In this document: positions 1 through 64,000 of the stretch, in pieces
How positions within the stretch are numbered: position 1 is the first letter of the stretch
Layout: each line of letters begins with the position of its first letter
Assembly: GCF_963664735.1 (NCBI RefSeq)
Contig: NZ_OY761553.1
Location: forward strand, 3,956,001-4,020,000
Direction: 5' to 3'
Source: an uncultured Cohaesibacter sp.
Lineage (GTDB): Bacteria > Pseudomonadota > Alphaproteobacteria > Rhizobiales > Cohaesibacteraceae
Length of the DNA: 64,000 bases
Program-made: the position numbers and the translations under genes
The notes under the pieces: generated by a model
The model's database searches: none
What the model was told of the DNA's origin: nothing
Seen by the model: the letters and a program-made list of their open reading frames with translations, nothing else

Positions 1-1167
1 GCCGTCAACATGGTCATGCACCTTGAGCAGAAAATCGATGCCGGTGAAATAGCCTTCGCGGACCTGTTCTTCATCCTTGAGGCCAAGCATGGAACCTTCC
101 TGACAACCAAGGCCCAAGAATATTGCTTTGTAGCCACGCTGGAATAACTCGTCGATGGTGAAATCGGTTCCCAGTTGCTGGCCAAACATGAAGCGACCGC
201 CAAGGTCGACGATAATGTCGGTCTCCATGGCCAGCGTGTCTTTTGGCAGGCGATAATTCGGAATGCCGATTTGAGCCATGCCACCGGCCTTGTCCTGCTT
301 TTCAAAGACATCGACGTGATAGCCATGAAGCAGCAAGTGATAGGCGCAGGAAATGCCAGCCGGTCCGGCTCCGATGACTGCTACCTTCATGCCATCGGCC
401 AAAGGCTTCTGGATCATCTCGCGAGTGAATTTGAGGGCATGCGGCCCCTTTTGCTGATCGGCCACGAAGCGCTTGAGCGTTTTGATGCCAACGGCCTCAT
501 CAACAAATTTGCGTCGACAGGCCTGCTCGCAATAGCGCACGCAAACGCGGCCACAGGTTGCTGCCATAGGGTATTTTTGCAGCAAGACGCCAAGAGAATT
601 CTCCGGCTTACCATCGCGGATATAATCGATGTAGCGCGGCACGTTGACCTTGGAAGGGCACGCTTCAATGCAGGGGGCTGTCATATAGGCCATGCCGTGC
701 TGGGCGCGGATGGGCATATGATTTGCCACTTCCTTCTCGATCTGTTCGCGGAAATGATGAATGACCTCCAGAAGGGCGACACAGCAGGTCTGCCCCAAGC
801 CGCAAAGAGAGGTTTCCTTCATCTGGTCGGCCAGCATCTCGATGTCATCAAAATCGAGCGGTGTGTCTAGGCCCCGGCGCATTTTGTCGAGCGCGTCCCG
901 TATCAACACCGTTCCCATGCGGCAAGGCGTGCAGGCCCCGCAGGATTGCTCTGCCGCTTTGCTCATATAGTGGAAAAGACCATCGACCAGACTCACGGTT
1001 TCATCAAAAACAAAGAAACCTCTGTCTGCGAAAAAGGCGCGCACGGCGTTGCCTTCATCGAACTCATCAAAATTTCTTAGTGCCGCAAGAGGAGTGTCCT
1101 TGCCCGGCAAATTACGCCTTGCATCATGAACAACTCCATCCCAAACGCCATACACCACTTTTGCCAC
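1..1167 (-). CDS. NuoF-like Fe-S / GltD-like FAD-NAD(P) oxidoreductase (3' end beyond window)
   Basis: Reading leftwards from a GTG at 1167, 389 codons stay open to the window edge, so the C-terminus is missing. The first ~150 residues resemble the C-terminal 4Fe-4S region of NuoF: a CGACTPCRMGT motif near residue 85, and a later Cys pair (LCGLGQTC) near 125. There follow the Cys-rich segment CIEACP, CGRVC and RYCEQAC of the GltD/dihydropyrimidine-dehydrogenase Fe-S domain, then an FAD-binding VIGAGPAG motif and GGMAQIGIPNYRLP, typical of the glutamate-synthase small-subunit family. Known members pass electrons between NAD(P)H, flavin and Fe-S clusters. The physiological partner cannot be told from what is visible. 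It is not a plain GltD because of the NuoF-like front part. The start codon has only a weak ribosome binding site; a different start is possible. Confidence 0.8.
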   Translation of the reverse strand, partial: MAKVVYGVWDGVVHDARRNLPGKDTPLAALRNFDEFDEGNAVRAFFADRGFFVFDETVSLVDGLFHYMSKAAEQSCGACTPCRMGTVLIRDALDKMRRGLDTPLDFDDIEMLADQMKETSLCGLGQTCCVALLEVIHHFREQIEKEVANHMPIRAQHGMAYMTAPCIEACPSKVNVPRYIDYIRDGKPENSLGVLLQKYPMAATCGRVCVRYCEQACRRKFVDEAVGIKTLKRFVADQQKGPHALKFTREMIQKPLADGMKVAVIGAGPAGISCAYHLLLHGYHVDVFEKQDKAGGMAQIGIPNYRLPKDTLAMETDIIVDLGGRFMFGQQLGTDFTIDELFQRGYKAIFLGLGCQEGSMLGLKDEEQVREGYFTGIDFLLKVHDHVDG

Positions 1168-1716
1168 AGTGACCCCCGTCGCGTAGAATAATCAACGTTA
1201 ACAGGCAAGCTCCGTCGTCAGCATGGAGAAACGATTGCTGATCGTCCCTATTCTGACTTGGAGCTTTCCTCCCAGATCCACCATTGGGACAATTTTTTAT
1301 GTTTGCTGGCATGTTTGATCAGGCTCGCAGAAATGTCTTGCGGTAGGTCAAAGCGCGTTATCGAGACGGGCATGCGATAGCGTGGATGCTTGGTAAATTG
1401 TGGTTCAATGAAGTGTTCGGGGTTTGGATTCCGGACCGTGTTTTCTGAAGAAAATTCTTGAATATTAGGAAGTTAAAGGGAGGGTTTAGAGCTCTTCTGT
1501 TTGTTGTCTGCAGTCCTCTTCGAAAGGAAGATACCGTGAAAAATGAAGGGCGGCAGATTGCCACATACTTTTGTCTGATTGATTTGAGAACTCATACAAT
1601 ATGGGCCTTTGGGCTCAGTTTTGAGAAAATAAATTTGGAACGAGGTTCTTATCTGCCCAATTTAGTGTTCTGTTAGAGGAATAGCGTCGCATTGGTGCAA
1701 TTGGGGAGGATTGTCA
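1168..1716. other. Intergenic region between divergent genes, no gene recognised
   Basis: About 550 bases separate the leftward oxidoreductase from the rightward ABC transporter operon. Short open frames exist on both strands, but none has a good ribosome binding site or recognisable protein. The stretch should hold the two divergent promoters. Bases 1703-1710 (GGGGAGGA) form a strong ribosome binding site that favours the TTG at 1717 over the TTG at 1711 as start of the next gene. Confidence 0.5.
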
Positions 1717-2733
1717 TTGCAGGAGCTGATATTTCAAGGAATTGACCGTCGTTCTCTTCTGAAGTGGACTACCGCAGTCGGGGCAGCTGCATTGCTGCCT
1801 GTCGGCTTGGGTGGGCGGGTAAGGGCTGCCACGGATCCTCTTACGCTATGGGGTATTCCGGCTTCTCCCTCTGCTGTTTTTGCCCGGGCAGTGGCCTCTG
1901 GTGCGCTGGAAAAGGTCGCTCCGGGAGCGAGGTTTGCTGTCTGGAAAAGCACAGATCAGATGCGCGCCGGAATAGCGTCCGGCGATTTCCAGATTTTTGC
2001 CACTTCAACCTATGCCGCCGCCAATTTCTTCAATCGGGGGGCAGGGACAGTGATGCTCAATGTTGTGACCTGGGGTGTGCTCTATGTGATGGCGCGTGAT
2101 AAGGGCATCAGCAGCATCGAGGATCTGGCTGGCAAGCATGTGTTGTTGTCTAACAAGAGCGAAGCGCCTGATCTGTTGTTTCGGCTGGTCCTGAAATGGT
2201 CGGGGCTGGACCCGGATAAGGATGTGGCACTGGATTATGTCGGCTCGCCGGGGGAAGCCGTGCCACTTTATCTCGCGGGACGTGGTGATGTGGCTTTGTT
2301 GCATGAGCCTGCGTCAACTGCGGCTCTGTTCAGGGCGAAAAAGGCCGGTATTCCGCTTTATCGTGCGATTGATATTACCGAGGTCTATGGTGTTCACACC
2401 GGGCGAGGGCCGCGCATTCCACAGGTCGGCTTGGCGGTCAATCCCGACTATCTCGAGAAGAGGCCCGAGGTGGTTGAAGCTGTTCATCAAGCCTGTGTTG
2501 ATGCTGGGGCGTGGATCAAGGCCAATTGGGATGAAGCAGGTCAGTTGGCGGCAAACAGCCTGCCTTTGCCAGCGCCGGTTATTGCCAAGTCCTTGCCCTT
2601 CGTGCATCTGGATGTAAAAACCGCCAAAGAGGCGCAAGAGGATATCGAGCTTTATTTCGATCACCTGATGAGCCTTGATCCGGGTATCGTGGGCGGCAAA
2701 AGACCTCCTGCGGATTTTTATTGGGGTGCGTGA
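1717..2733 (+). CDS. ABC transporter substrate-binding protein, NMT1/SsuA-like, Tat-type signal
   Basis: This 338-residue periplasmic binding protein has a twin-arginine-type leader (DRRSLLKW followed by a hydrophobic stretch ending near GGRVRAA), implying export in folded form. The body has the look of the NMT1/THI5/SsuA class of binding proteins (SIEDLAGKHVLLS, then a GDVALLHEPA region), which serve transporters for nitrate, sulfonates, taurine or thiamine precursors. The substrate cannot be read from the sequence. The start is taken as TTG at 1717, six bases after a strong GGGGAGGA site; TTG at 1711 would sit directly on that site. Stop and the permease start are adjacent, so the three genes 1717-4237 form one operon. 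Confidence 0.82.
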   Translation: MQELIFQGIDRRSLLKWTTAVGAAALLPVGLGGRVRAATDPLTLWGIPASPSAVFARAVASGALEKVAPGARFAVWKSTDQMRAGIASGDFQIFATSTYAAANFFNRGAGTVMLNVVTWGVLYVMARDKGISSIEDLAGKHVLLSNKSEAPDLLFRLVLKWSGLDPDKDVALDYVGSPGEAVPLYLAGRGDVALLHEPASTAALFRAKKAGIPLYRAIDITEVYGVHTGRGPRIPQVGLAVNPDYLEKRPEVVEAVHQACVDAGAWIKANWDEAGQLAANSLPLPAPVIAKSLPFVHLDVKTAKEAQEDIELYFDHLMSLDPGIVGGKRPPADFYWGA

Positions 2734-3528
2734 GTGTTCAACTTTCGCGGACAGGGAAAAAGTTTCGTGCTGCGCATCTTTTTGTTTGTCACTGGTGTCG
2801 GATTTCTCTTGGGCTTGTGGCAATTGGGGCACCATATCTACGGATCGCTCGTTTTGCCCGGCGTTGGAGAAACCTTTGTGACGCTCGGACAGATGATCCG
2901 CTCCGGTGAGGTGTCTGATGCGATCATGGCCACCGCCTTTAACGCGCTGGTGGGTTGGTGCTTCAGCGTGGCAATCGGCGTGTTGGCTGGCGGCTTGGCT
3001 GGCCGGTTCAGCGAAGTTCGGTTCTTGTTGCAGCCGGTTTCCATAATCCTTCTGGGTATTCCCGCAATTGCATGGGTGGTCCTGGCGCTCTTATGGTTCG
3101 GTGGGCGATGGGCGGTTGTCTTCACTGTCGCGGTGGCGACCGCTCCCATGATATTTGCCGCTGCGGTGCAAGCGGTGCGCAGTCTTGATGGTGATCTGGC
3201 CAAAATGGCGCGCGCCTTCAAAGCGCCTGCCATCACTATGGTGACCGATGTTTATGTGCCTCACATGCTGGCCTATCTCTATCCGGCTTTGGCCACCACG
3301 CTGGCCATGTCGTGGAAGGTGTCCATTATGGCTGAATTGCTGTCCGGTTCGGGTGGTATTGGAGACGGTATCGCTGCGGCGCGAGCTCGGGTTGATACTG
3401 CGCAGGTGCTGGCTTGGGTCGTTGTGGTCGTGATCATTCTAGTGGTGCTCGATCAGCTCTTGCTGCGCCTTGTGCAAAAGCGCATGCATGTCTGGCGACG
3501 GCAGGCTGAGGGGGGACGGGATGGCTGA
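2734..3528 (+). CDS. ABC transporter permease (SsuC/TauC-like)
   Basis: The 264-residue protein has a membrane segment near residues 8-28 and further hydrophobic segments typical of the binding-protein-dependent permease fold. The cytoplasmic-loop region around KVSIMAELLSGSGGIGDGI carries the EAA-type contact site for the ATPase. The GTG start directly follows the TGA of the binding-protein gene, and its end overlaps the ATPase gene by eight bases, which indicates translational coupling. Presumably a homodimer in the inner membrane working with the neighbouring binding protein and ATPase. Confidence 0.85.
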   Translation: MFNFRGQGKSFVLRIFLFVTGVGFLLGLWQLGHHIYGSLVLPGVGETFVTLGQMIRSGEVSDAIMATAFNALVGWCFSVAIGVLAGGLAGRFSEVRFLLQPVSIILLGIPAIAWVVLALLWFGGRWAVVFTVAVATAPMIFAAAVQAVRSLDGDLAKMARAFKAPAITMVTDVYVPHMLAYLYPALATTLAMSWKVSIMAELLSGSGGIGDGIAAARARVDTAQVLAWVVVVVIILVVLDQLLLRLVQKRMHVWRRQAEGGRDG

Positions 3529-4237
3529 CCTGATACTTGCTCTTTCTGATGTTGTATTTTCCTACGGCCAGCAATCGGTGCTTTCCGGCGTTGACCTATC
3601 TGTGAACCGGCAAAGCGTTGTGGCGCTCATGGGGCCTTCAGGATGCGGCAAGACGACCTTGCTCTCCCTGATTTTAGGCTTGCAAGCGCCATCTTCCGGG
3701 CTTCTGGAATGTTCTGCTGGCAGGGTTTCTGCGATGTTTCAGGATCCGCTTCTGCTGCCATGGCGCAATGTTCTGGACAATGTTTCTTTTGCCCTCAAAG
3801 CGTTCGCTTTAGCAAGAGAGGAAAGGGAGGATAAGGCCAGAAGAATGCTGGAGGCTGTCGGGCTCCCTGCGGATAGTCACCAGAAGTTCCCCCATGAGCT
3901 TTCCGGCGGAATGCGGCAGCGGGTTTCGCTGGCGCGGGCTCTTGTGGTGGAGCCAGATCTGCTGCTTCTCGATGAGCCGTTTCATGCACTCGATTTTGCT
4001 CTTGTCAAGCAAATGCAGATCTTGTTGCGTAGCCGAACTGATGACTGTGGCATGGCAATTCTCATGGTCTCCCATGATGCGCGGCATGCTGCGGAGATGG
4101 CTAATGAAATCGTGTTTCTATCCAGTCCGCCAACGCGGGTTATAGACCGCATGACCAACAGTCATCGCGGAGACCGGCATAAGGAATTGCTGCTCTCTAC
4201 AGAAATAGAAACCCGCCTCGACCATGTTGCTCTTTAA
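3521..4237 (+). CDS. ABC transporter ATP-binding protein (SsuB/TauB-like)
   Basis: The 238-residue ATPase has a Walker A (GPSGCGKTT), a Q-loop (MFQDPLLLPW), the signature LSGGMRQR, a Walker B ending LLLLDEPF and a switch histidine in VSHDARHA. It is of normal length for the nitrate/taurine/sulfonate ABC subfamily. The ATG at 3521 is preferred over an upstream in-frame start at 3470 because the family normally begins just ahead of the first beta-strand, and because it gives the usual short overlap with the permease gene. It energises the transporter encoded by the two preceding genes. Confidence 0.88.
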   Translation: MADLILALSDVVFSYGQQSVLSGVDLSVNRQSVVALMGPSGCGKTTLLSLILGLQAPSSGLLECSAGRVSAMFQDPLLLPWRNVLDNVSFALKAFALAREEREDKARRMLEAVGLPADSHQKFPHELSGGMRQRVSLARALVVEPDLLLLDEPFHALDFALVKQMQILLRSRTDDCGMAILMVSHDARHAAEMANEIVFLSSPPTRVIDRMTNSHRGDRHKELLLSTEIETRLDHVAL

Positions 4238-4336
4238 GGAGCGTGAACGCCTCTTGGCGAGAGGTAAAGGCGGGTTTTGTAAAATGCGTGCCGGATGCTT
4301 CGGGGGCTTGAGTTCCCGAAGCTTTCCCATTGTGCT

Positions 4337-5503
4337 TTATGCCGGAAGCAGTTCTTCTACCAGCTTGGCCCAATAAGAAGCTCCAACCGGAATGATTTCA
4401 TCATTGAAGTCATATTCAGGATGATGAAGCGTAGCGGAATCCCCATTGCCGATGAAAATGAACGCACCGGGGCGCTCCTGCAGCATGAAAGAGAAGTCTT
4501 CCGCGCCCATGGTGGCAACAACGTTATCCTTGACCTTGTCTGCGCCAGCGATGGACTTTGCCACCTTGACCGCGATCTCTGTCTGGGCGGGGTGGTTTAC
4601 GGTCACCGGATAGTCGCGTTTATAGTCAAGGGTTGCCTTGGCACCATAAAGGGCAGCAGTTCCCTCGATGATCTCCTTGAGGCGTTTTTCCGCGAAGCTT
4701 CTTGTTTCTGGATTCAGCGTACGCACTGTGCCTTCAATGAGGCCTTTCTGCGGAATCACGTTGTCGGTAAAGCCAGCTTCGACATGGCAAAGGGATACCA
4801 CGATGGAATCCTGAGGATCGACATTGCGGCTGGCGATGGTCTGGATTGCCTGAATGATTGAAGCGATGACCACGACCGTGTCTATGCACTCATGCGGCTT
4901 TGCTGCGTGGCCACCCTTGCCTTCAACATTGATGTAAATGCGATCGGCAGAGGCCATCAGTGCACCCGAGCATGTTTCAAAGGTGCCAAGAGGAACATTC
5001 GGCCAATTGTGCATGCCATAAACCTGCTCGATGTTCCAACGGTCCATCAGACCATCTTCAACCATCGCACGGGCACCGCCGCCACCTTCTTCTGCTGGCT
5101 GGAAAATGAGGACTACTTCGCCATCAAAATTGCGCGTCTCCTGCAAATATCTTGCCGCTGCGAGCAGCATGGCAGTATGGCCGTCGTGACCACAAGCGTG
5201 CATTTTTCCTTCAACCTTGGAGGCGTAAGGTTTTCCTGTCGCTTCATGCAGAGGCAGCGCATCCATGTCAGCGCGTAGTCCGATGGTGCGACCGGATTTG
5301 TTGCTCTTGCCCTGAATGACCGCGACAACACCGGATTTGCCAACGCCCGAGGTGATGTTGGTTATGCCATAGGATTTCAGTTCGGAGATAACTCTGGTTG
5401 TTGTCTTGTGCACGTCATATTGCAGTTCCGGATATTCATGAAGGTCCTGGCGTACTTTCTTGATCTGGTTCTGAAACTCAGCAATTCGATTGATAATTGG
5501 CAT
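4337..5503 (-). CDS. M20-family metal-dependent amidohydrolase (hippurate hydrolase/aminoacylase-like)
   Basis: The 388-residue protein has the M20D metal-site signatures: RADMDALP (residues ~77-84), MHACGHDGHTAM (~101-112) and PAEEGGGGA, with a later GAEDFSFM stretch. Members hydrolyse N-acyl amino acids, hippurate or indole-acetyl-amino-acid conjugates in the cytoplasm; no signal peptide is visible. It is convergent with the ABC transporter operon and alone on its strand, so neighbours give no clue to the substrate. The length matches the family. Confidence 0.88.
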   Translation of the reverse strand: MPIINRIAEFQNQIKKVRQDLHEYPELQYDVHKTTTRVISELKSYGITNITSGVGKSGVVAVIQGKSNKSGRTIGLRADMDALPLHEATGKPYASKVEGKMHACGHDGHTAMLLAAARYLQETRNFDGEVVLIFQPAEEGGGGARAMVEDGLMDRWNIEQVYGMHNWPNVPLGTFETCSGALMASADRIYINVEGKGGHAAKPHECIDTVVVIASIIQAIQTIASRNVDPQDSIVVSLCHVEAGFTDNVIPQKGLIEGTVRTLNPETRSFAEKRLKEIIEGTAALYGAKATLDYKRDYPVTVNHPAQTEIAVKVAKSIAGADKVKDNVVATMGAEDFSFMLQERPGAFIFIGNGDSATLHHPEYDFNDEIIPVGASYWAKLVEELLPA

Positions 5504-5822
5504 TGGGTTGACCTTTGTCTTTTCCGGGAGGCTTTTTCGGTTTCGCGTTATAGTGCGCTGGTCTTATTGAATCTGCTTGTGTGTCTCTTTGACAGAACAT
5601 GGCTTATGAAGATGCCATGCAACGGAATGCAGATTAGTCATATGGCTAGGCTTGAGCAAGCGCTTTTGTATGAAACCGCAAGCAACCTGGCTTTCTTTAT
5701 ACGGAAATGAGGGGTGCCTTTTGCGTACTTCTTCACTTGTTCGCGCTTGTGTCTTGCGCTAGAGAGGGGGCAGCTTAGTTCATTTAGTTCTTTGCCGTTC
5801 CATTTGGGGGGCCTCTTATTTC
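5504..5822. other. Intergenic region between divergent genes
   Basis: About 320 bases lie between the M20 hydrolase and the carboxypeptidase, which diverge. Open frames here have no similarity I recognise. It presumably carries both promoters; no clear operator or hairpin was found. Confidence 0.4.
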
Positions 5823-7043
5823 ATGATCGACCTTTTCGTCATCAGAAGCCAGTACCTGACCGCCAGCCGCGTCGTCCGCAGGTTCATTCTATCCGCTCTG
5901 TTTGCACTGCTTGCCGTTCTGCATATTCAGCTTGCGCTGGCCAACGCGGCAGCAACGCAGAAGGAGCTTCCAGATCTTGAAATCTCCCCCAATCCCCTGC
6001 TGCTTATGGATGTTGCAACGGGCAATGTGCTCTATCAGCGTGACGCCAACAAAAAATGGTATCCTGCCTCTTTGACCAAGCTTATGACGGCGTATGTGTT
6101 GTTCAAAGCGCTGGAATCTGGCGAGATTTCAGAAGACAGCGTGTTGAAAATTTCCGAGCATGCGCTGTCCTATCCTCCCGCTAAAATGGGCTTTCCTGTT
6201 GGCACAGAACTAACGGTTGGCAATGCGGTCCGCATGATGATCGTGAAGTCGGCAAATGATATTGCAGCTGCGCTGGCCGAACGGCTTGCAGGCAGCGAGG
6301 CGGCTTTTGCGGATCGGATGAACGAGCAGGCCCGTCGACTTGGGATGCATGCTTCTCATTTCAAAAATGCAAACGGTCTCTTCCTCTCCGGGCATGTTTC
6401 TTCTGCGCGGGACATGGCACTGTTGGCACGGCAAATTCTGATCGAGTTTCCGCAATATAGAACCTTGTTCCAAATTCCCGCCATTCGACACGGCAAGCGC
6501 GTTTTGCGGTCTTACAATAGCCTGCTTGAACATTTCCGTGGTGCCAATGGCATGAAAACCGGATTTGTTTGCGCCTCTGGTTACAATATCGTTGCTACTG
6601 CGACCCGTGGCGGGCGACAATTGCTCGCCGTTGTCATGGGGGCTCCGAATTCCCAAATCCGTGCAGAAACTGCAGCCTTTTTGTTGACCGAAGGGTTTGA
6701 GCGGCAGGACATGCGGCAAGGTGCTGGTGTGCCAATCACTCAGGAAGCGGCTTTTGGGCCAATTTCCCCGGTTGGAAACATGGGGCCTGCAGTCTGTCCT
6801 AACGGACAAGTCAAGTGGTCGCCAACGGTTAAATATAGTCGCAGTTACCTCTCACCCCGTTTCAAGCTGATGGATCCGGTGCAGGTTTATGCGGGGGTGC
6901 ACAAAGTGGAACGCCCTGTCATTTTGCCACAGTCCTTACCGCAATTGCCGTTGCAGGCTCCACGCCAAAAGGCGCAATTGCCGATAAGGCAGCAACAGGG
7001 TGACGTTATCAGGCTGGCTCAGTTTCCTCGTCCCAAGCCATAA
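5823..7043 (+). CDS. D-alanyl-D-alanine carboxypeptidase, S11 family (PBP5/DacF-like)
   Basis: The 406-residue protein trims the terminal D-Ala from peptidoglycan stem peptides in the periplasm. A hydrophobic export segment lies at residues ~20-40. The three penicillin-binding motifs are present: SLTK (Ser83, Lys86), SAN near residue 142 and KTG near 243. After the catalytic domain (to ~residue 285) there is a Pro/Gln-rich tail instead of a clear PBP5 C-terminal beta domain and amphipathic anchor. The tail contains repeats of the PQ/LPQ type and may be disordered. Neighbours are unrelated, so it is probably a single-gene transcript. Confidence 0.88.
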   Translation: MIDLFVIRSQYLTASRVVRRFILSALFALLAVLHIQLALANAAATQKELPDLEISPNPLLLMDVATGNVLYQRDANKKWYPASLTKLMTAYVLFKALESGEISEDSVLKISEHALSYPPAKMGFPVGTELTVGNAVRMMIVKSANDIAAALAERLAGSEAAFADRMNEQARRLGMHASHFKNANGLFLSGHVSSARDMALLARQILIEFPQYRTLFQIPAIRHGKRVLRSYNSLLEHFRGANGMKTGFVCASGYNIVATATRGGRQLLAVVMGAPNSQIRAETAAFLLTEGFERQDMRQGAGVPITQEAAFGPISPVGNMGPAVCPNGQVKWSPTVKYSRSYLSPRFKLMDPVQVYAGVHKVERPVILPQSLPQLPLQAPRQKAQLPIRQQQGDVIRLAQFPRPKP

Positions 7044-7081
7044 TCACTTTTGACAATGCAGCATTTCGGGAGCCTGCGGGG

Positions 7082-7312
7082 TTACTCGGGAGCGCTTCCC
7101 TTTTGGATGGTAAAAGTCAGGATACCTTCCTTCTGCTCGCTGTCGATAATCAGATGTCCTTTTTGACTGCAATAGTGAGGAATATCGATTGCGGCCATCG
7201 GGTCTGTTGCCTTGATGCGCAACAAGGCTCCGGCCGCAAGGCCAGCCAACGCTTTTTGCGTATGTAATACGGGCAAAGGACACTTGAGCTCACATAAGTT
7301 CAGTTCTTGCAT
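7082..7312 (-). CDS. TusA-family sulfurtransferase-like protein
   Basis: This 76-residue protein has the TusA/SirA signature LCELKCPLPVLHTQKAL, including the conserved CPxP segment with its sulfur-carrying cysteine. Family members pass persulfide sulfur for tRNA thiolation, molybdenum cofactor or sulfur oxidation. The gene is alone on its strand and convergent with the carboxypeptidase gene, so the pathway cannot be assigned. Full length for the family. Confidence 0.85.
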   Translation of the reverse strand: MQELNLCELKCPLPVLHTQKALAGLAAGALLRIKATDPMAAIDIPHYCSQKGHLIIDSEQKEGILTFTIQKGSAPE

Positions 7313-7739
7313 TGTCTTTCACATCACATTTTGACAGCCGTGCTTTGATAGCTCCTCTTGGCTACCAAAGCTTGCTCTGGTTGGCCTATCTTGAACTTTA
7401 TTTTTCCTATGGCAAGTTTTTCCAAGCCATCAATTGCGGCCTAAATCCTCAAAGGCAGGCCGTGGGATATCCTGTTTTGTTTTGCAAGGGACCTCTTGGT
7501 TGATTGGAATTAACTAATAATCAACGATGTTATATCTGCGCCTGTAAATTTTGTGTAGTATAATATACGTATTAACCAAGTCGCTTCATCTTTTGATGAA
7601 GCGCATAAATTGTTGGCGAAGGCGAGTGCAATTCAAATGCGCCTATATTTGCGATTCGGAAACGGATTTGTGTAACAATGGCATTTCACAATAAGCGATC
7701 CATTGCTCGAATGATCTTTGTTTTGTGGGAAAATTGAAA
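7313..7739. other. Intergenic region, no gene recognised
   Basis: This AT-rich stretch of about 430 bases lies between divergent genes. A short frame at its left end has no recognisable product. The promoter of the acetyltransferase-like gene should be here. GTGGGA at 7725-7730 is read as the ribosome binding site for the ATG at 7740. Confidence 0.4.
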
Positions 7740-8843
7740 ATGCTCCAACAAATCAGATTCATTCAGGAAGCTGCCAATTTGACCGACCGATTTGATAATC
7801 CATTTGTCGACGACCTATTTGTGCGTGCCGGTGCGGGGCGACTTACTGCTCCCGTGCATGGTATTGTGCAGTCTGGCGGTTATCAGCTTCCATTTGATTT
7901 GCAACGCGATAGCCGGACGTTAGGTTTTCTGACAGCCGGCTTTTTAGCACATGGAAACTGCCCGATAGGGGGAGCTTTTCTCAATAAGTCCGGCTACTAC
8001 GAAAGAAACGAAGACGATTTTCACAGCGTACTTGATCTGTTGGCTGAAACGAGCGGAGCCAATCTTCTTTTGTGGCCATATTTTCCACTTAAGGCCAGAG
8101 AGTTTGGTTGGCTGAAAAACTGGCTCGTCAAACGTTTGGGGCTATCGCCAGAAAATGCGATTCTGTCGACCAGGTTTCATCAGAGAGCCTTTCTCAATTG
8201 CGAGAGTCCCAGTGTCTCTGAGGAAGATGGTGGACTCTATTTAAGCCGCAATAAGCGCAAGACGACGGGGCGGCAATTGCGCCGTTTGGAAGAATTCGGG
8301 ACGGTTGAGTTTATTTCGACGCGTGATGGACTTGCTAAGGAGGAGGCGCTTGATACCTTCCTTCAGGTCGAGGCATCTGGCTGGAAGGCGACCAGGGGAA
8401 CTGCCCTTGCAGTTGATCCAAAGCTCAGGGCTTTCGTCGGTGATTTCTTGCCTCAAATGCTTGCTGAAGATCGGGCGCACATTGATTTGATGAGGGTGGA
8501 TGGCCGAAGCATTTCCGGGCTTGTATCATTTCGGGCCGGGCAGGGACTATTCACCTGGAAAACAGGCATGGACAACGTCTACAAGCGCTATTCTCCCGGG
8601 GTGCAAATCCTGTTGGAGCTTAGCCGTCAGGCGATTGCGGATCCCGGGATCGATTATATCGATAGTCTGGCCGATAGCGGCCACCCTGTAGCGGAGCATA
8701 TCTGGGCGGGGCGGCGTGGATTGGCCTTGTTGTTTGTCCCGCTTAATTCTATGGGCATTGCCGCCGCAAAGGGGTTGCGTGCGGCATATGTTGCCAGAGA
8801 CACTGCTCGCTATTGGGCAAAAAGGTCGCTCGGGCGTGTTTGA
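7740..8843 (+). CDS. GNAT-fold acyltransferase-like protein (CelD/FemAB-like)
   Basis: The 367-residue protein has the layout of the Acetyltransf_6 (CelD/BcsL-like) group, with a second-half GNAT-like region: a SRNKRKTTGRQLRRLEE helix, then residues around LVSFRAG and FTWKTGMDNVYKRYSPG. Members are thought to move acyl or aminoacyl groups onto polysaccharide or cell-wall precursors; no substrate is known here. The start is taken at ATG 7740 behind GTGGGA; an in-frame GTG at 7725 has no ribosome binding site. The last 34 bases overlap tail-to-tail with the CAP-domain gene. Confidence 0.65.
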   Translation: MLQQIRFIQEAANLTDRFDNPFVDDLFVRAGAGRLTAPVHGIVQSGGYQLPFDLQRDSRTLGFLTAGFLAHGNCPIGGAFLNKSGYYERNEDDFHSVLDLLAETSGANLLLWPYFPLKAREFGWLKNWLVKRLGLSPENAILSTRFHQRAFLNCESPSVSEEDGGLYLSRNKRKTTGRQLRRLEEFGTVEFISTRDGLAKEEALDTFLQVEASGWKATRGTALAVDPKLRAFVGDFLPQMLAEDRAHIDLMRVDGRSISGLVSFRAGQGLFTWKTGMDNVYKRYSPGVQILLELSRQAIADPGIDYIDSLADSGHPVAEHIWAGRRGLALLFVPLNSMGIAAAKGLRAAYVARDTARYWAKRSLGRV

Positions 8844-9394
8844 TGTTGCGATAGTGGTTGCTGGGCCGGTTTTTCATCCGGCTTTGCCAAAATCAGTGAC
8901 CAGAAGACCTTGTATTTTGCATTGCCGCGGAACTGGGTCGCAATGCCCATTTGGGTTACGCCCTGCTTGAGCATGTTTTCGTTGTGGCGGGGAGAGTCGC
9001 GCCAGCCAGAGAAGGCTTCCGCGAGGGTCCAATAGCCTGCTCCGATATTTTCTGTCGCCAATACCGGATCATATCCGGCTCGTTTCAAGCGCTTGATGAG
9101 TGTAAGATCTGGTGTCAACGCATGACTGACTTTTGCTGCCTTGGCCATGGCATCAGCCTCTTCTTGCGCAGCTTTGTTCAGCTCGTCGCTCAGCGTGAGG
9201 GTTGAAAGGCCATTGCGTTGGCGGTAGGCGTTAAGAATGTTGAGCGCTTCGTTCGGATCAACGCTCACATTGCCTTGGCCAAGATTGGTATACATCGCTG
9301 GCGAACTCAAATCGGGGCCTTGCGAGCAACTTGCAAGCAAAAGCACCATTCCGGCTACGGCCAATGTTGGTTTTAGTCTAGTTTTCCGCCCCAT
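8810..9394 (-). CDS. CAP-domain lipoprotein
   Basis: The 194-residue protein has a lipoprotein signal (hydrophobic run ending LLASCSQ, lipobox Cys near residue 23) followed by a CAP/SCP domain. Visible landmarks are LNAYRQRNGL, a TENIGAGY segment and SPRHNENMLKQGVTQMGIA, which correspond to CAP motifs around the paired His/Glu site. The role of bacterial CAP lipoproteins is not settled. The ATG at 9394 is preferred because GGAG stands seven bases ahead; this start lies inside the end of the upstream channel gene (17-base overlap), so the two are probably co-transcribed and coupled. Confidence 0.85.
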   Translation of the reverse strand: MGRKTRLKPTLAVAGMVLLLASCSQGPDLSSPAMYTNLGQGNVSVDPNEALNILNAYRQRNGLSTLTLSDELNKAAQEEADAMAKAAKVSHALTPDLTLIKRLKRAGYDPVLATENIGAGYWTLAEAFSGWRDSPRHNENMLKQGVTQMGIATQFRGNAKYKVFWSLILAKPDEKPAQQPLSQHQTRPSDLFAQ

Positions 9395-11921
9395 CGGCGT
9401 CTCCTGCTCCCATGTCATCTGAGCTTGCATCGTCTATGTCAATCTCGTCCGCTCTAGGGCGAGATTTGGTTTTCCGCACTTTTTTTCGTGGCTGTGAGGT
9501 TGCCTCTTTCATTTCTTCAGGAAGGGAAAGAGACCGCACATGCACATCGCTCTGAGGGAACGGGATTTCGATTTTTGCTTCCTTCATGGCTTTGAAGATG
9601 GCAAAGCGGAGATCGCTTTTTGCCGTGAGTGAATTGTTGACATCCTGCACATAGCAGCGCAGTTCGAAATCCAGTGACGAGGCTCCGAAGTCCATGAAAT
9701 AGACCACTGGAGCGGGATAACTGGTCACATAGTCATTGGCTTCTGCGACCTCAAGCAGGATTTCCCGCACACGATCAGGGTCAGCATCATAGGAAACGCC
9801 GATGGGGACGATAATGCGCCCCATCGATCCGTTGTGCATCCAGTTCATGACCCGGTTCGAGATCAGCTCCGAGTTTGGCACAACCACCGTTGCCCGGTCG
9901 AATGTTTCGATTTTTGTTGCGCGAACCGAGATTTTCCGGATGTAGCCCTGATCCGAGCCAACAACCACCCAGTCGCCGGTTTTGATCGGTCGCTCTACAA
10001 GCAGGATCAGCCCGGAGACGAAGTTGTTGACGATGCTCTGCAGGCCAAAACCAATGCCGACGGACAAGGCGCCTGCAACCAAGGCTATGTTGGAGAGATC
10101 AAGCCCCATATAGGAAAAGGCGATCATCGCCGCGATGATGAAACCGAGATAGCCGAGGCTTGTCTCGATGGAGCTTTTTAGTCCGGCATCAAGATTGGTA
10201 GCAGGAAGCCAGCGTTGCTCGATCCAGCGCTCGACGCTCTTGAGAAGGGCGATGGCGATGATGAAGACCACAAGCGCACCAAGAATGTTGATTGGCGAGA
10301 TGGTCAGGTCACCAAGCTTTACGCTGAATATAGCGTTCTTTAGAGAGGTCAGAAAGTCCGTCGATTCCAAACCCCATGGAGTGAATATGAGCAAAGCAGC
10401 ACTTAGATAGAGAAGCACACGAACAATGCCGTTTAGCAAAACGCCGATTTGGTTGAAAGCGCCAGTTGAAACGCCAAGTGCTTGAGAAAGACGCTTCTTG
10501 GGGCCATTTGCAGCACCAAGATATTCCTGAAGAAAATTGTCGATGAGTGCTGAAAAGATACCCAACAATCCCAGAATGACGAAGAGTCGACCCAGCTGCT
10601 CCGCCACAAAGGCGCCAAGCGAAACATAGCCCAGGATCGGAGCGGCTGCGATAATAAGGCAAACCAGCCAGACCAGCGGCTGAAGAAAGCGCACGAAGCG
10701 TGGCAGAGAGAAGCCGTCCAGTTTTTCCATATCGTCAGAACGGGTTGGGGGCGCTTGATCAATCTGGGTGGAAATGAGCATGCGGAGTCCGATGGTGACG
10801 AAGACAGCAACAAGAATCGCGGCCGTGCCATTGATGAAGATCGTTGTTTCCAGTGGAGCAAACAGAATTTTATCCACTTCATCGAACAAGGTCTCAACCA
10901 TAAAGGTTGCAACCAAGGCCAGAGCAACACTGAAAATCCTGCGCGCATCGCTGGTTTCAATGTTGAGAAGCCGATAGTTGGGCCTTCCCGGGGCCAGAAG
11001 GACGCGGGCCAAACCATAGGACAGAGAGCCGCTGAACAGCACGAAAGACAGATGGTTCAGCAGCAATTCGACGCGGCTTGGCAAAAGATTGGCATTGCTC
11101 AGTATCAGCGTGATGGCCCACAGAATCGCGACAGGAAAAATGGTGTAAACCATCACCGCCCAGCTGGCGTAGTAGCTTCTTTGCAAAGCCGTAGGTGACT
11201 CCAGACTCGCCAGACGCGATAAGCCAACGAACAGCAACATGCGCAGCGGGCCGAACACGAGCAGAATAACAAAGGCCAGCATCGACAGTATCTGCCAAAT
11301 CTGATCGGCCGCCTTGGTGGCCAGATAGGAACTCCAATCTGCCATCAGCGTGGACATAACTTGCCATGTGGTGGCAAGACCTGCCAACCCCTTAACCCAG
11401 AGGGTTGGGTCCAGAATCGTGTTGGAGCGTTCGAGTAGTTGGCTGGTGAAGCGCTGTTGGCGGGCGAGCGTGATCTTGTTGCTGAGTTGCTCAACTCTCA
11501 CCAGAACGGATGTTACCAGCTTTGATTGCGCATCGAGTTCAGAGAGCTTGTCCTCCATTTCCTTGCGCCTTGATGCCAATTCTTCCGTTTCGGCGTTTGC
11601 ATCCGCGCCCTCTTTTGTTTCTGCTGGTTTTAGCGCGTCAAAGCGGGCCTGAGTTTCCTTTAGCTGCGGTTGCAAGGTTTCCTGCAGAGTGGTCGCTTCG
11701 CTCTTTATTTGCGTAAGGTCCGTTCTGAGATTGCCAAAAACATCATTTGAAAGAGTGTCTCTTGCGAGGGTGGCCTCAATTTGGTCCAGTCGGGCAATGA
11801 GAGAATCCGTCTGCTTGGGAGCATCGGCCTGCGCGTAAGCTTGCGCAAGGATGCCAAAAAATAAACAAACCACCAGATTAAGAATGATTAGCAGGCGGTG
11901 AGCAGGCAGTATTTTGGTCAC
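9378..11921 (-). CDS. Large mechanosensitive channel of the MscS superfamily (MscK/DUF3772-like)
   Basis: The protein of about 847 residues has a signal peptide (to ~residue 35), a periplasmic coiled-coil-rich part (~35-175, DUF3772 type), about ten membrane segments and a C-terminal MscS core. The core includes the pore-lining glycine-rich GALSVGIGFGLQSIVNNF helix and the beta-domain stretch PIKTGDWVVVG. A basic and acidic low-complexity tail follows (KKVRKTKSRPRADEIDIDD). Such channels release solutes upon hypo-osmotic shock. GTG at 11921 with AGAGG upstream is chosen; an ATG at 11963 would add a polar leader ahead of the signal peptide. Confidence 0.88.
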   Translation of the reverse strand: MTKILPAHRLLIILNLVVCLFFGILAQAYAQADAPKQTDSLIARLDQIEATLARDTLSNDVFGNLRTDLTQIKSEATTLQETLQPQLKETQARFDALKPAETKEGADANAETEELASRRKEMEDKLSELDAQSKLVTSVLVRVEQLSNKITLARQQRFTSQLLERSNTILDPTLWVKGLAGLATTWQVMSTLMADWSSYLATKAADQIWQILSMLAFVILLVFGPLRMLLFVGLSRLASLESPTALQRSYYASWAVMVYTIFPVAILWAITLILSNANLLPSRVELLLNHLSFVLFSGSLSYGLARVLLAPGRPNYRLLNIETSDARRIFSVALALVATFMVETLFDEVDKILFAPLETTIFINGTAAILVAVFVTIGLRMLISTQIDQAPPTRSDDMEKLDGFSLPRFVRFLQPLVWLVCLIIAAAPILGYVSLGAFVAEQLGRLFVILGLLGIFSALIDNFLQEYLGAANGPKKRLSQALGVSTGAFNQIGVLLNGIVRVLLYLSAALLIFTPWGLESTDFLTSLKNAIFSVKLGDLTISPINILGALVVFIIAIALLKSVERWIEQRWLPATNLDAGLKSSIETSLGYLGFIIAAMIAFSYMGLDLSNIALVAGALSVGIGFGLQSIVNNFVSGLILLVERPIKTGDWVVVGSDQGYIRKISVRATKIETFDRATVVVPNSELISNRVMNWMHNGSMGRIIVPIGVSYDADPDRVREILLEVAEANDYVTSYPAPVVYFMDFGASSLDFELRCYVQDVNNSLTAKSDLRFAIFKAMKEAKIEIPFPQSDVHVRSLSLPEEMKEATSQPRKKVRKTKSRPRADEIDIDDASSDDMGAGDADGAEN

Positions 11922-12140
11922 AGAATGTTCCTCTCGCAAAAACGATTCATGTAAGAACGGCAACGCGATATGTTTTGTCTACTGGAATTCAAAGTCGAAC
12001 TCAATTCCTTCGATTGGACCAAACAAGTCACATGGTAATTATGAAGGAAATATGTCATCTGATCATTTCTCAACTGGCGTCTTGCTGGTGTGGGCTGTAG
12101 GCTCGAAGGAATTGGTTTTATTGAGATTGGAAGAAGCAAT

Positions 12141-12983
12141 ATGTCGGAAGAATTTGACCTGAATAATCCTGAATTTCCAAAGAAACTCAAAAAAATGGTG
12201 ATGCAGAGCGGGGGCTATCCGTACGAAGACAAGCTCAAACGCGAAGAGTATGAAGAAGAGCTTGAGGCACTACAGATCGAACTGGTCAAGGCGCAGGAAT
12301 GGGCTAAGGCGACCGGCGAGCGGATTGTCTGTGTGTTCGAAGGTCGCGATGCTGCCGGCAAGGGCGGATGTACGAAGGTGCTCACTCAATATACCAATCC
12401 CCGCAACGTTCGGATTGTTGCTCTTTCCAAGCCAAGTGATGTTGAGCTGGGGCAATGGTATTTTCAGCGGTATGTGAATCACTTGCCAACTCGAGGCGAA
12501 ATCGTTCTTTTCGACCGGTCCTGGTATAACCGGGCGGGCGTTGAGGCTGTGATGGGCTTTTGTACGCCTGAGCAAACGGAGAAATTTCTGGTCGATGCTC
12601 CGCGGTTTGAGAAAATGGTGCGGGACAGCGGAACGCGCCTGTTCAAATTCTGGCTCAATATCGGCAAGGAAATGCAGTTGAAGCGGTTTCATGATCGCCG
12701 CCACAGCCCGCTCAAGCATTGGAAGCTCTCGCCGATTGATCTTGAGGCGCTGGATAAGTGGGATGATTACACCAAAGCCCGCAACAGGATGCTGAAAGCA
12801 ACCCATAAAGAGCACTCGCCCTGGATTATTGTCCGTTCGAATGACAAGCGCCGCGCGCGGCTTAACATGCTGCGTTATCTTTTGAGCGAGCTGCCTTATC
12901 CAGACAAGGAAAAGAAACTTCTGAAGTCCATCGATCCTGAAATTCTTGGCTTCGGGTATGATTTCCTGAAAAACGAAGAATGA
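12141..12983 (+). CDS. ppk2: Polyphosphate kinase 2
   Basis: The 280-residue protein transfers phosphate between polyphosphate and nucleotides. It has the PPK2 landmarks: Walker A EGRDAAGKGG (~residues 66-75), a lid region with the SKPSDVELGQWYFQR segment, and the Walker B FDRSWYNR (~120-127). Single-domain length corresponds to class I PPK2; ADP versus GDP preference cannot be told. The ATG at 12141 has GGAAG ahead of it; an in-frame start at 12090 is less likely. A strong terminator follows at 13048. Confidence 0.92.
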   Translation: MSEEFDLNNPEFPKKLKKMVMQSGGYPYEDKLKREEYEEELEALQIELVKAQEWAKATGERIVCVFEGRDAAGKGGCTKVLTQYTNPRNVRIVALSKPSDVELGQWYFQRYVNHLPTRGEIVLFDRSWYNRAGVEAVMGFCTPEQTEKFLVDAPRFEKMVRDSGTRLFKFWLNIGKEMQLKRFHDRRHSPLKHWKLSPIDLEALDKWDDYTKARNRMLKATHKEHSPWIIVRSNDKRRARLNMLRYLLSELPYPDKEKKLLKSIDPEILGFGYDFLKNEE

Positions 12984-13047
12984 GTTTGTAGAAACCTTGG
13001 GTGCGACCGGTGAGAAACAAGCTGCACGCCTTACCATTGTAATGACA

Positions 13048-13087
13048 AGAAAAGCGGAACATTCTGTGTCCGCTTTTCTCTTTTTTG
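13048..13087 (+). terminator. Rho-independent terminator after ppk2
   Basis: An 11-base perfect stem, AGAAAAGCGGA with TCCGCTTTTCT and a 10-base loop, is followed by CTTTTTT. The A-rich left arm could also let it work on the other strand for znuA. Confidence 0.9.
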
Positions 13088-13163
13088 CTTTCAAATAATT
13101 ATTGCCTAGCCAGATTTGAGCTCCGGTTCTGCAGAATGGCGGTCGGGAACGCCATTGTCAGGC

Positions 13164-14162
13164 TCATTTCAGGCAATCAAGTAGTTTGGAAGCATTATAT
13201 TGCATCAGATTTTCGTAAAGATCCGGGCCGAGCTCAAGATTGGTTCCAAGTGGATCCAGCTGTCCGATCTTGGTGTCAGTTCCCTCTATCAGCGTATTCA
13301 GGATTTTATCCGAGAATTGTGGCTCGGCCATAATGCAGACCACATTGAGGTCCTTTAGCTTTGCACGAATTTCCTTGATGCGGGCCACTCCGGGAGAAAC
13401 GCCGGGCTGAAGCATGACTGATCCTGCCGCAGAAATGCCGAAGCGGTTTTCGTAATAATGATAGGCATCGTGAAAGACGATGTAGGGCTTGTCTTTAATT
13501 GCAGCAAGTTCCTGTCTTATTTTCTCTATTTCTGATGTGATCTGCTTTTCGAATGCCTGCTCATTGGCCTGATATTGGGCTGCATTGTTGCTATCCAGCT
13601 CGACCAAGGCTTCCGTGATGGCTTTCGCCATGGCCAGTCCATTTTCCGGATCTAGCCAGATATGGGGGTCATGACCTTCATGCTCATGGTCATCATGGGC
13701 CTCATGGCTGTGCTCGTGGTCATGTTCCGCTTCATGGTCATGATCCGCGTCATGCTCTTCGTCATGATCGTGAACGTGCTTTTCCCAGTTTCCGCCGGTT
13801 CTGACTTCGAGCTCCGTCAGGCCTTCAATTTTGTTCAAGGTCAGAATGCGTGCTTTGCTGGGGAGTGTTTCGATTGGTTTTTCCAGAGCAGGAGACAGAT
13901 TGGGGCCGATCCAGATGACGAGATCAGCATCTTGCAGTGCCTTGGCATCGGAGGGTTGCAATTTGGCGACATGAGGGGATGTTGCCTGATCGACGAGAAG
14001 TTGTGGTGTTGCCACATCTTTCATGATGGCTGCTGTTATGGAATAAACAGGAGCAATGGATGTGGCGACCTTGGGAGCAGCATAAGCTGTAATGCTGGCT
14101 GACATTGCGAGAAGGGTGGCACTAATGCCTGCAAGAAGCGTATGTTTCGATTTTTCTGTCAT
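13164..14162 (-). CDS. znuA: Zinc ABC transporter substrate-binding protein ZnuA
   Basis: The 332-residue periplasmic protein has a signal peptide (to ~residue 28) and the cluster A-I fold of zinc receptors. A His/Asp-rich metal loop lies at ~residues 135-170, with many HDHE-type repeats, followed by HDPHIWLDPENG. Further metal-site regions are FHDAYHYYENRFG and CIMAEPQFSDKI. It delivers Zn(II) to ZnuBC, but neither permease nor ATPase is beside it in this window, so those must be elsewhere. A Zur-box-like site lies 58 bases upstream of the start. Confidence 0.93.
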   Translation of the reverse strand: MTEKSKHTLLAGISATLLAMSASITAYAAPKVATSIAPVYSITAAIMKDVATPQLLVDQATSPHVAKLQPSDAKALQDADLVIWIGPNLSPALEKPIETLPSKARILTLNKIEGLTELEVRTGGNWEKHVHDHDEEHDADHDHEAEHDHEHSHEAHDDHEHEGHDPHIWLDPENGLAMAKAITEALVELDSNNAAQYQANEQAFEKQITSEIEKIRQELAAIKDKPYIVFHDAYHYYENRFGISAAGSVMLQPGVSPGVARIKEIRAKLKDLNVVCIMAEPQFSDKILNTLIEGTDTKIGQLDPLGTNLELGPDLYENLMQYNASKLLDCLK

Positions 14163-14219
14163 GGTCTCTTGATGTGCCTTACGGATTAGGCTCCGAAATA
14201 TTTGTGGAGCAAATGATAC

Positions 14220-14232
14220 GTTATAACATTAC
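14220..14232. promoter_or_regulatory. Zur-box-like operator upstream of znuA
   Basis: GTTATAACATTAC nearly matches the palindrome GTTAT-N3-ATAAC known for alphaproteobacterial Zur sites, with one mismatch in the right half. It lies 58 bases before the znuA start in an AT-rich stretch, so zinc-dependent repression by Zur is likely. Confidence 0.6.
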
Positions 14233-14354
14233 ATTTACATCGTCATATTTGTTGCGTCAAGGTCCTAACAGTGTGAGAAGCGATTCCGTTCACGCTTATG
14301 AAGCGGGAAAACTCAAACTGATGTCGTTTCAGCGCAGGTGCGCTTCGCCTTTTT

Positions 14355-15641
14355 CTATCTTGCCTTTGGCAATGTCGTCAATTGGGTGCCGGTTTCCTCT
14401 GCCGCTTCAGCTTCATCGTCTTTGAAGAGACGAAGTTTGCCGAATGGTTTGTTGATGCCTGCTGTCAGCTTCGAAAAGAAGCCTCCGGAGGAGGGGTGCT
14501 CTGATGCAGGCTGGGGCTGGGCCGAGGGAGCATCACTCGAGGTTGTCGTCGTCTCTGAGGTGCTTTGCAAAACGGTTGAAGTCTGGGTTTGCGCGGGTGT
14601 GCTCGGTGTTGAAGTTACTGGCTCGGAATTGCCTTTGAGCAAACCTGCAAAGAAGCCGTCAGGATTCTTGCCTTCCGAAATTCGGTCTTTTCTATTCAAG
14701 ATCGCCAGTTGAGCATCGACCATTGCATCTGTCGCTTTGGCTTCACTTTTTTGCGCTTGCTTCTCGAGCTTCAAGGCTGCGTCTTTGAAGCGGGCATTTT
14801 CTTCGGCGCGCAGCTTTTGTAGTGAAGCAAGAAGCGTTGGATCGAGAGTATAGTTCGGGCAAGCGGCATTTGCGTTGAAGTTCGTAGCGCCTTGCGGATC
14901 AAAAACGTAGGAGTGATTGCACACTTCCACCTTGGGTGGGACATGGGTGATCTGGAAATGGTCATAGCCATTTTTCAGATTCTGCCAAAACCCAAAATTC
15001 TCGTCATTGCGCACGCGGGCCATGTTTTCTGGCGTCATGCGGAACGGGAAGGCGTGAACCGGGAAAGAGCGCTGTCCGCCCTCAAGTGCCTCGCGCCCCA
15101 GTGTGTAAATTTCAGCAATCTGCTCGTCTTCCATTGCGTAACAGCCGCGCGAAGAGCAAGAGCCGTGCACCATCAGATTGGCACCGGTTCGCCCGAAGGA
15201 GCGATCGAACTTGTTGGGATAGCCTATGTTGAAAGAAAGATAGTAACTGGAATTGGGATTCATCTGCCCCTGAGTGATGTTATAAAACCCTTCGGGGGCC
15301 TGACGGTCGCCTTCTTTCTTCTTGGGGCCGATCTTGCCGGAATAGGCGCAAATCGGATAGGTCTTGAGCAGCGCAAACGTACCGTCCTTGGTCTGCTTCC
15401 AAGCCTCGAGAACACCCTCTTCCTTGAATATGCGAATGTAAAGGGGGGCACTTTCCGTAGAGCCTATCTTCTGGATCTCGTGCTTGAGCTTGATGGGTAG
15501 CGGTTGGGTGGCTTTGCCGTCTTCAATCAGCTCCGGGTTGCAGGCAGCTAAAGCAAGGCTTCCTCCAAGTGCGATCAGAAGGGCCACTGTTTGGATCTGT
15601 TTTTTATTGATGTTCTTTTTCACGCAGAAACCCTGATTCAC
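14355..15641 (-). CDS. Lipoprotein L,D-transpeptidase (YkuD/YafK-like)
   Basis: The 428-residue protein has a lipobox (ALAACNP, Cys near residue 34) and a YkuD catalytic domain with the motif HGSCSSRGC at ~residues 159-167, the nucleophile being the last Cys. Similarity is to the YafK group, which acts on peptidoglycan cross-links or on lipoprotein attachment. Residues from ~270 on are predicted coiled-coil, then a Thr/Ser/Pro-rich tail, unusual in length for YafK. Start GTG 15641 is used; GTG at 15623 is also possible and leaves the lipoprotein signal intact. Confidence 0.87.
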   Translation of the reverse strand: MNQGFCVKKNINKKQIQTVALLIALGGSLALAACNPELIEDGKATQPLPIKLKHEIQKIGSTESAPLYIRIFKEEGVLEAWKQTKDGTFALLKTYPICAYSGKIGPKKKEGDRQAPEGFYNITQGQMNPNSSYYLSFNIGYPNKFDRSFGRTGANLMVHGSCSSRGCYAMEDEQIAEIYTLGREALEGGQRSFPVHAFPFRMTPENMARVRNDENFGFWQNLKNGYDHFQITHVPPKVEVCNHSYVFDPQGATNFNANAACPNYTLDPTLLASLQKLRAEENARFKDAALKLEKQAQKSEAKATDAMVDAQLAILNRKDRISEGKNPDGFFAGLLKGNSEPVTSTPSTPAQTQTSTVLQSTSETTTTSSDAPSAQPQPASEHPSSGGFFSKLTAGINKPFGKLRLFKDDEAEAAEETGTQLTTLPKAR

Positions 15642-15978
15642 GTTGATCGTTCCATACCGTTCTGTATTGCCATGTTCTCATGTCAACGACAAGAACAGGG
15701 CGGGTCACATAATCGAGAGTGATCTATTCGCTTTAAGCTTGCAGCAAATCGCCCTGATCGGCCGGGCTCACCATGGTTAAAAATAAACTAAAACAGATTG
15801 ATAGTTGGTTACCGTAGAGTGAAGTGCTATTTCGGCTACAGTGTGGCAGGTCTTTATGCGTATCTAGTTATCTTTACTGGTTGCCACAACAAAAGACGAC
15901 GGGTGAAGTGCCCGTCGCCTCATGATCAGTTGAAATCTGTGGTGTTTGCCAAGCTTGTGCATGGCTCAGGGCTCGATC
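15642..15978. other. Intergenic region with the accA terminator
   Basis: About 340 bases between the L,D-transpeptidase start and the accA stop, both on the minus strand. It must include the promoter of the L,D-transpeptidase gene. Apart from the hairpin at 15890-15917 no feature was recognised. Confidence 0.4.
15890..15917 (-). terminator. Rho-independent terminator after accA
   Basis: On the minus strand a GACGGG/CCCGTC stem (extended by one pair) with a seven-base loop is followed by GTCTTTTG. The T-run is short, so the strength is moderate. Confidence 0.6.
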
Positions 15979-16932
15979 CTAGAGTTTGGAACCGATTGCC
16001 AGGAATTTCTCGCGTCGCTGTTTGCGGATTTCTTCCTTGCTCATACCATCAAACTCACCAAGACAATCGGCAATCATGTTGCCTGCGCGCTCGATCACGG
16101 CCTCTGGATCGCGGTGGGCTCCACCGATGGGTTCGGAGATGATCCTGTCGATGATCTTGAAATCCATCAAGTCTTGTGCGGTGATTTTCATCGTGGTGGC
16201 AGCATCCTCTGCTCTTGTAGAGTCGCGCCAAAGAATGGAAGCTGCGCCCTCAGGAGAGATTACACTGTAGATGGAGTGCTCAAGCATCAGCACGCGGTTG
16301 GCCGTGGCGATGGCAATTGCGCCGCCGGAGCCGCCTTCGCCGATGATGGTGGCAACGCTTGGTGTGCCAAGGGCCAGGCAAGCGTCTGTGGAGCGGGCGA
16401 TTGCTTCAGACTGGCCGCGCTCTTCGGCACCAATACCCGGATATGCGCCTGCCGTGTCGACAAAGGTGATAAGTGGCATGTTGAAACGGTCAGCCAGTTC
16501 CATGATGCGCACCGCCTTGCGATAGCCTTCCGGACGAGCCATGCCGAAATTGTGGCGCAGGCGGCTTTCGGTGTCACTGCCCTTTTCCTGTCCGATGACA
16601 GCAACGGGACGGCCTCGGAAGCGGCCAAAACCTGCCTGGATGGCTTCGTCTTCAGCAAACTTCCGGTCGCCGGCCAGCGGTGTGAATTCGTCAATCAGAC
16701 TGGCTACATAGTTGCTGAAATGAGGGCGATCCGGATGGCGAGCGATCTGGGTTTTGTGCCAAGGGGTCAAGTTGGCATAAAGATCTTTAAGGGCGCTTTC
16801 CGCCTTTTTTTGCAAGCGTTTGATTTCGTCGCCCACGTCAACTGCTTCGCCGGTCTCTCTCAAGACGAGCAATTCCTGTACTTTGCCTTCAAGATCAGCA
16901 ACGGGTTTCTCGAATTCCAAATAACTATGCAT
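15979..16932 (-). CDS. accA: Acetyl-CoA carboxylase, carboxyltransferase subunit alpha
   Basis: The 317-residue protein has the AccA layout: an N-terminal helix pair beginning MHSYLEFEKP, the LTPWHKTQIARHPDRPH segment, then crotonase-fold landmarks FVDTAGAYPGIGAEERGQ and IGEGGSGGAIAI. With AccD it transfers the carboxyl group from carboxybiotin to acetyl-CoA, giving malonyl-CoA for fatty acid synthesis. AccD is not in the window. The length is normal. xerD lies upstream on the same strand with a 270-base gap. Confidence 0.97.
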   Translation of the reverse strand: MHSYLEFEKPVADLEGKVQELLVLRETGEAVDVGDEIKRLQKKAESALKDLYANLTPWHKTQIARHPDRPHFSNYVASLIDEFTPLAGDRKFAEDEAIQAGFGRFRGRPVAVIGQEKGSDTESRLRHNFGMARPEGYRKAVRIMELADRFNMPLITFVDTAGAYPGIGAEERGQSEAIARSTDACLALGTPSVATIIGEGGSGGAIAIATANRVLMLEHSIYSVISPEGAASILWRDSTRAEDAATTMKITAQDLMDFKIIDRIISEPIGGAHRDPEAVIERAGNMIADCLGEFDGMSKEEIRKQRREKFLAIGSKL

Positions 16933-17203
16933 AGCGGGTTCGATCCAACTTCTTTCTATTGGTATCCTGGGCCCAATCGCCTTGTTGGCACATTCTTACA
17001 GGTCGCAAGACCACAAATGAGTGCCGGTGAAAAGGGTCCGTTTTCCATGATTTTCCCAATGGGAAAACCAATGAATGAAATGTCGCGGCCACGTTGGCCT
17101 TTTTTCGGTCCAACTGTCAAGCAAGAGACATGGTTAGCTCTGTGGTTTGAGCCATTAACAACAACTATGATTAAGACAATGGCGGAAATAGGTCAGGCTC
17201 GAT

Positions 17204-18166
17204 CTATTTCACATTTGGTTCGAATTGGTCCGACAGCGGATGGTGATGTTCAACCAGTTCGACAAGTCTTTCATCAAGCACATGGGTGTAAATCTGCGTG
17301 GTGGAAATATCGCTATGGCCCAGAAGCTTCTGCACCGCTCGGAGATTGGCGCCATTCTGCAACAAGTGGCTGGCGAATGCATGGCGCAGAACATGGGGTG
17401 AAACCGCGCTTGCATCAAGGCCAACATCTCCGGCCAGCGCCTTGAGTTCTCGAGCGAAAGCCTGCCGGGTATAGTGGCCTTCCTTGCCTGAGGATGGGAA
17501 AAGCCATGGGCGGGCGTTGTTGCTTGCGGGTATGCCTGTGCTTTCAAGCATGGCGCGATAGTCGCGCATTGCTTCTTTTGCTCTTTCAGAAAGTGGTACG
17601 AGGCGCTCTTTGTTACCCTTGCCGATAATGCTGATGAAGTAGCCGTCGATATGGGCTGCGGAGGCAGGCAGAGAGACCAGCTCAGAAACGCGTAAGCCTG
17701 TCGCATAGACAAGTTCCAGCAGCACATAAAGGCGCATGGCCCGGATCTGGCGTTTTGGTGTCGGGCCGGCTAGCGATGCGTTGAAGCGAGCCGCTTCGAT
17801 CAGGCGATCAACCTCTTGCACAGTCAGAATTTTCGGCAGCGGGCGTGAGCGTCTGGGAGCTTTGAGCATGGTCGAGGGGTCATCGGGGCGGAAGCCATCG
17901 CGATAGAGAAAGCGGAAGATCTGCCGCATGGAAGAGATCTTTCTGGCCACACTGGATGTCGCCAGATCGCGATCATTCAGCTCTGCAAGATAGGAACGAA
18001 GATCCTCCAGACTACAGGATTCAAACCTGGCGCCGTGGCTGGATAAAAAATCATCCAGATCGTTCAGATCTCGCGCATAGGCTTCAAGCGTATTGTTCGA
18101 GGCGCCTTTCTCTGCGCTCAGCGAATCCAGAAACAGATGAATGGCCTGTTGGTTTGCCAGTGTCAC
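17204..18166 (-). CDS. xerD: Site-specific tyrosine recombinase XerD
   Basis: The 320-residue protein has a SAM-like N-terminal core-binding domain (~1-105) and a catalytic domain with Arg in YATGLRVSEL, a Lys in the beta-hairpin region GKGNKER, HVLRHAFASH, LGHSDIS and the nucleophile Tyr in QIYTHV. Together with XerC it resolves chromosome dimers at dif. Its place next to aroK/aroB is the usual one in Hyphomicrobiales, so it is read as the housekeeping recombinase rather than an integrase. Confidence 0.93.
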   Translation of the reverse strand: MTLANQQAIHLFLDSLSAEKGASNNTLEAYARDLNDLDDFLSSHGARFESCSLEDLRSYLAELNDRDLATSSVARKISSMRQIFRFLYRDGFRPDDPSTMLKAPRRSRPLPKILTVQEVDRLIEAARFNASLAGPTPKRQIRAMRLYVLLELVYATGLRVSELVSLPASAAHIDGYFISIIGKGNKERLVPLSERAKEAMRDYRAMLESTGIPASNNARPWLFPSSGKEGHYTRQAFARELKALAGDVGLDASAVSPHVLRHAFASHLLQNGANLRAVQKLLGHSDISTTQIYTHVLDERLVELVEHHHPLSDQFEPNVK

Positions 18167-18203
18167 GAACGTTTCCTGTTAAGTGAATTACAAACTAACT
18201 GGC

Positions 18204-18344
18204 TTAGTTGAGGGCACTTGCAGGAATGCGGACAACCATTTCGCGCTGTGTTGGTTCGACAAAATTGGCTAATGCAAAAATGCCTCCGGCCACCAATCCG
18301 CCTAGAACGAGAAGGAATACAAGCGCTTTGATCAGGCTCGGCAT
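18204..18344 (-). CDS. Conserved-looking 46-residue single-pass membrane protein
   Basis: An ATG at 18344 has AAGGA seven bases upstream and opens a 46-codon frame. The product begins MPSLIKALVFLLVLGGLVAG, a single membrane helix, and ends with a short exposed tail, VEPTQREMVVRIPASALN. It sits between xerD and aroK and faces away from aroK. Small proteins of this form are known to me at this position in other Hyphomicrobiales, with no assigned function. The good ribosome binding site and the membrane helix argue for a real gene. Confidence 0.75.
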   Translation of the reverse strand: MPSLIKALVFLLVLGGLVAGGIFALANFVEPTQREMVVRIPASALN

Positions 18345-18572
18345 GGAACAATCCTTGATTTTGGTTAATGCAATTATTGTGCGCTAACCTAGCATCAATA
18401 ATATGTTAATGTCATTTTTTTGGCGTTTCTTTCCAATTGATTTTGGTTCACTTGGGGACGGTGTCCATTTGAAAGGCTTGAATCTGAAAAGGTTGCTTGA
18501 CAGATTTGACCTTTCCGGCGCAAACCTGACCCGATCTCAAACGGTATAGGATGTTCAGGCTCAAGGACGCAG

Positions 18573-19163
18573 ATGGCGGGAACGAAGACAGCAGGTAAAA
18601 GCGAACGAGAAGCACGGGTTGTGTCTGCCTTGGAAGGGCGCCCGATCGTGCTTGTTGGTCTGATGGGGGCCGGTAAGACGACGATCGGCCGACGCCTTGC
18701 CAAGCGGTTGTCCATTCCTTTCCGTGATGCCGATCATGAGATCGAAGCTGCAGCCAACATGTCCATCGCCGAAATTTTCGATCAGCACGGGGAAGCCCAT
18801 TTTCGCGAAGGCGAAAAGCGTGTCATTGCGCGCCTGCTTGATGAAGGCGATCAGGTGATCGCAACCGGCGGGGGCGCCTGGATGAATGATGAGACGCGCA
18901 GTCTTGTTGCCCAGCATGGTGTGTCTGTTTGGCTCAAGGCCGAGTTCGACGTGCTTATGGAGCGTGTTCGTCGTCGCTCTCACCGCCCCTTGCTCAAGGA
19001 TCCTGACCCGGAAGGAGTCATGCGCCGCCTGATGGATGAGCGCTATCCTGTTTATGCAACAGCGGACGTGATGGTTCTTTCGAAAGAAGCTCCGCATGAT
19101 CGCATCGTCACATCTGTGATCGAGGCGCTGGAAGATTATACCGGCATATCCAATCAAGATTGA
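18573..19163 (+). CDS. aroK: Shikimate kinase
   Basis: The 196-residue enzyme phosphorylates shikimate at O3 in the aromatic amino acid pathway. It has Walker A GLMGAGKTT (~residues 28-36), the shikimate-binding DADHEIE (~51-57), GGGAWM and the lid arginines in RRRSHRPLL. About 25 extra residues precede the usual start, as is common in alphaproteobacteria. AAGGA stands five bases before the ATG. aroB follows after 168 bases, most likely in the same operon. Confidence 0.96.
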   Translation: MAGTKTAGKSEREARVVSALEGRPIVLVGLMGAGKTTIGRRLAKRLSIPFRDADHEIEAAANMSIAEIFDQHGEAHFREGEKRVIARLLDEGDQVIATGGGAWMNDETRSLVAQHGVSVWLKAEFDVLMERVRRRSHRPLLKDPDPEGVMRRLMDERYPVYATADVMVLSKEAPHDRIVTSVIEALEDYTGISNQD

Positions 19164-19331
19164 TCTCTTTGCATGTCTTAATCTCAAATAGGCTGTGTTC
19201 TTCTCATCTTTTGCCAGTTTCATTGATAGATCGACCTGACAGTTGTTGCAGATCGTGATAGCAAATGCATGATTGCCAATATGGGCGCTGCCGGGCTGGC
19301 GTGAGCGGTCTTGCAAATTTAAGGAATGGAC

Positions 19332-20450
19332 ATGATGAATGGTGTAAAGCACACGGTGCGCGTTGATCTGGGTGAGCGCAGTTATGATATTCTGATCGGG
19401 CGGTCTATTCTTTCCGGACTTGGTGTTGCTTTCAAAGAGCTTTTCCCGTCTTCCAAGGCGGTTATCATCACAGATTCTACCGTAGCGGGTTTGCATCTGG
19501 ATGCGGCAGAGGCATCTTTGCAAGATGCTGGTATCGATCCTTTTGTGATTGTCATGGAGCCGGGCGAGAAGAGTAAAAGCTATAAGGGGCTGATGAAGGC
19601 CTGTGATGCTGTGCTCGACAGCAAGCTTGAGCGCGGCGATATCGTCATCGCGCTCGGTGGCGGGGTTATCGGTGATCTTGCCGGTTTTGTCGCCGGGATC
19701 ATTCGGCGTGGCATGCGTTTCATTCAGGTGCCAACAACCTTGCTTTCGCAGGTGGATTCCTCTGTCGGTGGCAAGACGGGCATCAATACGAGCCATGGCA
19801 AGAATTTGCTGGGGCTGTTCAATCAGCCGCATCTGGTGCTGGCCGATACGGCTGTTCTGGACACCTTGAAGCCTCGAGATTTCAAGGCAGGCTATGCGGA
19901 AGTTGCCAAATATGGCCTTATAAATCAGCCGGACTTTTTTGAATGGCTGGAAAAGCACTGGCAAGGCATTTTTGATGGAGGCTCGGAACGTGAGGAAGCC
20001 ATCGCACGTTCTTGTCAGGCCAAGGCCGATGTGGTGGCTGCCGATGAAAAAGAGGCCAACCAGCGCGCCCTGCTCAATCTGGGGCACACCTTCGGCCATG
20101 CTCTGGAAGGCATGGCTGAATATAATGCCGAGCGCATTGTGCACGGGGAAGGGGTTGCTATCGGGATGGTCCTCGCTCACGAGTTTTCTGCGCGGTTGGG
20201 CCTTTGCGATCCGGCCGTGACAGATCGTGTCGTTGCCCACTTGCAAGCTGTGGGGTTGCCAACCCATATAAGGGACATTCCGGGGCAGCTGCCGAAAGTG
20301 GATCTTTTGATGGACTATATCGCTCAGGACAAAAAGGTGTCCCGGGGAAATCTGAATTTCATTCTGACGCGCGGTCTGGGGCAATCGTTCCTTGAGAAGG
20401 GGGTTGATCCTTCTGCCGTTCGCACGTTCCTTGAGGAGAAACTGGGCTGA
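19332..20450 (+). CDS. aroB: 3-Dehydroquinate synthase
   Basis: The 372-residue enzyme turns DAHP into 3-dehydroquinate, the second step of the shikimate pathway, using NAD and a metal ion. Landmarks are PGEKSKS, the NAD-binding ALGGGVIGDLAGF, QVPTTLLSQVDSSVGGKTGIN and the metal site GHTFGHALE. AAGGA at 19321 sits six bases before the ATG at 19332, which is preferred to the ATG at 19326 directly on that site. The TGA overlaps by one base the ATG of the CorC-like gene, so the two are translationally coupled. Confidence 0.96.
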   Translation: MMNGVKHTVRVDLGERSYDILIGRSILSGLGVAFKELFPSSKAVIITDSTVAGLHLDAAEASLQDAGIDPFVIVMEPGEKSKSYKGLMKACDAVLDSKLERGDIVIALGGGVIGDLAGFVAGIIRRGMRFIQVPTTLLSQVDSSVGGKTGINTSHGKNLLGLFNQPHLVLADTAVLDTLKPRDFKAGYAEVAKYGLINQPDFFEWLEKHWQGIFDGGSEREEAIARSCQAKADVVAADEKEANQRALLNLGHTFGHALEGMAEYNAERIVHGEGVAIGMVLAHEFSARLGLCDPAVTDRVVAHLQAVGLPTHIRDIPGQLPKVDLLMDYIAQDKKVSRGNLNFILTRGLGQSFLEKGVDPSAVRTFLEEKLG

Positions 20451-21712
20451 TGGGTACCGGGCTCTGGCTGATTGCTCTGGCTATATTGATCTTGATCGTG
20501 TTATCGGGCTTTTTTTCCGGCTCCGAGACTGCGCTGACGGCTGCCTCACGCGCCCGCATGCACCAGAAAGAGAAGAACGGTGAACCCGGGGCTTCGGCCG
20601 TCAATCAGCTGCTCCAGATCAAAGAGCGCATGATCGGGTCTCTGCTGCTGGGTAATAATCTGGTCAATATCCTGGCTTCTGCCCTTGCTACCAGTCTGTT
20701 CATTCATTTGTTCGGGCAGACCGGTGTCGTGTATGCGACGCTGGTGATGACGGTTGTCGTGCTCATTTTTGCCGAGGTTTTTCCCAAAACCTGGGCTATT
20801 ACCGATCCTGACAGCTTTGCCCTGCGGGTCGGGCCTTATGTCAATGTGCTGACAAAAGTTTTCGGGCCTGCAATGGGTGCCGTGGAATGGATCGTCAATC
20901 GGCTGATCGCCATGCTCGGTATTCAGAGCAAAGAAAATGCGGTTCAGTCCGGGCAGGACGAATTGCGCGGTGCCGTTGATCTTCTGCACATGGAGGGCAG
21001 CGTGGTGAAGGCCGATCGGGACCGGTTTGGCGGTCTTCTCGATCTGGCTGAACTGGATGTGTCCGATGTGATGGTTCACCGGACCGGCGTCATGTCCATC
21101 AATCTGGATGACGGGCCAGAATCCATCGTTGATCAGGTGCTCAAGAGCCCTTATACGCGTATTCCTCTTTGGCAGGGTGAGCAGGACAATTTTATTGGTA
21201 TCCTGCATGCCAAGGATGTCTTGCGTGCGCTTGCCGAGGTGAAGGGAGAAGCCAAGGAACTGGACATCGTTTCTGTTGCCTCCGAGCCGTGGTATGTGCC
21301 CGATACGACCAGTCTGAAAGCGCAGCTTAATGCGTTTCTGAAACGCAAAAGTCACTTCGCGCTCGTTGTCGATGAGTATGGCGAGGTTATGGGGCTGGTC
21401 ACGCTTGAAGACATCATTGAAGAGATTGTTGGCGATATTGCCGATGAGCACGACATTGATGTCAAGGGTGTGCGCAAGGAGCCCGATGGATCGGTTCTCG
21501 TTGATGGCTCTGTGCCTATTCGTGACCTTAATCGAGCGCTCGACTGGGAGCTGCCCGATGATGAAGCCACGACAATCGCCGGGCTCGTGATCCATGAGGC
21601 ACGACAAATACCCGAACCGGGGCAGGGTTTTACATTCTACAATTTCCGCTTCCGGGTTTTGCGCAAGGAGCGGAACAGGATCACATATTTGCGGATAACA
21701 CCCGTCCAATAG
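20450..21712 (+). CDS. CNNM/CorC-family membrane protein (hemolysin-like, CBS pair)
   Basis: The 420-residue protein has an N-terminal DUF21/CNNM membrane domain (~1-180, beginning with a long hydrophobic helix then FFSGSETALTAASRARM), two CBS domains (~200-330; GILHAKDVL, VDEYGEVMGLVTLEDIIEEIVGDI) and a C-terminal CorC_HlyC transporter-associated domain. Family members act in Mg2+ or Co2+ efflux or tolerance; the older name hemolysin is misleading. It follows aroB with a one-base overlap, a common arrangement in this order. Confidence 0.9.
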   Translation: MGTGLWLIALAILILIVLSGFFSGSETALTAASRARMHQKEKNGEPGASAVNQLLQIKERMIGSLLLGNNLVNILASALATSLFIHLFGQTGVVYATLVMTVVVLIFAEVFPKTWAITDPDSFALRVGPYVNVLTKVFGPAMGAVEWIVNRLIAMLGIQSKENAVQSGQDELRGAVDLLHMEGSVVKADRDRFGGLLDLAELDVSDVMVHRTGVMSINLDDGPESIVDQVLKSPYTRIPLWQGEQDNFIGILHAKDVLRALAEVKGEAKELDIVSVASEPWYVPDTTSLKAQLNAFLKRKSHFALVVDEYGEVMGLVTLEDIIEEIVGDIADEHDIDVKGVRKEPDGSVLVDGSVPIRDLNRALDWELPDDEATTIAGLVIHEARQIPEPGQGFTFYNFRFRVLRKERNRITYLRITPVQ

Positions 21713-21737
21713 GGCGTTCCGCATGATCGTGCATCAC

Positions 21738-21998
21738 TTAGGGTTTTATGGTCTCCAATGCCAAAGCATGGATTGGACCTGCGAGCTCTTCTTTGATAAT
21801 ATCATGCACCATTCTGTGTGCCTCTACCCGAGAGACATTGGCAAAGTGAGGGCTTGCTATGCGCACTCTGAAGTGAGATTCCCCTTCAGGGCGTGCATGT
21901 TCGTGACCTAAATGAAGGTCTGATTCATCAATCACCTCTAACATTGTGGGTTGAAGTTGATTGTTCAATTTTTTCTCGATGTTCTGCTTGACGGTCAT
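21738..21998 (-). CDS. bolA: BolA-family protein
   Basis: The 86-residue protein has the BolA fold signature: VIDESDLHLGHEHARPEGESHFRV split over two strands, followed by RVEAHRMVHDII and the HALAL end. The conserved His in RVEAHRMV would bind an Fe-S cluster with a monothiol glutaredoxin. The start at 21998 (MTVKQNI) fits family length; an in-frame start further upstream would add an unrelated polar leader. The gene diverges from a J-domain protein gene, a pairing common in Hyphomicrobiales. Confidence 0.9.
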   Translation of the reverse strand: MTVKQNIEKKLNNQLQPTMLEVIDESDLHLGHEHARPEGESHFRVRIASPHFANVSRVEAHRMVHDIIKEELAGPIHALALETIKP

Positions 21999-22307
21999 GG
22001 CTGGGAATGGTGAACTGTTGCACTTCCTGATTTTGGGGTGATTAGGGTCTCTTTGGATATTCAAGCAAATGGGATTTGTTTTCCCGTTTTGCAATAGAAT
22101 TCAAATTCAAATCGCATATCTTGCAATGTGAGATCCTTGCATCCTTTACGCCGTCTTGAAAGAGCCTTTCGGCTTATTCATTGGATGGTCGTTTAAAAAA
22201 CACTTGGAGCGTTTGAGCGCTGGTTGACCGGCGCTGTGCGTCTCCTTGATTTTACACTAGAGAAAACCGGCACTTTTAAACCGGCGTCCGGAGACAAGCT
22301 GAGATTC
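21999..22307. other. Divergent promoter region bolA / J-domain gene
   Basis: About 310 bases that should carry both promoters. No operator, hairpin or small gene was recognised with confidence. Confidence 0.4.
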
Positions 22308-22937
22308 ATGAACCTCGACTCGAAACTTTTCGACTCTATCCGTATCAAACCTGATGCTGATCGTCGTAAAAAGAAACAGCAAGAAGAAACGTGCGAGTGG
22401 CCTGGGTGTGAGAAAAAAGGGGGCTGTAAGGCTCCTAAACGTGGCACCGATGGCCGCGAATTCCACAATTTCTGTGAAGAGCACGCACGTGAGTTCAACA
22501 GGAACTATAATTACTTTTCCGGTATGGACGATGTTGCCGCTGATGATGCCAAGGCTAGTGTGGCAACAGGTGAGCGCCCGACCTGGAAAATGGGGGTTAA
22601 TGCCTGGGGCAATGCGACCGAGCAAGTTGGCGAAACAATGGGGAAAAGCTGGGAGGCCTCCGGTTTCTCAAATGGTCGTGCCCAGAGGGCGGCTGAGCGC
22701 ATGAAACGGCGCTCTCGCCATCAAGGACAGACACGCAAGCTGCGTCCTCTGGAAGCCAAGGCTTTTGAGACGCTTGGCTTGAGCCTTCCGGCCACGGCTG
22801 ATGACGTGAAGCGCGCGTATAAACGCCTGCTTAAAGAAAACCATCCTGACTTGAACAAGGGTGACAGGGCCTGCGAAGAGCGTCTTCAAGATGTGATCGC
22901 TGCCTACAACACCCTTCGCGCAGGTGGATATTGCTGA
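22308..22937 (+). CDS. J-domain (DnaJ-like) protein with N-terminal Cys motif
   Basis: The 209-residue protein ends in a J domain (~145-209) with a KRAYKRLLKENHPDLNKGD helix pair, including HPD at ~187-189; it lacks the Gly/Phe and zinc-finger regions of full DnaJ. The N-terminal half has a conserved-looking Cys set, CEWPGCEKKGGCKAP and a later FCEEH, which could bind metal. It probably stimulates an Hsp70 for a specific client. Start at 22308 is chosen because the preceding in-frame 28 residues look unlike the family. Confidence 0.88.
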   Translation: MNLDSKLFDSIRIKPDADRRKKKQQEETCEWPGCEKKGGCKAPKRGTDGREFHNFCEEHAREFNRNYNYFSGMDDVAADDAKASVATGERPTWKMGVNAWGNATEQVGETMGKSWEASGFSNGRAQRAAERMKRRSRHQGQTRKLRPLEAKAFETLGLSLPATADDVKRAYKRLLKENHPDLNKGDRACEERLQDVIAAYNTLRAGGYC

Positions 22938-23206
22938 TGTAGCCTTGAGCCCGGTGGTTAACTATCTCGCGTTAATTGCCGGGCTCGTTATTTCTGCCCT
23001 CAATGTTTGATGAGAGCATGTTTTCTGAGCTTTTTTTGCGTTGCAAGCAGAAAGACGTAATCTTTTCTTTCCTTTTCGGTCCTGTTTGCTTTAAGTTGCC
23101 CAACTGAACAGCTAGGCTTTTCCAGAAGGCCATCTACAGGTGTTGATCTCAACCCTTTTCAGTGACGTATGTGCAAGTCTAGAGCGGCCTTATCCAGAGC
23201 AGTGTT

Positions 23207-24193
23207 ATGAATGATATGAGCAACGAGATTTCCAATTTGCCGGATACCGAGGTGTCTGTGCGTGATGTATTCGGTCTTGATATCGATTTGATGGTTCCGG
23301 CCTTCAGCAAAAAAAGCGATCATGTACCGGATTTTGACCCTGATTATCTGTTTGACAGAGAGACAACGCTGGCAATTCTCGCCGGTTTTGCCCATAACCG
23401 CCGCGTTATGATTTCCGGATATCACGGCACGGGTAAATCCTCCCATATCGAACAGGTCGCTGCACGCCTCAACTGGCCATGCGTGCGCGTCAACCTTGAT
23501 AGCCATATCTCCCGAATCGATCTGATCGGCAAGGATGCGATTGTTCTGAAGGATGGCAAGCAGATCACCGAATTTCGTGATGGCATCCTGCCTTGGGCGC
23601 TGCAGAACAATGTTGCGCTGGTTTTCGATGAATATGACGCAGGTCGTCCCGATGTGATGTTCGTTATCCAGCGCGTTCTGGAAGTGGCTGGTCGTTTGAC
23701 GCTGCTCGATCAGAACCGCGTTATTCGTCCGCATCCGGCTTTCCGTCTTTTCGCAACGGCCAACACGGTTGGTCTTGGTGATACTTCGGGGCTTTATCAC
23801 GGCACGCAACAGATCAACCAGGGCCAGATGGACCGTTGGTCAATCGTGACCACACTCAATTATCTGCCGCATGACAATGAAGTGAATATCGTGTTGGCCA
23901 AGGTCAAGTCTCTGGTTGGCCAAGAGGGCAAGGATACGGCTAACAAGATGGTTCGTGTTGCCGACCTTACGCGCAATGCATTCATGAATGGCGATCTTTC
24001 AACGGTCATGAGCCCGCGCTCGGTGATCACATGGGCCGAGAATGCCGAGATCTTCGGTGATCTTGGTTTTGCCTTCCGGGTTACATTCCTGAACAAATGC
24101 GATGAGCTTGAGCAGCCTTTGGTGGCTGAATTCTATCAACGCTGTTTTGGTGAAGAACTGCCCGAGTCGTCCCTTAATATCGCTGTGAGCTGA
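23207..24193 (+). CDS. cobS: Aerobic cobaltochelatase subunit CobS
   Basis: The 328-residue AAA+ ATPase has Walker [10 protein letters not shown] (~residue 69), Walker [10 protein letters not shown] and an arginine-finger region. With CobT and CobN it inserts Co(II) into hydrogenobyrinic acid a,c-diamide in the aerobic cobalamin pathway. cobT follows 59 bases downstream. CobN is not in the window. The length matches known CobS proteins (~330). An alternative start lies nine bases downstream. Confidence 0.95.
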
Positions 24194-24252
24194 GGCGCGC
24201 CGAGAAAGCCAAGCGTGTAAGGAACAAGAGGGAACAGGCAGGAATTTAAGGC

Positions 24253-26145
24253 ATGTCGAGCAAGTCTTCATCCAAATTGGGTGGGTCGGTTGACCCAAAC
24301 GAGAGGTTCAAGCAATCGGTTAGCGGAACGCTGAAGGCGATTGCCGGACCTGTTGAGCTGGATGTGCATTATTCGGCGGATCGTCCGATGCTGGTCAACG
24401 GGCAGGCACGTCTGCCAGAGCCTCCTCGCGCGCTTACCAAAGAAAAGGCTGCGATCTTGCGCGGGCAGGCTGATAGTCTGGCGATGCGTGTGGCCTGCCA
24501 TGACCCCCGTGTTCATGCCAAACTTGCGCCAGATGGTGCAAGGGCTCGCAGCGTTTTCGATGCTGTTGAACAGGCCCGCGTTGAGGCTATCGGTTCGCAA
24601 CAGATGGCGGGGCTGGCCAATAACATCTCGTCGATGCTGGAAGATCGCTACAGTCGTTTTGTCAGTGGCGATTCTACGCGCGTTGAAGAAGCGCCTCTGG
24701 ATCATGTTCTGTCATTGCTCGTGCGCGAGAAACTGACGGGAACGCCGATCCCTGCTTCCGCTCACTATCTGGTTGAGCAATGGCGCAGTTGGGTTGAAGA
24801 AACCGCTGGCGACAGTCTGGATATCCTTAGCGAAGACATGCAGGATCAGGCGAAATTCGGTCGTCATTTGCGCCGCGTTCTGGCTGATCTGGATGTCGCT
24901 GACGATATTGGAGGCGAGCCGGAAGACAGCGACGAAAATGCCGATGACACTGAGGATGGTGCGGAAGAGGACGCGGATAGCAACAATAATTCCGAAGAAG
25001 CCTCCGGAGGGGATCAGGAAGAGCAGCAGCAAGAAGCTGGTGCTGACGATGTTGAAAGCGGGCAGTCTGAAACGGATGACCAAGCCAGTCAGGATCTGGA
25101 TGATTTCGATGATATGGATGGCGATGACGCAGGGGATGCGGTCAGGCCACCCGAGCATGGCAAGAATGAGCCGGATAACGGATATAAGGTCTTCACGCGG
25201 GCCTATGATGAAGTGATTCACGCTGAAGAACTGTGTGAACAGGCCGAGCTGGATCGCCTGCGTGGCCATTTGGACAAGCAGCTTCAGAATATGCATCAGG
25301 TTGTTGCCCGTCTTGCCAACCGCTTGCAGCGCCGCCTTTTGGCGCAGCAGAATCGCGGCTGGGACTTCGACTTGGAAGAGGGCATGCTGGATACGGCAAG
25401 GCTAACCCGTGTCGTCACCGATCCGATGCGGCCGCTTTCCTTCAAATGGGAACAGGATACCGAATTTCGTGACACCGTGGTGACGTTGCTTCTGGACAAC
25501 TCTGGTTCCATGCGCGGACGTCCGATCTCCATTGCCGCTGTTTGTGCTGATATTTTGGCGCGGACGTTGGAGCGTTGCAATGTGAAGGTCGAGATTCTGG
25601 GTTTCACGACCAAGGCATGGAAGGGCGGCCAGTCGCGCGAAGCGTGGCTGAAGGCAGAGAAGCCTGCCAATCCGGGCCGACTGAATGATCTCAGGCACAT
25701 CATCTATAAGTCTGCTGATAGCCCTTGGCGTCGCTCTCGGCGCAATCTGGGTCTGATGATGCGCGAAGGATTGCTCAAGGAGAATATCGACGGGGAGGCT
25801 CTGGATTGGGCGCATAAGCGTTTGCTTCAGCGTCCTGAGCAGCGCAAGATTCTGATGATGATTTCAGATGGTGCGCCGGTCGACGATTCCACTTTGTCGG
25901 TCAATGCCGGTACTTATCTGGAGAAACATCTGCGCGAAGTGATTGACGAGATCGAGAACCGTTCTCCGGTCAATCTTCTGGCCATCGGTATCGGGCACGA
26001 CGTGACGCGCTATTACAAACGAGCACTGACGATTATCGATGCTGAAGAGCTTGGTGGTGCCATGACCGAAAAGCTGGCGGAATTGTTCGATGAGAAAGCC
26101 ACTAAAGAGGCTCATACGCAGCCGCGTCGTCTGCGGAGACGATAA
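24253..26145 (+). CDS. cobT: Aerobic cobaltochelatase subunit CobT
   Basis: The 630-residue protein has an N-terminal helical domain (~1-215), a very acidic linker of Asp, Glu and Gln (~215-300) and a C-terminal VWA domain with the metal-site motif DNSGSMRG (~residue 415) and [10 protein letters not shown]. CobT forms the ring-shaped complex with CobS that drives cobalt insertion by CobN. The acidic linker is usual for the family. The next gene starts five bases after the stop. Confidence 0.95.
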
Positions 26146-26149
26146 CTGT

Positions 26150-27211
26150 ATGCCGCGTAAAAGGTCTGGAATATTCAAGAAAAGCAGGCTGTTTTTATCA
26201 GTCTGCTTTTCTGCTTTTTTACTGGCGGGAGCGGCTTTCTTCTTGCACAGCAACGCCGCTCCTCTGGGGGCTTTGCCCAAGGCAGCGCCGCATGCGGTTC
26301 CAATCCATGTGAATGCTGAAGTGCTTAATTCATTGGGGCACTTGTCTGCTGGCAGACAAACCTATGGCAAGCTTGACTGGATTGGCGGATTGAAGCTTTC
26401 CAGTGATGAAGCTGCTTTTGGTGGCTTCTCTGGCTTGGCTTTTCTTGAACAGGGGCGATTTCTGGCGATTAGTGATCGGGGGGCTGCGCTTTCGGCGAGT
26501 TTGGCCTTCGAAGAAGGGCGGCCTGTTGCTATCAAAGATGCTTCAATGGGGTTTCTTCCTGGCCTTGGACCTGAAGTGGTGCAATGGCGACGGGATTCGG
26601 AAGGTTTGACCTTACGCGGCTCAGAGGCTTTCGTGAGTTTTGAAGGTGATACGCGAGTCACGCGATATAGCCTCAAAGGGAATGTGTTTGAGCGCTTTTT
26701 GGAGCGGTTGCCGCTTTCCCGTGCGATTGATGCTGCGACGCAGGGCAATCGGGGCCTTGAAGCAATTGCAACTATACCCGAAGCCAGCCCTTTTTCCGGA
26801 GGATTCGTGCTTCTTTCCGAGAAACCGCAGTCTGGCAGAGTTGTTGGCTGGATAATCGGCAAGGGGCCTATTCAAGCCTTTTCGTTGCCTCAGTCGGGCA
26901 ACCTGCTTGTGAGCGATGCGGCATTTACCAAAGCGGGAGACCTTGTGATCCTGGAGAGGAATTTCTCTCTGCTCGGGGGGCTCGTGGTGCAAATGAGGCG
27001 CATTCTGGCAAGCGATTTTCATGCCGGAGAGATGTCCCGCACCGATCTTCTGTTTCGAGCCAATCTTGGGGATGGCATCGATAATATGGAAGCGCTTGAT
27101 ATTCAGCCTATGGCTGATGGGGGGAGTTTGTTCTCGCTCATGTCAGATGACAATTTCAATATGCTGCAAGACACCCTGCTTTTACAATTCAGCCTGCCTG
27201 CCGGTCGGTAG
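26150..27211 (+). CDS. Exported phytase-like esterase domain protein
   Basis: The 353-residue protein has a signal peptide (basic start MPRKRSG, then a hydrophobic run to ~residue 36) and an 'esterase-like activity of phytase' beta-propeller domain (GGFSGLAFLEQGRFLAISDRG; RGSEAFVSFEG; GNRGLEAIA). It is likely periplasmic; the substrate is unknown. The ATG at 26150 lies five bases after the cobT stop, with a GGAG in the end of cobT, so it probably belongs to the cobST transcript. The longer in-frame start inside cobT would place a polar leader before the signal peptide. Confidence 0.8.
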   Translation: MPRKRSGIFKKSRLFLSVCFSAFLLAGAAFFLHSNAAPLGALPKAAPHAVPIHVNAEVLNSLGHLSAGRQTYGKLDWIGGLKLSSDEAAFGGFSGLAFLEQGRFLAISDRGAALSASLAFEEGRPVAIKDASMGFLPGLGPEVVQWRRDSEGLTLRGSEAFVSFEGDTRVTRYSLKGNVFERFLERLPLSRAIDAATQGNRGLEAIATIPEASPFSGGFVLLSEKPQSGRVVGWIIGKGPIQAFSLPQSGNLLVSDAAFTKAGDLVILERNFSLLGGLVVQMRRILASDFHAGEMSRTDLLFRANLGDGIDNMEALDIQPMADGGSLFSLMSDDNFNMLQDTLLLQFSLPAGR

Positions 27212-27233
27212 GGGCGCCTGATAGCCAACAATG

Positions 27234-27262
27234 AAAAAAGCCGGTCCTGCAAGAAGACCGGC
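27234..27262 (-). terminator. Rho-independent terminator after the queuosine transporter gene
   Basis: Minus strand stem GCCGGTC/GACCGGC with a nine-base loop, followed by TTTTTTC. It lies about 40 bases beyond the stop of the leftward gene at 27301. Confidence 0.88.
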
Positions 27263-27300
27263 TCCGATGAAGCTTGGTTTTTTGACTATCGTCGCTTCTT

Positions 27301-27936
27301 TCAAGCGGTCGCTGTCAGGGCATCCTGACGGCTCAGCAGCAGTCTGTAAGGGGCGAGCATGAATAGCGCGACAACCATCTTGCAGGAATAATCAACGATT
27401 GCCCAACTAACCCAGCGAGGGGCATCGATGATGCCAAGGCTCAGTAGAGATGAGCTTTCGGTGGGGAAAAGATCCGGCGTCATGCCGAAGCTCGTATCCA
27501 GAAGGACAAAGCTTGCAGAAAAGCTGATGCCGAAAAACACGATTGTGTCGAGCACCGAGCCAAAGAAGGACGAGGCGAGGGGGGCTTTCCACCAGCTGTT
27601 GCGACGCAAACGGTTGAACACCGTGATGTCGAGCAACTGGGCAACCAGAAATGCCGAGCCTGAGGCAATGGCGATGCGCGGGGTTGCCAGCCAGATGGAG
27701 ATCAGAACGGCAATGGCGAAACCGGCAGCGACCACGATGCGGGCTTTTTTCGGGCCGCATTTACGGTTGGTCAGATCGGTTACCAGAAAGGCCATCGGGT
27801 AGGTGAATGCTCCCCACGTCAGAAGGTCTTGCAGGCCGAACGGTTTGAACGGGAATTGAACCAGATAGTTGGACGCCGCAACAACGCCCACCATGGCCAA
27901 TATGGAAAGGCCAAGGGTTTTTCGAGTAGCAACCAT
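27301..27936 (-). CDS. Queuosine precursor transporter (VUT/YhhQ family)
   Basis: The 211-residue protein has six or so membrane segments and the VUT family hallmarks: GAFTYPMAFLVTDLTNRKCG near the start, GSAFLVAQLLDITVFNRLRR and WKAPLASSFFGSVLDTIVFF. YhhQ imports the queuosine precursors preQ0/preQ1. Upstream, past a terminator, is rpmB on the same strand. GGAGGGTGACAT gives a strong ribosome binding site. No preQ1 riboswitch was recognised in the 128 bases before it. Confidence 0.88.
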   Translation of the reverse strand: MVATRKTLGLSILAMVGVVAASNYLVQFPFKPFGLQDLLTWGAFTYPMAFLVTDLTNRKCGPKKARIVVAAGFAIAVLISIWLATPRIAIASGSAFLVAQLLDITVFNRLRRNSWWKAPLASSFFGSVLDTIVFFGISFSASFVLLDTSFGMTPDLFPTESSSLLSLGIIDAPRWVSWAIVDYSCKMVVALFMLAPYRLLLSRQDALTATA

Positions 27937-27993
27937 ATGTCACCCTCCTAGATGTTGGCCGCGAATGGGAAATGCCCAAGGCAGCGTTGAATA

Positions 27994-28019
27994 TGAAAAC
28001 AGCGCCAAAAGAGGCGCTG
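27994..28019 (-). terminator. Rho-independent terminator after rpmB
   Basis: Minus strand stem CAGCGCC/GGCGCTG with a six-base loop, then TTTTCAT. It separates rpmB from the queuosine transporter gene. Confidence 0.82.
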
Positions 28020-28064
28020 CTTCTTAACGATCAAGCCAGATTTTCGGATTTAACCGAAACTGCA

Positions 28065-28355
28065 TTAAGATGCAGCTACCTGAGCTTTTTCAATTTTTCT
28101 TTTGATCAACAGCGCATTAGCTGACAGATCAGCTTCTTTGGCTTTGGCCAAGAAAGCGTCAAGGCCGCCACGATGCTCAACAGAACGCAAAGCGTGAGCG
28201 CTGACGCGCATCTTGAAACCTGTGCCGAGGGTATCGCTCAGCAGAGTCACATTCACCAAATTTGGCAGAAAGCGACGGCGGGTTCTGTTTTTTGCGTGGC
28301 TGACATTGTTACCGGACTGAACGCCTTTGCCGGTCAGTTCACAGCGACGTGCCAT
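28065..28355 (-). CDS. rpmB: 50S ribosomal protein L28
   Basis: The 96-residue protein begins [20 protein letters not shown] and has [12 protein letters not shown], all typical of L28, and the C-terminal extension common in alphaproteobacteria. It is a component of the large ribosomal subunit near the E site. Single gene with its own terminator. Confidence 0.97.
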
Positions 28356-28823
28356 GGAAAATCCCTCACAAATTAGTAGGACGCCAATGGCGCCCGCTCA
28401 TTTTCTGTTCTGTGTTCCACCATTGTGCAGACATGCGCGATGGCAGAAAGTTGCCTCGGTATAGTGATCCTTGGAGCGCTCGTCAAGCATTTCTGGTTGG
28501 TTTCGCATGTTCTTTTCAAGATTCTGTCTTATTTTGCGAATATTCCAAGGTCTTGCAGTCTTTTGTGTGGTGTGGTCAAGGGCATTTTGCGTTTGCATGT
28601 TGATGAACTGTGCAAGGAAATGGGATATTTGCGTTGCATATTTGCTTCAGTTCCTTGTCTTCTACGGGCGAGATGTGCATGAACGCAATTTGTTAACCAT
28701 ATTAAGTAAGAGTGTGGAAACGATATGTGGCGATCGACCGCTCCGTTCGGGCTCGGTCAGATAGTGTGCGCGTTTTTCAATGGAGTTGTGATGCTCCGAC
28801 TTTGAGGTGTTTGGGGGAAAACC
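28356..28823. other. Divergent promoter region rpmB / DUF3108 gene
   Basis: About 470 bases of AT-rich sequence. Several short frames overlap one another, without ribosome binding sites or recognisable products. GGGGGAAAA at 28812-28820 is the ribosome binding site for the next gene. Confidence 0.4.
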
Positions 28824-29690
28824 ATGCTTGAATGGAAATGCATGACCTCTCATGGAAAGAAGAATCCGCTTTCGGGCGGTCGATGGGGCGCACCAGTCCG
28901 TGCAGCTTTTATCGTCAGTTTCGCTTTAGGCGTCAGCGCTATCGCACCTCAGGCTCGGGCGACAGATATTGATGCAAGTTTTGCTATTTCCATCGCGGGT
29001 ATTCCCGTTGGCAGTGGCACTGTCAAGGCAACGGTGAAGGGCAACCATTATTCAATCGACGGGTTTGCCAAGACTTCCGGGATTTCGCGTCTCTTTATAG
29101 ACAGTAAGGGGCGAGCCGTAAGCGAGGGAGCTTTCAGCGGTGATCGCATACTTCCCTCCATGTATGCGCTGAACTCTCAGGAAGACAAGATCCATAACAT
29201 TGTGCAGATCGCCATGCGTTCGGGCAATGTCAGCGACTTTTCAGCGTCGCCGCCGCTTTCCAAGCATTCGGATCGTATTCCCTTGCGCCGGGTTCATACG
29301 CGCGGCATCGTTGATCCGCTTAGCAGTTTGCTGATGTCTGTTCGGTCCAATAAGGATCGCGTGGGTAAGGCTGTTTGTGACCGCACTGTGCGGATGTTTG
29401 ATGGCCGCTGGCGCTACAATATTGAGCTTTACTACAAGGAAACCAAGAAGGTTCGTTCGGCGCAACGGGACTCCTATTCAGGCCCGGCCACTGTTTGTGG
29501 GGCTCGTGTTCGCTTTGTTGCCGGGCATCGACCCAACAAGAAGAGCACCAAATATATGGAAGAGAACAAGGATATGGAAGCCTGGTTCATTCCTGTCGGA
29601 GACGAACCCGTCGTTGCGGTGTATCGGTTGCAAGTCGGGACCATGGTCGGGCGCATGGTGCTCAATGCTCGCGAAATCTCCATTCAGTAG
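28824..29690 (+). CDS. Exported DUF3108-domain protein
   Basis: The 288-residue protein has a basic start and a hydrophobic signal (~25-45) ending in ARA, then a DUF3108 domain (FAISIAGIPVGSG near its start; the DG..Y pattern and VCGARVRF further on). DUF3108 proteins are periplasmic beta-rich proteins of unknown function, often near rpmB in Hyphomicrobiales. The stop is followed by a good terminator, so it seems a single-gene unit. Confidence 0.85.
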   Translation: MLEWKCMTSHGKKNPLSGGRWGAPVRAAFIVSFALGVSAIAPQARATDIDASFAISIAGIPVGSGTVKATVKGNHYSIDGFAKTSGISRLFIDSKGRAVSEGAFSGDRILPSMYALNSQEDKIHNIVQIAMRSGNVSDFSASPPLSKHSDRIPLRRVHTRGIVDPLSSLLMSVRSNKDRVGKAVCDRTVRMFDGRWRYNIELYYKETKKVRSAQRDSYSGPATVCGARVRFVAGHRPNKKSTKYMEENKDMEAWFIPVGDEPVVAVYRLQVGTMVGRMVLNAREISIQ

Positions 29691-29752
29691 AGTCTGGTAA
29701 TAGATTCTGTCAGGTGTCGGCGACAATAGACACAGGACCGAAAATTCATGAC

Positions 29753-29775
29753 AAGGGGCCAATGGCCCCTTTTTT
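29753..29775 (+). terminator. Rho-independent terminator after DUF3108 gene
   Basis: AAGGGGCC/GGCCCCTT stem with a three-base loop, followed by TTTT. Confidence 0.9.
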
Positions 29776-30654
29776 ATTGCCTTGTTCCTATGGGCAAGCC
29801 GGGGGCTTCCTGTCTCCCTCTCTCCCTCTCTCCTGTCCTCGTTGTATGACTGTCCGGCTCGGGCTAACCCCGCTCTTGGCCCACTTGCCTTGTTGCGCCA
29901 ATTGCAAAATGCAAGCGCGCGTCCGCCCTTGCGGCCATTTCTGTATCAAATCGGGAAATTGTCTTAACGGCTTTGCTTGATGCCAAGCGTGGGTCTGGTT
30001 TTGCTGGTTGGAGGGGGACTAGATATGGTGCGTCACCTCGATATTTTCATATATTTAGGCGGAACAAAATAAAAACATCGTTTCATCAGCGATTCGTGCT
30101 GACTTTGTTCTGTCTGCGTTCAAAAGGTTAATGCGGGGCGTCTTGTTGTGGCCCAAAAGTTAACCCCTTTACAAAGGGCGGTCTGTTCCATTTTGGGGCG
30201 TCTTGTTTAAAATTTTAACGCTTTTCACTCTGGCCTTCTGGTTCCCGGTTTCTTGCAATGGCTGGCTTTTGCAATATCTTGTGTCTGTCATCATGTTGTT
30301 ATCTATATCTTGCAAGAACAAAAGCGGAACCTGATTGAGTCAGCGATTCGGCCATGATTCGTTCCAGACTCGTTCTATTGGTTAATTTGTCTCCGGCTCT
30401 CGTAAATTTTGTCCATAAGCGATTCTACAGCCTGTTCAGCGCTTCTGCCGTTGCACATGGGGTATAATTGTTGCAATGATAGGGCGCGTCAGCTTTTGGC
30501 CCATGCTTTGTTGTTGCTATCGGGCTCTGGGGTGACTATCTGATTTACAGACGAGCGTGTGGTGTTCCGATTGGAGACCCTATTGCTTTTATGATGACAA
30601 TGACTGAGCCGACTTTTGTTCCGATTGGCTCAGAGCTAGATCAATGCCAGGCCC
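29776..30654. other. Long intergenic leader before the helicase gene, with direct repeats
   Basis: Nearly 880 bases without a convincing gene. It holds three pairs of exact direct repeats: GGGGCGTCTTGTT at 30135-30147 and 30195-30207, TCAGCGATTCG at 30086-30096 and 30340-30350, and TGTTCCGATTGG at 30563-30574 and 30617-30628. A 44-codon Cys-rich frame at 29846-29980 has no ribosome binding site that I can see. It may be a long regulatory leader or degraded sequence. Confidence 0.5.
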
Positions 30655-33600
30655 ATGAGCAAAAAAACTGATAGCGTTTCCCCCTTTGCTTCACTGGCTG
30701 ATTTCGGGCAATCCCTGAAAAAAGAGCGTGACAGAAAGGCCGAAGCGGAGAAGGCAAGCCGCGCTGCTGCGAACCGGCGGGCGGAATTGGCCGATCCGGC
30801 CAGGGGCTTTTCCGGCATAGAGGCCGAGCTTATGCGCCATGCCCAATCGCAGGGAACGGCGCTGGGGCGGCGCGGCAAGACTGGCTCTGATGGCGGCGCC
30901 TTGCGGCAGATGGAAGAAAAGGCAAAGGCAGCCAGCAAGGCCGAGGCTCGCAGCCATTCTTCAGCCAGTGTTCCTGCCAGTTCTTCTGTCGGTCAGGGAA
31001 TTTCTACTGCTGTTCGATCCGAGATTGCCTCGCCTTTGTCGCCTGCATCTTCTCCAAACAGAGCAAATGCTGATTCTCTGACCACAAGAGCGCCCGGCTG
31101 GGGTAACGAGTTTGGCGGAAAGCCTGCCACTGGTGGTGCGCAAGGCCGTGTGACGGCTATCCTTGGTCCTACCAATACCGGCAAGACCTATATGGCGATC
31201 GAGCGCATGATAGCCCATTCATCGGGTATTATCGGATTGCCTTTGCGTCTGCTGGCACGAGAGGTGTATGGCAAGCTGGTTGCCAAGGTCGGCAAGGATC
31301 TTGTGGCGCTTCATACCGGAGAAGAGCGCATTGTGCCTGAGGGCGCGCGCTATCATGTCTGTACGGTCGAGGCGATGCCTGCGGAGGCTGATGTCGCTTT
31401 TGTCGCTATTGATGAGGTTCAGCTTGCGTCTGATTTCGAGCGCGGGCATGTCTTTACGGATCGCCTTTTGCATTTGCGCGGGCGAGAGGAAACGCTCCTG
31501 TTAGGAGCTGAAACCATGAAGCCGATGATCGAGATGCTGCTGCCTCATGCGACGATCATCACCCGGCCTCGCATGTCACAACTTTCCTATATTGGCCAAA
31601 AAAAGCTCTCTCGGCTTCCTCGGCGTTCTGCTGTGGTGACATTTTCGGTGAACGATGTTTACGCCATCGCCGAGCTCGTGCGGCGCCAGAGGGGCGGGGC
31701 AGCTGTCGTTATGGGAAGCCTCAGTCCGCGCACGCGCAATGCGCAGGTGGAGCTGTTCCAGAACGGAGATGTGGACCACCTGATTGCGACCGATGCCATC
31801 GGCATGGGGCTTAATCTGGATTTGGATCACGTCGCTTTTGCGGCGGAGAAGAAATTTGATGGATTTCAGCACCGTCGTCTGACAGCGGCTGAGCTTGCGC
31901 AGATTGCGGGGCGGGCTGGTCGTCATACCCGCGATGGCACGTTTGGCGTGACAGGGCGCGTGGCTCCGTTTGAAGATGATCTGGTGGAGCAGCTGGAGTT
32001 GCATGTTTTTCAGCCCATAAAAATGCTTCAGTGGCGCAATCGCCTTCTGGATTTCAACAGTTACGCCGATTTGATTGCTTCTCTCGAAGTGGCTCCGGGC
32101 AAGCCGGGGCTGACGCGCTCCTTGCCGGCCAGCGATTTGCAGGCGCTGGAACTGCTCTACAAGAGCCGAGAGATCCGAAGGCGGGTGAATGAGCCCTCAG
32201 AGTTGAAATTACTGTGGGATGTTTGTCAGGTTCCCGACTATCGGAAAATTGCACCTACCAATCATGCCGAATTGATTGGTATGCTGTTCCAGCAGTTGGA
32301 AGACCGAGGCACTTTGTCTCAGGAATGGCTTGCTGCACAAATTTCATATGCGGATAGAATTGATGGCGATATTGACACACTCGCCAATAGAATTGCACAT
32401 ATCCGCACTTGGACCTTTGTTGCTAACAAAAAGGGGTGGCTAGATGATCCCCTTTTGTGGCAAGAGAAGACCAGAGCCGTGGAGGATCGTCTGTCAGACG
32501 CCCTGCATGAGCGACTTACCAAGCGCTTCCTGGATAGGCGCACAAGTGTATTGATGAAACGTCTGAGAGAAAAAGCAATGCTCGAAGCGGAAATTACTCC
32601 TGCCGGTGACGTGCTGGTGGAAGGCCAGCATGTTGGTCAATTGCATGGATTTCGCTTTGCGCCCGATGTGAGTGCCGAAGGCAACGATGCCAAAGCCATT
32701 CATGCCGCTGCGCAGAAGGTCCTGTCTGTAGAGTTCGAGAACAGATCGGAAAAAATAGCCGGAGCGGCCAATGATCAGTTTTTGCTATCGGGAGATGGCA
32801 TGCTGCGTTGGCAGGGAGCCCCGATTGCCAAACTAGTGGCCGGCGATACGGTTTTGAAACCGAGGCTAATGGTTTTGGCAGATGAAGGTTTGAGTGGAGT
32901 GGCACTGGAGAATGTGCAGTCTCGCATCAACCTCTGGCTGAATAACCATGTCAATCTGTTGTTGCAGCCTCTTGTAGAGTTGTCTGGAACAGAGGAACTT
33001 GATGGAATTGCCAAGGGTTTGGCTTTCCAACTGGTTGAAAATCTTGGTATTTTGGATCGCCGTTCGGTTGCAGAAGATGTGCGTTCGCTTGATCAGGATG
33101 CCCGGGCTTCTCTGCGCAAGTTCGGTGTTCGCTTCGGCGCTTACCATATCTATGTTCCTGCGCTTCTGAAGCCTGCACCCAGCACTTTGCTGGTCATGAT
33201 GTGGGCGTTGCACAATGGTGGCATAGAACAGGACGGCGTTGTCGAAGTGCCATCCTTGTCTGCTTCTGGGCGGACGTCTATACCGGTCAATGAGGCTATT
33301 TCGCCAGCTCTCTACAAGACCGTTGGCTTTGGTGTTTACGGCAAGAGAGCTGTTCGCATTGATATTCTGGAACGTCTGGCAGACCTCATTCGCCCGCTGC
33401 TGAGCTGGCGTCCGACAGAGGAAACGCCGGAGCCTCCTGAAGGGGTTGTGGATCGTGGCTTTACCGTCACCGTTGCCATGACATCTCTTTTGGGCTGCGC
33501 TGGAGAAGATTTCTCGACCATCCTGAAGTCTCTTGGCTATCGTGTGGAACGTCGCAAAATTGAGTCGACCCCTGCCGAGGCAGATGCTGCCAAAGAGAAT

Positions 33601-34098
33601 TTTGAGGCTGAAGCTGCTGCTGAAATCGCTGCCGAATCTGCTTCTTCAGAGGCGGTTGAGCAGCCAGAAGCCGCTCCGGAGGCTAGTTCTCCACAGGATA
33701 GTACACCTGTATCTGAGGGTGCTGATGAAGCCGCTTCAGGTGTCGCTGAGGTCGTTTCCGAGGCTGACGCAGAAGAAGAAGAGAAGTGGCTGGAGATCTG
33801 GCGCCCGGGTGGTCGTGGTGATCGTCGTCCGAATAGACAGGGCCAGCGTCAGAAATCTGGTCCGAGAACTAGTGGTCGCGACAGCCAAAACAATGGACAA
33901 AAGGATTTCCGCAAAGGCGGAAAGCGCAATGGTCCTCGCTCTGAAGGTGGCTTCAAAGGTGGAAACCGTTCTGGTGGCCCGGACAAGGGGCGCGGTAAGC
34001 CGCGTGATCAGGCTCCTCGTAAGCCTGAGAAGGTCGCAGATCCGGATTCTCCATTTGCAGCACTGGCAGCCTTGAAAGCAAATCTGGATAAGAAGTAA
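30655..34098 (+). CDS. SUV3-like DExH RNA helicase with long low-complexity tail
   Basis: The 1147-residue protein has an Ala/Lys/Glu-rich N-terminus, then a helicase core: Walker A GPTNTGKT (~172-179), DEVQ (~253-256, the SUV3-type box), and motif VI in QIAGRAGRHTRDG (~416). A SUV3 C-terminal-like region follows. From ~residue 980 the sequence turns into an Ala/Glu/Ser-rich stretch and then a Arg/Gly/Lys/Asn-rich tail (~1045-1130), a likely RNA-binding disordered tail. Alphaproteobacterial homologues of mitochondrial SUV3 are known; the role in RNA decay is inferred. A terminator follows at 34138. Confidence 0.88.
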   Translation: MSKKTDSVSPFASLADFGQSLKKERDRKAEAEKASRAAANRRAELADPARGFSGIEAELMRHAQSQGTALGRRGKTGSDGGALRQMEEKAKAASKAEARSHSSASVPASSSVGQGISTAVRSEIASPLSPASSPNRANADSLTTRAPGWGNEFGGKPATGGAQGRVTAILGPTNTGKTYMAIERMIAHSSGIIGLPLRLLAREVYGKLVAKVGKDLVALHTGEERIVPEGARYHVCTVEAMPAEADVAFVAIDEVQLASDFERGHVFTDRLLHLRGREETLLLGAETMKPMIEMLLPHATIITRPRMSQLSYIGQKKLSRLPRRSAVVTFSVNDVYAIAELVRRQRGGAAVVMGSLSPRTRNAQVELFQNGDVDHLIATDAIGMGLNLDLDHVAFAAEKKFDGFQHRRLTAAELAQIAGRAGRHTRDGTFGVTGRVAPFEDDLVEQLELHVFQPIKMLQWRNRLLDFNSYADLIASLEVAPGKPGLTRSLPASDLQALELLYKSREIRRRVNEPSELKLLWDVCQVPDYRKIAPTNHAELIGMLFQQLEDRGTLSQEWLAAQISYADRIDGDIDTLANRIAHIRTWTFVANKKGWLDDPLLWQEKTRAVEDRLSDALHERLTKRFLDRRTSVLMKRLREKAMLEAEITPAGDVLVEGQHVGQLHGFRFAPDVSAEGNDAKAIHAAAQKVLSVEFENRSEKIAGAANDQFLLSGDGMLRWQGAPIAKLVAGDTVLKPRLMVLADEGLSGVALENVQSRINLWLNNHVNLLLQPLVELSGTEELDGIAKGLAFQLVENLGILDRRSVAEDVRSLDQDARASLRKFGVRFGAYHIYVPALLKPAPSTLLVMMWALHNGGIEQDGVVEVPSLSASGRTSIPVNEAISPALYKTVGFGVYGKRAVRIDILERLADLIRPLLSWRPTEETPEPPEGVVDRGFTVTVAMTSLLGCAGEDFSTILKSLGYRVERRKIESTPAEADAAKENFEAEAAAEIAAESASSEAVEQPEAAPEASSPQDSTPVSEGADEAASGVAEVVSEADAEEEEKWLEIWRPGGRGDRRPNRQGQRQKSGPRTSGRDSQNNGQKDFRKGGKRNGPRSEGGFKGGNRSGGPDKGRGKPRDQAPRKPEKVADPDSPFAALAALKANLDKK

Positions 34099-34137
34099 GC
34101 CCGGACCGTCTGGTGGGTTTCTTCAGTCAATTGATCG

Positions 34138-34187
34138 GCATGCCGCGTGGTCGCAGTTTTGAGCGCCAGGCGGCATGCTTTTTATTT
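34138..34187 (+). terminator. Terminator hairpin between helicase and S4-domain gene
   Basis: A nine-base perfect stem, GCATGCCGC with GCGGCATGC, loop of 23 bases, then TTTTTATTT. It ends only nine bases before the ATG of the S4-domain gene, so it lies in that gene's leader. Confidence 0.75.
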
Positions 34188-34195
34188 GGTGAGTG

Positions 34196-34585
34196 ATGAG
34201 CGAAGAAAGTTCCAAATTACGCATTGATAAATGGCTCTGGTTTGCCAGAGTCGCCAAAACCAGAAGTCTGGCTGCCAAACTTGTGACATCGGGCAATGTC
34301 CGGGTTAACAAGGAGAAGATTTCTGCTGCCAGCAGGCAAATCAAGCCCGGTGATGTTTTGACAATCGCCAAGGCGGACAATATCCGCATTCTGGAGGTCG
34401 TCGCTCTTGGAACGCGCAGAGGGCCAGCCCCTGAAGCCCAGCTGCTCTATAATGATCATTCGCCAGCGCCTGTGAAGCGAGAGGATGCTCCCAAGATTGG
34501 CATTGAGCATGATGCTCATGCGGGGCGTCCAACCAAGAGAGATCGGCGACAACTGATGAAGCTCAAGCGCAATCCGTTTGAATAG
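34196..34585 (+). CDS. S4-domain RNA-binding protein (HslR-like)
   Basis: The 129-residue protein has an N-terminal S4 domain, LRIDKWLWFARVAKTRSLA.. with SGNVRVN (~residues 8-60), and a basic C-terminus (RPTKRDRRQLMKLKRNPFE). HslR of E. coli rescues stalled 50S subunits carrying nascent chains. ATG at 34196 is chosen; a GTG one codon upstream is possible. The gene begins right behind a terminator-like hairpin, which may regulate it. Confidence 0.87.
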   Translation: MSEESSKLRIDKWLWFARVAKTRSLAAKLVTSGNVRVNKEKISAASRQIKPGDVLTIAKADNIRILEVVALGTRRGPAPEAQLLYNDHSPAPVKREDAPKIGIEHDAHAGRPTKRDRRQLMKLKRNPFE

Positions 34586-35012
34586 GCTTTGGCCTGCAGA
34601 TAGTTCACTATCTTGGCTGTTTAGCATTTTCGTTCGAAATCCAGTATTCCCTAAAATGTGGACTTGTGAATGCATCTTTCTTTTGCAAAAGTGGAGCGCG
34701 GTTTGAGACTTTCGGTTCAGCCCCGGAGCCAGTTTGGTCTGGACACCAGAGCCGAGGTCTTCGAATTCGGGCGTCTCAAGAATGGCGCAATTAATCCCCG
34801 TGTTATTGCTTGAATGCCGGGCGCAAAAGCGATAGCTAGAACGTAACTCGAATGGGAGTGGGTTGAATATTTAGCTGCGAGACCTTGTTCCGGCTTTTGG
34901 ATCGCCAGAAATGCTGATCAGCAAGGGAAAAGGCGAGCTTTGTATCTTCCTCCCGCGATAGATCAATTTGAACGATAGCAGAGATTTTGCTGCATCGTGT
35001 GCGGAGTATGTG
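34586..35012. other. Intergenic region before fdxA
   Basis: About 430 bases. A 47-codon frame at 34670-34813 has no clear ribosome binding site and no recognisable product. The fdxA promoter should lie towards the right end. Nothing else was recognised. Confidence 0.4.
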
Positions 35013-35348
35013 ATGACTTACGTCGTGACCGACAATTGCATCAAATGCAAATATACAGATTGTGTGGAAGTTTGCCCGGTTGACTGCTTCTACGAAGGTG
35101 AGAATTTTTTGGTGATCAATCCGGACGAATGCATTGATTGCGGCGTCTGTGAACCGGAATGCCCTGCTGAAGCGATTAAGCCAGATACGGAACCTGGCCT
35201 TGAACAGTGGCTTGAAATCAATGCTAAATTCTGTGAAGTCTGGCCTAATATCACCGTGCAGAAAGAGCCGATGGAAGAAGCAAAGAAGTGGGATGGCGTT
35301 GAAAGCAAATTGAAATATTTGTCTGAAAAGCCCGGCGAAGGTGATTGA
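35013..35348 (+). CDS. fdxA: 7Fe ferredoxin FdxA
   Basis: The 111-residue protein has the 3Fe-4S and 4Fe-4S cluster Cys set: [17 protein letters not shown] and [12 protein letters not shown]. The C-terminal extension ([18 protein letters not shown]) is usual in the alphaproteobacterial FdxA group. It is a low-potential electron carrier. ATG 35013 has GGAG eight bases upstream; an in-frame start at 34968 would add a leader not seen in the family. Confidence 0.93.
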
Positions 35349-35381
35349 AGAATATTAGTTATGCGTTTTTAATATAGCAAG

Positions 35382-35415
35382 GCCGGGCGCTTCTCACTAG
35401 GCGACCGGCTTTTTT
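35382..35415 (+). terminator. Rho-independent terminator after fdxA
   Basis: GCCGG-N-CGC paired with GCG-N-CCGGC (one internal mismatch), followed by TTTTTTCTT. Confidence 0.8.
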
Positions 35416-35600
35416 CTTAAGAATAAATACTATTATTTTTATGCGCGAAAATGGCGGAAATCTGCGCTAGATTGAGCATTTCTCTCGAAGATACGGAAAG
35501 GGGAGAGGGGTGTTGGCATATTTGATCACAATCAAAGTTTGGAAAATATGCAAAAATGTGATATTCTCCCTCAATCAGCTGATAAAGGAAGGTAACACGG

Positions 35601-35621
35601 CTCCTACTCAGGAGTTTTTTT
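35601..35621 (+). terminator. Orphan terminator-like hairpin upstream of carD
   Basis: CTCCT/AGGAG with a four-base loop, followed by seven T residues. It lies about 190 bases beyond the fdxA terminator and so may end a separate short transcript. Confidence 0.6.
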
Positions 35622-35771
35622 ATGCGTATTTCGAGCAAGATGCAATGTGAAAGTACGCAATCCACATAACGTGTGCCTATCTTATTTTGATGCAAACTCG
35701 TAACGCTGGAATGAACCTGATTGTATGACACAAATATGGATCTTACCAGCCTTACCCGAACGTATGCCGAC

Positions 35772-35798
35772 AAAGAGGGGGTGCCCTCTTTTGTTTTT
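35772..35798 (+). terminator. Terminator-like hairpin in the carD leader
   Basis: AAAGAGGG/CCCTCTTT with a four-base loop, followed by TGTTTTT. It ends 59 bases before the carD start codon. Confidence 0.7.
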
Positions 35799-35857
35799 GG
35801 AAAATCAGGCGGGCAAGGGCCCGCTTGTAGATTATGTGACGCGGGAGTTTCAAGCGT

Positions 35858-36412
35858 ATGGCAATCAAAAAAGCCACCCAACGTCAGGGCTTTAAAATCA
35901 ACGAATTTATTGTCTATCCGGCTCATGGTGTGGGTCAAATTGTTAATATCGAAGAGCAGGAAGTTGCAGGTCTGGCTCTCGAGTTGTTCGTTATCAATTT
36001 CGAACAAGACAAGATGACCCTGCGTGTTCCAACCGGCAAAGTTGCCTCTGTTGGTATGCGTAAACTGTCGGAAGAAGAGACCGTTGAGAAAGCATTGACG
36101 ACGGTAACCGGACGCGCTCGTGTGAAGCGTACCATGTGGAGTCGCCGCGCACAGGAATATGAAGCAAAAATCAACTCTGGCGATTTGATGTCCATCGCCG
36201 AGGTCGTGCGTGATCTGTATCGGTCTGATACCCAGCCGGAGCAGTCATATTCCGAACGTCAGCTTTATGAAGCTGCAATTGATCGCATGGCACGTGAAGT
36301 GGCTGCGATTCGCAGACTTTCGACAACGGAAGCAGTGCACCTGATCGAGAAAAGCTTGTCCAAGAGCCCACGTCGTGGTGCCAGCAAGACCGAACAGGAA
36401 GCTGCCGCTTAA
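35858..36412 (+). CDS. CarD-family transcriptional regulator
   Basis: The 184-residue protein has an N-terminal CarD/TRCF RNA-polymerase-interacting domain (FKINEFIVYPAHGVGQIVNI over residues 12-31, with the usual Y-P-A-H-G-V-G core) and a helical C-terminal domain. CarD proteins stabilise open promoter complexes, often at ribosomal RNA promoters. GGAG stands about ten bases before the ATG. A strong terminator follows. Confidence 0.92.
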   Translation: MAIKKATQRQGFKINEFIVYPAHGVGQIVNIEEQEVAGLALELFVINFEQDKMTLRVPTGKVASVGMRKLSEEETVEKALTTVTGRARVKRTMWSRRAQEYEAKINSGDLMSIAEVVRDLYRSDTQPEQSYSERQLYEAAIDRMAREVAAIRRLSTTEAVHLIEKSLSKSPRRGASKTEQEAAA

Positions 36413-36450
36413 CAGGGGTTATACCCTTTTGAGCAAGGTTTCGAATTTGA

Positions 36451-36487
36451 AAAACCCCGGAAGCGCCAAGCGCTTCCGGGGTTTTGT
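36451..36487. terminator. Bidirectional terminator between carD and the M48 protease gene
   Basis: A long perfect stem, CCCCGGAAGCGC with GCGCTTCCGGGG family pairing around a short loop, flanked by GAAAAA on the left and TTTTGTTT on the right. It suits the convergent genes on both strands. Confidence 0.9.
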
Positions 36488-36517
36488 TTCTCTTGCGTCA
36501 GAAACTGAAAAGCAGGT

Positions 36518-37993
36518 TCAGTCCATCTGCGTGATCAATTTGACTTTCTGACCGCTTTTAAGATGGTTGTCCTGCTTGATATCGTTCAGAATTTTAAACA
36601 GCGTCAGCTTGTCATCGGTGCCCGTCATGCGCTCGGCCATCTTTTCAACCGTATCTCCGTAGCCTGCGGTCACAATGCTGATTCTCAAGGGCTTGAATGC
36701 GTTGGCCTGTTCGTAAGTCAGCGTCTGGAAACTGTTCACGGTTTCTGCAATGGCACTTTCAAAGGTCGCGTCGGGCTCTGTTGTGGCAAAGACAAAGCGA
36801 TAGGTCGCTGTATTCACTCGAATGAGGGCGATGCGGAACGTCCAGCCTTTGGCTTCTGCCGCAGCCAATACCGCAGGATGGCCATTGATGGATTGTTCTC
36901 GAATTGACCCCGTGATCAGGCCGCTAACCCAGCCTGATTGCAGATAGCGTGTGAGTGGAACATCGGGGCTGACATTGACACCGTCAAAGCGCATGGCTGA
37001 TCCATTCGGGCTAACTGCCAATACCGCTTTCGAGGTGTTTTCCAAACGATAGCCTTGTGGTGGGCTAAAGCGGATGCGGAGACCGGGATGGATGTAGGCG
37101 TGTCCTCTGACGAAGCCCTCGTTTGGCGAGTCTCCATATAGAATGCCATCAATGGCATCGAGAAAGTCGTCTCTTTCTCTTGTTCCTATGTCTGGTCCGC
37201 CATAGCGCCGGGCCGCGAAAACAGCCTCCTTAATGCGCGCAGGTGTCGTGGGGTGGCTGGAAAGGAAGCTCGACTTGTCGCCATTTTCAGATCTGCCGGT
37301 CAAATAGGTGGCATAGCTTCCCATGGTCTCAAGGAACCGACTCGCAGCAAATGGGTCGAGGCCAGCCAAATAGGTCGTCTCAATTCCGATCTTGTCAGCT
37401 TCGAGCTCTTGCACCTGACTGAAGCTGGCCAAAGTTACCAATTGACGAGCCTTTACACTGGCTCCCTTCGTTGGCTGACTGACCATCTTGTCCATGACTT
37501 TGGAAACTAGCTCGGAGTTCTGCTTGGCTTCCGCTCTCGCTATGGCGTGGCGGGAGGTCACATGTGCCATTTCATGAGCTAGAACAGCTGCCAATTCAGC
37601 TTTATCATTGGCAAGCGCAATGAGGCCTCGGGTGACATAGAGATAGCCGCCCGGCAGAGCAAAGGCGTTGACCGATGGAGAATTCAGGATTGTTACTCGG
37701 TAGGGCCTACTTGGTTCGCTGGACGCAGCTACCAGGCGTCCAACCAGTTTTGAAACCATTTGTTCCAGATTTCGGTTCTCGTAGGCTCCGCCGTAGGCTT
37801 TCAGGATTTTGGGATGCTCTTTGGCGCCAATGGCGCGTTCAACGCTATCGCTGGGGGAAAGACCCGCAGGGGCAACGCCGGAGATAGTCGGCTCTTCCGA
37901 TCCGATCATGAAGCTTTTACAACCCGCAAGGAGCAGGAGGGACATGCAAAATGCCCCAACCAACTTCGACCTGCTATGGTAAATCTTGCTCAC
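36518..37993 (-). CDS. Lipoprotein M48 metalloprotease with C-terminal LysM-like domain
   Basis: The 491-residue protein has a lipobox (LLLLAGCKS, Cys near residue 25), an M48 protease domain with HEMAHVTSRHA (~residue 140) and a later zinc-ligand Glu region QELEADKIG. A C-terminal stretch, YGDTVEKMAERM..LNDI and GQKVKLI, resembles a LysM domain. Such BepA-like proteins act in outer-membrane protein quality control. GTG at 37993 with GGGGA upstream is preferred over a TTG at 38029. Confidence 0.87.
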   Translation of the reverse strand: MSKIYHSRSKLVGAFCMSLLLLAGCKSFMIGSEEPTISGVAPAGLSPSDSVERAIGAKEHPKILKAYGGAYENRNLEQMVSKLVGRLVAASSEPSRPYRVTILNSPSVNAFALPGGYLYVTRGLIALANDKAELAAVLAHEMAHVTSRHAIARAEAKQNSELVSKVMDKMVSQPTKGASVKARQLVTLASFSQVQELEADKIGIETTYLAGLDPFAASRFLETMGSYATYLTGRSENGDKSSFLSSHPTTPARIKEAVFAARRYGGPDIGTRERDDFLDAIDGILYGDSPNEGFVRGHAYIHPGLRIRFSPPQGYRLENTSKAVLAVSPNGSAMRFDGVNVSPDVPLTRYLQSGWVSGLITGSIREQSINGHPAVLAAAEAKGWTFRIALIRVNTATYRFVFATTEPDATFESAIAETVNSFQTLTYEQANAFKPLRISIVTAGYGDTVEKMAERMTGTDDKLTLFKILNDIKQDNHLKSGQKVKLITQMD

Positions 37994-38104
37994 TCTATTA
38001 TCCCCGAAATTGAATTTTGCTCTGATCAAGAAAGAGCCAAAGTGCCTAAATTACCCTTGATTGCGGCTTTTTCGTAACGCAATAAAATTAATTCCACTAG
38101 ATGT

Positions 38105-38944
38105 CTATTTATGTGCGGAACTCTGAGAATTTTCCCGAACGCGCAGCTGTAGCGCGTTACTGATGCGAATCAGTGGCCCCCCACGGTCTTCTACCCATCC
38201 ACGAACATATATGGGCTTGTTTTGCAAATCATCCAGAATTTTATTTTCTGCTTCCCAGTCTCTAAGAGCTGCTTTGCCGAATGAAATGGTGAAATCCCGA
38301 TACCAGTTATCGCCGAAATTGAGGTAGCTTGTGCCATTGATGTTGCGAGAGACAGATCTGACACGGCCGGAAATAATCTGGTAGGTGGATCGGGTTGTTG
38401 AAAGCTGCAACTTATCTGCGTTTCTTACTGAGTAGGCGGGAAGTTTCCACAATCCTCTATTTGCTTGACGTGCTCTGTCTTCGAGCGCGAGTAAATGGCT
38501 GCCACATCGATTGTCCAAGCCTTCAAGTGAGACGCGAGCCAACCCGGCACTTATGAGTTTTTCTTGCAGAAGTTCCTGATCAGTAGGGCCCTGACGTGAC
38601 AAAAAGGCTGGCCGTCGTCCATATCTATCCGGTTTTTGATTGGTATTCGTATAAAGCGTCACTGTTTCTGCTGAAAGAAAGCGCTTGATCTGGTTGTTGC
38701 GTTTGCTCTCAAGAGTGCCACTGACCAAGTTTTCCGATATCAGTCCGAGCAATCTAAAGTCGTGACCGGCTGATGATTTTATGGTTGCCGGGGAGGTATA
38801 GGTGAAGATGTCTGAGGTCGTTTGCCCTATTGGGTCATAATCGGTTGAAATACAGGGGTTTCCAGTCGACAAGATATCGCTTGCCCAGCTTTGTTGCGTG
38901 CTGATGAAGAAGGCAAGGATATATGGTTTGAAGCAAGCGCGCAT
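38105..38944 (-). CDS. Exported thermonuclease-like (SNase-fold) protein
   Basis: The protein of about 279 residues begins with a signal peptide (MRACFKPYILAFFIS, ending SWAS). The middle has SNase landmarks: VTLYTN, DRYGRRPAF and EDRARQANRGLWKLP. The usual active-site Asp/Arg/Glu set is only partly evident, so nuclease activity is uncertain. A C-terminal OB-like region (GRVRSVSRNINGTSYLNFG) follows. The start is uncertain: an in-frame ATG at 39031 would precede the signal peptide by 29 residues. Confidence 0.75.
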   Translation of the reverse strand: MRACFKPYILAFFISTQQSWASDILSTGNPCISTDYDPIGQTTSDIFTYTSPATIKSSAGHDFRLLGLISENLVSGTLESKRNNQIKRFLSAETVTLYTNTNQKPDRYGRRPAFLSRQGPTDQELLQEKLISAGLARVSLEGLDNRCGSHLLALEDRARQANRGLWKLPAYSVRNADKLQLSTTRSTYQIISGRVRSVSRNINGTSYLNFGDNWYRDFTISFGKAALRDWEAENKILDDLQNKPIYVRGWVEDRGGPLIRISNALQLRVRENSQSSAHK

Positions 38945-39200
38945 GGAACTGTTTAAACTCAGGGGCCATCTAATATGAGCAATCAAAAAGGGTCGGTGAC
39001 AAATTACCTGTGTGGCCGGTTGATCTGTCAATTATGAAATGATACAGAGCGGTAGCGATTTATAGCGAGAGCATGCTTCTTTCCGGTATGACATCCTTCT
39101 ACGAAATTTGCGGATTGGCATGCGCCATTGGATGCTTGGGATGATAAAGCTTTTACTCGCATATGGCGAGTAAGCTTTGGCTATGAATCTGGTCATAATG

Positions 39201-39277
39201 GGCCCCGTAGCTCAGCAGGATAGAGCAACCGCCTCCTAAGCGGTAGGTCGTGCGTTCGAATCGCGCCGGGGTCACCA
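39201..39277 (+). tRNA. tRNA-Arg (anticodon CCT)
   Basis: A 77-base cloverleaf with a seven-pair acceptor stem (GGCCCCG/CGGGGTC, one G-T pair), D arm around GCTC..GAGC, anticodon stem CCGC/GCGG with loop CTCCTAA, T arm with GTTCGAATC, and an encoded CCA end. The anticodon CCT reads AGG. Confidence 0.96.
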
Positions 39278-39502
39278 TTTTGTTGGTGTTGAAATTCGAC
39301 TAGTCGAAAGGTCTGGCATGATCGCTAATGGACTTTTCGTTTGAGCAATTTTGGCATAAATATTCATTTGAACCCAAAATATAGTCCGTTTCTCAATTCG
39401 GTATGGGTCATCATTTCGGTTCTTGGCGTTTCTAGCCAAGTGCTCTTTCTCGGTTGATTATATCAGGACCCTTGTTCGGCTTCCCCATGAAAGTAGGATT
39501 GT

Positions 39503-40900
39503 ATGAGTTTATCGCGGTTGGTTGATCCTCTTTTCGGCTGGGTCGTTGTGGCCGTCATTGTTTTTCAGGCGCTGCTGGAATGGACGGGCATGGAGTGGGT
39601 GCATTGGCCGTTGACGCTATTGCTCGTCGTGATGGTTGTGATGATGGCGGCAAGAGCGACAAGGAGCGGTGCCGTTTTTCTTCTTGTCTGCGCAGGGCTT
39701 ACGGCAGCTCTGATCGTGGTGAATGACCATTGGCAATCGGCTCTTTGGGGGGCTGTGGTCAAAACCGGATTTCTTGCCTCTTTCTTTAGCGCTCTTGCTG
39801 TTCTCCGAGAAGCTGCCTCGTCGTCTCCTGCCATGGAGAAGGCTGGAGGCTATCTGGCTGCTCAGCCACCGGGACGACGCTATATTGCGCTTTCATTCGG
39901 AACGCAGATCTATGCGCTGCTGCTTAATTTCGGCTCTATTCAACTTCTTGGCTCGCTGGCGCTGGCCAGCAGCAAGGATGAGCCAGACGAGGAGGTGCGC
40001 CAGATTCGCACACGCAGGATGCTGCTTGCCATTCAGCGCGGGTTTATCTCGGCCCTGCCTTGGTCTCCCATGGCCTTTTCAACCGCCATGGCGGTGGCTA
40101 CTATCCCTGGCATAAGCTGGATCGGTATTGCGCTGCCGGGTCTGGTTACCAGTGCAATTCTTCTGGGGACCGGATGGGGGCTGGACACATTGTTCAAGCC
40201 AAGAGCTTCCAATGCAAGTCCTGCGCACAAGCGCCCGAAGACGGACCTGCATTGGTCCGTGTTGGTGCCGTTGGCCCTTTTGTTGGTGGTGATCCTCATG
40301 CCCGTGCTGGCAATCGAATTGCTGTTGGGTATCCGCGTGGTGGGCATCGTGCTTGTTGTTGTTCCCCTTCTGTCGATGGGGTGGCTGTATATCCAATTTC
40401 GATCCGGTGCTGCTGTCAGGGATCGCATGCTCAATTATGTTCAAAAGGAGCTGCCAGCTTTTCGCTCAGATCTGCTTTTGCTGATGAGTGCTGGCTATAT
40501 TGGCGTGGTCGGGTCTTCTGTTCTGGTGCCTCTTATGGCGCGGGCCGGGATCGATCTGACGGTTTTGCCTTCCTGGCTTCTCCTCATCATGCTTTTGTGG
40601 ATCATGCCAATTTTCGGGCAATTGGGTGGCAATCCCATTCTGACCCTTTCACTGGTTGCTCCGTTGCTTCCGGATGCTGCCTTGTTTGGTTTGCATCCCT
40701 CGGCTTTTGCTGTTGCCATGTTGGCCGGATGGGCATTGACGGGTCTTACTTCGCCTTTCACTGCAACCAATATTCTGATCGGGCGCTTTGGCGGAATTCC
40801 TACTGGAGATGTTGGCAGGGTCTGGAACCGTAGCTATTTTGTCGTTGCTGTGATGCTGTTGGTCATTTGGGTTCTCATTTACGGCTATTGGATAGCGTGA
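39503..40900 (+). CDS. Multi-pass membrane permease of unknown substrate
   Basis: The 465-residue protein has about eleven hydrophobic segments, with a charged loop near residues 155-170 and another near 235-250. The layout, including a GQLGGNPILTLSL stretch and a TSPFTATN stretch near the C-terminus, recalls the ion transporter (ArsB/NhaD/citrate) superfamily, where such small-residue-rich hairpins bind the substrate. I do not recognise a specific family. TAGGA stands five bases before the ATG. It follows a tRNA gene and has no related neighbour. Confidence 0.7.
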   Translation: MSLSRLVDPLFGWVVVAVIVFQALLEWTGMEWVHWPLTLLLVVMVVMMAARATRSGAVFLLVCAGLTAALIVVNDHWQSALWGAVVKTGFLASFFSALAVLREAASSSPAMEKAGGYLAAQPPGRRYIALSFGTQIYALLLNFGSIQLLGSLALASSKDEPDEEVRQIRTRRMLLAIQRGFISALPWSPMAFSTAMAVATIPGISWIGIALPGLVTSAILLGTGWGLDTLFKPRASNASPAHKRPKTDLHWSVLVPLALLLVVILMPVLAIELLLGIRVVGIVLVVVPLLSMGWLYIQFRSGAAVRDRMLNYVQKELPAFRSDLLLLMSAGYIGVVGSSVLVPLMARAGIDLTVLPSWLLLIMLLWIMPIFGQLGGNPILTLSLVAPLLPDAALFGLHPSAFAVAMLAGWALTGLTSPFTATNILIGRFGGIPTGDVGRVWNRSYFVVAVMLLVIWVLIYGYWIA

Positions 40901-40934
40901 GTTGAGATAAGCCCAGTGTAGGCGAGCCGCGAAT

Positions 40935-40967
40935 AAAAAAGCCACGTTGATCAAAGATCAACGCGGC
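40935..40967 (-). terminator. Rho-independent terminator after the CstA-like gene
   Basis: Minus strand stem GCCGCGTTGATC/GATCAACGTGGC (one mismatched pair) with a three-base loop, followed by TTTTTTATTC. Confidence 0.88.
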
Positions 40968-41022
40968 TTAAGTGCCTAGCGGTTGTTGCGGGCAATCGCC
41001 AGGCTTTGTCATGTGGGTCAGA

Positions 41023-42453
41023 TTACTCTGCAGGGTGAGCTTCGTTGGAAACCTCATCCTTCGGGCGAACCAGAACCAGGAAGGCTATCAAGGCTGCTGC
41101 TGCTGCGATCACACCAATGATGTTGGAGATGTTTGGCGGCAGGTTAAAGCCGATTTGGGCCTGCAGGATGAAGGCAGCGTCGACTGCCGTCATGAAGGTT
41201 GCCGGAACCGTTGCAATCCAGTGCAGTTTGCCCTTCTGTGCCAGCCAGATTGCTGCGCTCCAGAGCACGAGCATGGAGAGCATCTGGTTAGACCAGCCGA
41301 AATAGCGCCAGATAATATTGAAATCGACGAGGCTGATGACGAAGGCAACTGCGAACAGTGGCAGAGCGATCATCAAGCGCTTGGCAATTTTGGTCTGATC
41401 CAGTTTGAAAGTTTCAGCCAGAATGAGGCGGGTTGAACGGAAAGCCGTGTCGCCGCTGGTGATTGGCAGAACGACAACACCGAGAATGGCAAGGAAGCCG
41501 CCGAATGTGCCGAGCAGAGTGGTGGAAACTTCGTTGACCACTGCTGCCGGTGAACCGGATGCGATCACAGCCTGCATGGCTTCAGGGCTTTCGTAGAAGG
41601 TCATGCCTGCGGTTGCCCAGATCAGGCCGATCACGCCTTCAGCAATCATGGCGCCGTAGAAGACCAGACGGCCATTTTTTTCGTTGCGCATGCAACGTGC
41701 CATCAGAGGCGATTGCGTGGAGTGGAAGCCGCTCAGTGCGCCACAGCTCAAGGTAATGAAGAGCAATGGGAACAGAGGCAGATCCTTAGGATGAACACTG
41801 GTGGTGAGGTCTTTGTTCGGCAAGAATTCATAGCCATGATAGATGAGGCCAAACACGATGCCGATGGTCATGAACAGCAACAGAGCGCCGAAAATCGGAT
41901 AAAGCCGACCAATGATCTTGTCGATTGGCAGGATGGTTGCTGCAAAGTAATAAACAAAGATGATGCCGATCAGCAGCTGCATGTTGATGCCAGTGATGTT
42001 GCGCAGCAGGGCGGCAGGACCGGCGATGAAGACCACGCCAACAAGAACCAGCAGGATTACGGAAAAGACGCGCATTGTCTGGCGGGCAAAGGATCCCATT
42101 TCGTCGCCAACGACTTCTGGAATGGATTTGCCACCGCTACGGACAGAGAGCATGCCGGAGAAATAGTCATGGACGCCACCGGCCAGAATGGAGCCAGCTA
42201 CGATCCAGAGCAGAGCCTGTGGGCCATAGAGAGCGCCCAGGATTGGACCGAAAATTGGTCCCAGGCCTGCGATATCAAGCAATTGGATGAAGAAAACCTT
42301 CCAGGTAGGCATATTGATGTAATCAACGCCATCTTCCTTTTCCCAGCAAGGTGTTTTCCTTTCGGAATTGGCTCCAAAAACCTTTTCGACAAAGGCTCCG
42401 TAAGTGAAATAGCCCAGAATCAGCAGGGCCAAACAGAGCAAGAAATATAACAT
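41023..42453 (-). CDS. CstA/BtsT-family transporter (probable pyruvate or peptide uptake)
   Basis: The 476-residue membrane protein has CstA-family landmarks: LDIAGLGPIFGPILGALYGPQ near residue 60, a GGVHDYFSGMLSVRSGGKSIPE stretch and FHSTQSPLMARCM. E. coli BtsT imports pyruvate; CstA has been linked to peptides and pyruvate. The start at 42453 has a strong AGGAGG site. A BtsS/BtsR-like sensor and regulator lie directly upstream on the same strand, so a pyruvate role is inferred. The protein is shorter than E. coli CstA (~700) and corresponds to the compact group. Confidence 0.85.
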   Translation of the reverse strand: MLYFLLCLALLILGYFTYGAFVEKVFGANSERKTPCWEKEDGVDYINMPTWKVFFIQLLDIAGLGPIFGPILGALYGPQALLWIVAGSILAGGVHDYFSGMLSVRSGGKSIPEVVGDEMGSFARQTMRVFSVILLVLVGVVFIAGPAALLRNITGINMQLLIGIIFVYYFAATILPIDKIIGRLYPIFGALLLFMTIGIVFGLIYHGYEFLPNKDLTTSVHPKDLPLFPLLFITLSCGALSGFHSTQSPLMARCMRNEKNGRLVFYGAMIAEGVIGLIWATAGMTFYESPEAMQAVIASGSPAAVVNEVSTTLLGTFGGFLAILGVVVLPITSGDTAFRSTRLILAETFKLDQTKIAKRLMIALPLFAVAFVISLVDFNIIWRYFGWSNQMLSMLVLWSAAIWLAQKGKLHWIATVPATFMTAVDAAFILQAQIGFNLPPNISNIIGVIAAAAALIAFLVLVRPKDEVSNEAHPAE

Positions 42454-42655
42454 ACCGTTCCTCCTAAACCGGGATAGTTCCAACGCGAAACTGAATTACT
42501 CCCCCTGGCGGCGACGCTAGTTAATAAAGTCTGAAGAGCCAAAGGAAAGTGTCTGGGAGGTCAAATCGGGGGGCTGAAATGTAGCTGTGCGTCGTTGAGT
42601 TGCATTTAGGGCTTTGCTGAAATGGCGAATCAAGGCCTTGAAATGCATGTTCTGA

Positions 42656-44374
42656 TCAAGATGCCTGTGGAAGCAGTTCCTGCCGGTCTGGGATAGAGAA
42701 TCTGATGTGTGTTCCCTTGTTTCTTGTCGTTGAAATCTGCATGCAATGTTCAGGACCATAGATGTGCTCGAGGCGCAGGTTTGAATTGCGCAGGCCGATG
42801 CCTTCGGAATGGGATTCGATCTGACGTTTATCGAGCAAGGAGACCAGAATATTGTCGGGTATTCCGACGCCATCATCATAAACCGCGATGTTAAGCTGGT
42901 TGTTGTTTCGGGTTATCTTGAGACCGACGATGCCAGCTCCGGCGCGCTCTTTAAGGCCATGCTTTACGGCATTCTCGACCAGAGGCTGAATGATGAGGGA
43001 CGGGATCGGCCAATCTTCGCATCCTTCTTCGATGTCAAGTTTGACCTGAATGCGCTCCCCAAACCGTGCCTTCTCAATGGCCAGATAGGAGTTGATCTGA
43101 TCCAGTTCATCGGAAAGGCGCACAAATCCGCGGCTGGAATCAAGGTTTTTGCGCATGTAAAGGGACAGGTCGAGAATAAGGTCCCGCGCCCTGTCCGGTG
43201 CCGTGCGGCAGAAAGAGGCAATTGTGTTCAGTGAGTTGAACAGGAAATGGGGGTTGATTTGCGCCTGTAGGTGCCGGATTTCCGCATGTGCGAGAAGACG
43301 GTCCTTGACCTGAATGTCCTGCAATTCAAGTTGGATGGAGAATAGATCTGTCAGGCCTTTTGCCAGCTCGAACAGCACTGAGTTGAGCTCATGGTGTGCC
43401 GAGCCATAGAATTTGAGCGTGCCCACGATGTCTTTATTCTTCTTGAGGGGAACGATGATCGCTGATGTGAAGGGGCAGTGCTGATCACTGCAGCCAATGA
43501 GATGTGATTCCTTGAGGAAAATCGGCTCGCCGGTTTTTATGACCCTGAAGGTGGCTTTGGTCACAAAGGGTTCGCCGGGCAGGTGGTGATCGGCACCTTC
43601 TCCTTTGTGAGCGAGCACGATCGTCGAATCGGTAACAGAGACAGCCGCGACGGGCAGTTTTTCCAATATGATGCTTGCCATGGCCTGAGCGCTGTCACGG
43701 TTGAGGCCTGACCGTAGATGCGAAACGGTACTGTTGGCGATCTCAAAGATTTTCTGCGTGTGATCAGAGGCTTTCCTTTCTCGCAAGCCCTTGATCGAAT
43801 TGAGAATGTGAATGAACAGCACGGTACCCAGACTGTTGCCGATCAGCATTGGCAACATGATGACCTGCACAAGTGCCAATGCGTCGTCAAAGGGGCGGGA
43901 CAGCAGCAGGACCATGCCCATATGCAGGGTCTCGCCAATGATCGTAAGGAAGAAGGCCACGCTCCATTCCATGGCGCGTTCTTTGAGGTGATATTTTAGC
44001 CAACCAGCCAGAAAGCCTTCTGTTATTGTCGCCAGTGAACAGGCCAGCGCAGAAAATCCCCATGGATCGATGAAAAATCGATGACCTCCGGCGACAAGGC
44101 CCGCTCCAAGGCCCACGACGGGGCCGCCAAAGAGGCCTGCTGTGATTACCGCCATGGCGCGAAGATTGGCAAAAGAGTTGAATATCTCATTGCCTCCATA
44201 AGTCCCCAGAATGCCCAGAAGGCCGAAGAAGATAATCAGAAACAGCCGGTTGAAAATGGAATCCTGCCGGAAATTGATCTCCTGCACTGGTGACAGAGTC
44301 AGCAACACGAAGGCTCCTGCCACGAGCAGGGCCACCTGTTTGAGCAGAAAGGCCATGAGCGCTACAATCGACAT
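42656..44374 (-). CDS. LytS/BtsS-type sensor histidine kinase
   Basis: The protein of about 572 residues has a 5TMR-LYT membrane sensor (~1-190, GGPVVGLGAGLVAGGHR), a GAF-like region with a DHHLPGEPF stretch, a HisKA-7TM/His_kinase domain with HLQAQINPHFLFNSLNTI (the phosphorylated His is in this block) and an ATPase domain (VENAVKHGL; DDGVGIPD). The DHHLPG segment is close to that of E. coli BtsS, the high-affinity pyruvate sensor. Response regulator lies upstream, transporter downstream. Start taken as ATG 44374; ATG 44422 also possible. Confidence 0.88.
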   Translation of the reverse strand: MSIVALMAFLLKQVALLVAGAFVLLTLSPVQEINFRQDSIFNRLFLIIFFGLLGILGTYGGNEIFNSFANLRAMAVITAGLFGGPVVGLGAGLVAGGHRFFIDPWGFSALACSLATITEGFLAGWLKYHLKERAMEWSVAFFLTIIGETLHMGMVLLLSRPFDDALALVQVIMLPMLIGNSLGTVLFIHILNSIKGLRERKASDHTQKIFEIANSTVSHLRSGLNRDSAQAMASIILEKLPVAAVSVTDSTIVLAHKGEGADHHLPGEPFVTKATFRVIKTGEPIFLKESHLIGCSDQHCPFTSAIIVPLKKNKDIVGTLKFYGSAHHELNSVLFELAKGLTDLFSIQLELQDIQVKDRLLAHAEIRHLQAQINPHFLFNSLNTIASFCRTAPDRARDLILDLSLYMRKNLDSSRGFVRLSDELDQINSYLAIEKARFGERIQVKLDIEEGCEDWPIPSLIIQPLVENAVKHGLKERAGAGIVGLKITRNNNQLNIAVYDDGVGIPDNILVSLLDKRQIESHSEGIGLRNSNLRLEHIYGPEHCMQISTTRNKGTHIRFSIPDRQELLPQAS

Positions 44375-44448
44375 GAGGCGTTGATCCCCTTGATATAGCC
44401 AGATCGGTGCTTCTGCGTGCAAGCTGCAGATGGGCCGGTCGGCGCGAG

Positions 44449-45246
44449 TTACAGACCGAGACGAAGTTTGAAATCCTTGACGCGGGAACGGCTTATGGTC
44501 AGCTCACTTTTCTTTTCATCATTCATGACCAGACTATATTTTCCGTTGAACCATGGGCTGAACTCGGAAATCGCATCAAGGTTGACGAGTGTGGAGCGGT
44601 GGGCTCTGAAAAAGCCGGTATCGGCCAAGTGATCTTCCATCCTGTCCATACTTGCAATGCCGTAAACAGGTATGATGGCGTTGAAGGTATGGGCGAATAT
44701 GCGATTGTCTTCGCAATCGCAATAGATGATTTCATCGGGATCCATGAGTCGGATTCGACCATCCTTGATTACGGACACCTTGGTATGAATCAGAACCGGT
44801 CTGTCGCCAGCTTCCTTTTGTTTTTCTACTTGGGAAAGCAGGGTTTCGAGCTTTTGTTTAAGCGAGTCTTTTGTCTCTGTCCGGATTTTTCTAACCCGCT
44901 CCAGAGTTGCTGATAGTCTGGTTGAGGAGACCGGCTTGAGAATATAGTCCATGGCGCTGGCGGCAAATGCTTCGACGGCATAAGAATCATAGGCAGTCAC
45001 AAAGACAAATATAGGGGGGTGCTCGATCCGGGCTGCAACACTGCTGATAACATCAAATCCATTCTGGCCGGTCATCTGGATATCCAGAAAAACCAGATCC
45101 GGTTGCTTCGTCAGACAAATATCAATCGCTTCCTGCGCAGTTTCTGCTTCTGCCAGAATTTCAATATCGTCTTGGTTGGAGAGCAGGTAGCACAGCTCAT
45201 CCCTTGCGGGCTTTTCATCGTCTACAATGACACACCGGATTTTCAT
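44449..45246 (-). CDS. LytTR-type response regulator (BtsR-like)
   Basis: The 265-residue protein has a receiver domain (VIVDDEKPARDEL at the start; phosphorylated Asp in LVFLDIQMTGQNG, ~residue 54) and a C-terminal LytTR DNA-binding domain (~160-265; FRAHRSTLVNLDAI). BtsR binds direct repeats in the promoter of its transporter. Regulator, kinase and transporter lie in this order on one strand. ATG 45246 gives the normal receiver start; the preceding in-frame 16 residues look unrelated. Confidence 0.9.
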   Translation of the reverse strand: MKIRCVIVDDEKPARDELCYLLSNQDDIEILAEAETAQEAIDICLTKQPDLVFLDIQMTGQNGFDVISSVAARIEHPPIFVFVTAYDSYAVEAFAASAMDYILKPVSSTRLSATLERVRKIRTETKDSLKQKLETLLSQVEKQKEAGDRPVLIHTKVSVIKDGRIRLMDPDEIIYCDCEDNRIFAHTFNAIIPVYGIASMDRMEDHLADTGFFRAHRSTLVNLDAISEFSPWFNGKYSLVMNDEKKSELTISRSRVKDFKLRLGL

Positions 45247-45549
45247 GCCCAAATGAGGTTCCCCCCGCCTCCTCTTCACCACCAATCCACTCATCCTTTT
45301 GCGGGACAGTGATGTTCAAAACTAGGTCTAAATCACCATTGGGCAAAAGGATACATGTCTAATGAATTAGGTTCTAATACCTATTCATAATAGCGATTGT
45401 ATTTTATCTCAATGGGTGTTTGAGATTGTTGTGAGGCTGTGAAGAAAAAGCAAGCCATGGCATCGAATGGCAACGCAGCGCCTTGGCCGAGCCTTCCTGC
45501 ATTTGCCAATGCTGGCTTTGCCCATGAGACTATGGGGCACCGGAAAGGA
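45247..45549. other. Intergenic region between the DeoR regulator and the BtsR-like regulator
   Basis: About 300 bases separating two same-strand units. It should carry the promoter for the regulator/kinase genes. No convincing terminator of the DeoR gene was seen. Confidence 0.35.
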
Positions 45550-46350
45550 TCACTTGATCGGCTTGTTGGGTGGTTTGGCAACGACAAAGAGCTTGACGCT
45601 GTTTAGCTCTAGCTGAGTGCGTATGTCGGCCGGTGGCTGAGCATCGGTAAACAGGGCTGAAATGTTTTTGATGTGTCCCATTTCAACGGTTGCGGTGGTG
45701 CTGAATTTGGTCGAATCGGCTGCAATGAATACTTTGCGGGCAGTTTTCATCATGCTCTGAACCATGATGACTTCGTTGAACTCATAATCAAGCAATGTGC
45801 CATCGCTATCAATTGAGCCACAGCTGGTTATGAGGAAATCAACCCGGAAATGATTGATGAATTCAAGGGCGGTTGAGCCCAATATGCCGCCATTGGTGCT
45901 GCGCAGTTTGCCGCAAGGAACCATGACATTGAAGTCTGGATTCTGATAGAGGACACTGGCCACCCTCAGGCTGTTGGTGATGATCTGCAGTCCCCGTTTT
46001 TGCAACAGGTGCTTGGCGATGGTTTCTGTCGTGGTGCCAATGGAAATGAAAATGGAGCTGTTATCGGGGATCTGGGCGGCAATCGCTTCGCCAATTGCTT
46101 CCTTCTCCTCGGTTTCAGACGTCTGGCGCACCGAATAATCCAGATTGATGACACTGGAGTTTCTGGCCGCGCCACCATGATGGCGAATGAGAAGTTTCTG
46201 ATCGCTCAGTTTCTTGATGTCGCGCCGGATTGTTTGGGCGGAGACGTCGAGCAATTCGGTCAATTCCTCGACGCTGATATACCCTTTTTCGTTCACTTCC
46301 TTGAGGAGTTTGTCCTGGCGAGGATTTCCTACAATGACTGCGTCCGGCAT
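45550..46350 (-). CDS. csqR: DeoR-family regulator, CsqR/YihW-like (sulfoquinovose cluster)
   Basis: The 266-residue protein has an N-terminal helix-turn-helix (GYISVEELTELLDVSAQTIRRDI, ~20-43) and a DeoR sugar-phosphate sensor domain with IGTTTETIAKHL (~95) and TNSLRVA. From memory it follows E. coli YihW/CsqR closely, including the NPR start, the HHGGA segment and SIFISIGTT. CsqR represses the yih genes and responds to sulfoquinovose-type ligands. Start 46350 aligns with YihW; ATG 46386 is closer to AAGGAAGG and also possible. It lies 59 bases downstream of the kinase in the same direction. Confidence 0.87.
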   Translation of the reverse strand: MPDAVIVGNPRQDKLLKEVNEKGYISVEELTELLDVSAQTIRRDIKKLSDQKLLIRHHGGAARNSSVINLDYSVRQTSETEEKEAIGEAIAAQIPDNSSIFISIGTTTETIAKHLLQKRGLQIITNSLRVASVLYQNPDFNVMVPCGKLRSTNGGILGSTALEFINHFRVDFLITSCGSIDSDGTLLDYEFNEVIMVQSMMKTARKVFIAADSTKFSTTATVEMGHIKNISALFTDAQPPADIRTQLELNSVKLFVVAKPPNKPIK

Positions 46351-46409
46351 CAGGCTTCTTTCTTGACTTGCTGTTGGTGGAGCCATCCTTCCTTATCGGA
46401 CAGTCCAAT

Positions 46410-47303
46410 TCATTTTTGTGTACTGAGAAAGGCGTCTACTGTATCCAGATCCGGTATCCCCTCTCTTCCGCCGAGTTGCTGGCATTTTAATGCTGCAACT
46501 GCGCTGGCAAAACGAACGGTTTGTGCGGTTGCCATTCCCTTGGACAAGGCGAAGGCGAATGCTCCGTGAAACACATCTCCAGCTCCGGTTGTGTCCTGCA
46601 CTTTGACCTTGAATCCGGGGGCATGCTGGAGTTGGTCATCTTCTAACCAATAGCATCCGTCGGAGCCAGCGGTAACATAGACTTTACCATCGGTTTTTAC
46701 CTGAGCAATGCGTAATCCACTCAAAAGGTCATCTGTTTGTGCGAATTTTGCCAATCCAGGTTCGGAAAAAGCCACGTGGCTGGCCAAGGAGACCAGATCC
46801 GAAATGTCTTGCGGCGTAACGTCTGCATCCAGAACACTCGGAATTCCGAGCTTTTTGGCTGTTTCAAGGGCAAAAGCTGTGCCCTCGTGCCAACGAACAT
46901 CGCAAAGAACGGTCTGGAACTTTCCGAAATCAATCGATTCCATCCATTCGGTATCGCGGCTCAATGATGCGTCCTGGTAGTTTATGATCATCCGCTCACC
47001 GGCGTCATCGACCAGAATTGCAGAAAAGGATGACGTCGCGTCATGCACTTCGCGGACGAAGTGATGGCCAACACCATAATGATCAAACTCTCTAATAATG
47101 GCTGCGGCAACGTCATCGGTGCCAACCCGTCCAATGAACTCGACCGGTTGCCCCAGTTTTTTGACTGCGACAGCCGCTGTTGCGGCCGGGCCACCGCCTA
47201 TTTCGAAATAGTCTTTGGCTACAAATTTGCCGCCAGATGCAGGGAGTTTTTCAACGCGAAAGACGCGGTCGAGAACGGCGATGCCAACGCATGCTACGGT
47301 CAT
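46410..47303 (-). CDS. yihV: 6-deoxy-6-sulfofructose kinase (YihV-like, PfkB family)
   Basis: The 297-residue kinase phosphorylates sulfofructose at C1. It has the Pfk[12 protein letters not shown] motif (~36-46) and the catalytic [13 protein letters not shown] with Asp243; E. coli YihV has this Asp at 244. From memory it is similar over the whole length to YihV, including [11 protein letters not shown], the DVRWH segment (~135-139), DITPQDIS-like and AFSEPGLA, more than to ribokinases. AAGGA lies seven bases before the ATG. It diverges from the reductase gene with a 171-base control region. Confidence 0.92.
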
Positions 47304-47474
47304 GCTGTGTCCTTTAATTTCCAGTTACAGCCTGTTTCAGACTGCATAATGTCGGGTTTGGTTCTAAAATATCACCAGAAACGATCAAAAAACAATCTAA
47401 ATGTGTTGTATTTTGTCGAATTTTGTTGCAAATGTTGTATTACGATCAAATATGCTCAAGCAAAAGGTTCGAAC
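47304..47474. promoter_or_regulatory. Divergent control region of the sulfoquinovose kinase and reductase genes
   Basis: This AT-rich 171-base region must hold both divergent promoters. It has two exact copies of ACGATCAAA at 47381-47389 and 47442-47450, 61 bases apart and in the same orientation, about six helical turns. A third exact copy lies before the aldolase gene. They are candidate binding sites of the DeoR-family regulator. Confidence 0.55.
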
Positions 47475-48368
47475 ATGACGACTGTTGGTTTTATCGGTCT
47501 GGGGCAGATGGGCGCGGCTATGGCTGCCAATCTGCTAAAAGGGGGCAATCAGCTCAAGGCTTTTGACATTAGTAAGGATGCAGTAGACAAGCTGGTTGCA
47601 CAAGGGGCAACTGCGTGCAGTTCTGCTGCAGAAGCCGCTCAGGGTGCTGATTTTGTCATTACAATGTTGCCAAACGGAGCACTGGTGCGGTCTGTGCTGT
47701 TTGGTGAAGATGGGGTCACCAGTACCCTCTCCAAAGATGCGCTCGTGATCGATATGTCGACCATTCATCCACTGGAGACCGACGCCCTGATCAAGGATAT
47801 GGCGGGCAAGGGCTTTGAAATGATGGAAGCACCGGTTGGTCGCACCTCTGATCATGCGGTTGCCGGTACTCTTCTTATTCTGGCAGGTGGCAGCAAAGAG
47901 CAGATCGCCCGCGCCCAGCCGCTGTTTGATCTCATGGGATCGGAAACCGTTGATGCTGGCGGGCCAGGTAAAGGCATTCGCGTCAAGATCATCAATAACT
48001 ATATGAGCATCGCGCTCAATGCCTTGTCCGCGGAAGCTATTGCATTGTCTGAAAAAATCGGCCTCGAGTTTGATACTGCGATGTCTGTGATGGGTGGTAC
48101 GCCAGCTGGTAAAGGGCATTTTACAACGACCTGGCCAAACAAGGTTTTGGCAGGCGATCTTTCCCCGGCATTCATGATTGACCTTGCGCACAAGGATCTG
48201 GGCATTGCGTTGGATCTGGCCAATCAGGTCGGTGTTCCCATGCCGATGGGCGCTGCGTCGCGGGAGCTTTACAACATGAGCCGGGTCGCAGGGCGTGGGC
48301 GTCAGGACTGGACCGCTGTACTTGAACAGGTTCGTGCTTTGTCAGGCCTTGAAACCAAGGCCAAGTAA
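47475..48368 (+). CDS. yihU: 3-Sulfolactaldehyde reductase (YihU-like)
   Basis: The 297-residue enzyme belongs to the beta-hydroxyacid dehydrogenases and reduces sulfolactaldehyde to 2,3-dihydroxypropane-1-sulfonate with NADH. It has the Rossmann motif GLGQMG (~8-13), the signature GRTS at 122-125, which in the sulfonate-using members replaces the usual SGG-type motif, and the catalytic Lys171 in KIINNYMS. From memory nearly every block of E. coli YihU is matched, such as [14 protein letters not shown] and [26 protein letters not shown] stands ahead of the ATG; a longer frame upstream is non-coding leader. The epimerase gene follows 23 bases later. Confidence 0.93.
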
Positions 48369-48391
48369 CCAGACAGGCACGGGAGGAAAAA

Positions 48392-49447
48392 ATGGAAAAA
48401 CTTATAGAATCATATGGTGAGGTGGCAGGAAAAAATGTCGACCTCATAACGCTGAAAAATTCCCAAGGGATGACGGTTCGGGTGACGAACTTCGGCTGTA
48501 TTGTAACCAGCATCGAAGTGCCCGACAGAAACGGGAAGTTGGCAGATGTCGTGCTCGGGTACGAAGCTTTGGACCGGTATCTGGCCGGGCATCCATTTTT
48601 CGGCGCGATTGCGGGTCGGTTTGCCAATCGCATCAAAGACGGGCGTTTTTCATTGGATGGCAAGGAATATCAGCTGGAAACCAACGAGGCTCCAACCGGT
48701 CAGCATTTGCATGGTGGTGCCAAGGGCTTTGACAAATATGTCTGGGGCTATGATCTGGAAGAGAGCAAAGACGCGATTCTTGTTCATTTCCATCGCGTCT
48801 CGGTCGATGGGGAATCTGGCTATCCGGGGACGATGGTTGTTACGCACACAATCGGTTTGAGCGAAGCAAATGAACTTTGCTATGACTTCATGGCGACCAG
48901 TGACAAGCCGACAATCGTCAATCTGGTCAACCACAGCTATTATAACCTTGCCGGTCATGACAGTGGCTCTGTTGCGGGGCACGAACTGATGCTGTTCTCT
49001 GATTTCTACACGCCAGTATCAGACAATATGATTCCGACTGGTGAAATCCTGTCGGTTGAGGGCACCGGGCTTGATTTCCGCCGCCCTGTTGCAATTGGTG
49101 AGAATATGAAGAAGGTGGACGAGAGTGCCATCGATCATAATTTTATTCTCAACGGTAAAAAGAAAGATGGCGTTATGAAGTGCGCTGCCGATCTGTATGA
49201 GCCCAAGTCCGGGCGCTTCATGACAGTTTCGACAACGCAGCCAGCTGTTCAATTCTACAATGCTTTCAAGCTCTCTAACAAAGAGTGGATCGGGCGCAAC
49301 GGTTACAAATATGAAGCCTTTGGTGGCCTGTGTCTTGAAACGCAAGGCTTCCCGGATGCGCCAAATCAGCCGCATTTCCCAAGTGCGGTTCTTAATCCCG
49401 GTGAGGTCTATCACCATCACACTGTCCATCGGTTTGGCACGCGCTAG
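48392..49447 (+). CDS. Aldose 1-epimerase (GalM family), probable sulfoquinovose mutarotase
   Basis: The 351-residue protein has GalM landmarks: NFGCIVTSIEVPDRNG, the GAIAGRFANRI stretch, HLHGGAKGFDK (with His) and VNHSYYNLAGH, plus GGLCLETQGFPDAPNQ with the catalytic Glu. It interconverts alpha and beta anomers. Here it most likely acts on sulfoquinovose, the role taken by YihR in E. coli; it looks closer to ordinary GalM than to YihR. GGGAGGA precedes the ATG. It is in line with the reductase gene. Confidence 0.85.
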   Translation: MEKLIESYGEVAGKNVDLITLKNSQGMTVRVTNFGCIVTSIEVPDRNGKLADVVLGYEALDRYLAGHPFFGAIAGRFANRIKDGRFSLDGKEYQLETNEAPTGQHLHGGAKGFDKYVWGYDLEESKDAILVHFHRVSVDGESGYPGTMVVTHTIGLSEANELCYDFMATSDKPTIVNLVNHSYYNLAGHDSGSVAGHELMLFSDFYTPVSDNMIPTGEILSVEGTGLDFRRPVAIGENMKKVDESAIDHNFILNGKKKDGVMKCAADLYEPKSGRFMTVSTTQPAVQFYNAFKLSNKEWIGRNGYKYEAFGGLCLETQGFPDAPNQPHFPSAVLNPGEVYHHHTVHRFGTR

Positions 49448-49515
49448 ACTTTTATTCCAAGGGGTCAGTGTCTTTCTTGATCGAGAGACGCTGGCTGTTT
49501 TTTGGCAGGTCTCCC

Positions 49516-50259
49516 ATGTTTATGGAAATACTCGTTGTGTCTGCGATTGTTGCACTCGGCAGCTTTACGCAAGGGCTGACCGGGTTCGGGCTGGCGTTGG
49601 TCAGTGTGCCCCTTCTTTCAATGACAGTTGATGTGAAAGCCGCAGTTCCCATTGCCGGCATTTTCGGCTGGCTGGTTACTTTCCCTCTGGTTTGGAAAAT
49701 GCGCGATCATGTGCAATGGAAAAGTGGCTTGATCCTGTTTGTCGGTTCCTTGCCGGGCTCTTTTCTCGGAGCAGATCTTCTGAAAAGGCTGCCGGGCGAA
49801 GCAATCCTGATCACCATGGGGATCGTGCTGATTTTGTCGAGCCTCTATTCTCTGTTCTCGCATGCTCCGCTGTTCAAGAAAACCTCCCCTCCGATTACTC
49901 TGGGAACCGGTTTTTTCTCTGGAGCTCTGGGGGCCAGCGTCGGAGAGCCGGGGCCTCCCGTGATTGCCTATACGTCCATGCAGCCGTGGAGTGCCGATGA
50001 GGTCAAGTCGACCCTCGTGTTCTTTTTCATGTTGCAAATGGTTGGGGCAATTGCCGGATTTTGGACCAAGGGGTTGTTGGACGCCTATGTTCTGGAGCGC
50101 GTACTCTATGCGTTTCCCGCCTTTGTCGTCGGAATGAGCGTCGGAATGTTCGTCTACCATCTGCTGCACAAATACAAAATCAATTATCACGGCATCATTC
50201 ACTCGCTGCTTTTGATCATTGGCATCATGTTGGTGGTGAAAAATCTCCACATATTGTAG
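49516..50259 (+). CDS. TauE/SafE-family permease, candidate sulfonate exporter
   Basis: The protein of about 247 residues has eight or so membrane segments and the TauE/SafE repeats: GSFTQGLTGFGLAL near the start and FFSGALGASVGEPGPP in the middle. Family members export sulfite, sulfoacetate or other sulfonates and anions. Its place in the sulfoglycolysis cluster suggests export of dihydroxypropanesulfonate (inference). ATG at 49516 is taken, as it places the first membrane helix at the N-terminus; the first possible start at 49468 (GTG) has AAGGGG too close by. Confidence 0.8.
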   Translation: MFMEILVVSAIVALGSFTQGLTGFGLALVSVPLLSMTVDVKAAVPIAGIFGWLVTFPLVWKMRDHVQWKSGLILFVGSLPGSFLGADLLKRLPGEAILITMGIVLILSSLYSLFSHAPLFKKTSPPITLGTGFFSGALGASVGEPGPPVIAYTSMQPWSADEVKSTLVFFFMLQMVGAIAGFWTKGLLDAYVLERVLYAFPAFVVGMSVGMFVYHLLHKYKINYHGIIHSLLLIIGIMLVVKNLHIL

Positions 50260-50311
50260 GTTTCTGATCGAAAATTTGTGTAATAATGTTGTTTTTCGCG
50301 CAAATAGCGGT

Positions 50312-50336
50312 GAAAGCGCTTTCGAAAACGATCAAA
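50312..50336. promoter_or_regulatory. Palindrome plus ACGATCAAA motif before the aldolase gene
   Basis: GAAAGCGCTTTC (50312-50323) is a perfect 12-base palindrome of the kind bound by LacI-family regulators. Five bases on lies ACGATCAAA (50328-50336), the same motif as in the kinase/reductase control region. The pair lies 111 bases before the aldolase start. Confidence 0.55.
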
Positions 50337-50446
50337 TTTGGCTACTATAAATCCACTAACTACGATTTTTTGACATTTGCAATGTCGAGGGACTTTTCAG
50401 ATGTCGCTGCACCTTCCTTCAGGGATGGGCAAGAAGAGGTAACGAA

Positions 50447-51310
50447 ATGGCCTATATTCCCGGTACAAAACTCATCGACCGCGCATGGAAAGACGGATAT
50501 GCAATTGGCGCTTTCAGTGTTCACAACGCTGAAACAACGCGCGCGATCTTGAATGCAGCACAAGAAGAGCAAGCGCCGATCATGGTGATGATTGGTCAAA
50601 AGGTGATCAACACCATGGGGCTTAATGAAATGAAGGCGATCGTCGATGCTTTCATGGAAAATATTACAGTCCCTGTTGCTATTCATCTGGATCACAGCCG
50701 TCAGTTTGAACAAACAATGGCTGCTGCGAAGATCGGCTTCCATTCCTTGATGTTTGACGGGTCGGGTCTGGATTTCGATGAAAACTGCCGCATTACCAAG
50801 ATTGTTGCTGAGGTGGCTCATGCGCTCGGGATTGGTTGCGAGGGCGAAATCGGCAAAATTGGCGGCGTGGAAGATGACATTGCGGTGGATGAAGCTGATG
50901 CGATGATCACATCTGTTGCCGAGGCGCAGGAATTCGTCAACCGGACCAATCTTGACTATCTGGCAATTTCTATAGGCACAGCGCACGGCATGTATAAAGC
51001 CGAGCCCAAGCTGGCGTTTGACCGTATGAAGGAAATCAAGGAAATCGTCCAGAAACCGCTGGTCATGCATGGTGGTTCGGGGGTTCCTGACGAACAGGTC
51101 CAGCGCGCGATCAAGATCGGGATCGCTAAGGTCAACGTCGATACCGAACTGCGCCAGGCTTTCACATATGGCGCACAGGCTTACTGGAAAGAAAATCCGG
51201 AAGATTTTGTCTTGGCCGATTCCCTTGGGGCTGCTGAAGTTGTCATGAAAGAAAAGGTGAGGGAAAAGATTCGCCTCTTTGGTGCCAGCGGCAAGGCTGC
51301 CGATTTTTAA
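50447..51310 (+). CDS. Class II metal-dependent aldolase, probable sulfofructose-1-phosphate aldolase
   Basis: The 287-residue protein belongs to the class II fructose-bisphosphate/tagatose-bisphosphate aldolases (GatY/KbaY-like). Zinc and catalytic residues are all present: Asp82 and His83 (HLDHS), His180 (GTAHGMY) and His208 (MHGGSG). In E. coli the SFP aldolase YihT is a class I enzyme of another fold; class II SFP aldolases (SqiA type) have been described elsewhere, as I recall. It should cleave SFP to DHAP and sulfolactaldehyde (inference from context). AGAGG precedes the ATG. A terminator follows. Confidence 0.85.
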   Translation: MAYIPGTKLIDRAWKDGYAIGAFSVHNAETTRAILNAAQEEQAPIMVMIGQKVINTMGLNEMKAIVDAFMENITVPVAIHLDHSRQFEQTMAAAKIGFHSLMFDGSGLDFDENCRITKIVAEVAHALGIGCEGEIGKIGGVEDDIAVDEADAMITSVAEAQEFVNRTNLDYLAISIGTAHGMYKAEPKLAFDRMKEIKEIVQKPLVMHGGSGVPDEQVQRAIKIGIAKVNVDTELRQAFTYGAQAYWKENPEDFVLADSLGAAEVVMKEKVREKIRLFGASGKAADF

Positions 51311-51365
51311 ATTATCCTCCCTGAGCTTTCCTTCATACAGACTGAAGGGAAGCCTGCTCCTCCAG

Positions 51366-51400
51366 CCCGGCTTCCGATTTGGACGCCGGGTTTTTCTTTT
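51366..51400 (+). terminator. Rho-independent terminator after the aldolase gene
   Basis: CCCGGC/GCCGGG stem with a 13-base loop, followed by TTTTTCTTTT. A further imperfect hairpin lies at 51325-51353. Confidence 0.85.
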
Positions 51401-51609
51401 TGGGGCTTGCCAAACAAAGTTATCCAAGTTTCAAGCTGGGGCAATGTTGCCGGATTTTTCTATTGGAGCGTTTTCTGGTAGACCAATTGTTGCTAATCAC
51501 AATCAATTTAAACAAATTGGTGCGGAACAGTTTCGGGACTGAGGCGTTGATGATGCGTTGGGTTAGGCGTCTATAAAAAATCTTGTCTAAAACAGGAGAT
51601 AAACTAAGT

Positions 51610-53256
51610 ATGTCGAATGCCGCTGAGGCTGAAATTGAAGGTATTCCGGCGCCGGAAGGTGAAACGGAGCTTATTGAAACAGATTATGAAATAGGTCAGG
51701 ACAATATTGAAGGGCAGGTTGGCCCGATCGGGTTTGATATTCATAACCCGGTGTTCATGGTTTCTGCTATCGCTATTGTCGCATTTGTTTTTTATGCATT
51801 GGCTTTGCCTGAACAAGCGGCTGCCATTTTTGGCTGGCTGCGTCCGTGGTTAACATCCACGTTTGACTGGTTTATCATGGCCGCGGCCAATGTGTTTGTA
51901 TTGTTTTGCCTTTTCCTGATTGTCAGTCCTTGGGGTAACGTGCGCCTTGGTGGCACAGAGGCTGAACCCGATTTCTCCTATATCGGTTGGTTCGCCATGT
52001 TGTTTGCTGCCGGTATGGGCATCGGGCTGATGTTTTTTGGTGTGCTGGAGCCGGTTTATCATATGGCTGTGTCACATCCGCTTGGAACGCCGTCGCCTCT
52101 TGATGCGGACGGAAATATCATTCCTGAAAATGTTGAGCGGGCCAAAGTCATGGGGCTTGCTGCCACGATCTTTCACTGGGGGTTGCACCCTTGGGCTATT
52201 TATGCGGTTGTCGCTCTGGCTCTTGCGCTTTTCTCCTTTAACAAGGGGTTGCCACTTACCATTCGTTCTGCTTTTTACCCGATTTTCGGCGATCGCGTTT
52301 GGGGTTGGCCCGGACATGTTATTGATATTCTGGCGGTTTTTGCAACCTTGTTCGGTCTTGCCACGTCGCTTGGTTTCGGTGCCCAGCAAGCCAACGCAGG
52401 CCTGCATCATGTGTTTGGTGTTGAAATCAGCACCCCAGTTCAGATTCTGCTGATCACAGGCATTACCGGTATTGCGCTTTTCTCTGTGCTCAGAGGGCTG
52501 GAAGGGGGCGTCAAAATGCTCTCCGAGGTCAATATGGGCATTGCAGCCCTGTTGTTGCTGTTCGTGCTTTTCGTTGGGCCAACAGTCTTGATTCTTACCG
52601 ATTTCGGCAAAGGCATGGTTGCTTATGCTAAAGAGTTGATACCCCTGTCCAATCCCTTCGGGCGCACAGATGATGCCTATCGTGATGGGTGGACCGCGTT
52701 CTATTGGGCCTGGTGGATCAGCTGGTCACCTTTTGTGGGAATGTTCATTGCGCGCGTTTCGCGCGGCCGTACCGTGCGCGAGTTTATTGTTTGTGTGCTG
52801 ATCATTCCGTCTGTCGTTTGCGTGTTGTGGATGGCTGTTTTTGGTGGCGTGGCTATCCATCAGGTTTTGGTTGATCCGATAGCGTCTGTGGTTAAGGCCA
52901 ATGTTATCGATAGCTATAATCCGCCATTGTCATTGTTCGCGATGCTAGAGGGGTTGCCGTTCTCAGATATTACATCGGTTATCGCAATCGTGCTGGTGAT
53001 CGTTTTCTTCGTCACTTCATCGGACTCGGGATCGCTGGTGATTGATACGATTACCGCGGGAGGCAAGATTGATGCTCCTGTGCCGCAGCGTGTTTTCTGG
53101 GCGACATTCGAGGGGGCCGTTGCGATCGTGTTGCTGGTCGGCGGCGGCTTAACGGCGCTGCAAGCAATGGTAATTTCAACTGGCCTGCCATTTGCTGTCG
53201 TGCTCTTGGCGATGTGCTATGCCATCTATAAGGGACTGCAAACCGAACCGCGCTAG
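51610..53256 (+). CDS. BCCT-family transporter
   Basis: The 548-residue protein has a ~45-residue acidic N-terminus and twelve membrane segments. BCCT hallmarks are AAGMGIGLMFFGVLEP (~135) and the signature GWTAFYWAWWISWSPFVGMFIAR split over TM8 and its loop. Family substrates are betaine, choline, carnitine, DMSP and other compounds with a fixed positive charge. It sits inside the sulfoquinovose island but has its own control region behind a terminator, so its link to the pathway is uncertain. AGGAG stands upstream of ATG 51610; a TTG at 51583 is less likely. Confidence 0.92.
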   Translation: MSNAAEAEIEGIPAPEGETELIETDYEIGQDNIEGQVGPIGFDIHNPVFMVSAIAIVAFVFYALALPEQAAAIFGWLRPWLTSTFDWFIMAAANVFVLFCLFLIVSPWGNVRLGGTEAEPDFSYIGWFAMLFAAGMGIGLMFFGVLEPVYHMAVSHPLGTPSPLDADGNIIPENVERAKVMGLAATIFHWGLHPWAIYAVVALALALFSFNKGLPLTIRSAFYPIFGDRVWGWPGHVIDILAVFATLFGLATSLGFGAQQANAGLHHVFGVEISTPVQILLITGITGIALFSVLRGLEGGVKMLSEVNMGIAALLLLFVLFVGPTVLILTDFGKGMVAYAKELIPLSNPFGRTDDAYRDGWTAFYWAWWISWSPFVGMFIARVSRGRTVREFIVCVLIIPSVVCVLWMAVFGGVAIHQVLVDPIASVVKANVIDSYNPPLSLFAMLEGLPFSDITSVIAIVLVIVFFVTSSDSGSLVIDTITAGGKIDAPVPQRVFWATFEGAVAIVLLVGGGLTALQAMVISTGLPFAVVLLAMCYAIYKGLQTEPR

Positions 53257-53314
53257 GGCTATGCGGGGGGGGGCTTGCTCAATATGTTTGAGTGATGCTC
53301 GCAGCTGTGCAATA

Positions 53315-53352
53315 GAAAAAGAGGCCCGATAGCTTTAGTTGCTAACGGGCCT
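53315..53352 (-). terminator. Rho-independent terminator after the sulfoquinovosidase gene
   Basis: Minus strand stem GGCCCG/CGGGCC (extended by an outer A-T pair) with a 17-base loop, followed by CTTTTTC. It lies about 38 bases past the stop of the leftward operon. Confidence 0.75.
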
Positions 53353-53389
53353 TACTCCTGTGAGGAACAGGAAAAGATTGGGGAGCGAT

Positions 53390-55411
53390 TTAGTCTAGAT
53401 CGTCGGCTATATCGGGCAATTTGCCAAACATGACGGCATCAGCGCTGGCGCTGCGATAGAAGACTGCGGGTTTGCCGATGGGGGCGTCCACCTCAACCCA
53501 GCCACCATCATAATGCTCGCCGGACCAGATATGTATCCATCGGTCCGGAGGTAGGTATAGCTTGCGTTTGGTGGCTCCCTGCTCATAGACCGGCGCAACC
53601 AGGCAATCGCGACCCAGCAGATATTCATACATGACCTGATAGGATTCTGGTTCTTCATCATAATGCATGAAGAGAGGACGCTGAACCGGCATGCCGACGA
53701 GGTGGTTTTCCTTAACGGCGGCCATGATGTAGGATTTGAGATGCGTAAAGATGCGCGTCATTCTGGCCAGATGCGCGAGGGTTTCCATGTCGGTATCAAA
53801 CTGATGATTGTCATCAGGCCGGTTGCCTTCATGAGTGCGCATGATAGGGGTGAATGCTGCCATCTCGCTCCAGCGCATGAACAGCTCTTTATCCCGATGC
53901 ATGCCATGCAAGGTGGTGTAGCCGCCGATATCGGAATGGTGAATACCATTGCCCATGAGACCCGAGGAAAGGGCGGCGTTAATCACAGATGGTATGCCAT
54001 CATCAATGTTCCAGTTGACGCATTGGTCACCGGCCCACAGGACGTGGCAATAGCGTGCTGTTCCCGTAAAGCCGGCGCGCATGAAGAAGAGGATATCATC
54101 CGTCTTTCCGGCTTCTTCTATGGCGTCATGATTGATTTTGGCCCAGCGGGCTGGCCAATTATTGTGTTCCAGTTCCGATGACAAATTGCTGGCGAGCTTG
54201 CAGTCCGTGGGGAGATATTCCCCAAAATCGGCCATCCAGCCATCTAGACCGAAATCGATCATTTCCTTTTTGATGACCTGCTTGAACCATTCACAGGCTT
54301 CCTGACGGGTGAAGTCAACTACGCCGCAGTAAAACTCGCCAAAATCGACAACATATTTGCTGCCATCTTCTTTTGTTGCCAGATAACCGTTTTTCTCGGC
54401 CTCTTTATAGAGAGGATAATCTTCCAGAACATAGGGATTGATGTAGCCCAGAAAGCGGATGCCATCGCGCTTCATTTCATGGATCCTGGTGTCCAGTTCC
54501 GGATAGACCTCGGGGTTCCACTGCCAGTTCCACAACAGGCGTTTGCCAAAGGACGTATATTTGACCCCCTGCCAATCCTGACACCAAACCGCATTGACCT
54601 TGACCCCTGCAGCGCGCGCCTTGTGAACCTTTTCAAGGGTAAGGTCAGTGCCGCCCTGAATGCCCAGAATGACGCCATCATAAACCCACTCGGGCAATTC
54701 AGGCTGGGTGCCAAATTCGCCCATGAAGTTGCTCATCAGAGCGGGGAAGCTGTCTTCTATATCGAACAGCAGGTAGTCAGGTATCGCCCATGCCTGCAAT
54801 TCATGGAAGCTTTCGTCCCGGAAGTCAAAATCCGCATAGGCGGTGGTTTCAAGATGCGCGAAATATTTGTCGCTCGAAACAAAGGTGGGTTGAGGATAGT
54901 TGGTGTTGTAATAATCCCCACCGGCACGGTCCTTAATATCTGCCTGCCAAGTGACATAGGTTGATTTGTTACGCCCCACCCCCGGCTCTGATGTCCAGAG
55001 TGGGAAATTATGGCCGCGTAAATTCAAATAGGTCAACTGCTCGCCGCAGCCATAAATCTTCTCATCTGCATGGGCGGCAAGGCGAAGCCAGAAACGGTTG
55101 AATTCTTCTCTGGTGCTGGTGAAGCTGATTTTTAGACGCCCTTGTGGGGTTTCTTGCGCCATGAATGTGATGCAGGGATTGCCTTCAAAGAAGAACTGGA
55201 TTGAGAGGGTGCCATCCGTCTCATCTGCCGTGAAGCGGCGCATGGCGATGCGCTCGGCGACAAAGTCCTTGATGTCAAAGTTACCCCGATACATGTCGTA
55301 GGTTGCCTTGCCCTTGCCCAGAAAGAGGATCGGCTCATCAAAACTGTGGTTGAGAACGGTATGTCCCTTATGTTTTAGGGTGAATCCGGTTTCTGATTGG
55401 GTGAATTCCAT
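53390..55411 (-). CDS. yihQ: Sulfoquinovosidase (GH31, YihQ-like)
   Basis: The 673-residue glycosidase releases sulfoquinovose from its glycosides such as sulfoquinovosyl glycerol. With the start at 55411 every known YihQ active-site residue falls exactly ten positions before its E. coli number: Arg291 and Trp294 (FGKRLLW) and Tyr498 (SDIGGYT) for the sulfonate, nucleophile Asp395 (WMADFGE) and acid/base Asp462 (AGDQ). This separates it from ordinary GH31 glucosidases. No signal peptide is visible, so it is cytoplasmic. It is the last gene of the isomerase/TRAP operon. An in-frame start at 55543 would add 44 residues absent from YihQ. Confidence 0.95.
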   Translation of the reverse strand: MEFTQSETGFTLKHKGHTVLNHSFDEPILFLGKGKATYDMYRGNFDIKDFVAERIAMRRFTADETDGTLSIQFFFEGNPCITFMAQETPQGRLKISFTSTREEFNRFWLRLAAHADEKIYGCGEQLTYLNLRGHNFPLWTSEPGVGRNKSTYVTWQADIKDRAGGDYYNTNYPQPTFVSSDKYFAHLETTAYADFDFRDESFHELQAWAIPDYLLFDIEDSFPALMSNFMGEFGTQPELPEWVYDGVILGIQGGTDLTLEKVHKARAAGVKVNAVWCQDWQGVKYTSFGKRLLWNWQWNPEVYPELDTRIHEMKRDGIRFLGYINPYVLEDYPLYKEAEKNGYLATKEDGSKYVVDFGEFYCGVVDFTRQEACEWFKQVIKKEMIDFGLDGWMADFGEYLPTDCKLASNLSSELEHNNWPARWAKINHDAIEEAGKTDDILFFMRAGFTGTARYCHVLWAGDQCVNWNIDDGIPSVINAALSSGLMGNGIHHSDIGGYTTLHGMHRDKELFMRWSEMAAFTPIMRTHEGNRPDDNHQFDTDMETLAHLARMTRIFTHLKSYIMAAVKENHLVGMPVQRPLFMHYDEEPESYQVMYEYLLGRDCLVAPVYEQGATKRKLYLPPDRWIHIWSGEHYDGGWVEVDAPIGKPAVFYRSASADAVMFGKLPDIADDLD

Positions 55412-55568
55412 CTTCTTATCCAATGCCACTCTGTGCGCGGATCCTGTCTCTGTGACGGTTCTATACGCGCAATGGACCAAGCAATGCTGGGGGAATGTTG
55501 TCTGGGGCAAAGGGGCTGGTATGTCGCCCCTTTGCTTCTTCATGGATCAAATGGTTGCCATGAAATCC

Positions 55569-56621
55569 TTATTTCTCTTCAACAGCGTAGGAGCTGTCGA
55601 TGGAGGTTTCGCAGTTTTTGATTTCGCCCTTGAAGCGGTCCAGCCATGCTTTCCCGTCATCTCCGGATTCTTTGATAAACCAGTCGAGAACAGGAGCGGT
55701 TGCTGCCTGGAAGGCCTTTTTCTCTTCTGGTGTCGGGGTGTAAATGGTGCCGCCTGCCTTGCGGAAAGTTTCGTAGGCGTCGAATTCTTTCCATTTGGGA
55801 TAAACACGCAGGAACTGGTTTTGGGCAACGATACCGTCGATTACAACGCGTTTCAGTTCTTCTGGGAAGGATTTGAAGCGGTCATTATTCATGACCCAAA
55901 CGCCGCCCATATAGGCATGCCCATCGAGGATGATATATTTGAGGCTTTCCTCAAACTTCATGGTGGTAATATCGACGATGCCGTTTTTGGTGCCGTCAAC
56001 GACGCCGGTTGACAAAGCGGTGTAAACTTCAGGCCATGCAATTGGTGTTGGTGCTGCGCCGAGTGATTTGACGAGTTCTTGCTGAATAGGGGCCGGGACC
56101 GTCCGCAACTTGAGGCCCTTTACATCATCAGGAGTTTTGACCTGCTTGTTGGTGGTTGCAATGTTGCGCCAGCCGCCAGAGTTGGAGATCATCATGACCC
56201 GAATGTTGCCGGTTTCCTTGAGGACATTTTCACGAATGTCTGAGAGGAGCTTGTCATTGTCATATACACATTCGGCTACCCTGTCGTCGCGCAGCATATA
56301 TGGCAGATCGAAGGCACCCATTGGTGTCCAGTAGTTTGCCAGCTCGGAAACGGTGGTTGCGAAATAGTCGAACATGCCTGACTGCACGCCGGAGAGACAT
56401 TCACGGGCGGTGCTGCATAGCTGTCCGCTAGGATAAATGTCGACTTCGATCTTGCCGTTTGAGTGGTTTTCTACGAAATTTTTGAAAACCAGAAGGGACT
56501 GATGGTTGTAGCTGTCAATCCCGGTTACATGGGGCACAGTCAATTTATATTCTGCGGCCTGCGCACCTGCACAAAGGAAGCTGCTTGCCAGAAGTGCCAA
56601 ACCAAAAGCTTTGATATTCAT
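55569..56621 (-). CDS. TRAP transporter substrate-binding protein (DctP type)
   Basis: The 350-residue periplasmic protein has a signal peptide (MNIKAFGLALLASSFLCAGAQ split at residue ~20, ending AQAA) and the DctP fold: IYPSGQL, a SELANYW region and GLKLRTVP with the conserved substrate-anchoring Arg. TRAP receptors bind organic anions, mostly carboxylates but also sulfonates such as taurine. Located between the membrane subunit genes and the sulfoquinovosidase, its ligand is likely sulfoquinovose or sulfoquinovosyl glycerol (inference). GGAGG stands ahead of the ATG. Confidence 0.9.
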   Translation of the reverse strand: MNIKAFGLALLASSFLCAGAQAAEYKLTVPHVTGIDSYNHQSLLVFKNFVENHSNGKIEVDIYPSGQLCSTARECLSGVQSGMFDYFATTVSELANYWTPMGAFDLPYMLRDDRVAECVYDNDKLLSDIRENVLKETGNIRVMMISNSGGWRNIATTNKQVKTPDDVKGLKLRTVPAPIQQELVKSLGAAPTPIAWPEVYTALSTGVVDGTKNGIVDITTMKFEESLKYIILDGHAYMGGVWVMNNDRFKSFPEELKRVVIDGIVAQNQFLRVYPKWKEFDAYETFRKAGGTIYTPTPEEKKAFQAATAPVLDWFIKESGDDGKAWLDRFKGEIKNCETSIDSSYAVEEK

Positions 56622-56700
56622 AAGTTACCTCCCAGGTAAACGTGTTGCCGAAGGCTCGTTCTCCTCTTGAGACCGTCGGCTTCCTCCAAAACAAACCCGC

Positions 56701-57990
56701 TCACATCATGCCCAGAAGCTTAGGCAAGCCAATTACCAGCGGCGGGAAAAATGAAATCAGGAAGATGACCAGGAATTCCGCACCAAGGAACGGAAGGATA
56801 GCTCTGGAAATCTTCTGCAGTGGTACACCGGACACGCCGGATGCAACGAAGAGCACAAGGCCCATTGGCGGGGTCGCCAGACCAACCGAAAGATTGACCA
56901 CCATGACGACGCCAAAATGTACAGGATCGATGCCGACATTGATCATGATCGGGGCCAGAATTGGTGCAAAAATCAAAATTGCGGGGCCTGCATCCAGGAA
57001 CATGCCAACGACGAACAGGAAGCAGTTCATGACAAAGAACAGCAAGTAAGGATTGCGGGTGACCGAATAGAAGAAGTCATTTACTTCCTTGGAAATGCCC
57101 GACAGGCTGATCGCTGCGGCGAACCCACTTGCTGCAGCCACGATGATCAGGATGGCACCAGCATTGACCCCAATGCGGATAAACATCGGGAAAACATCTT
57201 TGAGTTTCAGGATGCGCATGATCATGACTGACAGAATGAAAGCATAGAGCACGGCAACTGCAGCAGCTTCGGTGGGGGTAAAGATGCCGCCATAGATACC
57301 ACCAAGAATGATGACCGGGGTTAGCAAAGGAAGGATAGCAGCTTTGAAGGCGCGACTTCTCTCCTCTTTTGTGGCCCGTTCAAACTGCTCGACCTGCGGA
57401 TATTTCTTGATCTGCCAACGATTGACAATCATAAGGGCGACACACATCAGCAGACCCGGCACAATCCCTGCGATGAACATCGCTGCGACGGATGTATTCA
57501 TTGCGAAAGCGTAGATCAGCATAATGCCGCTCGGTGGAATGATTGTTCCCAGAACCGTGGCTGCTGCGGTAATCGCTGCAGCATAGGTGCGGTCATACTT
57601 GTAGCGCTCCATTTCCGGGATCATCATGTTGCCGATAGCTGACGTGGCAGCAACCGCAGACCCTGTCAAAGCACCGAAAAGGGTGGCTGCAATGATCACC
57701 ACATGCCCCAATCCGCCGCGCATATGCTGCACCTTGGTCTGGGAGAAGGCGATGATACGGTTGGTGATGCCGCCGTTGACCATGAATTCACCGGCGAGCA
57801 TAAAGAATGGCAATGCAAGCAACAGAAAAACATCTAGCCCGGTATAAAGCCGCTGGTAGAGCAGATTCATGAAAAGAATCTTGTCAGCCTGGAACAGGGC
57901 GATCGCAGGAGACAAACCCAACGCAAACAGAACGGGCAAGCCTACAAACAGTAAAATGAGAAAATATATGGCAAAGACTGGAGAGACCAT
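56701..57990 (-). CDS. TRAP transporter large permease subunit (DctM type)
   Basis: The 429-residue protein has the DctM layout of about twelve membrane segments with landmarks GALTGSAVAATSAIGNMMIPEM split over one loop, IPPSGIMLIYA and TEAAAVAVLYA. It forms the Na+-driven translocation path together with the small subunit encoded 27 bases upstream. It is in the operon isomerase - dctQ - dctM - dctP - yihQ. Confidence 0.92.
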   Translation of the reverse strand: MVSPVFAIYFLILLFVGLPVLFALGLSPAIALFQADKILFMNLLYQRLYTGLDVFLLLALPFFMLAGEFMVNGGITNRIIAFSQTKVQHMRGGLGHVVIIAATLFGALTGSAVAATSAIGNMMIPEMERYKYDRTYAAAITAAATVLGTIIPPSGIMLIYAFAMNTSVAAMFIAGIVPGLLMCVALMIVNRWQIKKYPQVEQFERATKEERSRAFKAAILPLLTPVIILGGIYGGIFTPTEAAAVAVLYAFILSVMIMRILKLKDVFPMFIRIGVNAGAILIIVAAASGFAAAISLSGISKEVNDFFYSVTRNPYLLFFVMNCFLFVVGMFLDAGPAILIFAPILAPIMINVGIDPVHFGVVMVVNLSVGLATPPMGLVLFVASGVSGVPLQKISRAILPFLGAEFLVIFLISFFPPLVIGLPKLLGMM

Positions 57991-58017
57991 AACAGATTTC
58001 CTTTTATATCCTTCACC

Positions 58018-58545
58018 TTATTCAGGTTTCAGCGCTTCTTCGGCAGGGTTGTAATGAATGAGCATGCGCAGCTCGGAGATGATCTTCTGCAATGCGGAAA
58101 GCAGAGTTATGGTCATCATCAAAGGGGGAGCTATGTAGATCACGTTCATCTTGATCGGCAGACTGTCGGCTGAGCTTGTGCCGCGCAGGAAGAAGTCATA
58201 ACCAAACTTGATCCAGACCAGAAAGGTGAGGATGGCAAGAATGTGGATTACGATCATTACCAGATGGCGAATCCGCGTGCCATGCAATGCATCCAGCATA
58301 AATGTCATGGCAATGTTCTTGTCCTGAAGATAGATGAGGGGCAGGCACAAATAGGTCATGTAAATCATGAGGAAGCGCGATGCTTCGTCTGTCCAGCTCA
58401 AAGGCATATTCAGAATATAGCGAAACAGAACCTGAACAAGAACGATCACGGTCATGACCACCAGCATAACGCCGCCAACCCAGCTGCCGACCTTGCCTAA
58501 AGGTGCATTTATGGCGTTGAGGCCTTTTTCTATTACTGCCAACAT
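58018..58545 (-). CDS. TRAP transporter small permease subunit (DctQ type)
   Basis: The 175-residue protein has four membrane segments and the DctQ motif LSWTDEASRFLMIYMTYL near residue 50. It pairs with the DctM subunit. The start at 58545 gives the usual short N-terminus; an in-frame start at 58596 adds 17 residues not normal for the family. 72 bases separate it from the isomerase gene upstream. Confidence 0.9.
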   Translation of the reverse strand: MLAVIEKGLNAINAPLGKVGSWVGGVMLVVMTVIVLVQVLFRYILNMPLSWTDEASRFLMIYMTYLCLPLIYLQDKNIAMTFMLDALHGTRIRHLVMIVIHILAILTFLVWIKFGYDFFLRGTSSADSLPIKMNVIYIAPPLMMTITLLSALQKIISELRMLIHYNPAEEALKPE

Positions 58546-58617
58546 TATTTTAATCCCGTTTGAAATAAGCCCGATTTCATGGGCACTTGGCGGCAAATCG
58601 CCAAGTGCGTTGGCTCA

Positions 58618-59964
58618 TCAGGTCAACTCGACCACTTCGATGCCGAGGCGCTTGGCTATTGCGCGAAGAACGGGGCGGTGTTCGCCGTAGGTCAACGCAG
58701 TGTGGTGCTCCAAACCTTCCGTGATCATGCGATCAAGAAATTGGGCGACCGGAATGTCAGGCTTTGCCGTGCCCGCCGTGCCAGAGAAGGCGAGCGGGGC
58801 CTTGATCATTTCAGCTCCGGCCAAGACAAGGCGCAGTTTTTCATGGCCTTGAGAGAAGCGGGCGATCGTGATCCTGCCCGGTTTCAGTGCAAATTCCGAC
58901 AGCAGAGGCAGTTTCCGGTTGGAATGAATCGTGCCTTGTATCGGCTGGTCACGGTCTGCCATATCAATCGGAGCTTGACCGCAATGCCAGAAGACAACTG
59001 TGTTGTCTTCAAGATTGACATCAACCATATCTGTATTGAAGACGCTGCCACCGGATGCATTTTGCAAAATGACCGAGGTCATGACGCCGAGCATATCGGC
59101 CTCACAGCCCCCCGGGGTGTGATCTTCGTTCAGCAGTGCAAGAGCGCCACAGGCTGCGCAGCCATATTCGGTGAAGAAGTCGGGCCAGCACCGGACTGCG
59201 ATGCCTTTGTAGCCTTTTTCGTCAGCATCCTTGCGCAGCTTTGAATAGACCTTCAGGGTTTTGCGCGTTGCATCCTGATCCAGTTCGGCAAGGTTCGGGA
59301 AATCCTTGGCTCTGCGTTCATAGGGAGCATCTGCGACGTCGTCTGGCAGTGCCTTGACCTCGTTGATGAAATCCAGAATTGGAGTCTGGTCAACTTCAAC
59401 TCCGAACTTCTCCTTGAGCTGCTCTGCCTTGAAGTTGCAAGCATCGAAGCCATCGGGATGATGGCCGACGAGTTTCATTTTGGCACCCTTGAGGTCGTTG
59501 ACAACGGCGCCAGCGCGCGCAAGGCACATCAATTGCTCTTGAGCTGCGGTGCTTTGTGGGTGATCATGGATATATTCTATGCTCAGATTGTTGCGGCTGA
59601 GCGCGTGGCTTGCCAGATTAACCCCGCAAAATGAGTTCAGGCGCAAACGGCCCCCGGTTCTTTCCTCAGGAAATGACCAGAGAACCAGTGGCGCATCGAT
59701 CGCTTTTCCCAGTTCAACGGTCATGGTCGCATCGGTAAAGGTAACTTGAAGCAACAACAACATGTCGAGCTTTTGCTTTTTGAGCGATGGCAATACAGCT
59801 AATACAGCGTCGGCATCAAACAGAAGCTCTGGCTTCCCTATCAATTCAATGTCAAGTTTCTCCAGGCTTTTCCATGCCTTGGACAAAATTTCTTCTGCAT
59901 AGGGAACGTCAAAAGTCGGCCTGCCGAGCGCAACGACACCGACGCATGGTCTTTTTACGGGCAT
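58618..59964 (-). CDS. L-fucose/L-arabinose isomerase-family protein, candidate sulfoquinovose isomerase
   Basis: The 448-residue protein has the FucI/AraA-type fold: an N-terminal VGVVALGRPTFDVPYAEE, a middle LLLLQVTFTDATM, CWPDFFTEYGCAACG and a C-terminal GGSVFNTDMVDV and FWHCGQAP, with the Cys/His/Glu/Asp residues expected around a metal site. Family members interconvert aldoses and ketoses. The cluster has no YihS-type (AGE-fold) isomerase, so this enzyme is the candidate for sulfoquinovose to sulfofructose conversion (inference). It heads the five-gene operon and has a very strong GGAGG site. The start at 59964 is clear. Confidence 0.82.
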   Translation of the reverse strand: MPVKRPCVGVVALGRPTFDVPYAEEILSKAWKSLEKLDIELIGKPELLFDADAVLAVLPSLKKQKLDMLLLLQVTFTDATMTVELGKAIDAPLVLWSFPEERTGGRLRLNSFCGVNLASHALSRNNLSIEYIHDHPQSTAAQEQLMCLARAGAVVNDLKGAKMKLVGHHPDGFDACNFKAEQLKEKFGVEVDQTPILDFINEVKALPDDVADAPYERRAKDFPNLAELDQDATRKTLKVYSKLRKDADEKGYKGIAVRCWPDFFTEYGCAACGALALLNEDHTPGGCEADMLGVMTSVILQNASGGSVFNTDMVDVNLEDNTVVFWHCGQAPIDMADRDQPIQGTIHSNRKLPLLSEFALKPGRITIARFSQGHEKLRLVLAGAEMIKAPLAFSGTAGTAKPDIPVAQFLDRMITEGLEHHTALTYGEHRPVLRAIAKRLGIEVVELT

Positions 59965-60376
59965 CTTATTCCTCCACAATCCTGTCACCGCTGCTGCCTG
60001 GTTGATTGGTCCAAACCAATTCAGGCCGATATCTCCCATATCGTGGATGACAGAAATTTCGTTACCGATCACAATAAGTCGATAAACGCTCAGCTACTAT
60101 AAGTAAAAGCACGCAATAATGATCATTTCACACAAAAAAGATCAATTTCGCAATCAAAAATGTTTGTTATTTTACATTTTTGCTCAGGCGGCGCCCTGCG
60201 TCGTGAAATGGAGAAGGATTTGATCAGTCTACTTTTGAACGTCAATGGGTAAAACTAGACATTCTGCGATTAATGATCTTGGGAGAGCTATTTGCAATCT
60301 TTACGACGTGCTGGCTCTGGTTTGTTGGGGGAGGGATGGCGGTGCTTAAATATTTTCTAACAGAAGCTCGCTAAGA
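59965..60376. promoter_or_regulatory. Control region of the isomerase/TRAP/sulfoquinovosidase operon
   Basis: About 410 bases between divergent genes. It has looser forms of the cluster motif: CCGATCACAA at 60065-60074, AATGATCATTTC at 60118-60129 and AGATCAATTTCG at 60139-60150, in a very AT-rich stretch. They may be regulator sites. The promoter of the rightward polymerase-like gene must also lie here. No gene was recognised. Confidence 0.45.
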
Positions 60377-61984
60377 TTGGGCAAGATTTTCAAAAGCCAA
60401 CGTCAAGTGCCGCGGACAGAAAAACAGGAGGCGGATATTCGCTTAATTGCTGCGCCCTTTTCCTTTTTGCCGTCCGCGCTGTCAGACCGAGCGCCTGCTG
60501 ATCCGCATGTGCGCGAAGATACGGCTTTGGGCGCGTTCGAGCATTTGCTTGTCTATATTCTCTGCATTGCGCTCACTGTCATTCCGATCCTGTTTCATTT
60601 TGTCAGTCCGGTGCTTGCTCTTGGGAGCCAATTGGTTCTTGCGACTGGTGTTGTGTTGTTCTTTACGCCATACGCGCCACTTGTCGTGGTCTTTTCTGTG
60701 CTGTTTCAGAATTTGTTTGTCTCGGTCTTTTCCGGATTCTTGATCACGAAAGAAGACTATAACTTTGTTCGCGGGTATAATTTTTTCACAACAGTTGTGT
60801 TTTGGCTTTGGCTGTTTGGGCATTATGCGCTGAATTGGCGTTCGTTTTCGCGCTCGGTTAACAAGATCATGCTGGTCTGCCTTTTTGGTTTTGGCCTCAT
60901 CGGTCTGTATTTCCTTTATGGAATGGCCAAGAGCCCGGCTGGTGCCATCGTCTATTTGCGCAATATCATTATGCCTCTTCTGGTGTTCCAGATTTTCTTT
61001 CTGGCAACATTGAAGCGGCAGATTCCTATCGTTCCCTTTTTCACGATTCTGACGGTGATTGTGATCATAATGGGATATATAGAGATGTCCGATCGCAAGC
61101 TCTGGCTCGATTTGACCAATGGATGGACACTTTGGGAATTGTCCAACCGCGCTTCTATGCTCAATTTGGTGGCGGACAAATCTGCGCAGACTTCAGGGCA
61201 ATATATCACTGGCATTCTGGATCTCATGAAGGTCCAGTTCCTCAATACGCCGTTGCTTGGTGATTTTCGTTTCATTATTCTCAGAATGAATGGCCCGAAT
61301 GGGCACCCGATAAGCTATTCCTACCTGCTGATGTTTCTCTGCATTTTGATGGTCACCAACAAACGCTGGTATTTGGCTTTGTTGATGGTTCCTCTTTTGC
61401 TGATGGCCAGTGCCAAGGGATCCCTGATTATGGGCTTTCTGGCCTTCTGTGCATTGATTGGCCGAAAGCTGTTTGGCGCGATGTTTGGTTTGGGAGCGCT
61501 GGTGTTTGTTCTGCTGGCCTATATTGTGTTGGGTATTGTCACCGGCCTCAAGATTGGCGATTTTCATGTGCTTGGCTTCATGGGAGGCGTTTATAATTTT
61601 CTGGGAAATCCTCTGGGAGATGGGCTCGGAGCCGCAGGCAACATGCTTACCAATTTTACCAAGCTCGATTGGTCCGCCTATCAGCATGCGGGGCGAACAC
61701 CGGTTGCCATGGAAAGTGCGGTTGGTGTGCTGCTTCAACAAATGGGCGTTGCGTCCTTCGGTTTGTTGTTTGTCTATTTCTGGATCGCCATTCAAACTTA
61801 TAAGGTGTCTTTCACCAGCCGCGTGAATTTGCATTCAATAGCGTGCTTCATCACGATGATTGTCGTGGTGAATGGCATCTTTCAGGAAGAAGCCATTTTT
61901 TCACCTCTAGCGTTGGCTTTAATTCTGGGATTGAATGGTTGTATTCTTGGAAGAGCAAATCTCGTCGGTAAAAAGTATATTTAA
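60377..61984 (+). CDS. O-antigen polymerase/ligase-like membrane protein
   Basis: The 535-residue protein has a polar N-terminal ~55 residues and about eleven membrane segments, with a large periplasmic-type loop between ~230 and 310 (TNGWTLWELSNRASM; LGDFRFIILRMNGPNGHPISYS). This layout is that of Wzy/WaaL-type O-antigen polymerase or ligase proteins, which join polysaccharide units at the periplasmic face. The TTG start is not well supported, and no sugar-transferase genes stand beside it. Other polytopic families are possible. Confidence 0.6.
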   Translation: MGKIFKSQRQVPRTEKQEADIRLIAAPFSFLPSALSDRAPADPHVREDTALGAFEHLLVYILCIALTVIPILFHFVSPVLALGSQLVLATGVVLFFTPYAPLVVVFSVLFQNLFVSVFSGFLITKEDYNFVRGYNFFTTVVFWLWLFGHYALNWRSFSRSVNKIMLVCLFGFGLIGLYFLYGMAKSPAGAIVYLRNIIMPLLVFQIFFLATLKRQIPIVPFFTILTVIVIIMGYIEMSDRKLWLDLTNGWTLWELSNRASMLNLVADKSAQTSGQYITGILDLMKVQFLNTPLLGDFRFIILRMNGPNGHPISYSYLLMFLCILMVTNKRWYLALLMVPLLLMASAKGSLIMGFLAFCALIGRKLFGAMFGLGALVFVLLAYIVLGIVTGLKIGDFHVLGFMGGVYNFLGNPLGDGLGAAGNMLTNFTKLDWSAYQHAGRTPVAMESAVGVLLQQMGVASFGLLFVYFWIAIQTYKVSFTSRVNLHSIACFITMIVVVNGIFQEEAIFSPLALALILGLNGCILGRANLVGKKYI

Positions 61985-62136
61985 GACCTGTAAACTTGCA
62001 TAGTTGTTTAGATTAAATCGGCTTTTTATCTTCCACTTTTGTGTTTTACATTTTAAGCTTTTGTATAAATGCGTTTATTATATTTTTTAACTTATGGATG
62101 TCGTAATGATCCTGATTAATTCATCGGGGAATCGAC

Positions 62137-64000
62137 ATGTTGACCATTTTTAAGAATCTTACGCTGTCAATTCGTATCGCTATTCTTGCCATTATTCCGC
62201 TTTGTGCAGTTATAGCGGTTGGGATAACCGATCTTATAAAAGAGAATAACAGGGCAAATGTCGCGCAAGCGGTTTCCGAGGTGGTGGCCTTGGCTCCTGT
62301 CGTTTCCGGGTTGGTGCATGAGCTGCAAAAAGAGCGTGGGACATCTGCCGGATTTATCGGATCCAAGGGAGCCAAATTTGCTGATGCTATCGGCGGCAGG
62401 CGCGCCGATACAGATCTGGCTCTGAGTTTGTTTAGCTCCAAGATTCCCGAAGCGACAGGTCATCTGGATTTTCCCGGTTTCAAGGAGCCTTTCGAGAAGG
62501 CGCGATCAGAGCTTGCCAAGCTGCAAGAGGTGCGCAGCAAGGTTGATGACTTCTCCATGAAAGTGCCGCAGATGGCGGCCTATTATACGCCTTTGATTGC
62601 CGAGTTGCTTAATACGGTCGAGAGTGTTGCGCTTCTTAGTAATGATGGACGCGTGGTTCGTCAGATGGTCGCCTATATTGCCTTTCTTCAGGCAAAGGAA
62701 CGTGCGGGCATCGAGAGAGCCATGGGGGCAAACGGCTTTGGTGCAGGAAAGTTCATCGAGCCTGTTTATCGCAACTTTGTCGGACTGGAGGCGATGCAGC
62801 GGTCTTTTATGTCTTTGTTTAACCGGTTCGGGCAAGATCAGGCAAAGAAAGAGTGGCTTGAATTGCTTGACGGCAAAGAGCAAAAGGTTGTCGAGCAAAT
62901 GCGGGCTGTGGCCAATCTTTCCCCATTCGGAGCTGACCTCTACGATATTAGTGGTCCGCAATGGTTCGAAGCAAGTACGCGTCGTATTGATCGTATGAAA
63001 ACCATTGAAGATGGTATTGCGGCAGAAATTGTTTCCTTTGCTTCCGGAGTGGCTGCTTCTGCAAAGCGTGACTTTTGGTATATCTTCGGTTCTCTGGTGG
63101 CGTTGACCATCCTTGTTATCGGTTTGTCCGTCATGGTTGCCCGCTCGATCACCAAGCCGCTTTATTGGCTCTCAAAGAATATGGCTCATTTGGCGCAAAA
63201 TGACATCAATGTAGACATCCTGGGGCTTGATCGAAGAGACGAAATAGGGACTATGGCTCGGTCGGTCGCAATTTTCAGGGATAATGCGGTTGAACGGCAA
63301 CGGCTGGAGAAAAATCAGCAGGCAGAGCGCGTACGCGAGCGTACCAGACAACATGAGTTGGAAGCGCTTGTGGGCAAATTCAGGGGGGTCATAGACCAGA
63401 CCCTGAAATCTGTCGATGATCAGGCTGTTGCCATGAAAGGCTCCGCCAAGACACTGTCCGGCGTTGCTAACCATGCCTCCAATGAGGCAAATATGGCCGA
63501 ACAGGCGTCCGGCGCGGCTTCGGATAATGTGCAATCCATTGCCGGAGCGACTGATAGCATGGTCATGTCGGTTCGTGATGTCGCCGAGCGGGCGCTCAAT
63601 GCCAATGACATGGTGAACAAGGCGACAGAAATTGCGTCTGCCACAAATCGCGAGGTGGGGTCGCTAGCCGAGGCGGTGGATCGGATCGGAACCGTTGTTG
63701 GTCTTATCAGGGATATCGCCGATCAAACCAATCTTCTTGCCTTGAACGCAACGATCGAAGCTGCTCGGGCCGGAGAGATGGGCAAGGGCTTTGCCGTGGT
63801 GGCCGCCGAAGTCAAGGAATTGGCTAGTCAGACATCAAAAGCAACGGAAGAAATTGGCAATCAAATTGGCAGCGTGCAGGAGCTGACGGCAAATGCAGTG
63901 CAATCGATCGCGCGCATTACTGATACCGTCGGTGAAATCAGTGCAATAACAGTCTCTATTACAGATGCTGTTGATGAGCAGGAAACGTCAACGCATAGAA
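62137..64000 (+). CDS. Methyl-accepting chemotaxis protein with NIT-type sensor domain (3' end beyond window)
   Basis: From ATG 62137, with GGGGA six bases ahead, 621 codons stay open to the edge. A membrane segment (~10-30) is followed by a long periplasmic helical region with [13 protein letters not shown] (~60), which is typical of the nitrate/nitrite-sensing NIT domain. A second membrane segment (~310-330), a HAMP domain (RSITKPL onward) and the start of an MCP signalling domain ([24 protein letters not shown], in two parts near ~545) come next. The ligand may be nitrate or nitrite, but NIT ligand specificity varies. Confidence 0.92.

Follow-up and report, generated by a model that had tools for sequence, protein, structure and literature searches.

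A hybrid sulfo-EMP gene cluster for the probable degradation of sulfoquinovose in Cohaesibacter

Does the gene island at positions 45,550-60,072 of a 64,000-nucleotide stretch of DNA from an uncultured Cohaesibacter sp. (the whole stretch is hereafter called the window) constitute a complete sulfoquinovose (SQ) catabolic cluster and, if so, which form of the sulfo-EMP pathway does it encode? On gene content the island is confirmed as a complete SQ catabolic cluster, as an earlier note on this DNA had claimed. All named genes are intact open reading frames (ORFs) with families assigned by Pfam and NCBIfam profile matches (DeoR, PfkB, HIBADH-type, GalM-type, TauE, class II aldolase, BCCT, GH31, DctP/DctM/DctQ and FucI-like; Table 1). 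The identities to the E. coli K-12 proteins (CsqR, also named YihW, 52%; YihV 55%; YihU 68%; YihQ 54%) uphold the orthology that the same note had proposed for regulator, kinase, reductase and glycosidase. Its further statement that isomerase, aldolase and transporters stem from other families likewise stands, with no match to YihS, YihT, YihO or YihP at E ≤ 1e-3 among the 16 window proteins compared. Since the kinase, reductase, GalM, TauE, SqiA, YihQ, TRAP and SqvD genes lie together in all nine congeners that carry the kinase (at least 69% identity), their grouping is not due to chance. The cluster is kept in nine of 17 congeners and in Pseudovibrio (two loci), and the presence of SqvD was verified in the congener loci L024, L026, L028 and L029.

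Table 1. Coordinates, strand and supporting matches of the island features in the window, with assigned or predicted functions
Feature	Position	Strand	Basis
CsqR-like DeoR-family regulator	45550..46386	-	52% to E. coli CsqR
Sulfofructose kinase, YihV orthologue	46410..47303	-	55% to E. coli YihV; PF00294
Divergent promoter region, two ACGATCAAA copies, candidate CsqR sites	47304..47474	.	exact 9-mer also in E. coli yihU/yihV spacer
3-Sulfolactaldehyde reductase, YihU orthologue	47475..48368	+	68% to YihU; NF012005
GalM-type aldose epimerase, probable SQ mutarotase	48392..49447	+	PF01263, 274 bits
TauE/SafE permease, probable DHPS exporter	49468..50259	+	PF01925; in 9/9 congener clusters
sqiA upstream region, one ACGATCAAA	50260..50446	.	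sequence scan
Class II sulfofructose-1-phosphate aldolase SqiA	50447..51310	+	68% to Yersinia frederiksenii SqiA
BCCT transporter, not conserved with the island	51583..53256	+	PF02028
GH31 sulfoquinovosidase, YihQ orthologue	53390..55543	-	54% to YihQ; likely start near codon 46
TRAP solute-binding protein DctP	55569..56621	-	PF03480, 212 bits
TRAP large permease DctM	56701..57990	-	TIGR00786, 415 bits
TRAP small permease DctQ	58018..58596	-	PF04290
SqvD-type sulfoquinovose isomerase	58618..60072	-	64% to Yersinia SqvD; ORF extends to 60,072, likely start near 59,964

The kinase and reductase did not fall among fructokinases and hydroxyisobutyrate dehydrogenases, the sequence outcome set beforehand as one to count against the island. 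Against PDB chains the kinase scored 349 bits with 7ag6, followed by 183 bits for the next chain and 93 bits for the best ribokinase. In a kinase tree (rows from 43 full-length locus kinases, 11 of 12 own-genome paralogues and eight of 19 congener loci) it joined the YihV clade with support of 100/98. None of the sugar kinases tested from E. coli (five) or from the genome itself (eleven), among them the ribokinase and fructokinase rows, falls within this clade. The reductase, whose start lies at 47,475 as opposed to the mechanical ORF start at 47,043, scored 491.7 bits (cut-off 348) with the NCBIfam model for sulfolactaldehyde 3-reductase and 437 bits with PDB 6sm7. Because the reductase tree had little resolution and its outgroup branches were very long (11 of the 43 locus rows served as outgroups), the assignment of the protein relies on pairwise scores, in which identity to YihU reaches 68% versus 30-35% to GarR, GlxR and LtnD.

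The GH31 protein scored 984.5 bits (cut-off 553) with NF007746 (PRK10426), a model described as alpha-glucosidase, and it retains the equivalents of YihQ Q288, R301, W304, D405, D472 and Y508, which we take to be the catalytic Asp pair together with the Gln, Arg, Trp and Tyr of SQ recognition. The GalM-type epimerase aligned with YihR at only 25% over 240 residues and has homologues of 51-55% identity in hybrid loci of Yersiniaceae. As for the regulator, pairwise comparison gave 288 bits with CsqR versus 83-100 bits with AgaR, YgbI and YdjF. Ten of ten ligand or linker residues named in the accessible text of PMC10991401 are retained, with R75, R150, N153, S176, E193 and K215 as conserved effector residues. 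The internal start Met25 of CsqR is an Ile in the window regulator, and the same portions of that paper place Met25 in close CsqR homologues of branch B1, not in Vibrio. The regulator gene is complete in eight of the nine congener clusters; in the ninth, 28 residues at the start match at 82% and the remaining stored sequence consists of N, and a search elsewhere in that genome returned only more distant DeoR proteins (at most 39%).

The two enzymes that take the place of YihT and YihS were assigned by comparison with proteins from a Yersinia frederiksenii hybrid locus (68% for SqiA, 64% for SqvD), structures and a predicted model. The aldolase is closer to SqiA than to the FBA/TBA type (68% identity to the Yersinia protein versus 40% to KbaY) and scored 426 and 419 bits with PDB 8q57 and 8q58, the next structure reaching 230. 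It retains the equivalents of KbaY Asp82, His83, His180 and His208, which presumably keep their KbaY roles, His83, His180 and His208 being taken as the zinc ligands. For the isomerase, a predicted model (pLDDT 94.8) adopts an AraA/FucI-like fold, with matches to AraA 4f2d (E 7e-28, Foldseek TM 0.84) and FucI 1fui (E 1e-16). Residues E288, D312, H420 and H421 were invariant in 62 aligned sequences, namely the window protein and 61 of the 77 retained from 80 SqvD loci after filtering for length or split frames. These point to a Glu/Asp/His metal site, of which E288 and D312 are putative ligands by virtue of their spacing of 24 residues, and not of geometry, the same spacing being found between what we take to be the FucI residues E337 and D361. 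On the basis that the isomerase scored far under the cut-off of the characterised SftI equivalog family (NF048012, 290 versus 700 bits, over nearly the whole model), its probable substrate was deduced from the neighbouring genes.

That low score would also suit an island that degrades another sulfosugar, such as sulfofucose, by the same chemistry, with SQ not its main substrate, and clusters for other sulfosugars do exist, including one for sulfofucose in Paracoccus (PMC12421959, as far as its available text goes). Yet the YihQ-type GH31 retains all SQ-recognition residues checked, the island kinase groups with E. coli YihV, and the sulfofucose route, in the parts of PMC12421959 at hand, is of the ED type, draws on other families and is reported with no isomerase activity found, so that we regard a different main substrate as highly improbable.

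We infer every enzyme activity in the island and propose the following route. The TRAP system DctPQM would import SQ or its glycerol glycoside, from which the cytoplasmic YihQ-type sulfoquinovosidase would free SQ, and the GalM-type protein may interconvert the SQ anomers. SqvD would then convert SQ to sulfofructose, the YihV-type kinase would yield sulfofructose-1-phosphate, and SqiA would cleave the latter into dihydroxyacetone phosphate (DHAP), available for growth, and sulfolactaldehyde, which the YihU-type reductase would turn into 2,3-dihydroxypropanesulfonate (DHPS) for export by TauE. DHPS is the probable end product because Pfam and NCBIfam profiles revealed no aldehyde dehydrogenase among the island genes, the reductase exceeds its family cut-off and no Xsc family member scored over the cut-off in the genome, where DHPS breakdown via Xsc is accordingly not supported.

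The direction and substrates of the TRAP and TauE transporters are proposed from their position. A signal-like stretch is visible by eye at the N-terminus of DctP. Since the genome holds 31 TRAP permeases, a TRAP system near a catabolic cluster is not in itself surprising. Among the 30 other DctM homologues of the genome, one is 85% identical and the rest are at most 40%. The 85% copy (G000:C1:4,055,787) was considered as a second SQ locus and rejected, as only its TRAP genes match; it is flanked by a TPP enzyme, an aminotransferase, an M48-peptidase-like protein and two proteins without Pfam match. Across the 80 SqvD loci, a DctM of at least 45% identity is present in 32 and no such DctM is in view in 48, and a TRAP permease related to that of the window adjoins SqvD in distant phyla.

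The earlier note had counted three transport systems in the island, of which TRAP and TauE are conserved with it and the BCCT transporter is not. From its location amid the island genes, with sqiA on one side and yihQ on the other, the BCCT gene might be taken for a third working transporter of the pathway, for instance one that exports DHPS or imports an SQ derivative. It is, however, missing from this slot in all nine congener clusters, and other genes occupy the slot in L052, L028 and L030. Six congeners have orthologues of 84-87% identity at other sites, and three of these six also carry the island; the best NCBIfam model is one for glycine betaine uptake, with a score below cut-off. A pathway role for BCCT is therefore very unlikely, and we do not count it as part of the island; none of the 80 SqvD loci, 16 of which are shorter than 12 kb, showed a BCCT gene.

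A candidate site for CsqR emerged from the divergent promoter region. E. coli CsqR binds the yihU/yihV spacer, according to the accessible text of PMC8249747, and ACGATCAAA may be the CsqR operator, judging from sequence recurrence. It is exact in 19 of the 31 spacers compared and is lacking in those of Pseudovibrio, L061, L161, L162, L167 and L168 (seven of the 31 show two mismatches). Because the word was chosen after inspection of the window, neither the window nor its congeners can test it independently. The Enterobacterales spacers can, but they are not independent of one another. The GATCAAA core also lies upstream of sqiA in three of nine congeners (L024, L027 and L031). As operators, long inverted repeats and long common words were rejected, since no 18-mer recurs between the yihV/yihU spacer and the sqvD-upstream region at up to four mismatches. 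Promoter and terminator scans gave counts near chance (12 versus 14.3 and 21 versus 17.8, respectively).

How does the island relate to known sulfo-EMP systems? Judged by homology, one cluster unites an isomerase, a sulfofructose 1-kinase, a sulfofructose-1-phosphate aldolase and a sulfolactaldehyde reductase, as in any form of the pathway. The canonical E. coli form is defined by YihS and YihT and sulfo-EMP2 by the kinase SqiK (PF00365); the island lacks the former pair and has a PF00294 kinase. Its SqvD and SqiA beside a YihV-type kinase place it with the hybrids, and it is very probably a CsqR-regulated hybrid sulfo-EMP1/2 cluster that degrades SQ to DHPS. With the E. coli yih cluster it shares the YihV, YihU, YihQ and CsqR orthologues and a divergent control region with ACGATCAAA, and differs in that YihS, YihT, YihO and YihP were not found among the window proteins and a GalM-type epimerase replaces YihR. 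The sulfo-EMP2 systems of Firmicutes (Bacillus/Alkalicoccus urumqiensis, Megamonas) have SqvD and SqiA types and the same intermediates, as described in the available parts of PMC9594981, and differ in their kinase.

The earlier note had called the island a distinct sulfo-EMP variant on account of its set of replacements. In favour of a new variant, the accessible portions of the sulfo-EMP literature do not mention the exact set of SqvD, SqiA, YihV, YihU, TRAP and TauE for Hyphomicrobiales, and within the literature collection consulted, searches combining SQ with Pseudovibrio or Cohaesibacter returned nothing and SQ with TRAP transporter only a taurine-respiration paper. We consider a new variant unlikely, since the replacement by SqvD and SqiA alongside yih enzymes is already published for Yersiniaceae, Hafnia and Serratia (in the available text of PMC9594981, PMC10991401 and PMC12890257), including hybrid sulfo-EMP1/2 clusters of Yersiniaceae/Hafniaceae (Liu 2021 and Sharma 2023, as cited in PMC9594981 and PMC12890257), and in our locus comparison nine loci from Serratia, Yersinia and Chimaeribacter carry the enzyme set of the window. 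In those hybrids, too, yihU diverges from csqR and yihV, SqiA stands in for YihT and SqvD for YihS, and a GalM-type epimerase and YihQ are present. Mainly transport genes and gene order differ: YihO/YihP or two YihP-like genes there versus TRAP DctPQM and TauE in the window, where sqvD, TRAP and yihQ form a separate run on the opposite strand.

A further hybrid, that of Vibrio mediterranei AbY-1905, was proven by proteomics, an isomerase knockout and growth; it comprises ten genes, combines SqiA with E. coli-type sulfo-EMP enzymes and yields DHPS (in the portions of PMC13372026 at hand). Loci L161 and L162 encode YihV, YihU, SqiA, CsqR and TRAP, with YihS (67-69%) in place of the SqvD of the window, L162 also encodes TauE and GalM, and YihQ was not found in either locus at the thresholds used. 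In L162 the isomerase gene is the fifth of ten such genes, which would agree with the ten-gene cluster, so far as PMC13372026 describes it, if the locus tags of that cluster step by five; L162 is thus presumably a Vibrio locus. If it is of that type, TRAP, TauE, GalM and CsqR are also common to that type and the window. The enzymatic mosaic is thus already known, and what we add is its conservation in congeners and Pseudovibrio, the TRAP genes beside SqvD in distant phyla and the candidate CsqR site.

Possibly, and we advance this tentatively, the SqvD/SqiA hybrid came first among Proteobacteria and the YihS/YihT of E. coli are later replacements. Its original importer of SQ or SQ-glycerol would have been a dedicated TRAP system, still retained from Cohaesibacter to Desulfobacterota and SAR324, with YihO/YihP a later arrival. 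In the kinase tree, the E. coli-type rows have loci with SqvD and SqiA on either side. All eleven outgroup rows come with SqvD, but these outgroups had been gathered via SqvD, and in an unbiased kinase search five of eight distant loci showed no SqvD in view. Other genomes with kinase matches numbered 33, and regions were retrieved from 16 of them.

Our analysis adds marine Hyphomicrobiales (Cohaesibacter and Pseudovibrio) as likely producers of DHPS from SQ. The word ACGATCAAA, common to E. coli and Cohaesibacter, offers a short, testable candidate for the CsqR operator, and the TRAP-type importer may be a widespread route of entry for SQ, an abundant sulfosugar.

The island, predicted to encode sulfoquinovose (SQ) catabolism, lies in a 4.94-Mb single-contig Cohaesibacter genome, of which the window is G000:C1:3,956,001-4,020,000, and reads, in map order, DeoR regulator and PfkB kinase (- strand), HIBADH-type reductase, GalM-type epimerase, TauE, class II aldolase and BCCT (+ strand), then GH31, DctP, DctM, DctQ and FucI-like isomerase (- strand), the transcription order of the - strand genes being the reverse. 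Comparison of 16 window proteins with nine yih-region proteins of E. coli K-12 (E<=1e-3) revealed 52% identity of the regulator to CsqR (YihW), 55% of the kinase to YihV, 68% of the reductase to YihU and 54% of the glycosidase to YihQ, bearing out the likeness that the earlier note had drawn from the sequence. Likeness to YihR was only 25% over 240 aa, and YihS, YihT, YihO and YihP had no match among the 16 proteins, in agreement with the view that isomerase, aldolase and transporters come from other families.

Among solved structures, the kinase scored highest against sulfofructose kinase 7ag6, at 349 bits, the runner-up reaching 183 and the top ribokinase 93. A 69-row PfkB tree put it together with E. 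coli YihV in a clade of 17 rows (support 100/98), rather with ordinary sugar kinases, and this clade was nested in a 53-row clade (100/100) outside which fell RbsK, FruK, KdgK, PsuK, YdjH and eleven kinase paralogues from the same genome, several of these outside rows having long branches. Other Cohaesibacter genomes (congeners) encode PfkB paralogues with 38-40% identity to the island kinase (L013-L022, L033), the one in L033 adjoining a YihT-like aldolase (28%); five were placed in the tree; these five all fell within the 53-row clade and may act on another (sulfo)sugar. The reductase scored 491.7 bits to NF012005 (cut-off 348), 437 bits to structure 6sm7 and 421 bits to YihU, versus 149, 141 and 105 for GarR, GlxR and LtnD. 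The sulfoquinovosidase scored 984.5 bits to NF007746 (the PRK10426 model, itself described as alpha-glucosidase) and keeps equivalents of Q288, R301, W304, D405, D472 and Y508, the catalytic Asp pair and SQ-binding residues of sulfoquinovosidases.

The aldolase best matched 8q57 and 8q58 (426 and 419 bits; next 230), and we take 8q57-8q5a to be the SqiA structures of Sharma 2023; 8q57 is consistent with a SqiA because SqiA of the Yersinia frederiksenii hybrid locus scores 579 bits to it. The window aldolase is 68% identical to this Yersinia SqiA and 40% to KbaY, with metal ligands conserved. The isomerase is 64% identical to Yersinia SqvD, the SQ isomerase, and matched no solved chain by sequence at E<=0.001. 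It spans nearly the full NF048012 (SftI) model at 290 bits, under the cut-off of 700; all 62 aligned isomerase members match this model at E<=0.001, and a few also weakly match AraA or FucI models. In Foldseek the AlphaFold model of the window isomerase (pLDDT 94.8) matched arabinose isomerase 4f2d at E 7.3e-28 with TM 0.84, and fucose isomerase 1fui at E 1.2e-16. This isomerase type is rare within the class (12 of 387 genomes at E<=1e-10, own genome included), with 36% identity or more in seven of the 11 others.

Hybrid clusters are on record in several papers: SqvD for YihS and SqiA for YihT in a Yersiniaceae bacterium (PMC9594981), the same replacement in Hafnia paralvei and Serratia fonticola (PMC10991401, which also describes sulfo-EMP2 genes near csqR in Alphaproteobacteria), sulfo-EMP1/2 hybrids of various composition in Proteobacteria and Actinobacteria (PMC12890257, citing Sharma 2023), and a Vibrio mediterranei AbY-1905 SqiA hybrid documented by growth, 2,3-dihydroxypropanesulfonate, proteomics and an isomerase knockout (PMC13372026), whose main text names no transporter, permease, exporter or tripartite system. 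TauE permeases are described in SQ clusters of Arthrobacter (PMC8873060). On the basis of these descriptions the kind of cluster is already known, and the earlier note's view of the replacement set as a distinct sulfo-EMP variant is not supported, since the same SqvD and SqiA swap is published (PMC9594981, PMC10991401); the window adds a member with a TRAP/TauE transport module. In the literature searched, SQ together with a TRAP transporter turned up in one paper, which deals with taurine respiration, and we do not claim that the TRAP variant is unpublished.

Nine of 17 further Cohaesibacter genomes encode the kinase at >=69% identity, and in all nine it is adjoined by reductase, GalM, TauE and SqiA, followed by SqvD, DctQMP and YihQ; the regulator beside it is full in eight, whereas in the ninth just its start is present before the stored sequence turns to N. 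The BCCT gene, counted earlier as a third island transport system, does not hold that place: it is missing from all nine clusters and was seen in none of the best 80 of 523 SqvD loci (16 shorter than 12 kb). Pseudovibrio loci L056 and L093 (a draft with split frames in this stretch) have, BCCT-free, csqR-yihV / yihU-galM-tauE-sqiA-sqvD-dctQMP-yihQ. The sqiA-yihQ slot varies in the genus (contents of L052, L030 and L028 judged by eye, without family search) and is nearly empty in L024, L026, L027 and L031. The genes adjoining the island at 41023-45294, which we take to resemble BtsSR and a pyruvate transporter, are probably an independent system, because they lie next to the cluster in just three of nine congener loci (L023, L025, L030).

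Coordinates of the island and associated features
Sequence	Coordinates	Strand	Feature
Window	41023-45294		CstA-type transporter, 5TMR-LYT histidine kinase, LytTR response regulator
Window	45,550-60,072		SQ island
Window	45550-46386	-	CsqR
Window	51311-53389		sqiA-yihQ slot: BCCT (+)
L052 (congener)	11625-15239		Slot: LysR-like gene, membrane proteins
L030 (congener)	16565-18521		Slot: LysR-like gene, membrane proteins
L028 (congener)	16463-17890		Slot: different membrane protein
L179 (own genome, G000:C1:4046000-4065900)	9160-12217		Second DctQMP set

By eye, the DctP N terminus is signal-like and none is evident in YihQ, from which we infer that the glycosidase is probably located inside the cell and that the importer should take SQ glycosides. 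The genome encodes 31 DctM homologues, one other at 85% (4,055,787) and the remainder at 40% or less, versus 49-55% for DctM near SqvD in Desulfobacterota, SAR324 and gammaproteobacteria (Woeseia, Exilibacterium), which favours co-inheritance of this TRAP with the SQ genes. The second DctQMP set (DctM 85%, DctP 80% to the island's) has no further SQ gene within 20 kb; genes around it encode, among others, a TPP enzyme and an aminotransferase.

Candidate CsqR sites recur upstream of island genes. Of the five copies of the motif CGATCAAA across the 64 kb, three fall upstream of yihV/yihU and sqiA. Exact copies of ACGATCAAA lie in 19 of 31 yihV/yihU spacers, and copies with <=1 mismatch in 24, E. 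coli and Yersinia among them, in identical orientation relative to yihU in all 24; two mismatches occur in Pseudovibrio (2), L061, L161, L162, L167 and L168. By gSELEX, E. coli CsqR binds the yihV/yihU spacer (PMC8249747), and no CsqR contact site was found in the available portions of PMC5816610, PMC8464067 and PMC10991401. The window CsqR has Asn153 and Ser176 equivalents but not Met25, whereas the accessible text of PMC10991401 reports these two residues solely in homologues with Met25.

A GTDB genome scan with an SqvD alignment provided the best 80 of 523 relatives, congeners included, for analysis. DctM (>=45%) occurred in at least 32 of these loci, YihV (>=38%) in at least 45, SqiA (>=50%) in at least 13 and YihT-like genes (>=24%) in at least 25, lower bounds because of the 16 short loci; YihS was seen in none. 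Nine Serratia, Yersinia and Chimaeribacter loci contain the window's enzyme set (csqR, yihV, yihU, sqiA, GalM, sqvD, yihQ), but their transport genes differ: they have YihP with YihO, or a pair of YihP-like genes. A separate search with the kinase, over 397 genomes of the phylum, returned 34 at E<=1e-50, own genome included. The 16 loci fetched comprised four of E. coli type (YihS and YihT), one with YihT and one with SqiA without an isomerase in view, two with YihS, SqiA and TRAP (L161, L162) and eight that are more distant; in three of the eight an SqvD relative (25-41%) is present. In a 36-row kinase tree the window, genus, Pseudovibrio and L161/L162 formed one clade (98/95), and Enterobacterales rows with SqvD and SqiA or with YihS and YihT were interleaved, some forks being weak. 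The E. coli enzyme set could be the derived one, a lead only because the outgroups were collected through SqvD.

Among the SqvD loci, those of Consotaella salsifontis (L064, L065) hold one SqvD copy apiece, at 61% in both cases and beginning at the end of a contig. L082, L084, L085, L089 and L091 (SAR324 and one further unclassified MAG) encode SqvD and a YihV-like kinase, some also a YihT-like aldolase and TRAP genes. MAGs of Desulfofustis, Desulfobulbaceae and Desulfosarcinaceae (L066, L068, L069, L073, L076), which we take to be sulfate-reducer families, encode SqvD, a YihV-like kinase (43-46%), TRAP genes and, on the opposite strand, a divergent SqiA-like aldolase (37-39%), gene sets that raise the possibility of SQ use by sulfate reducers.
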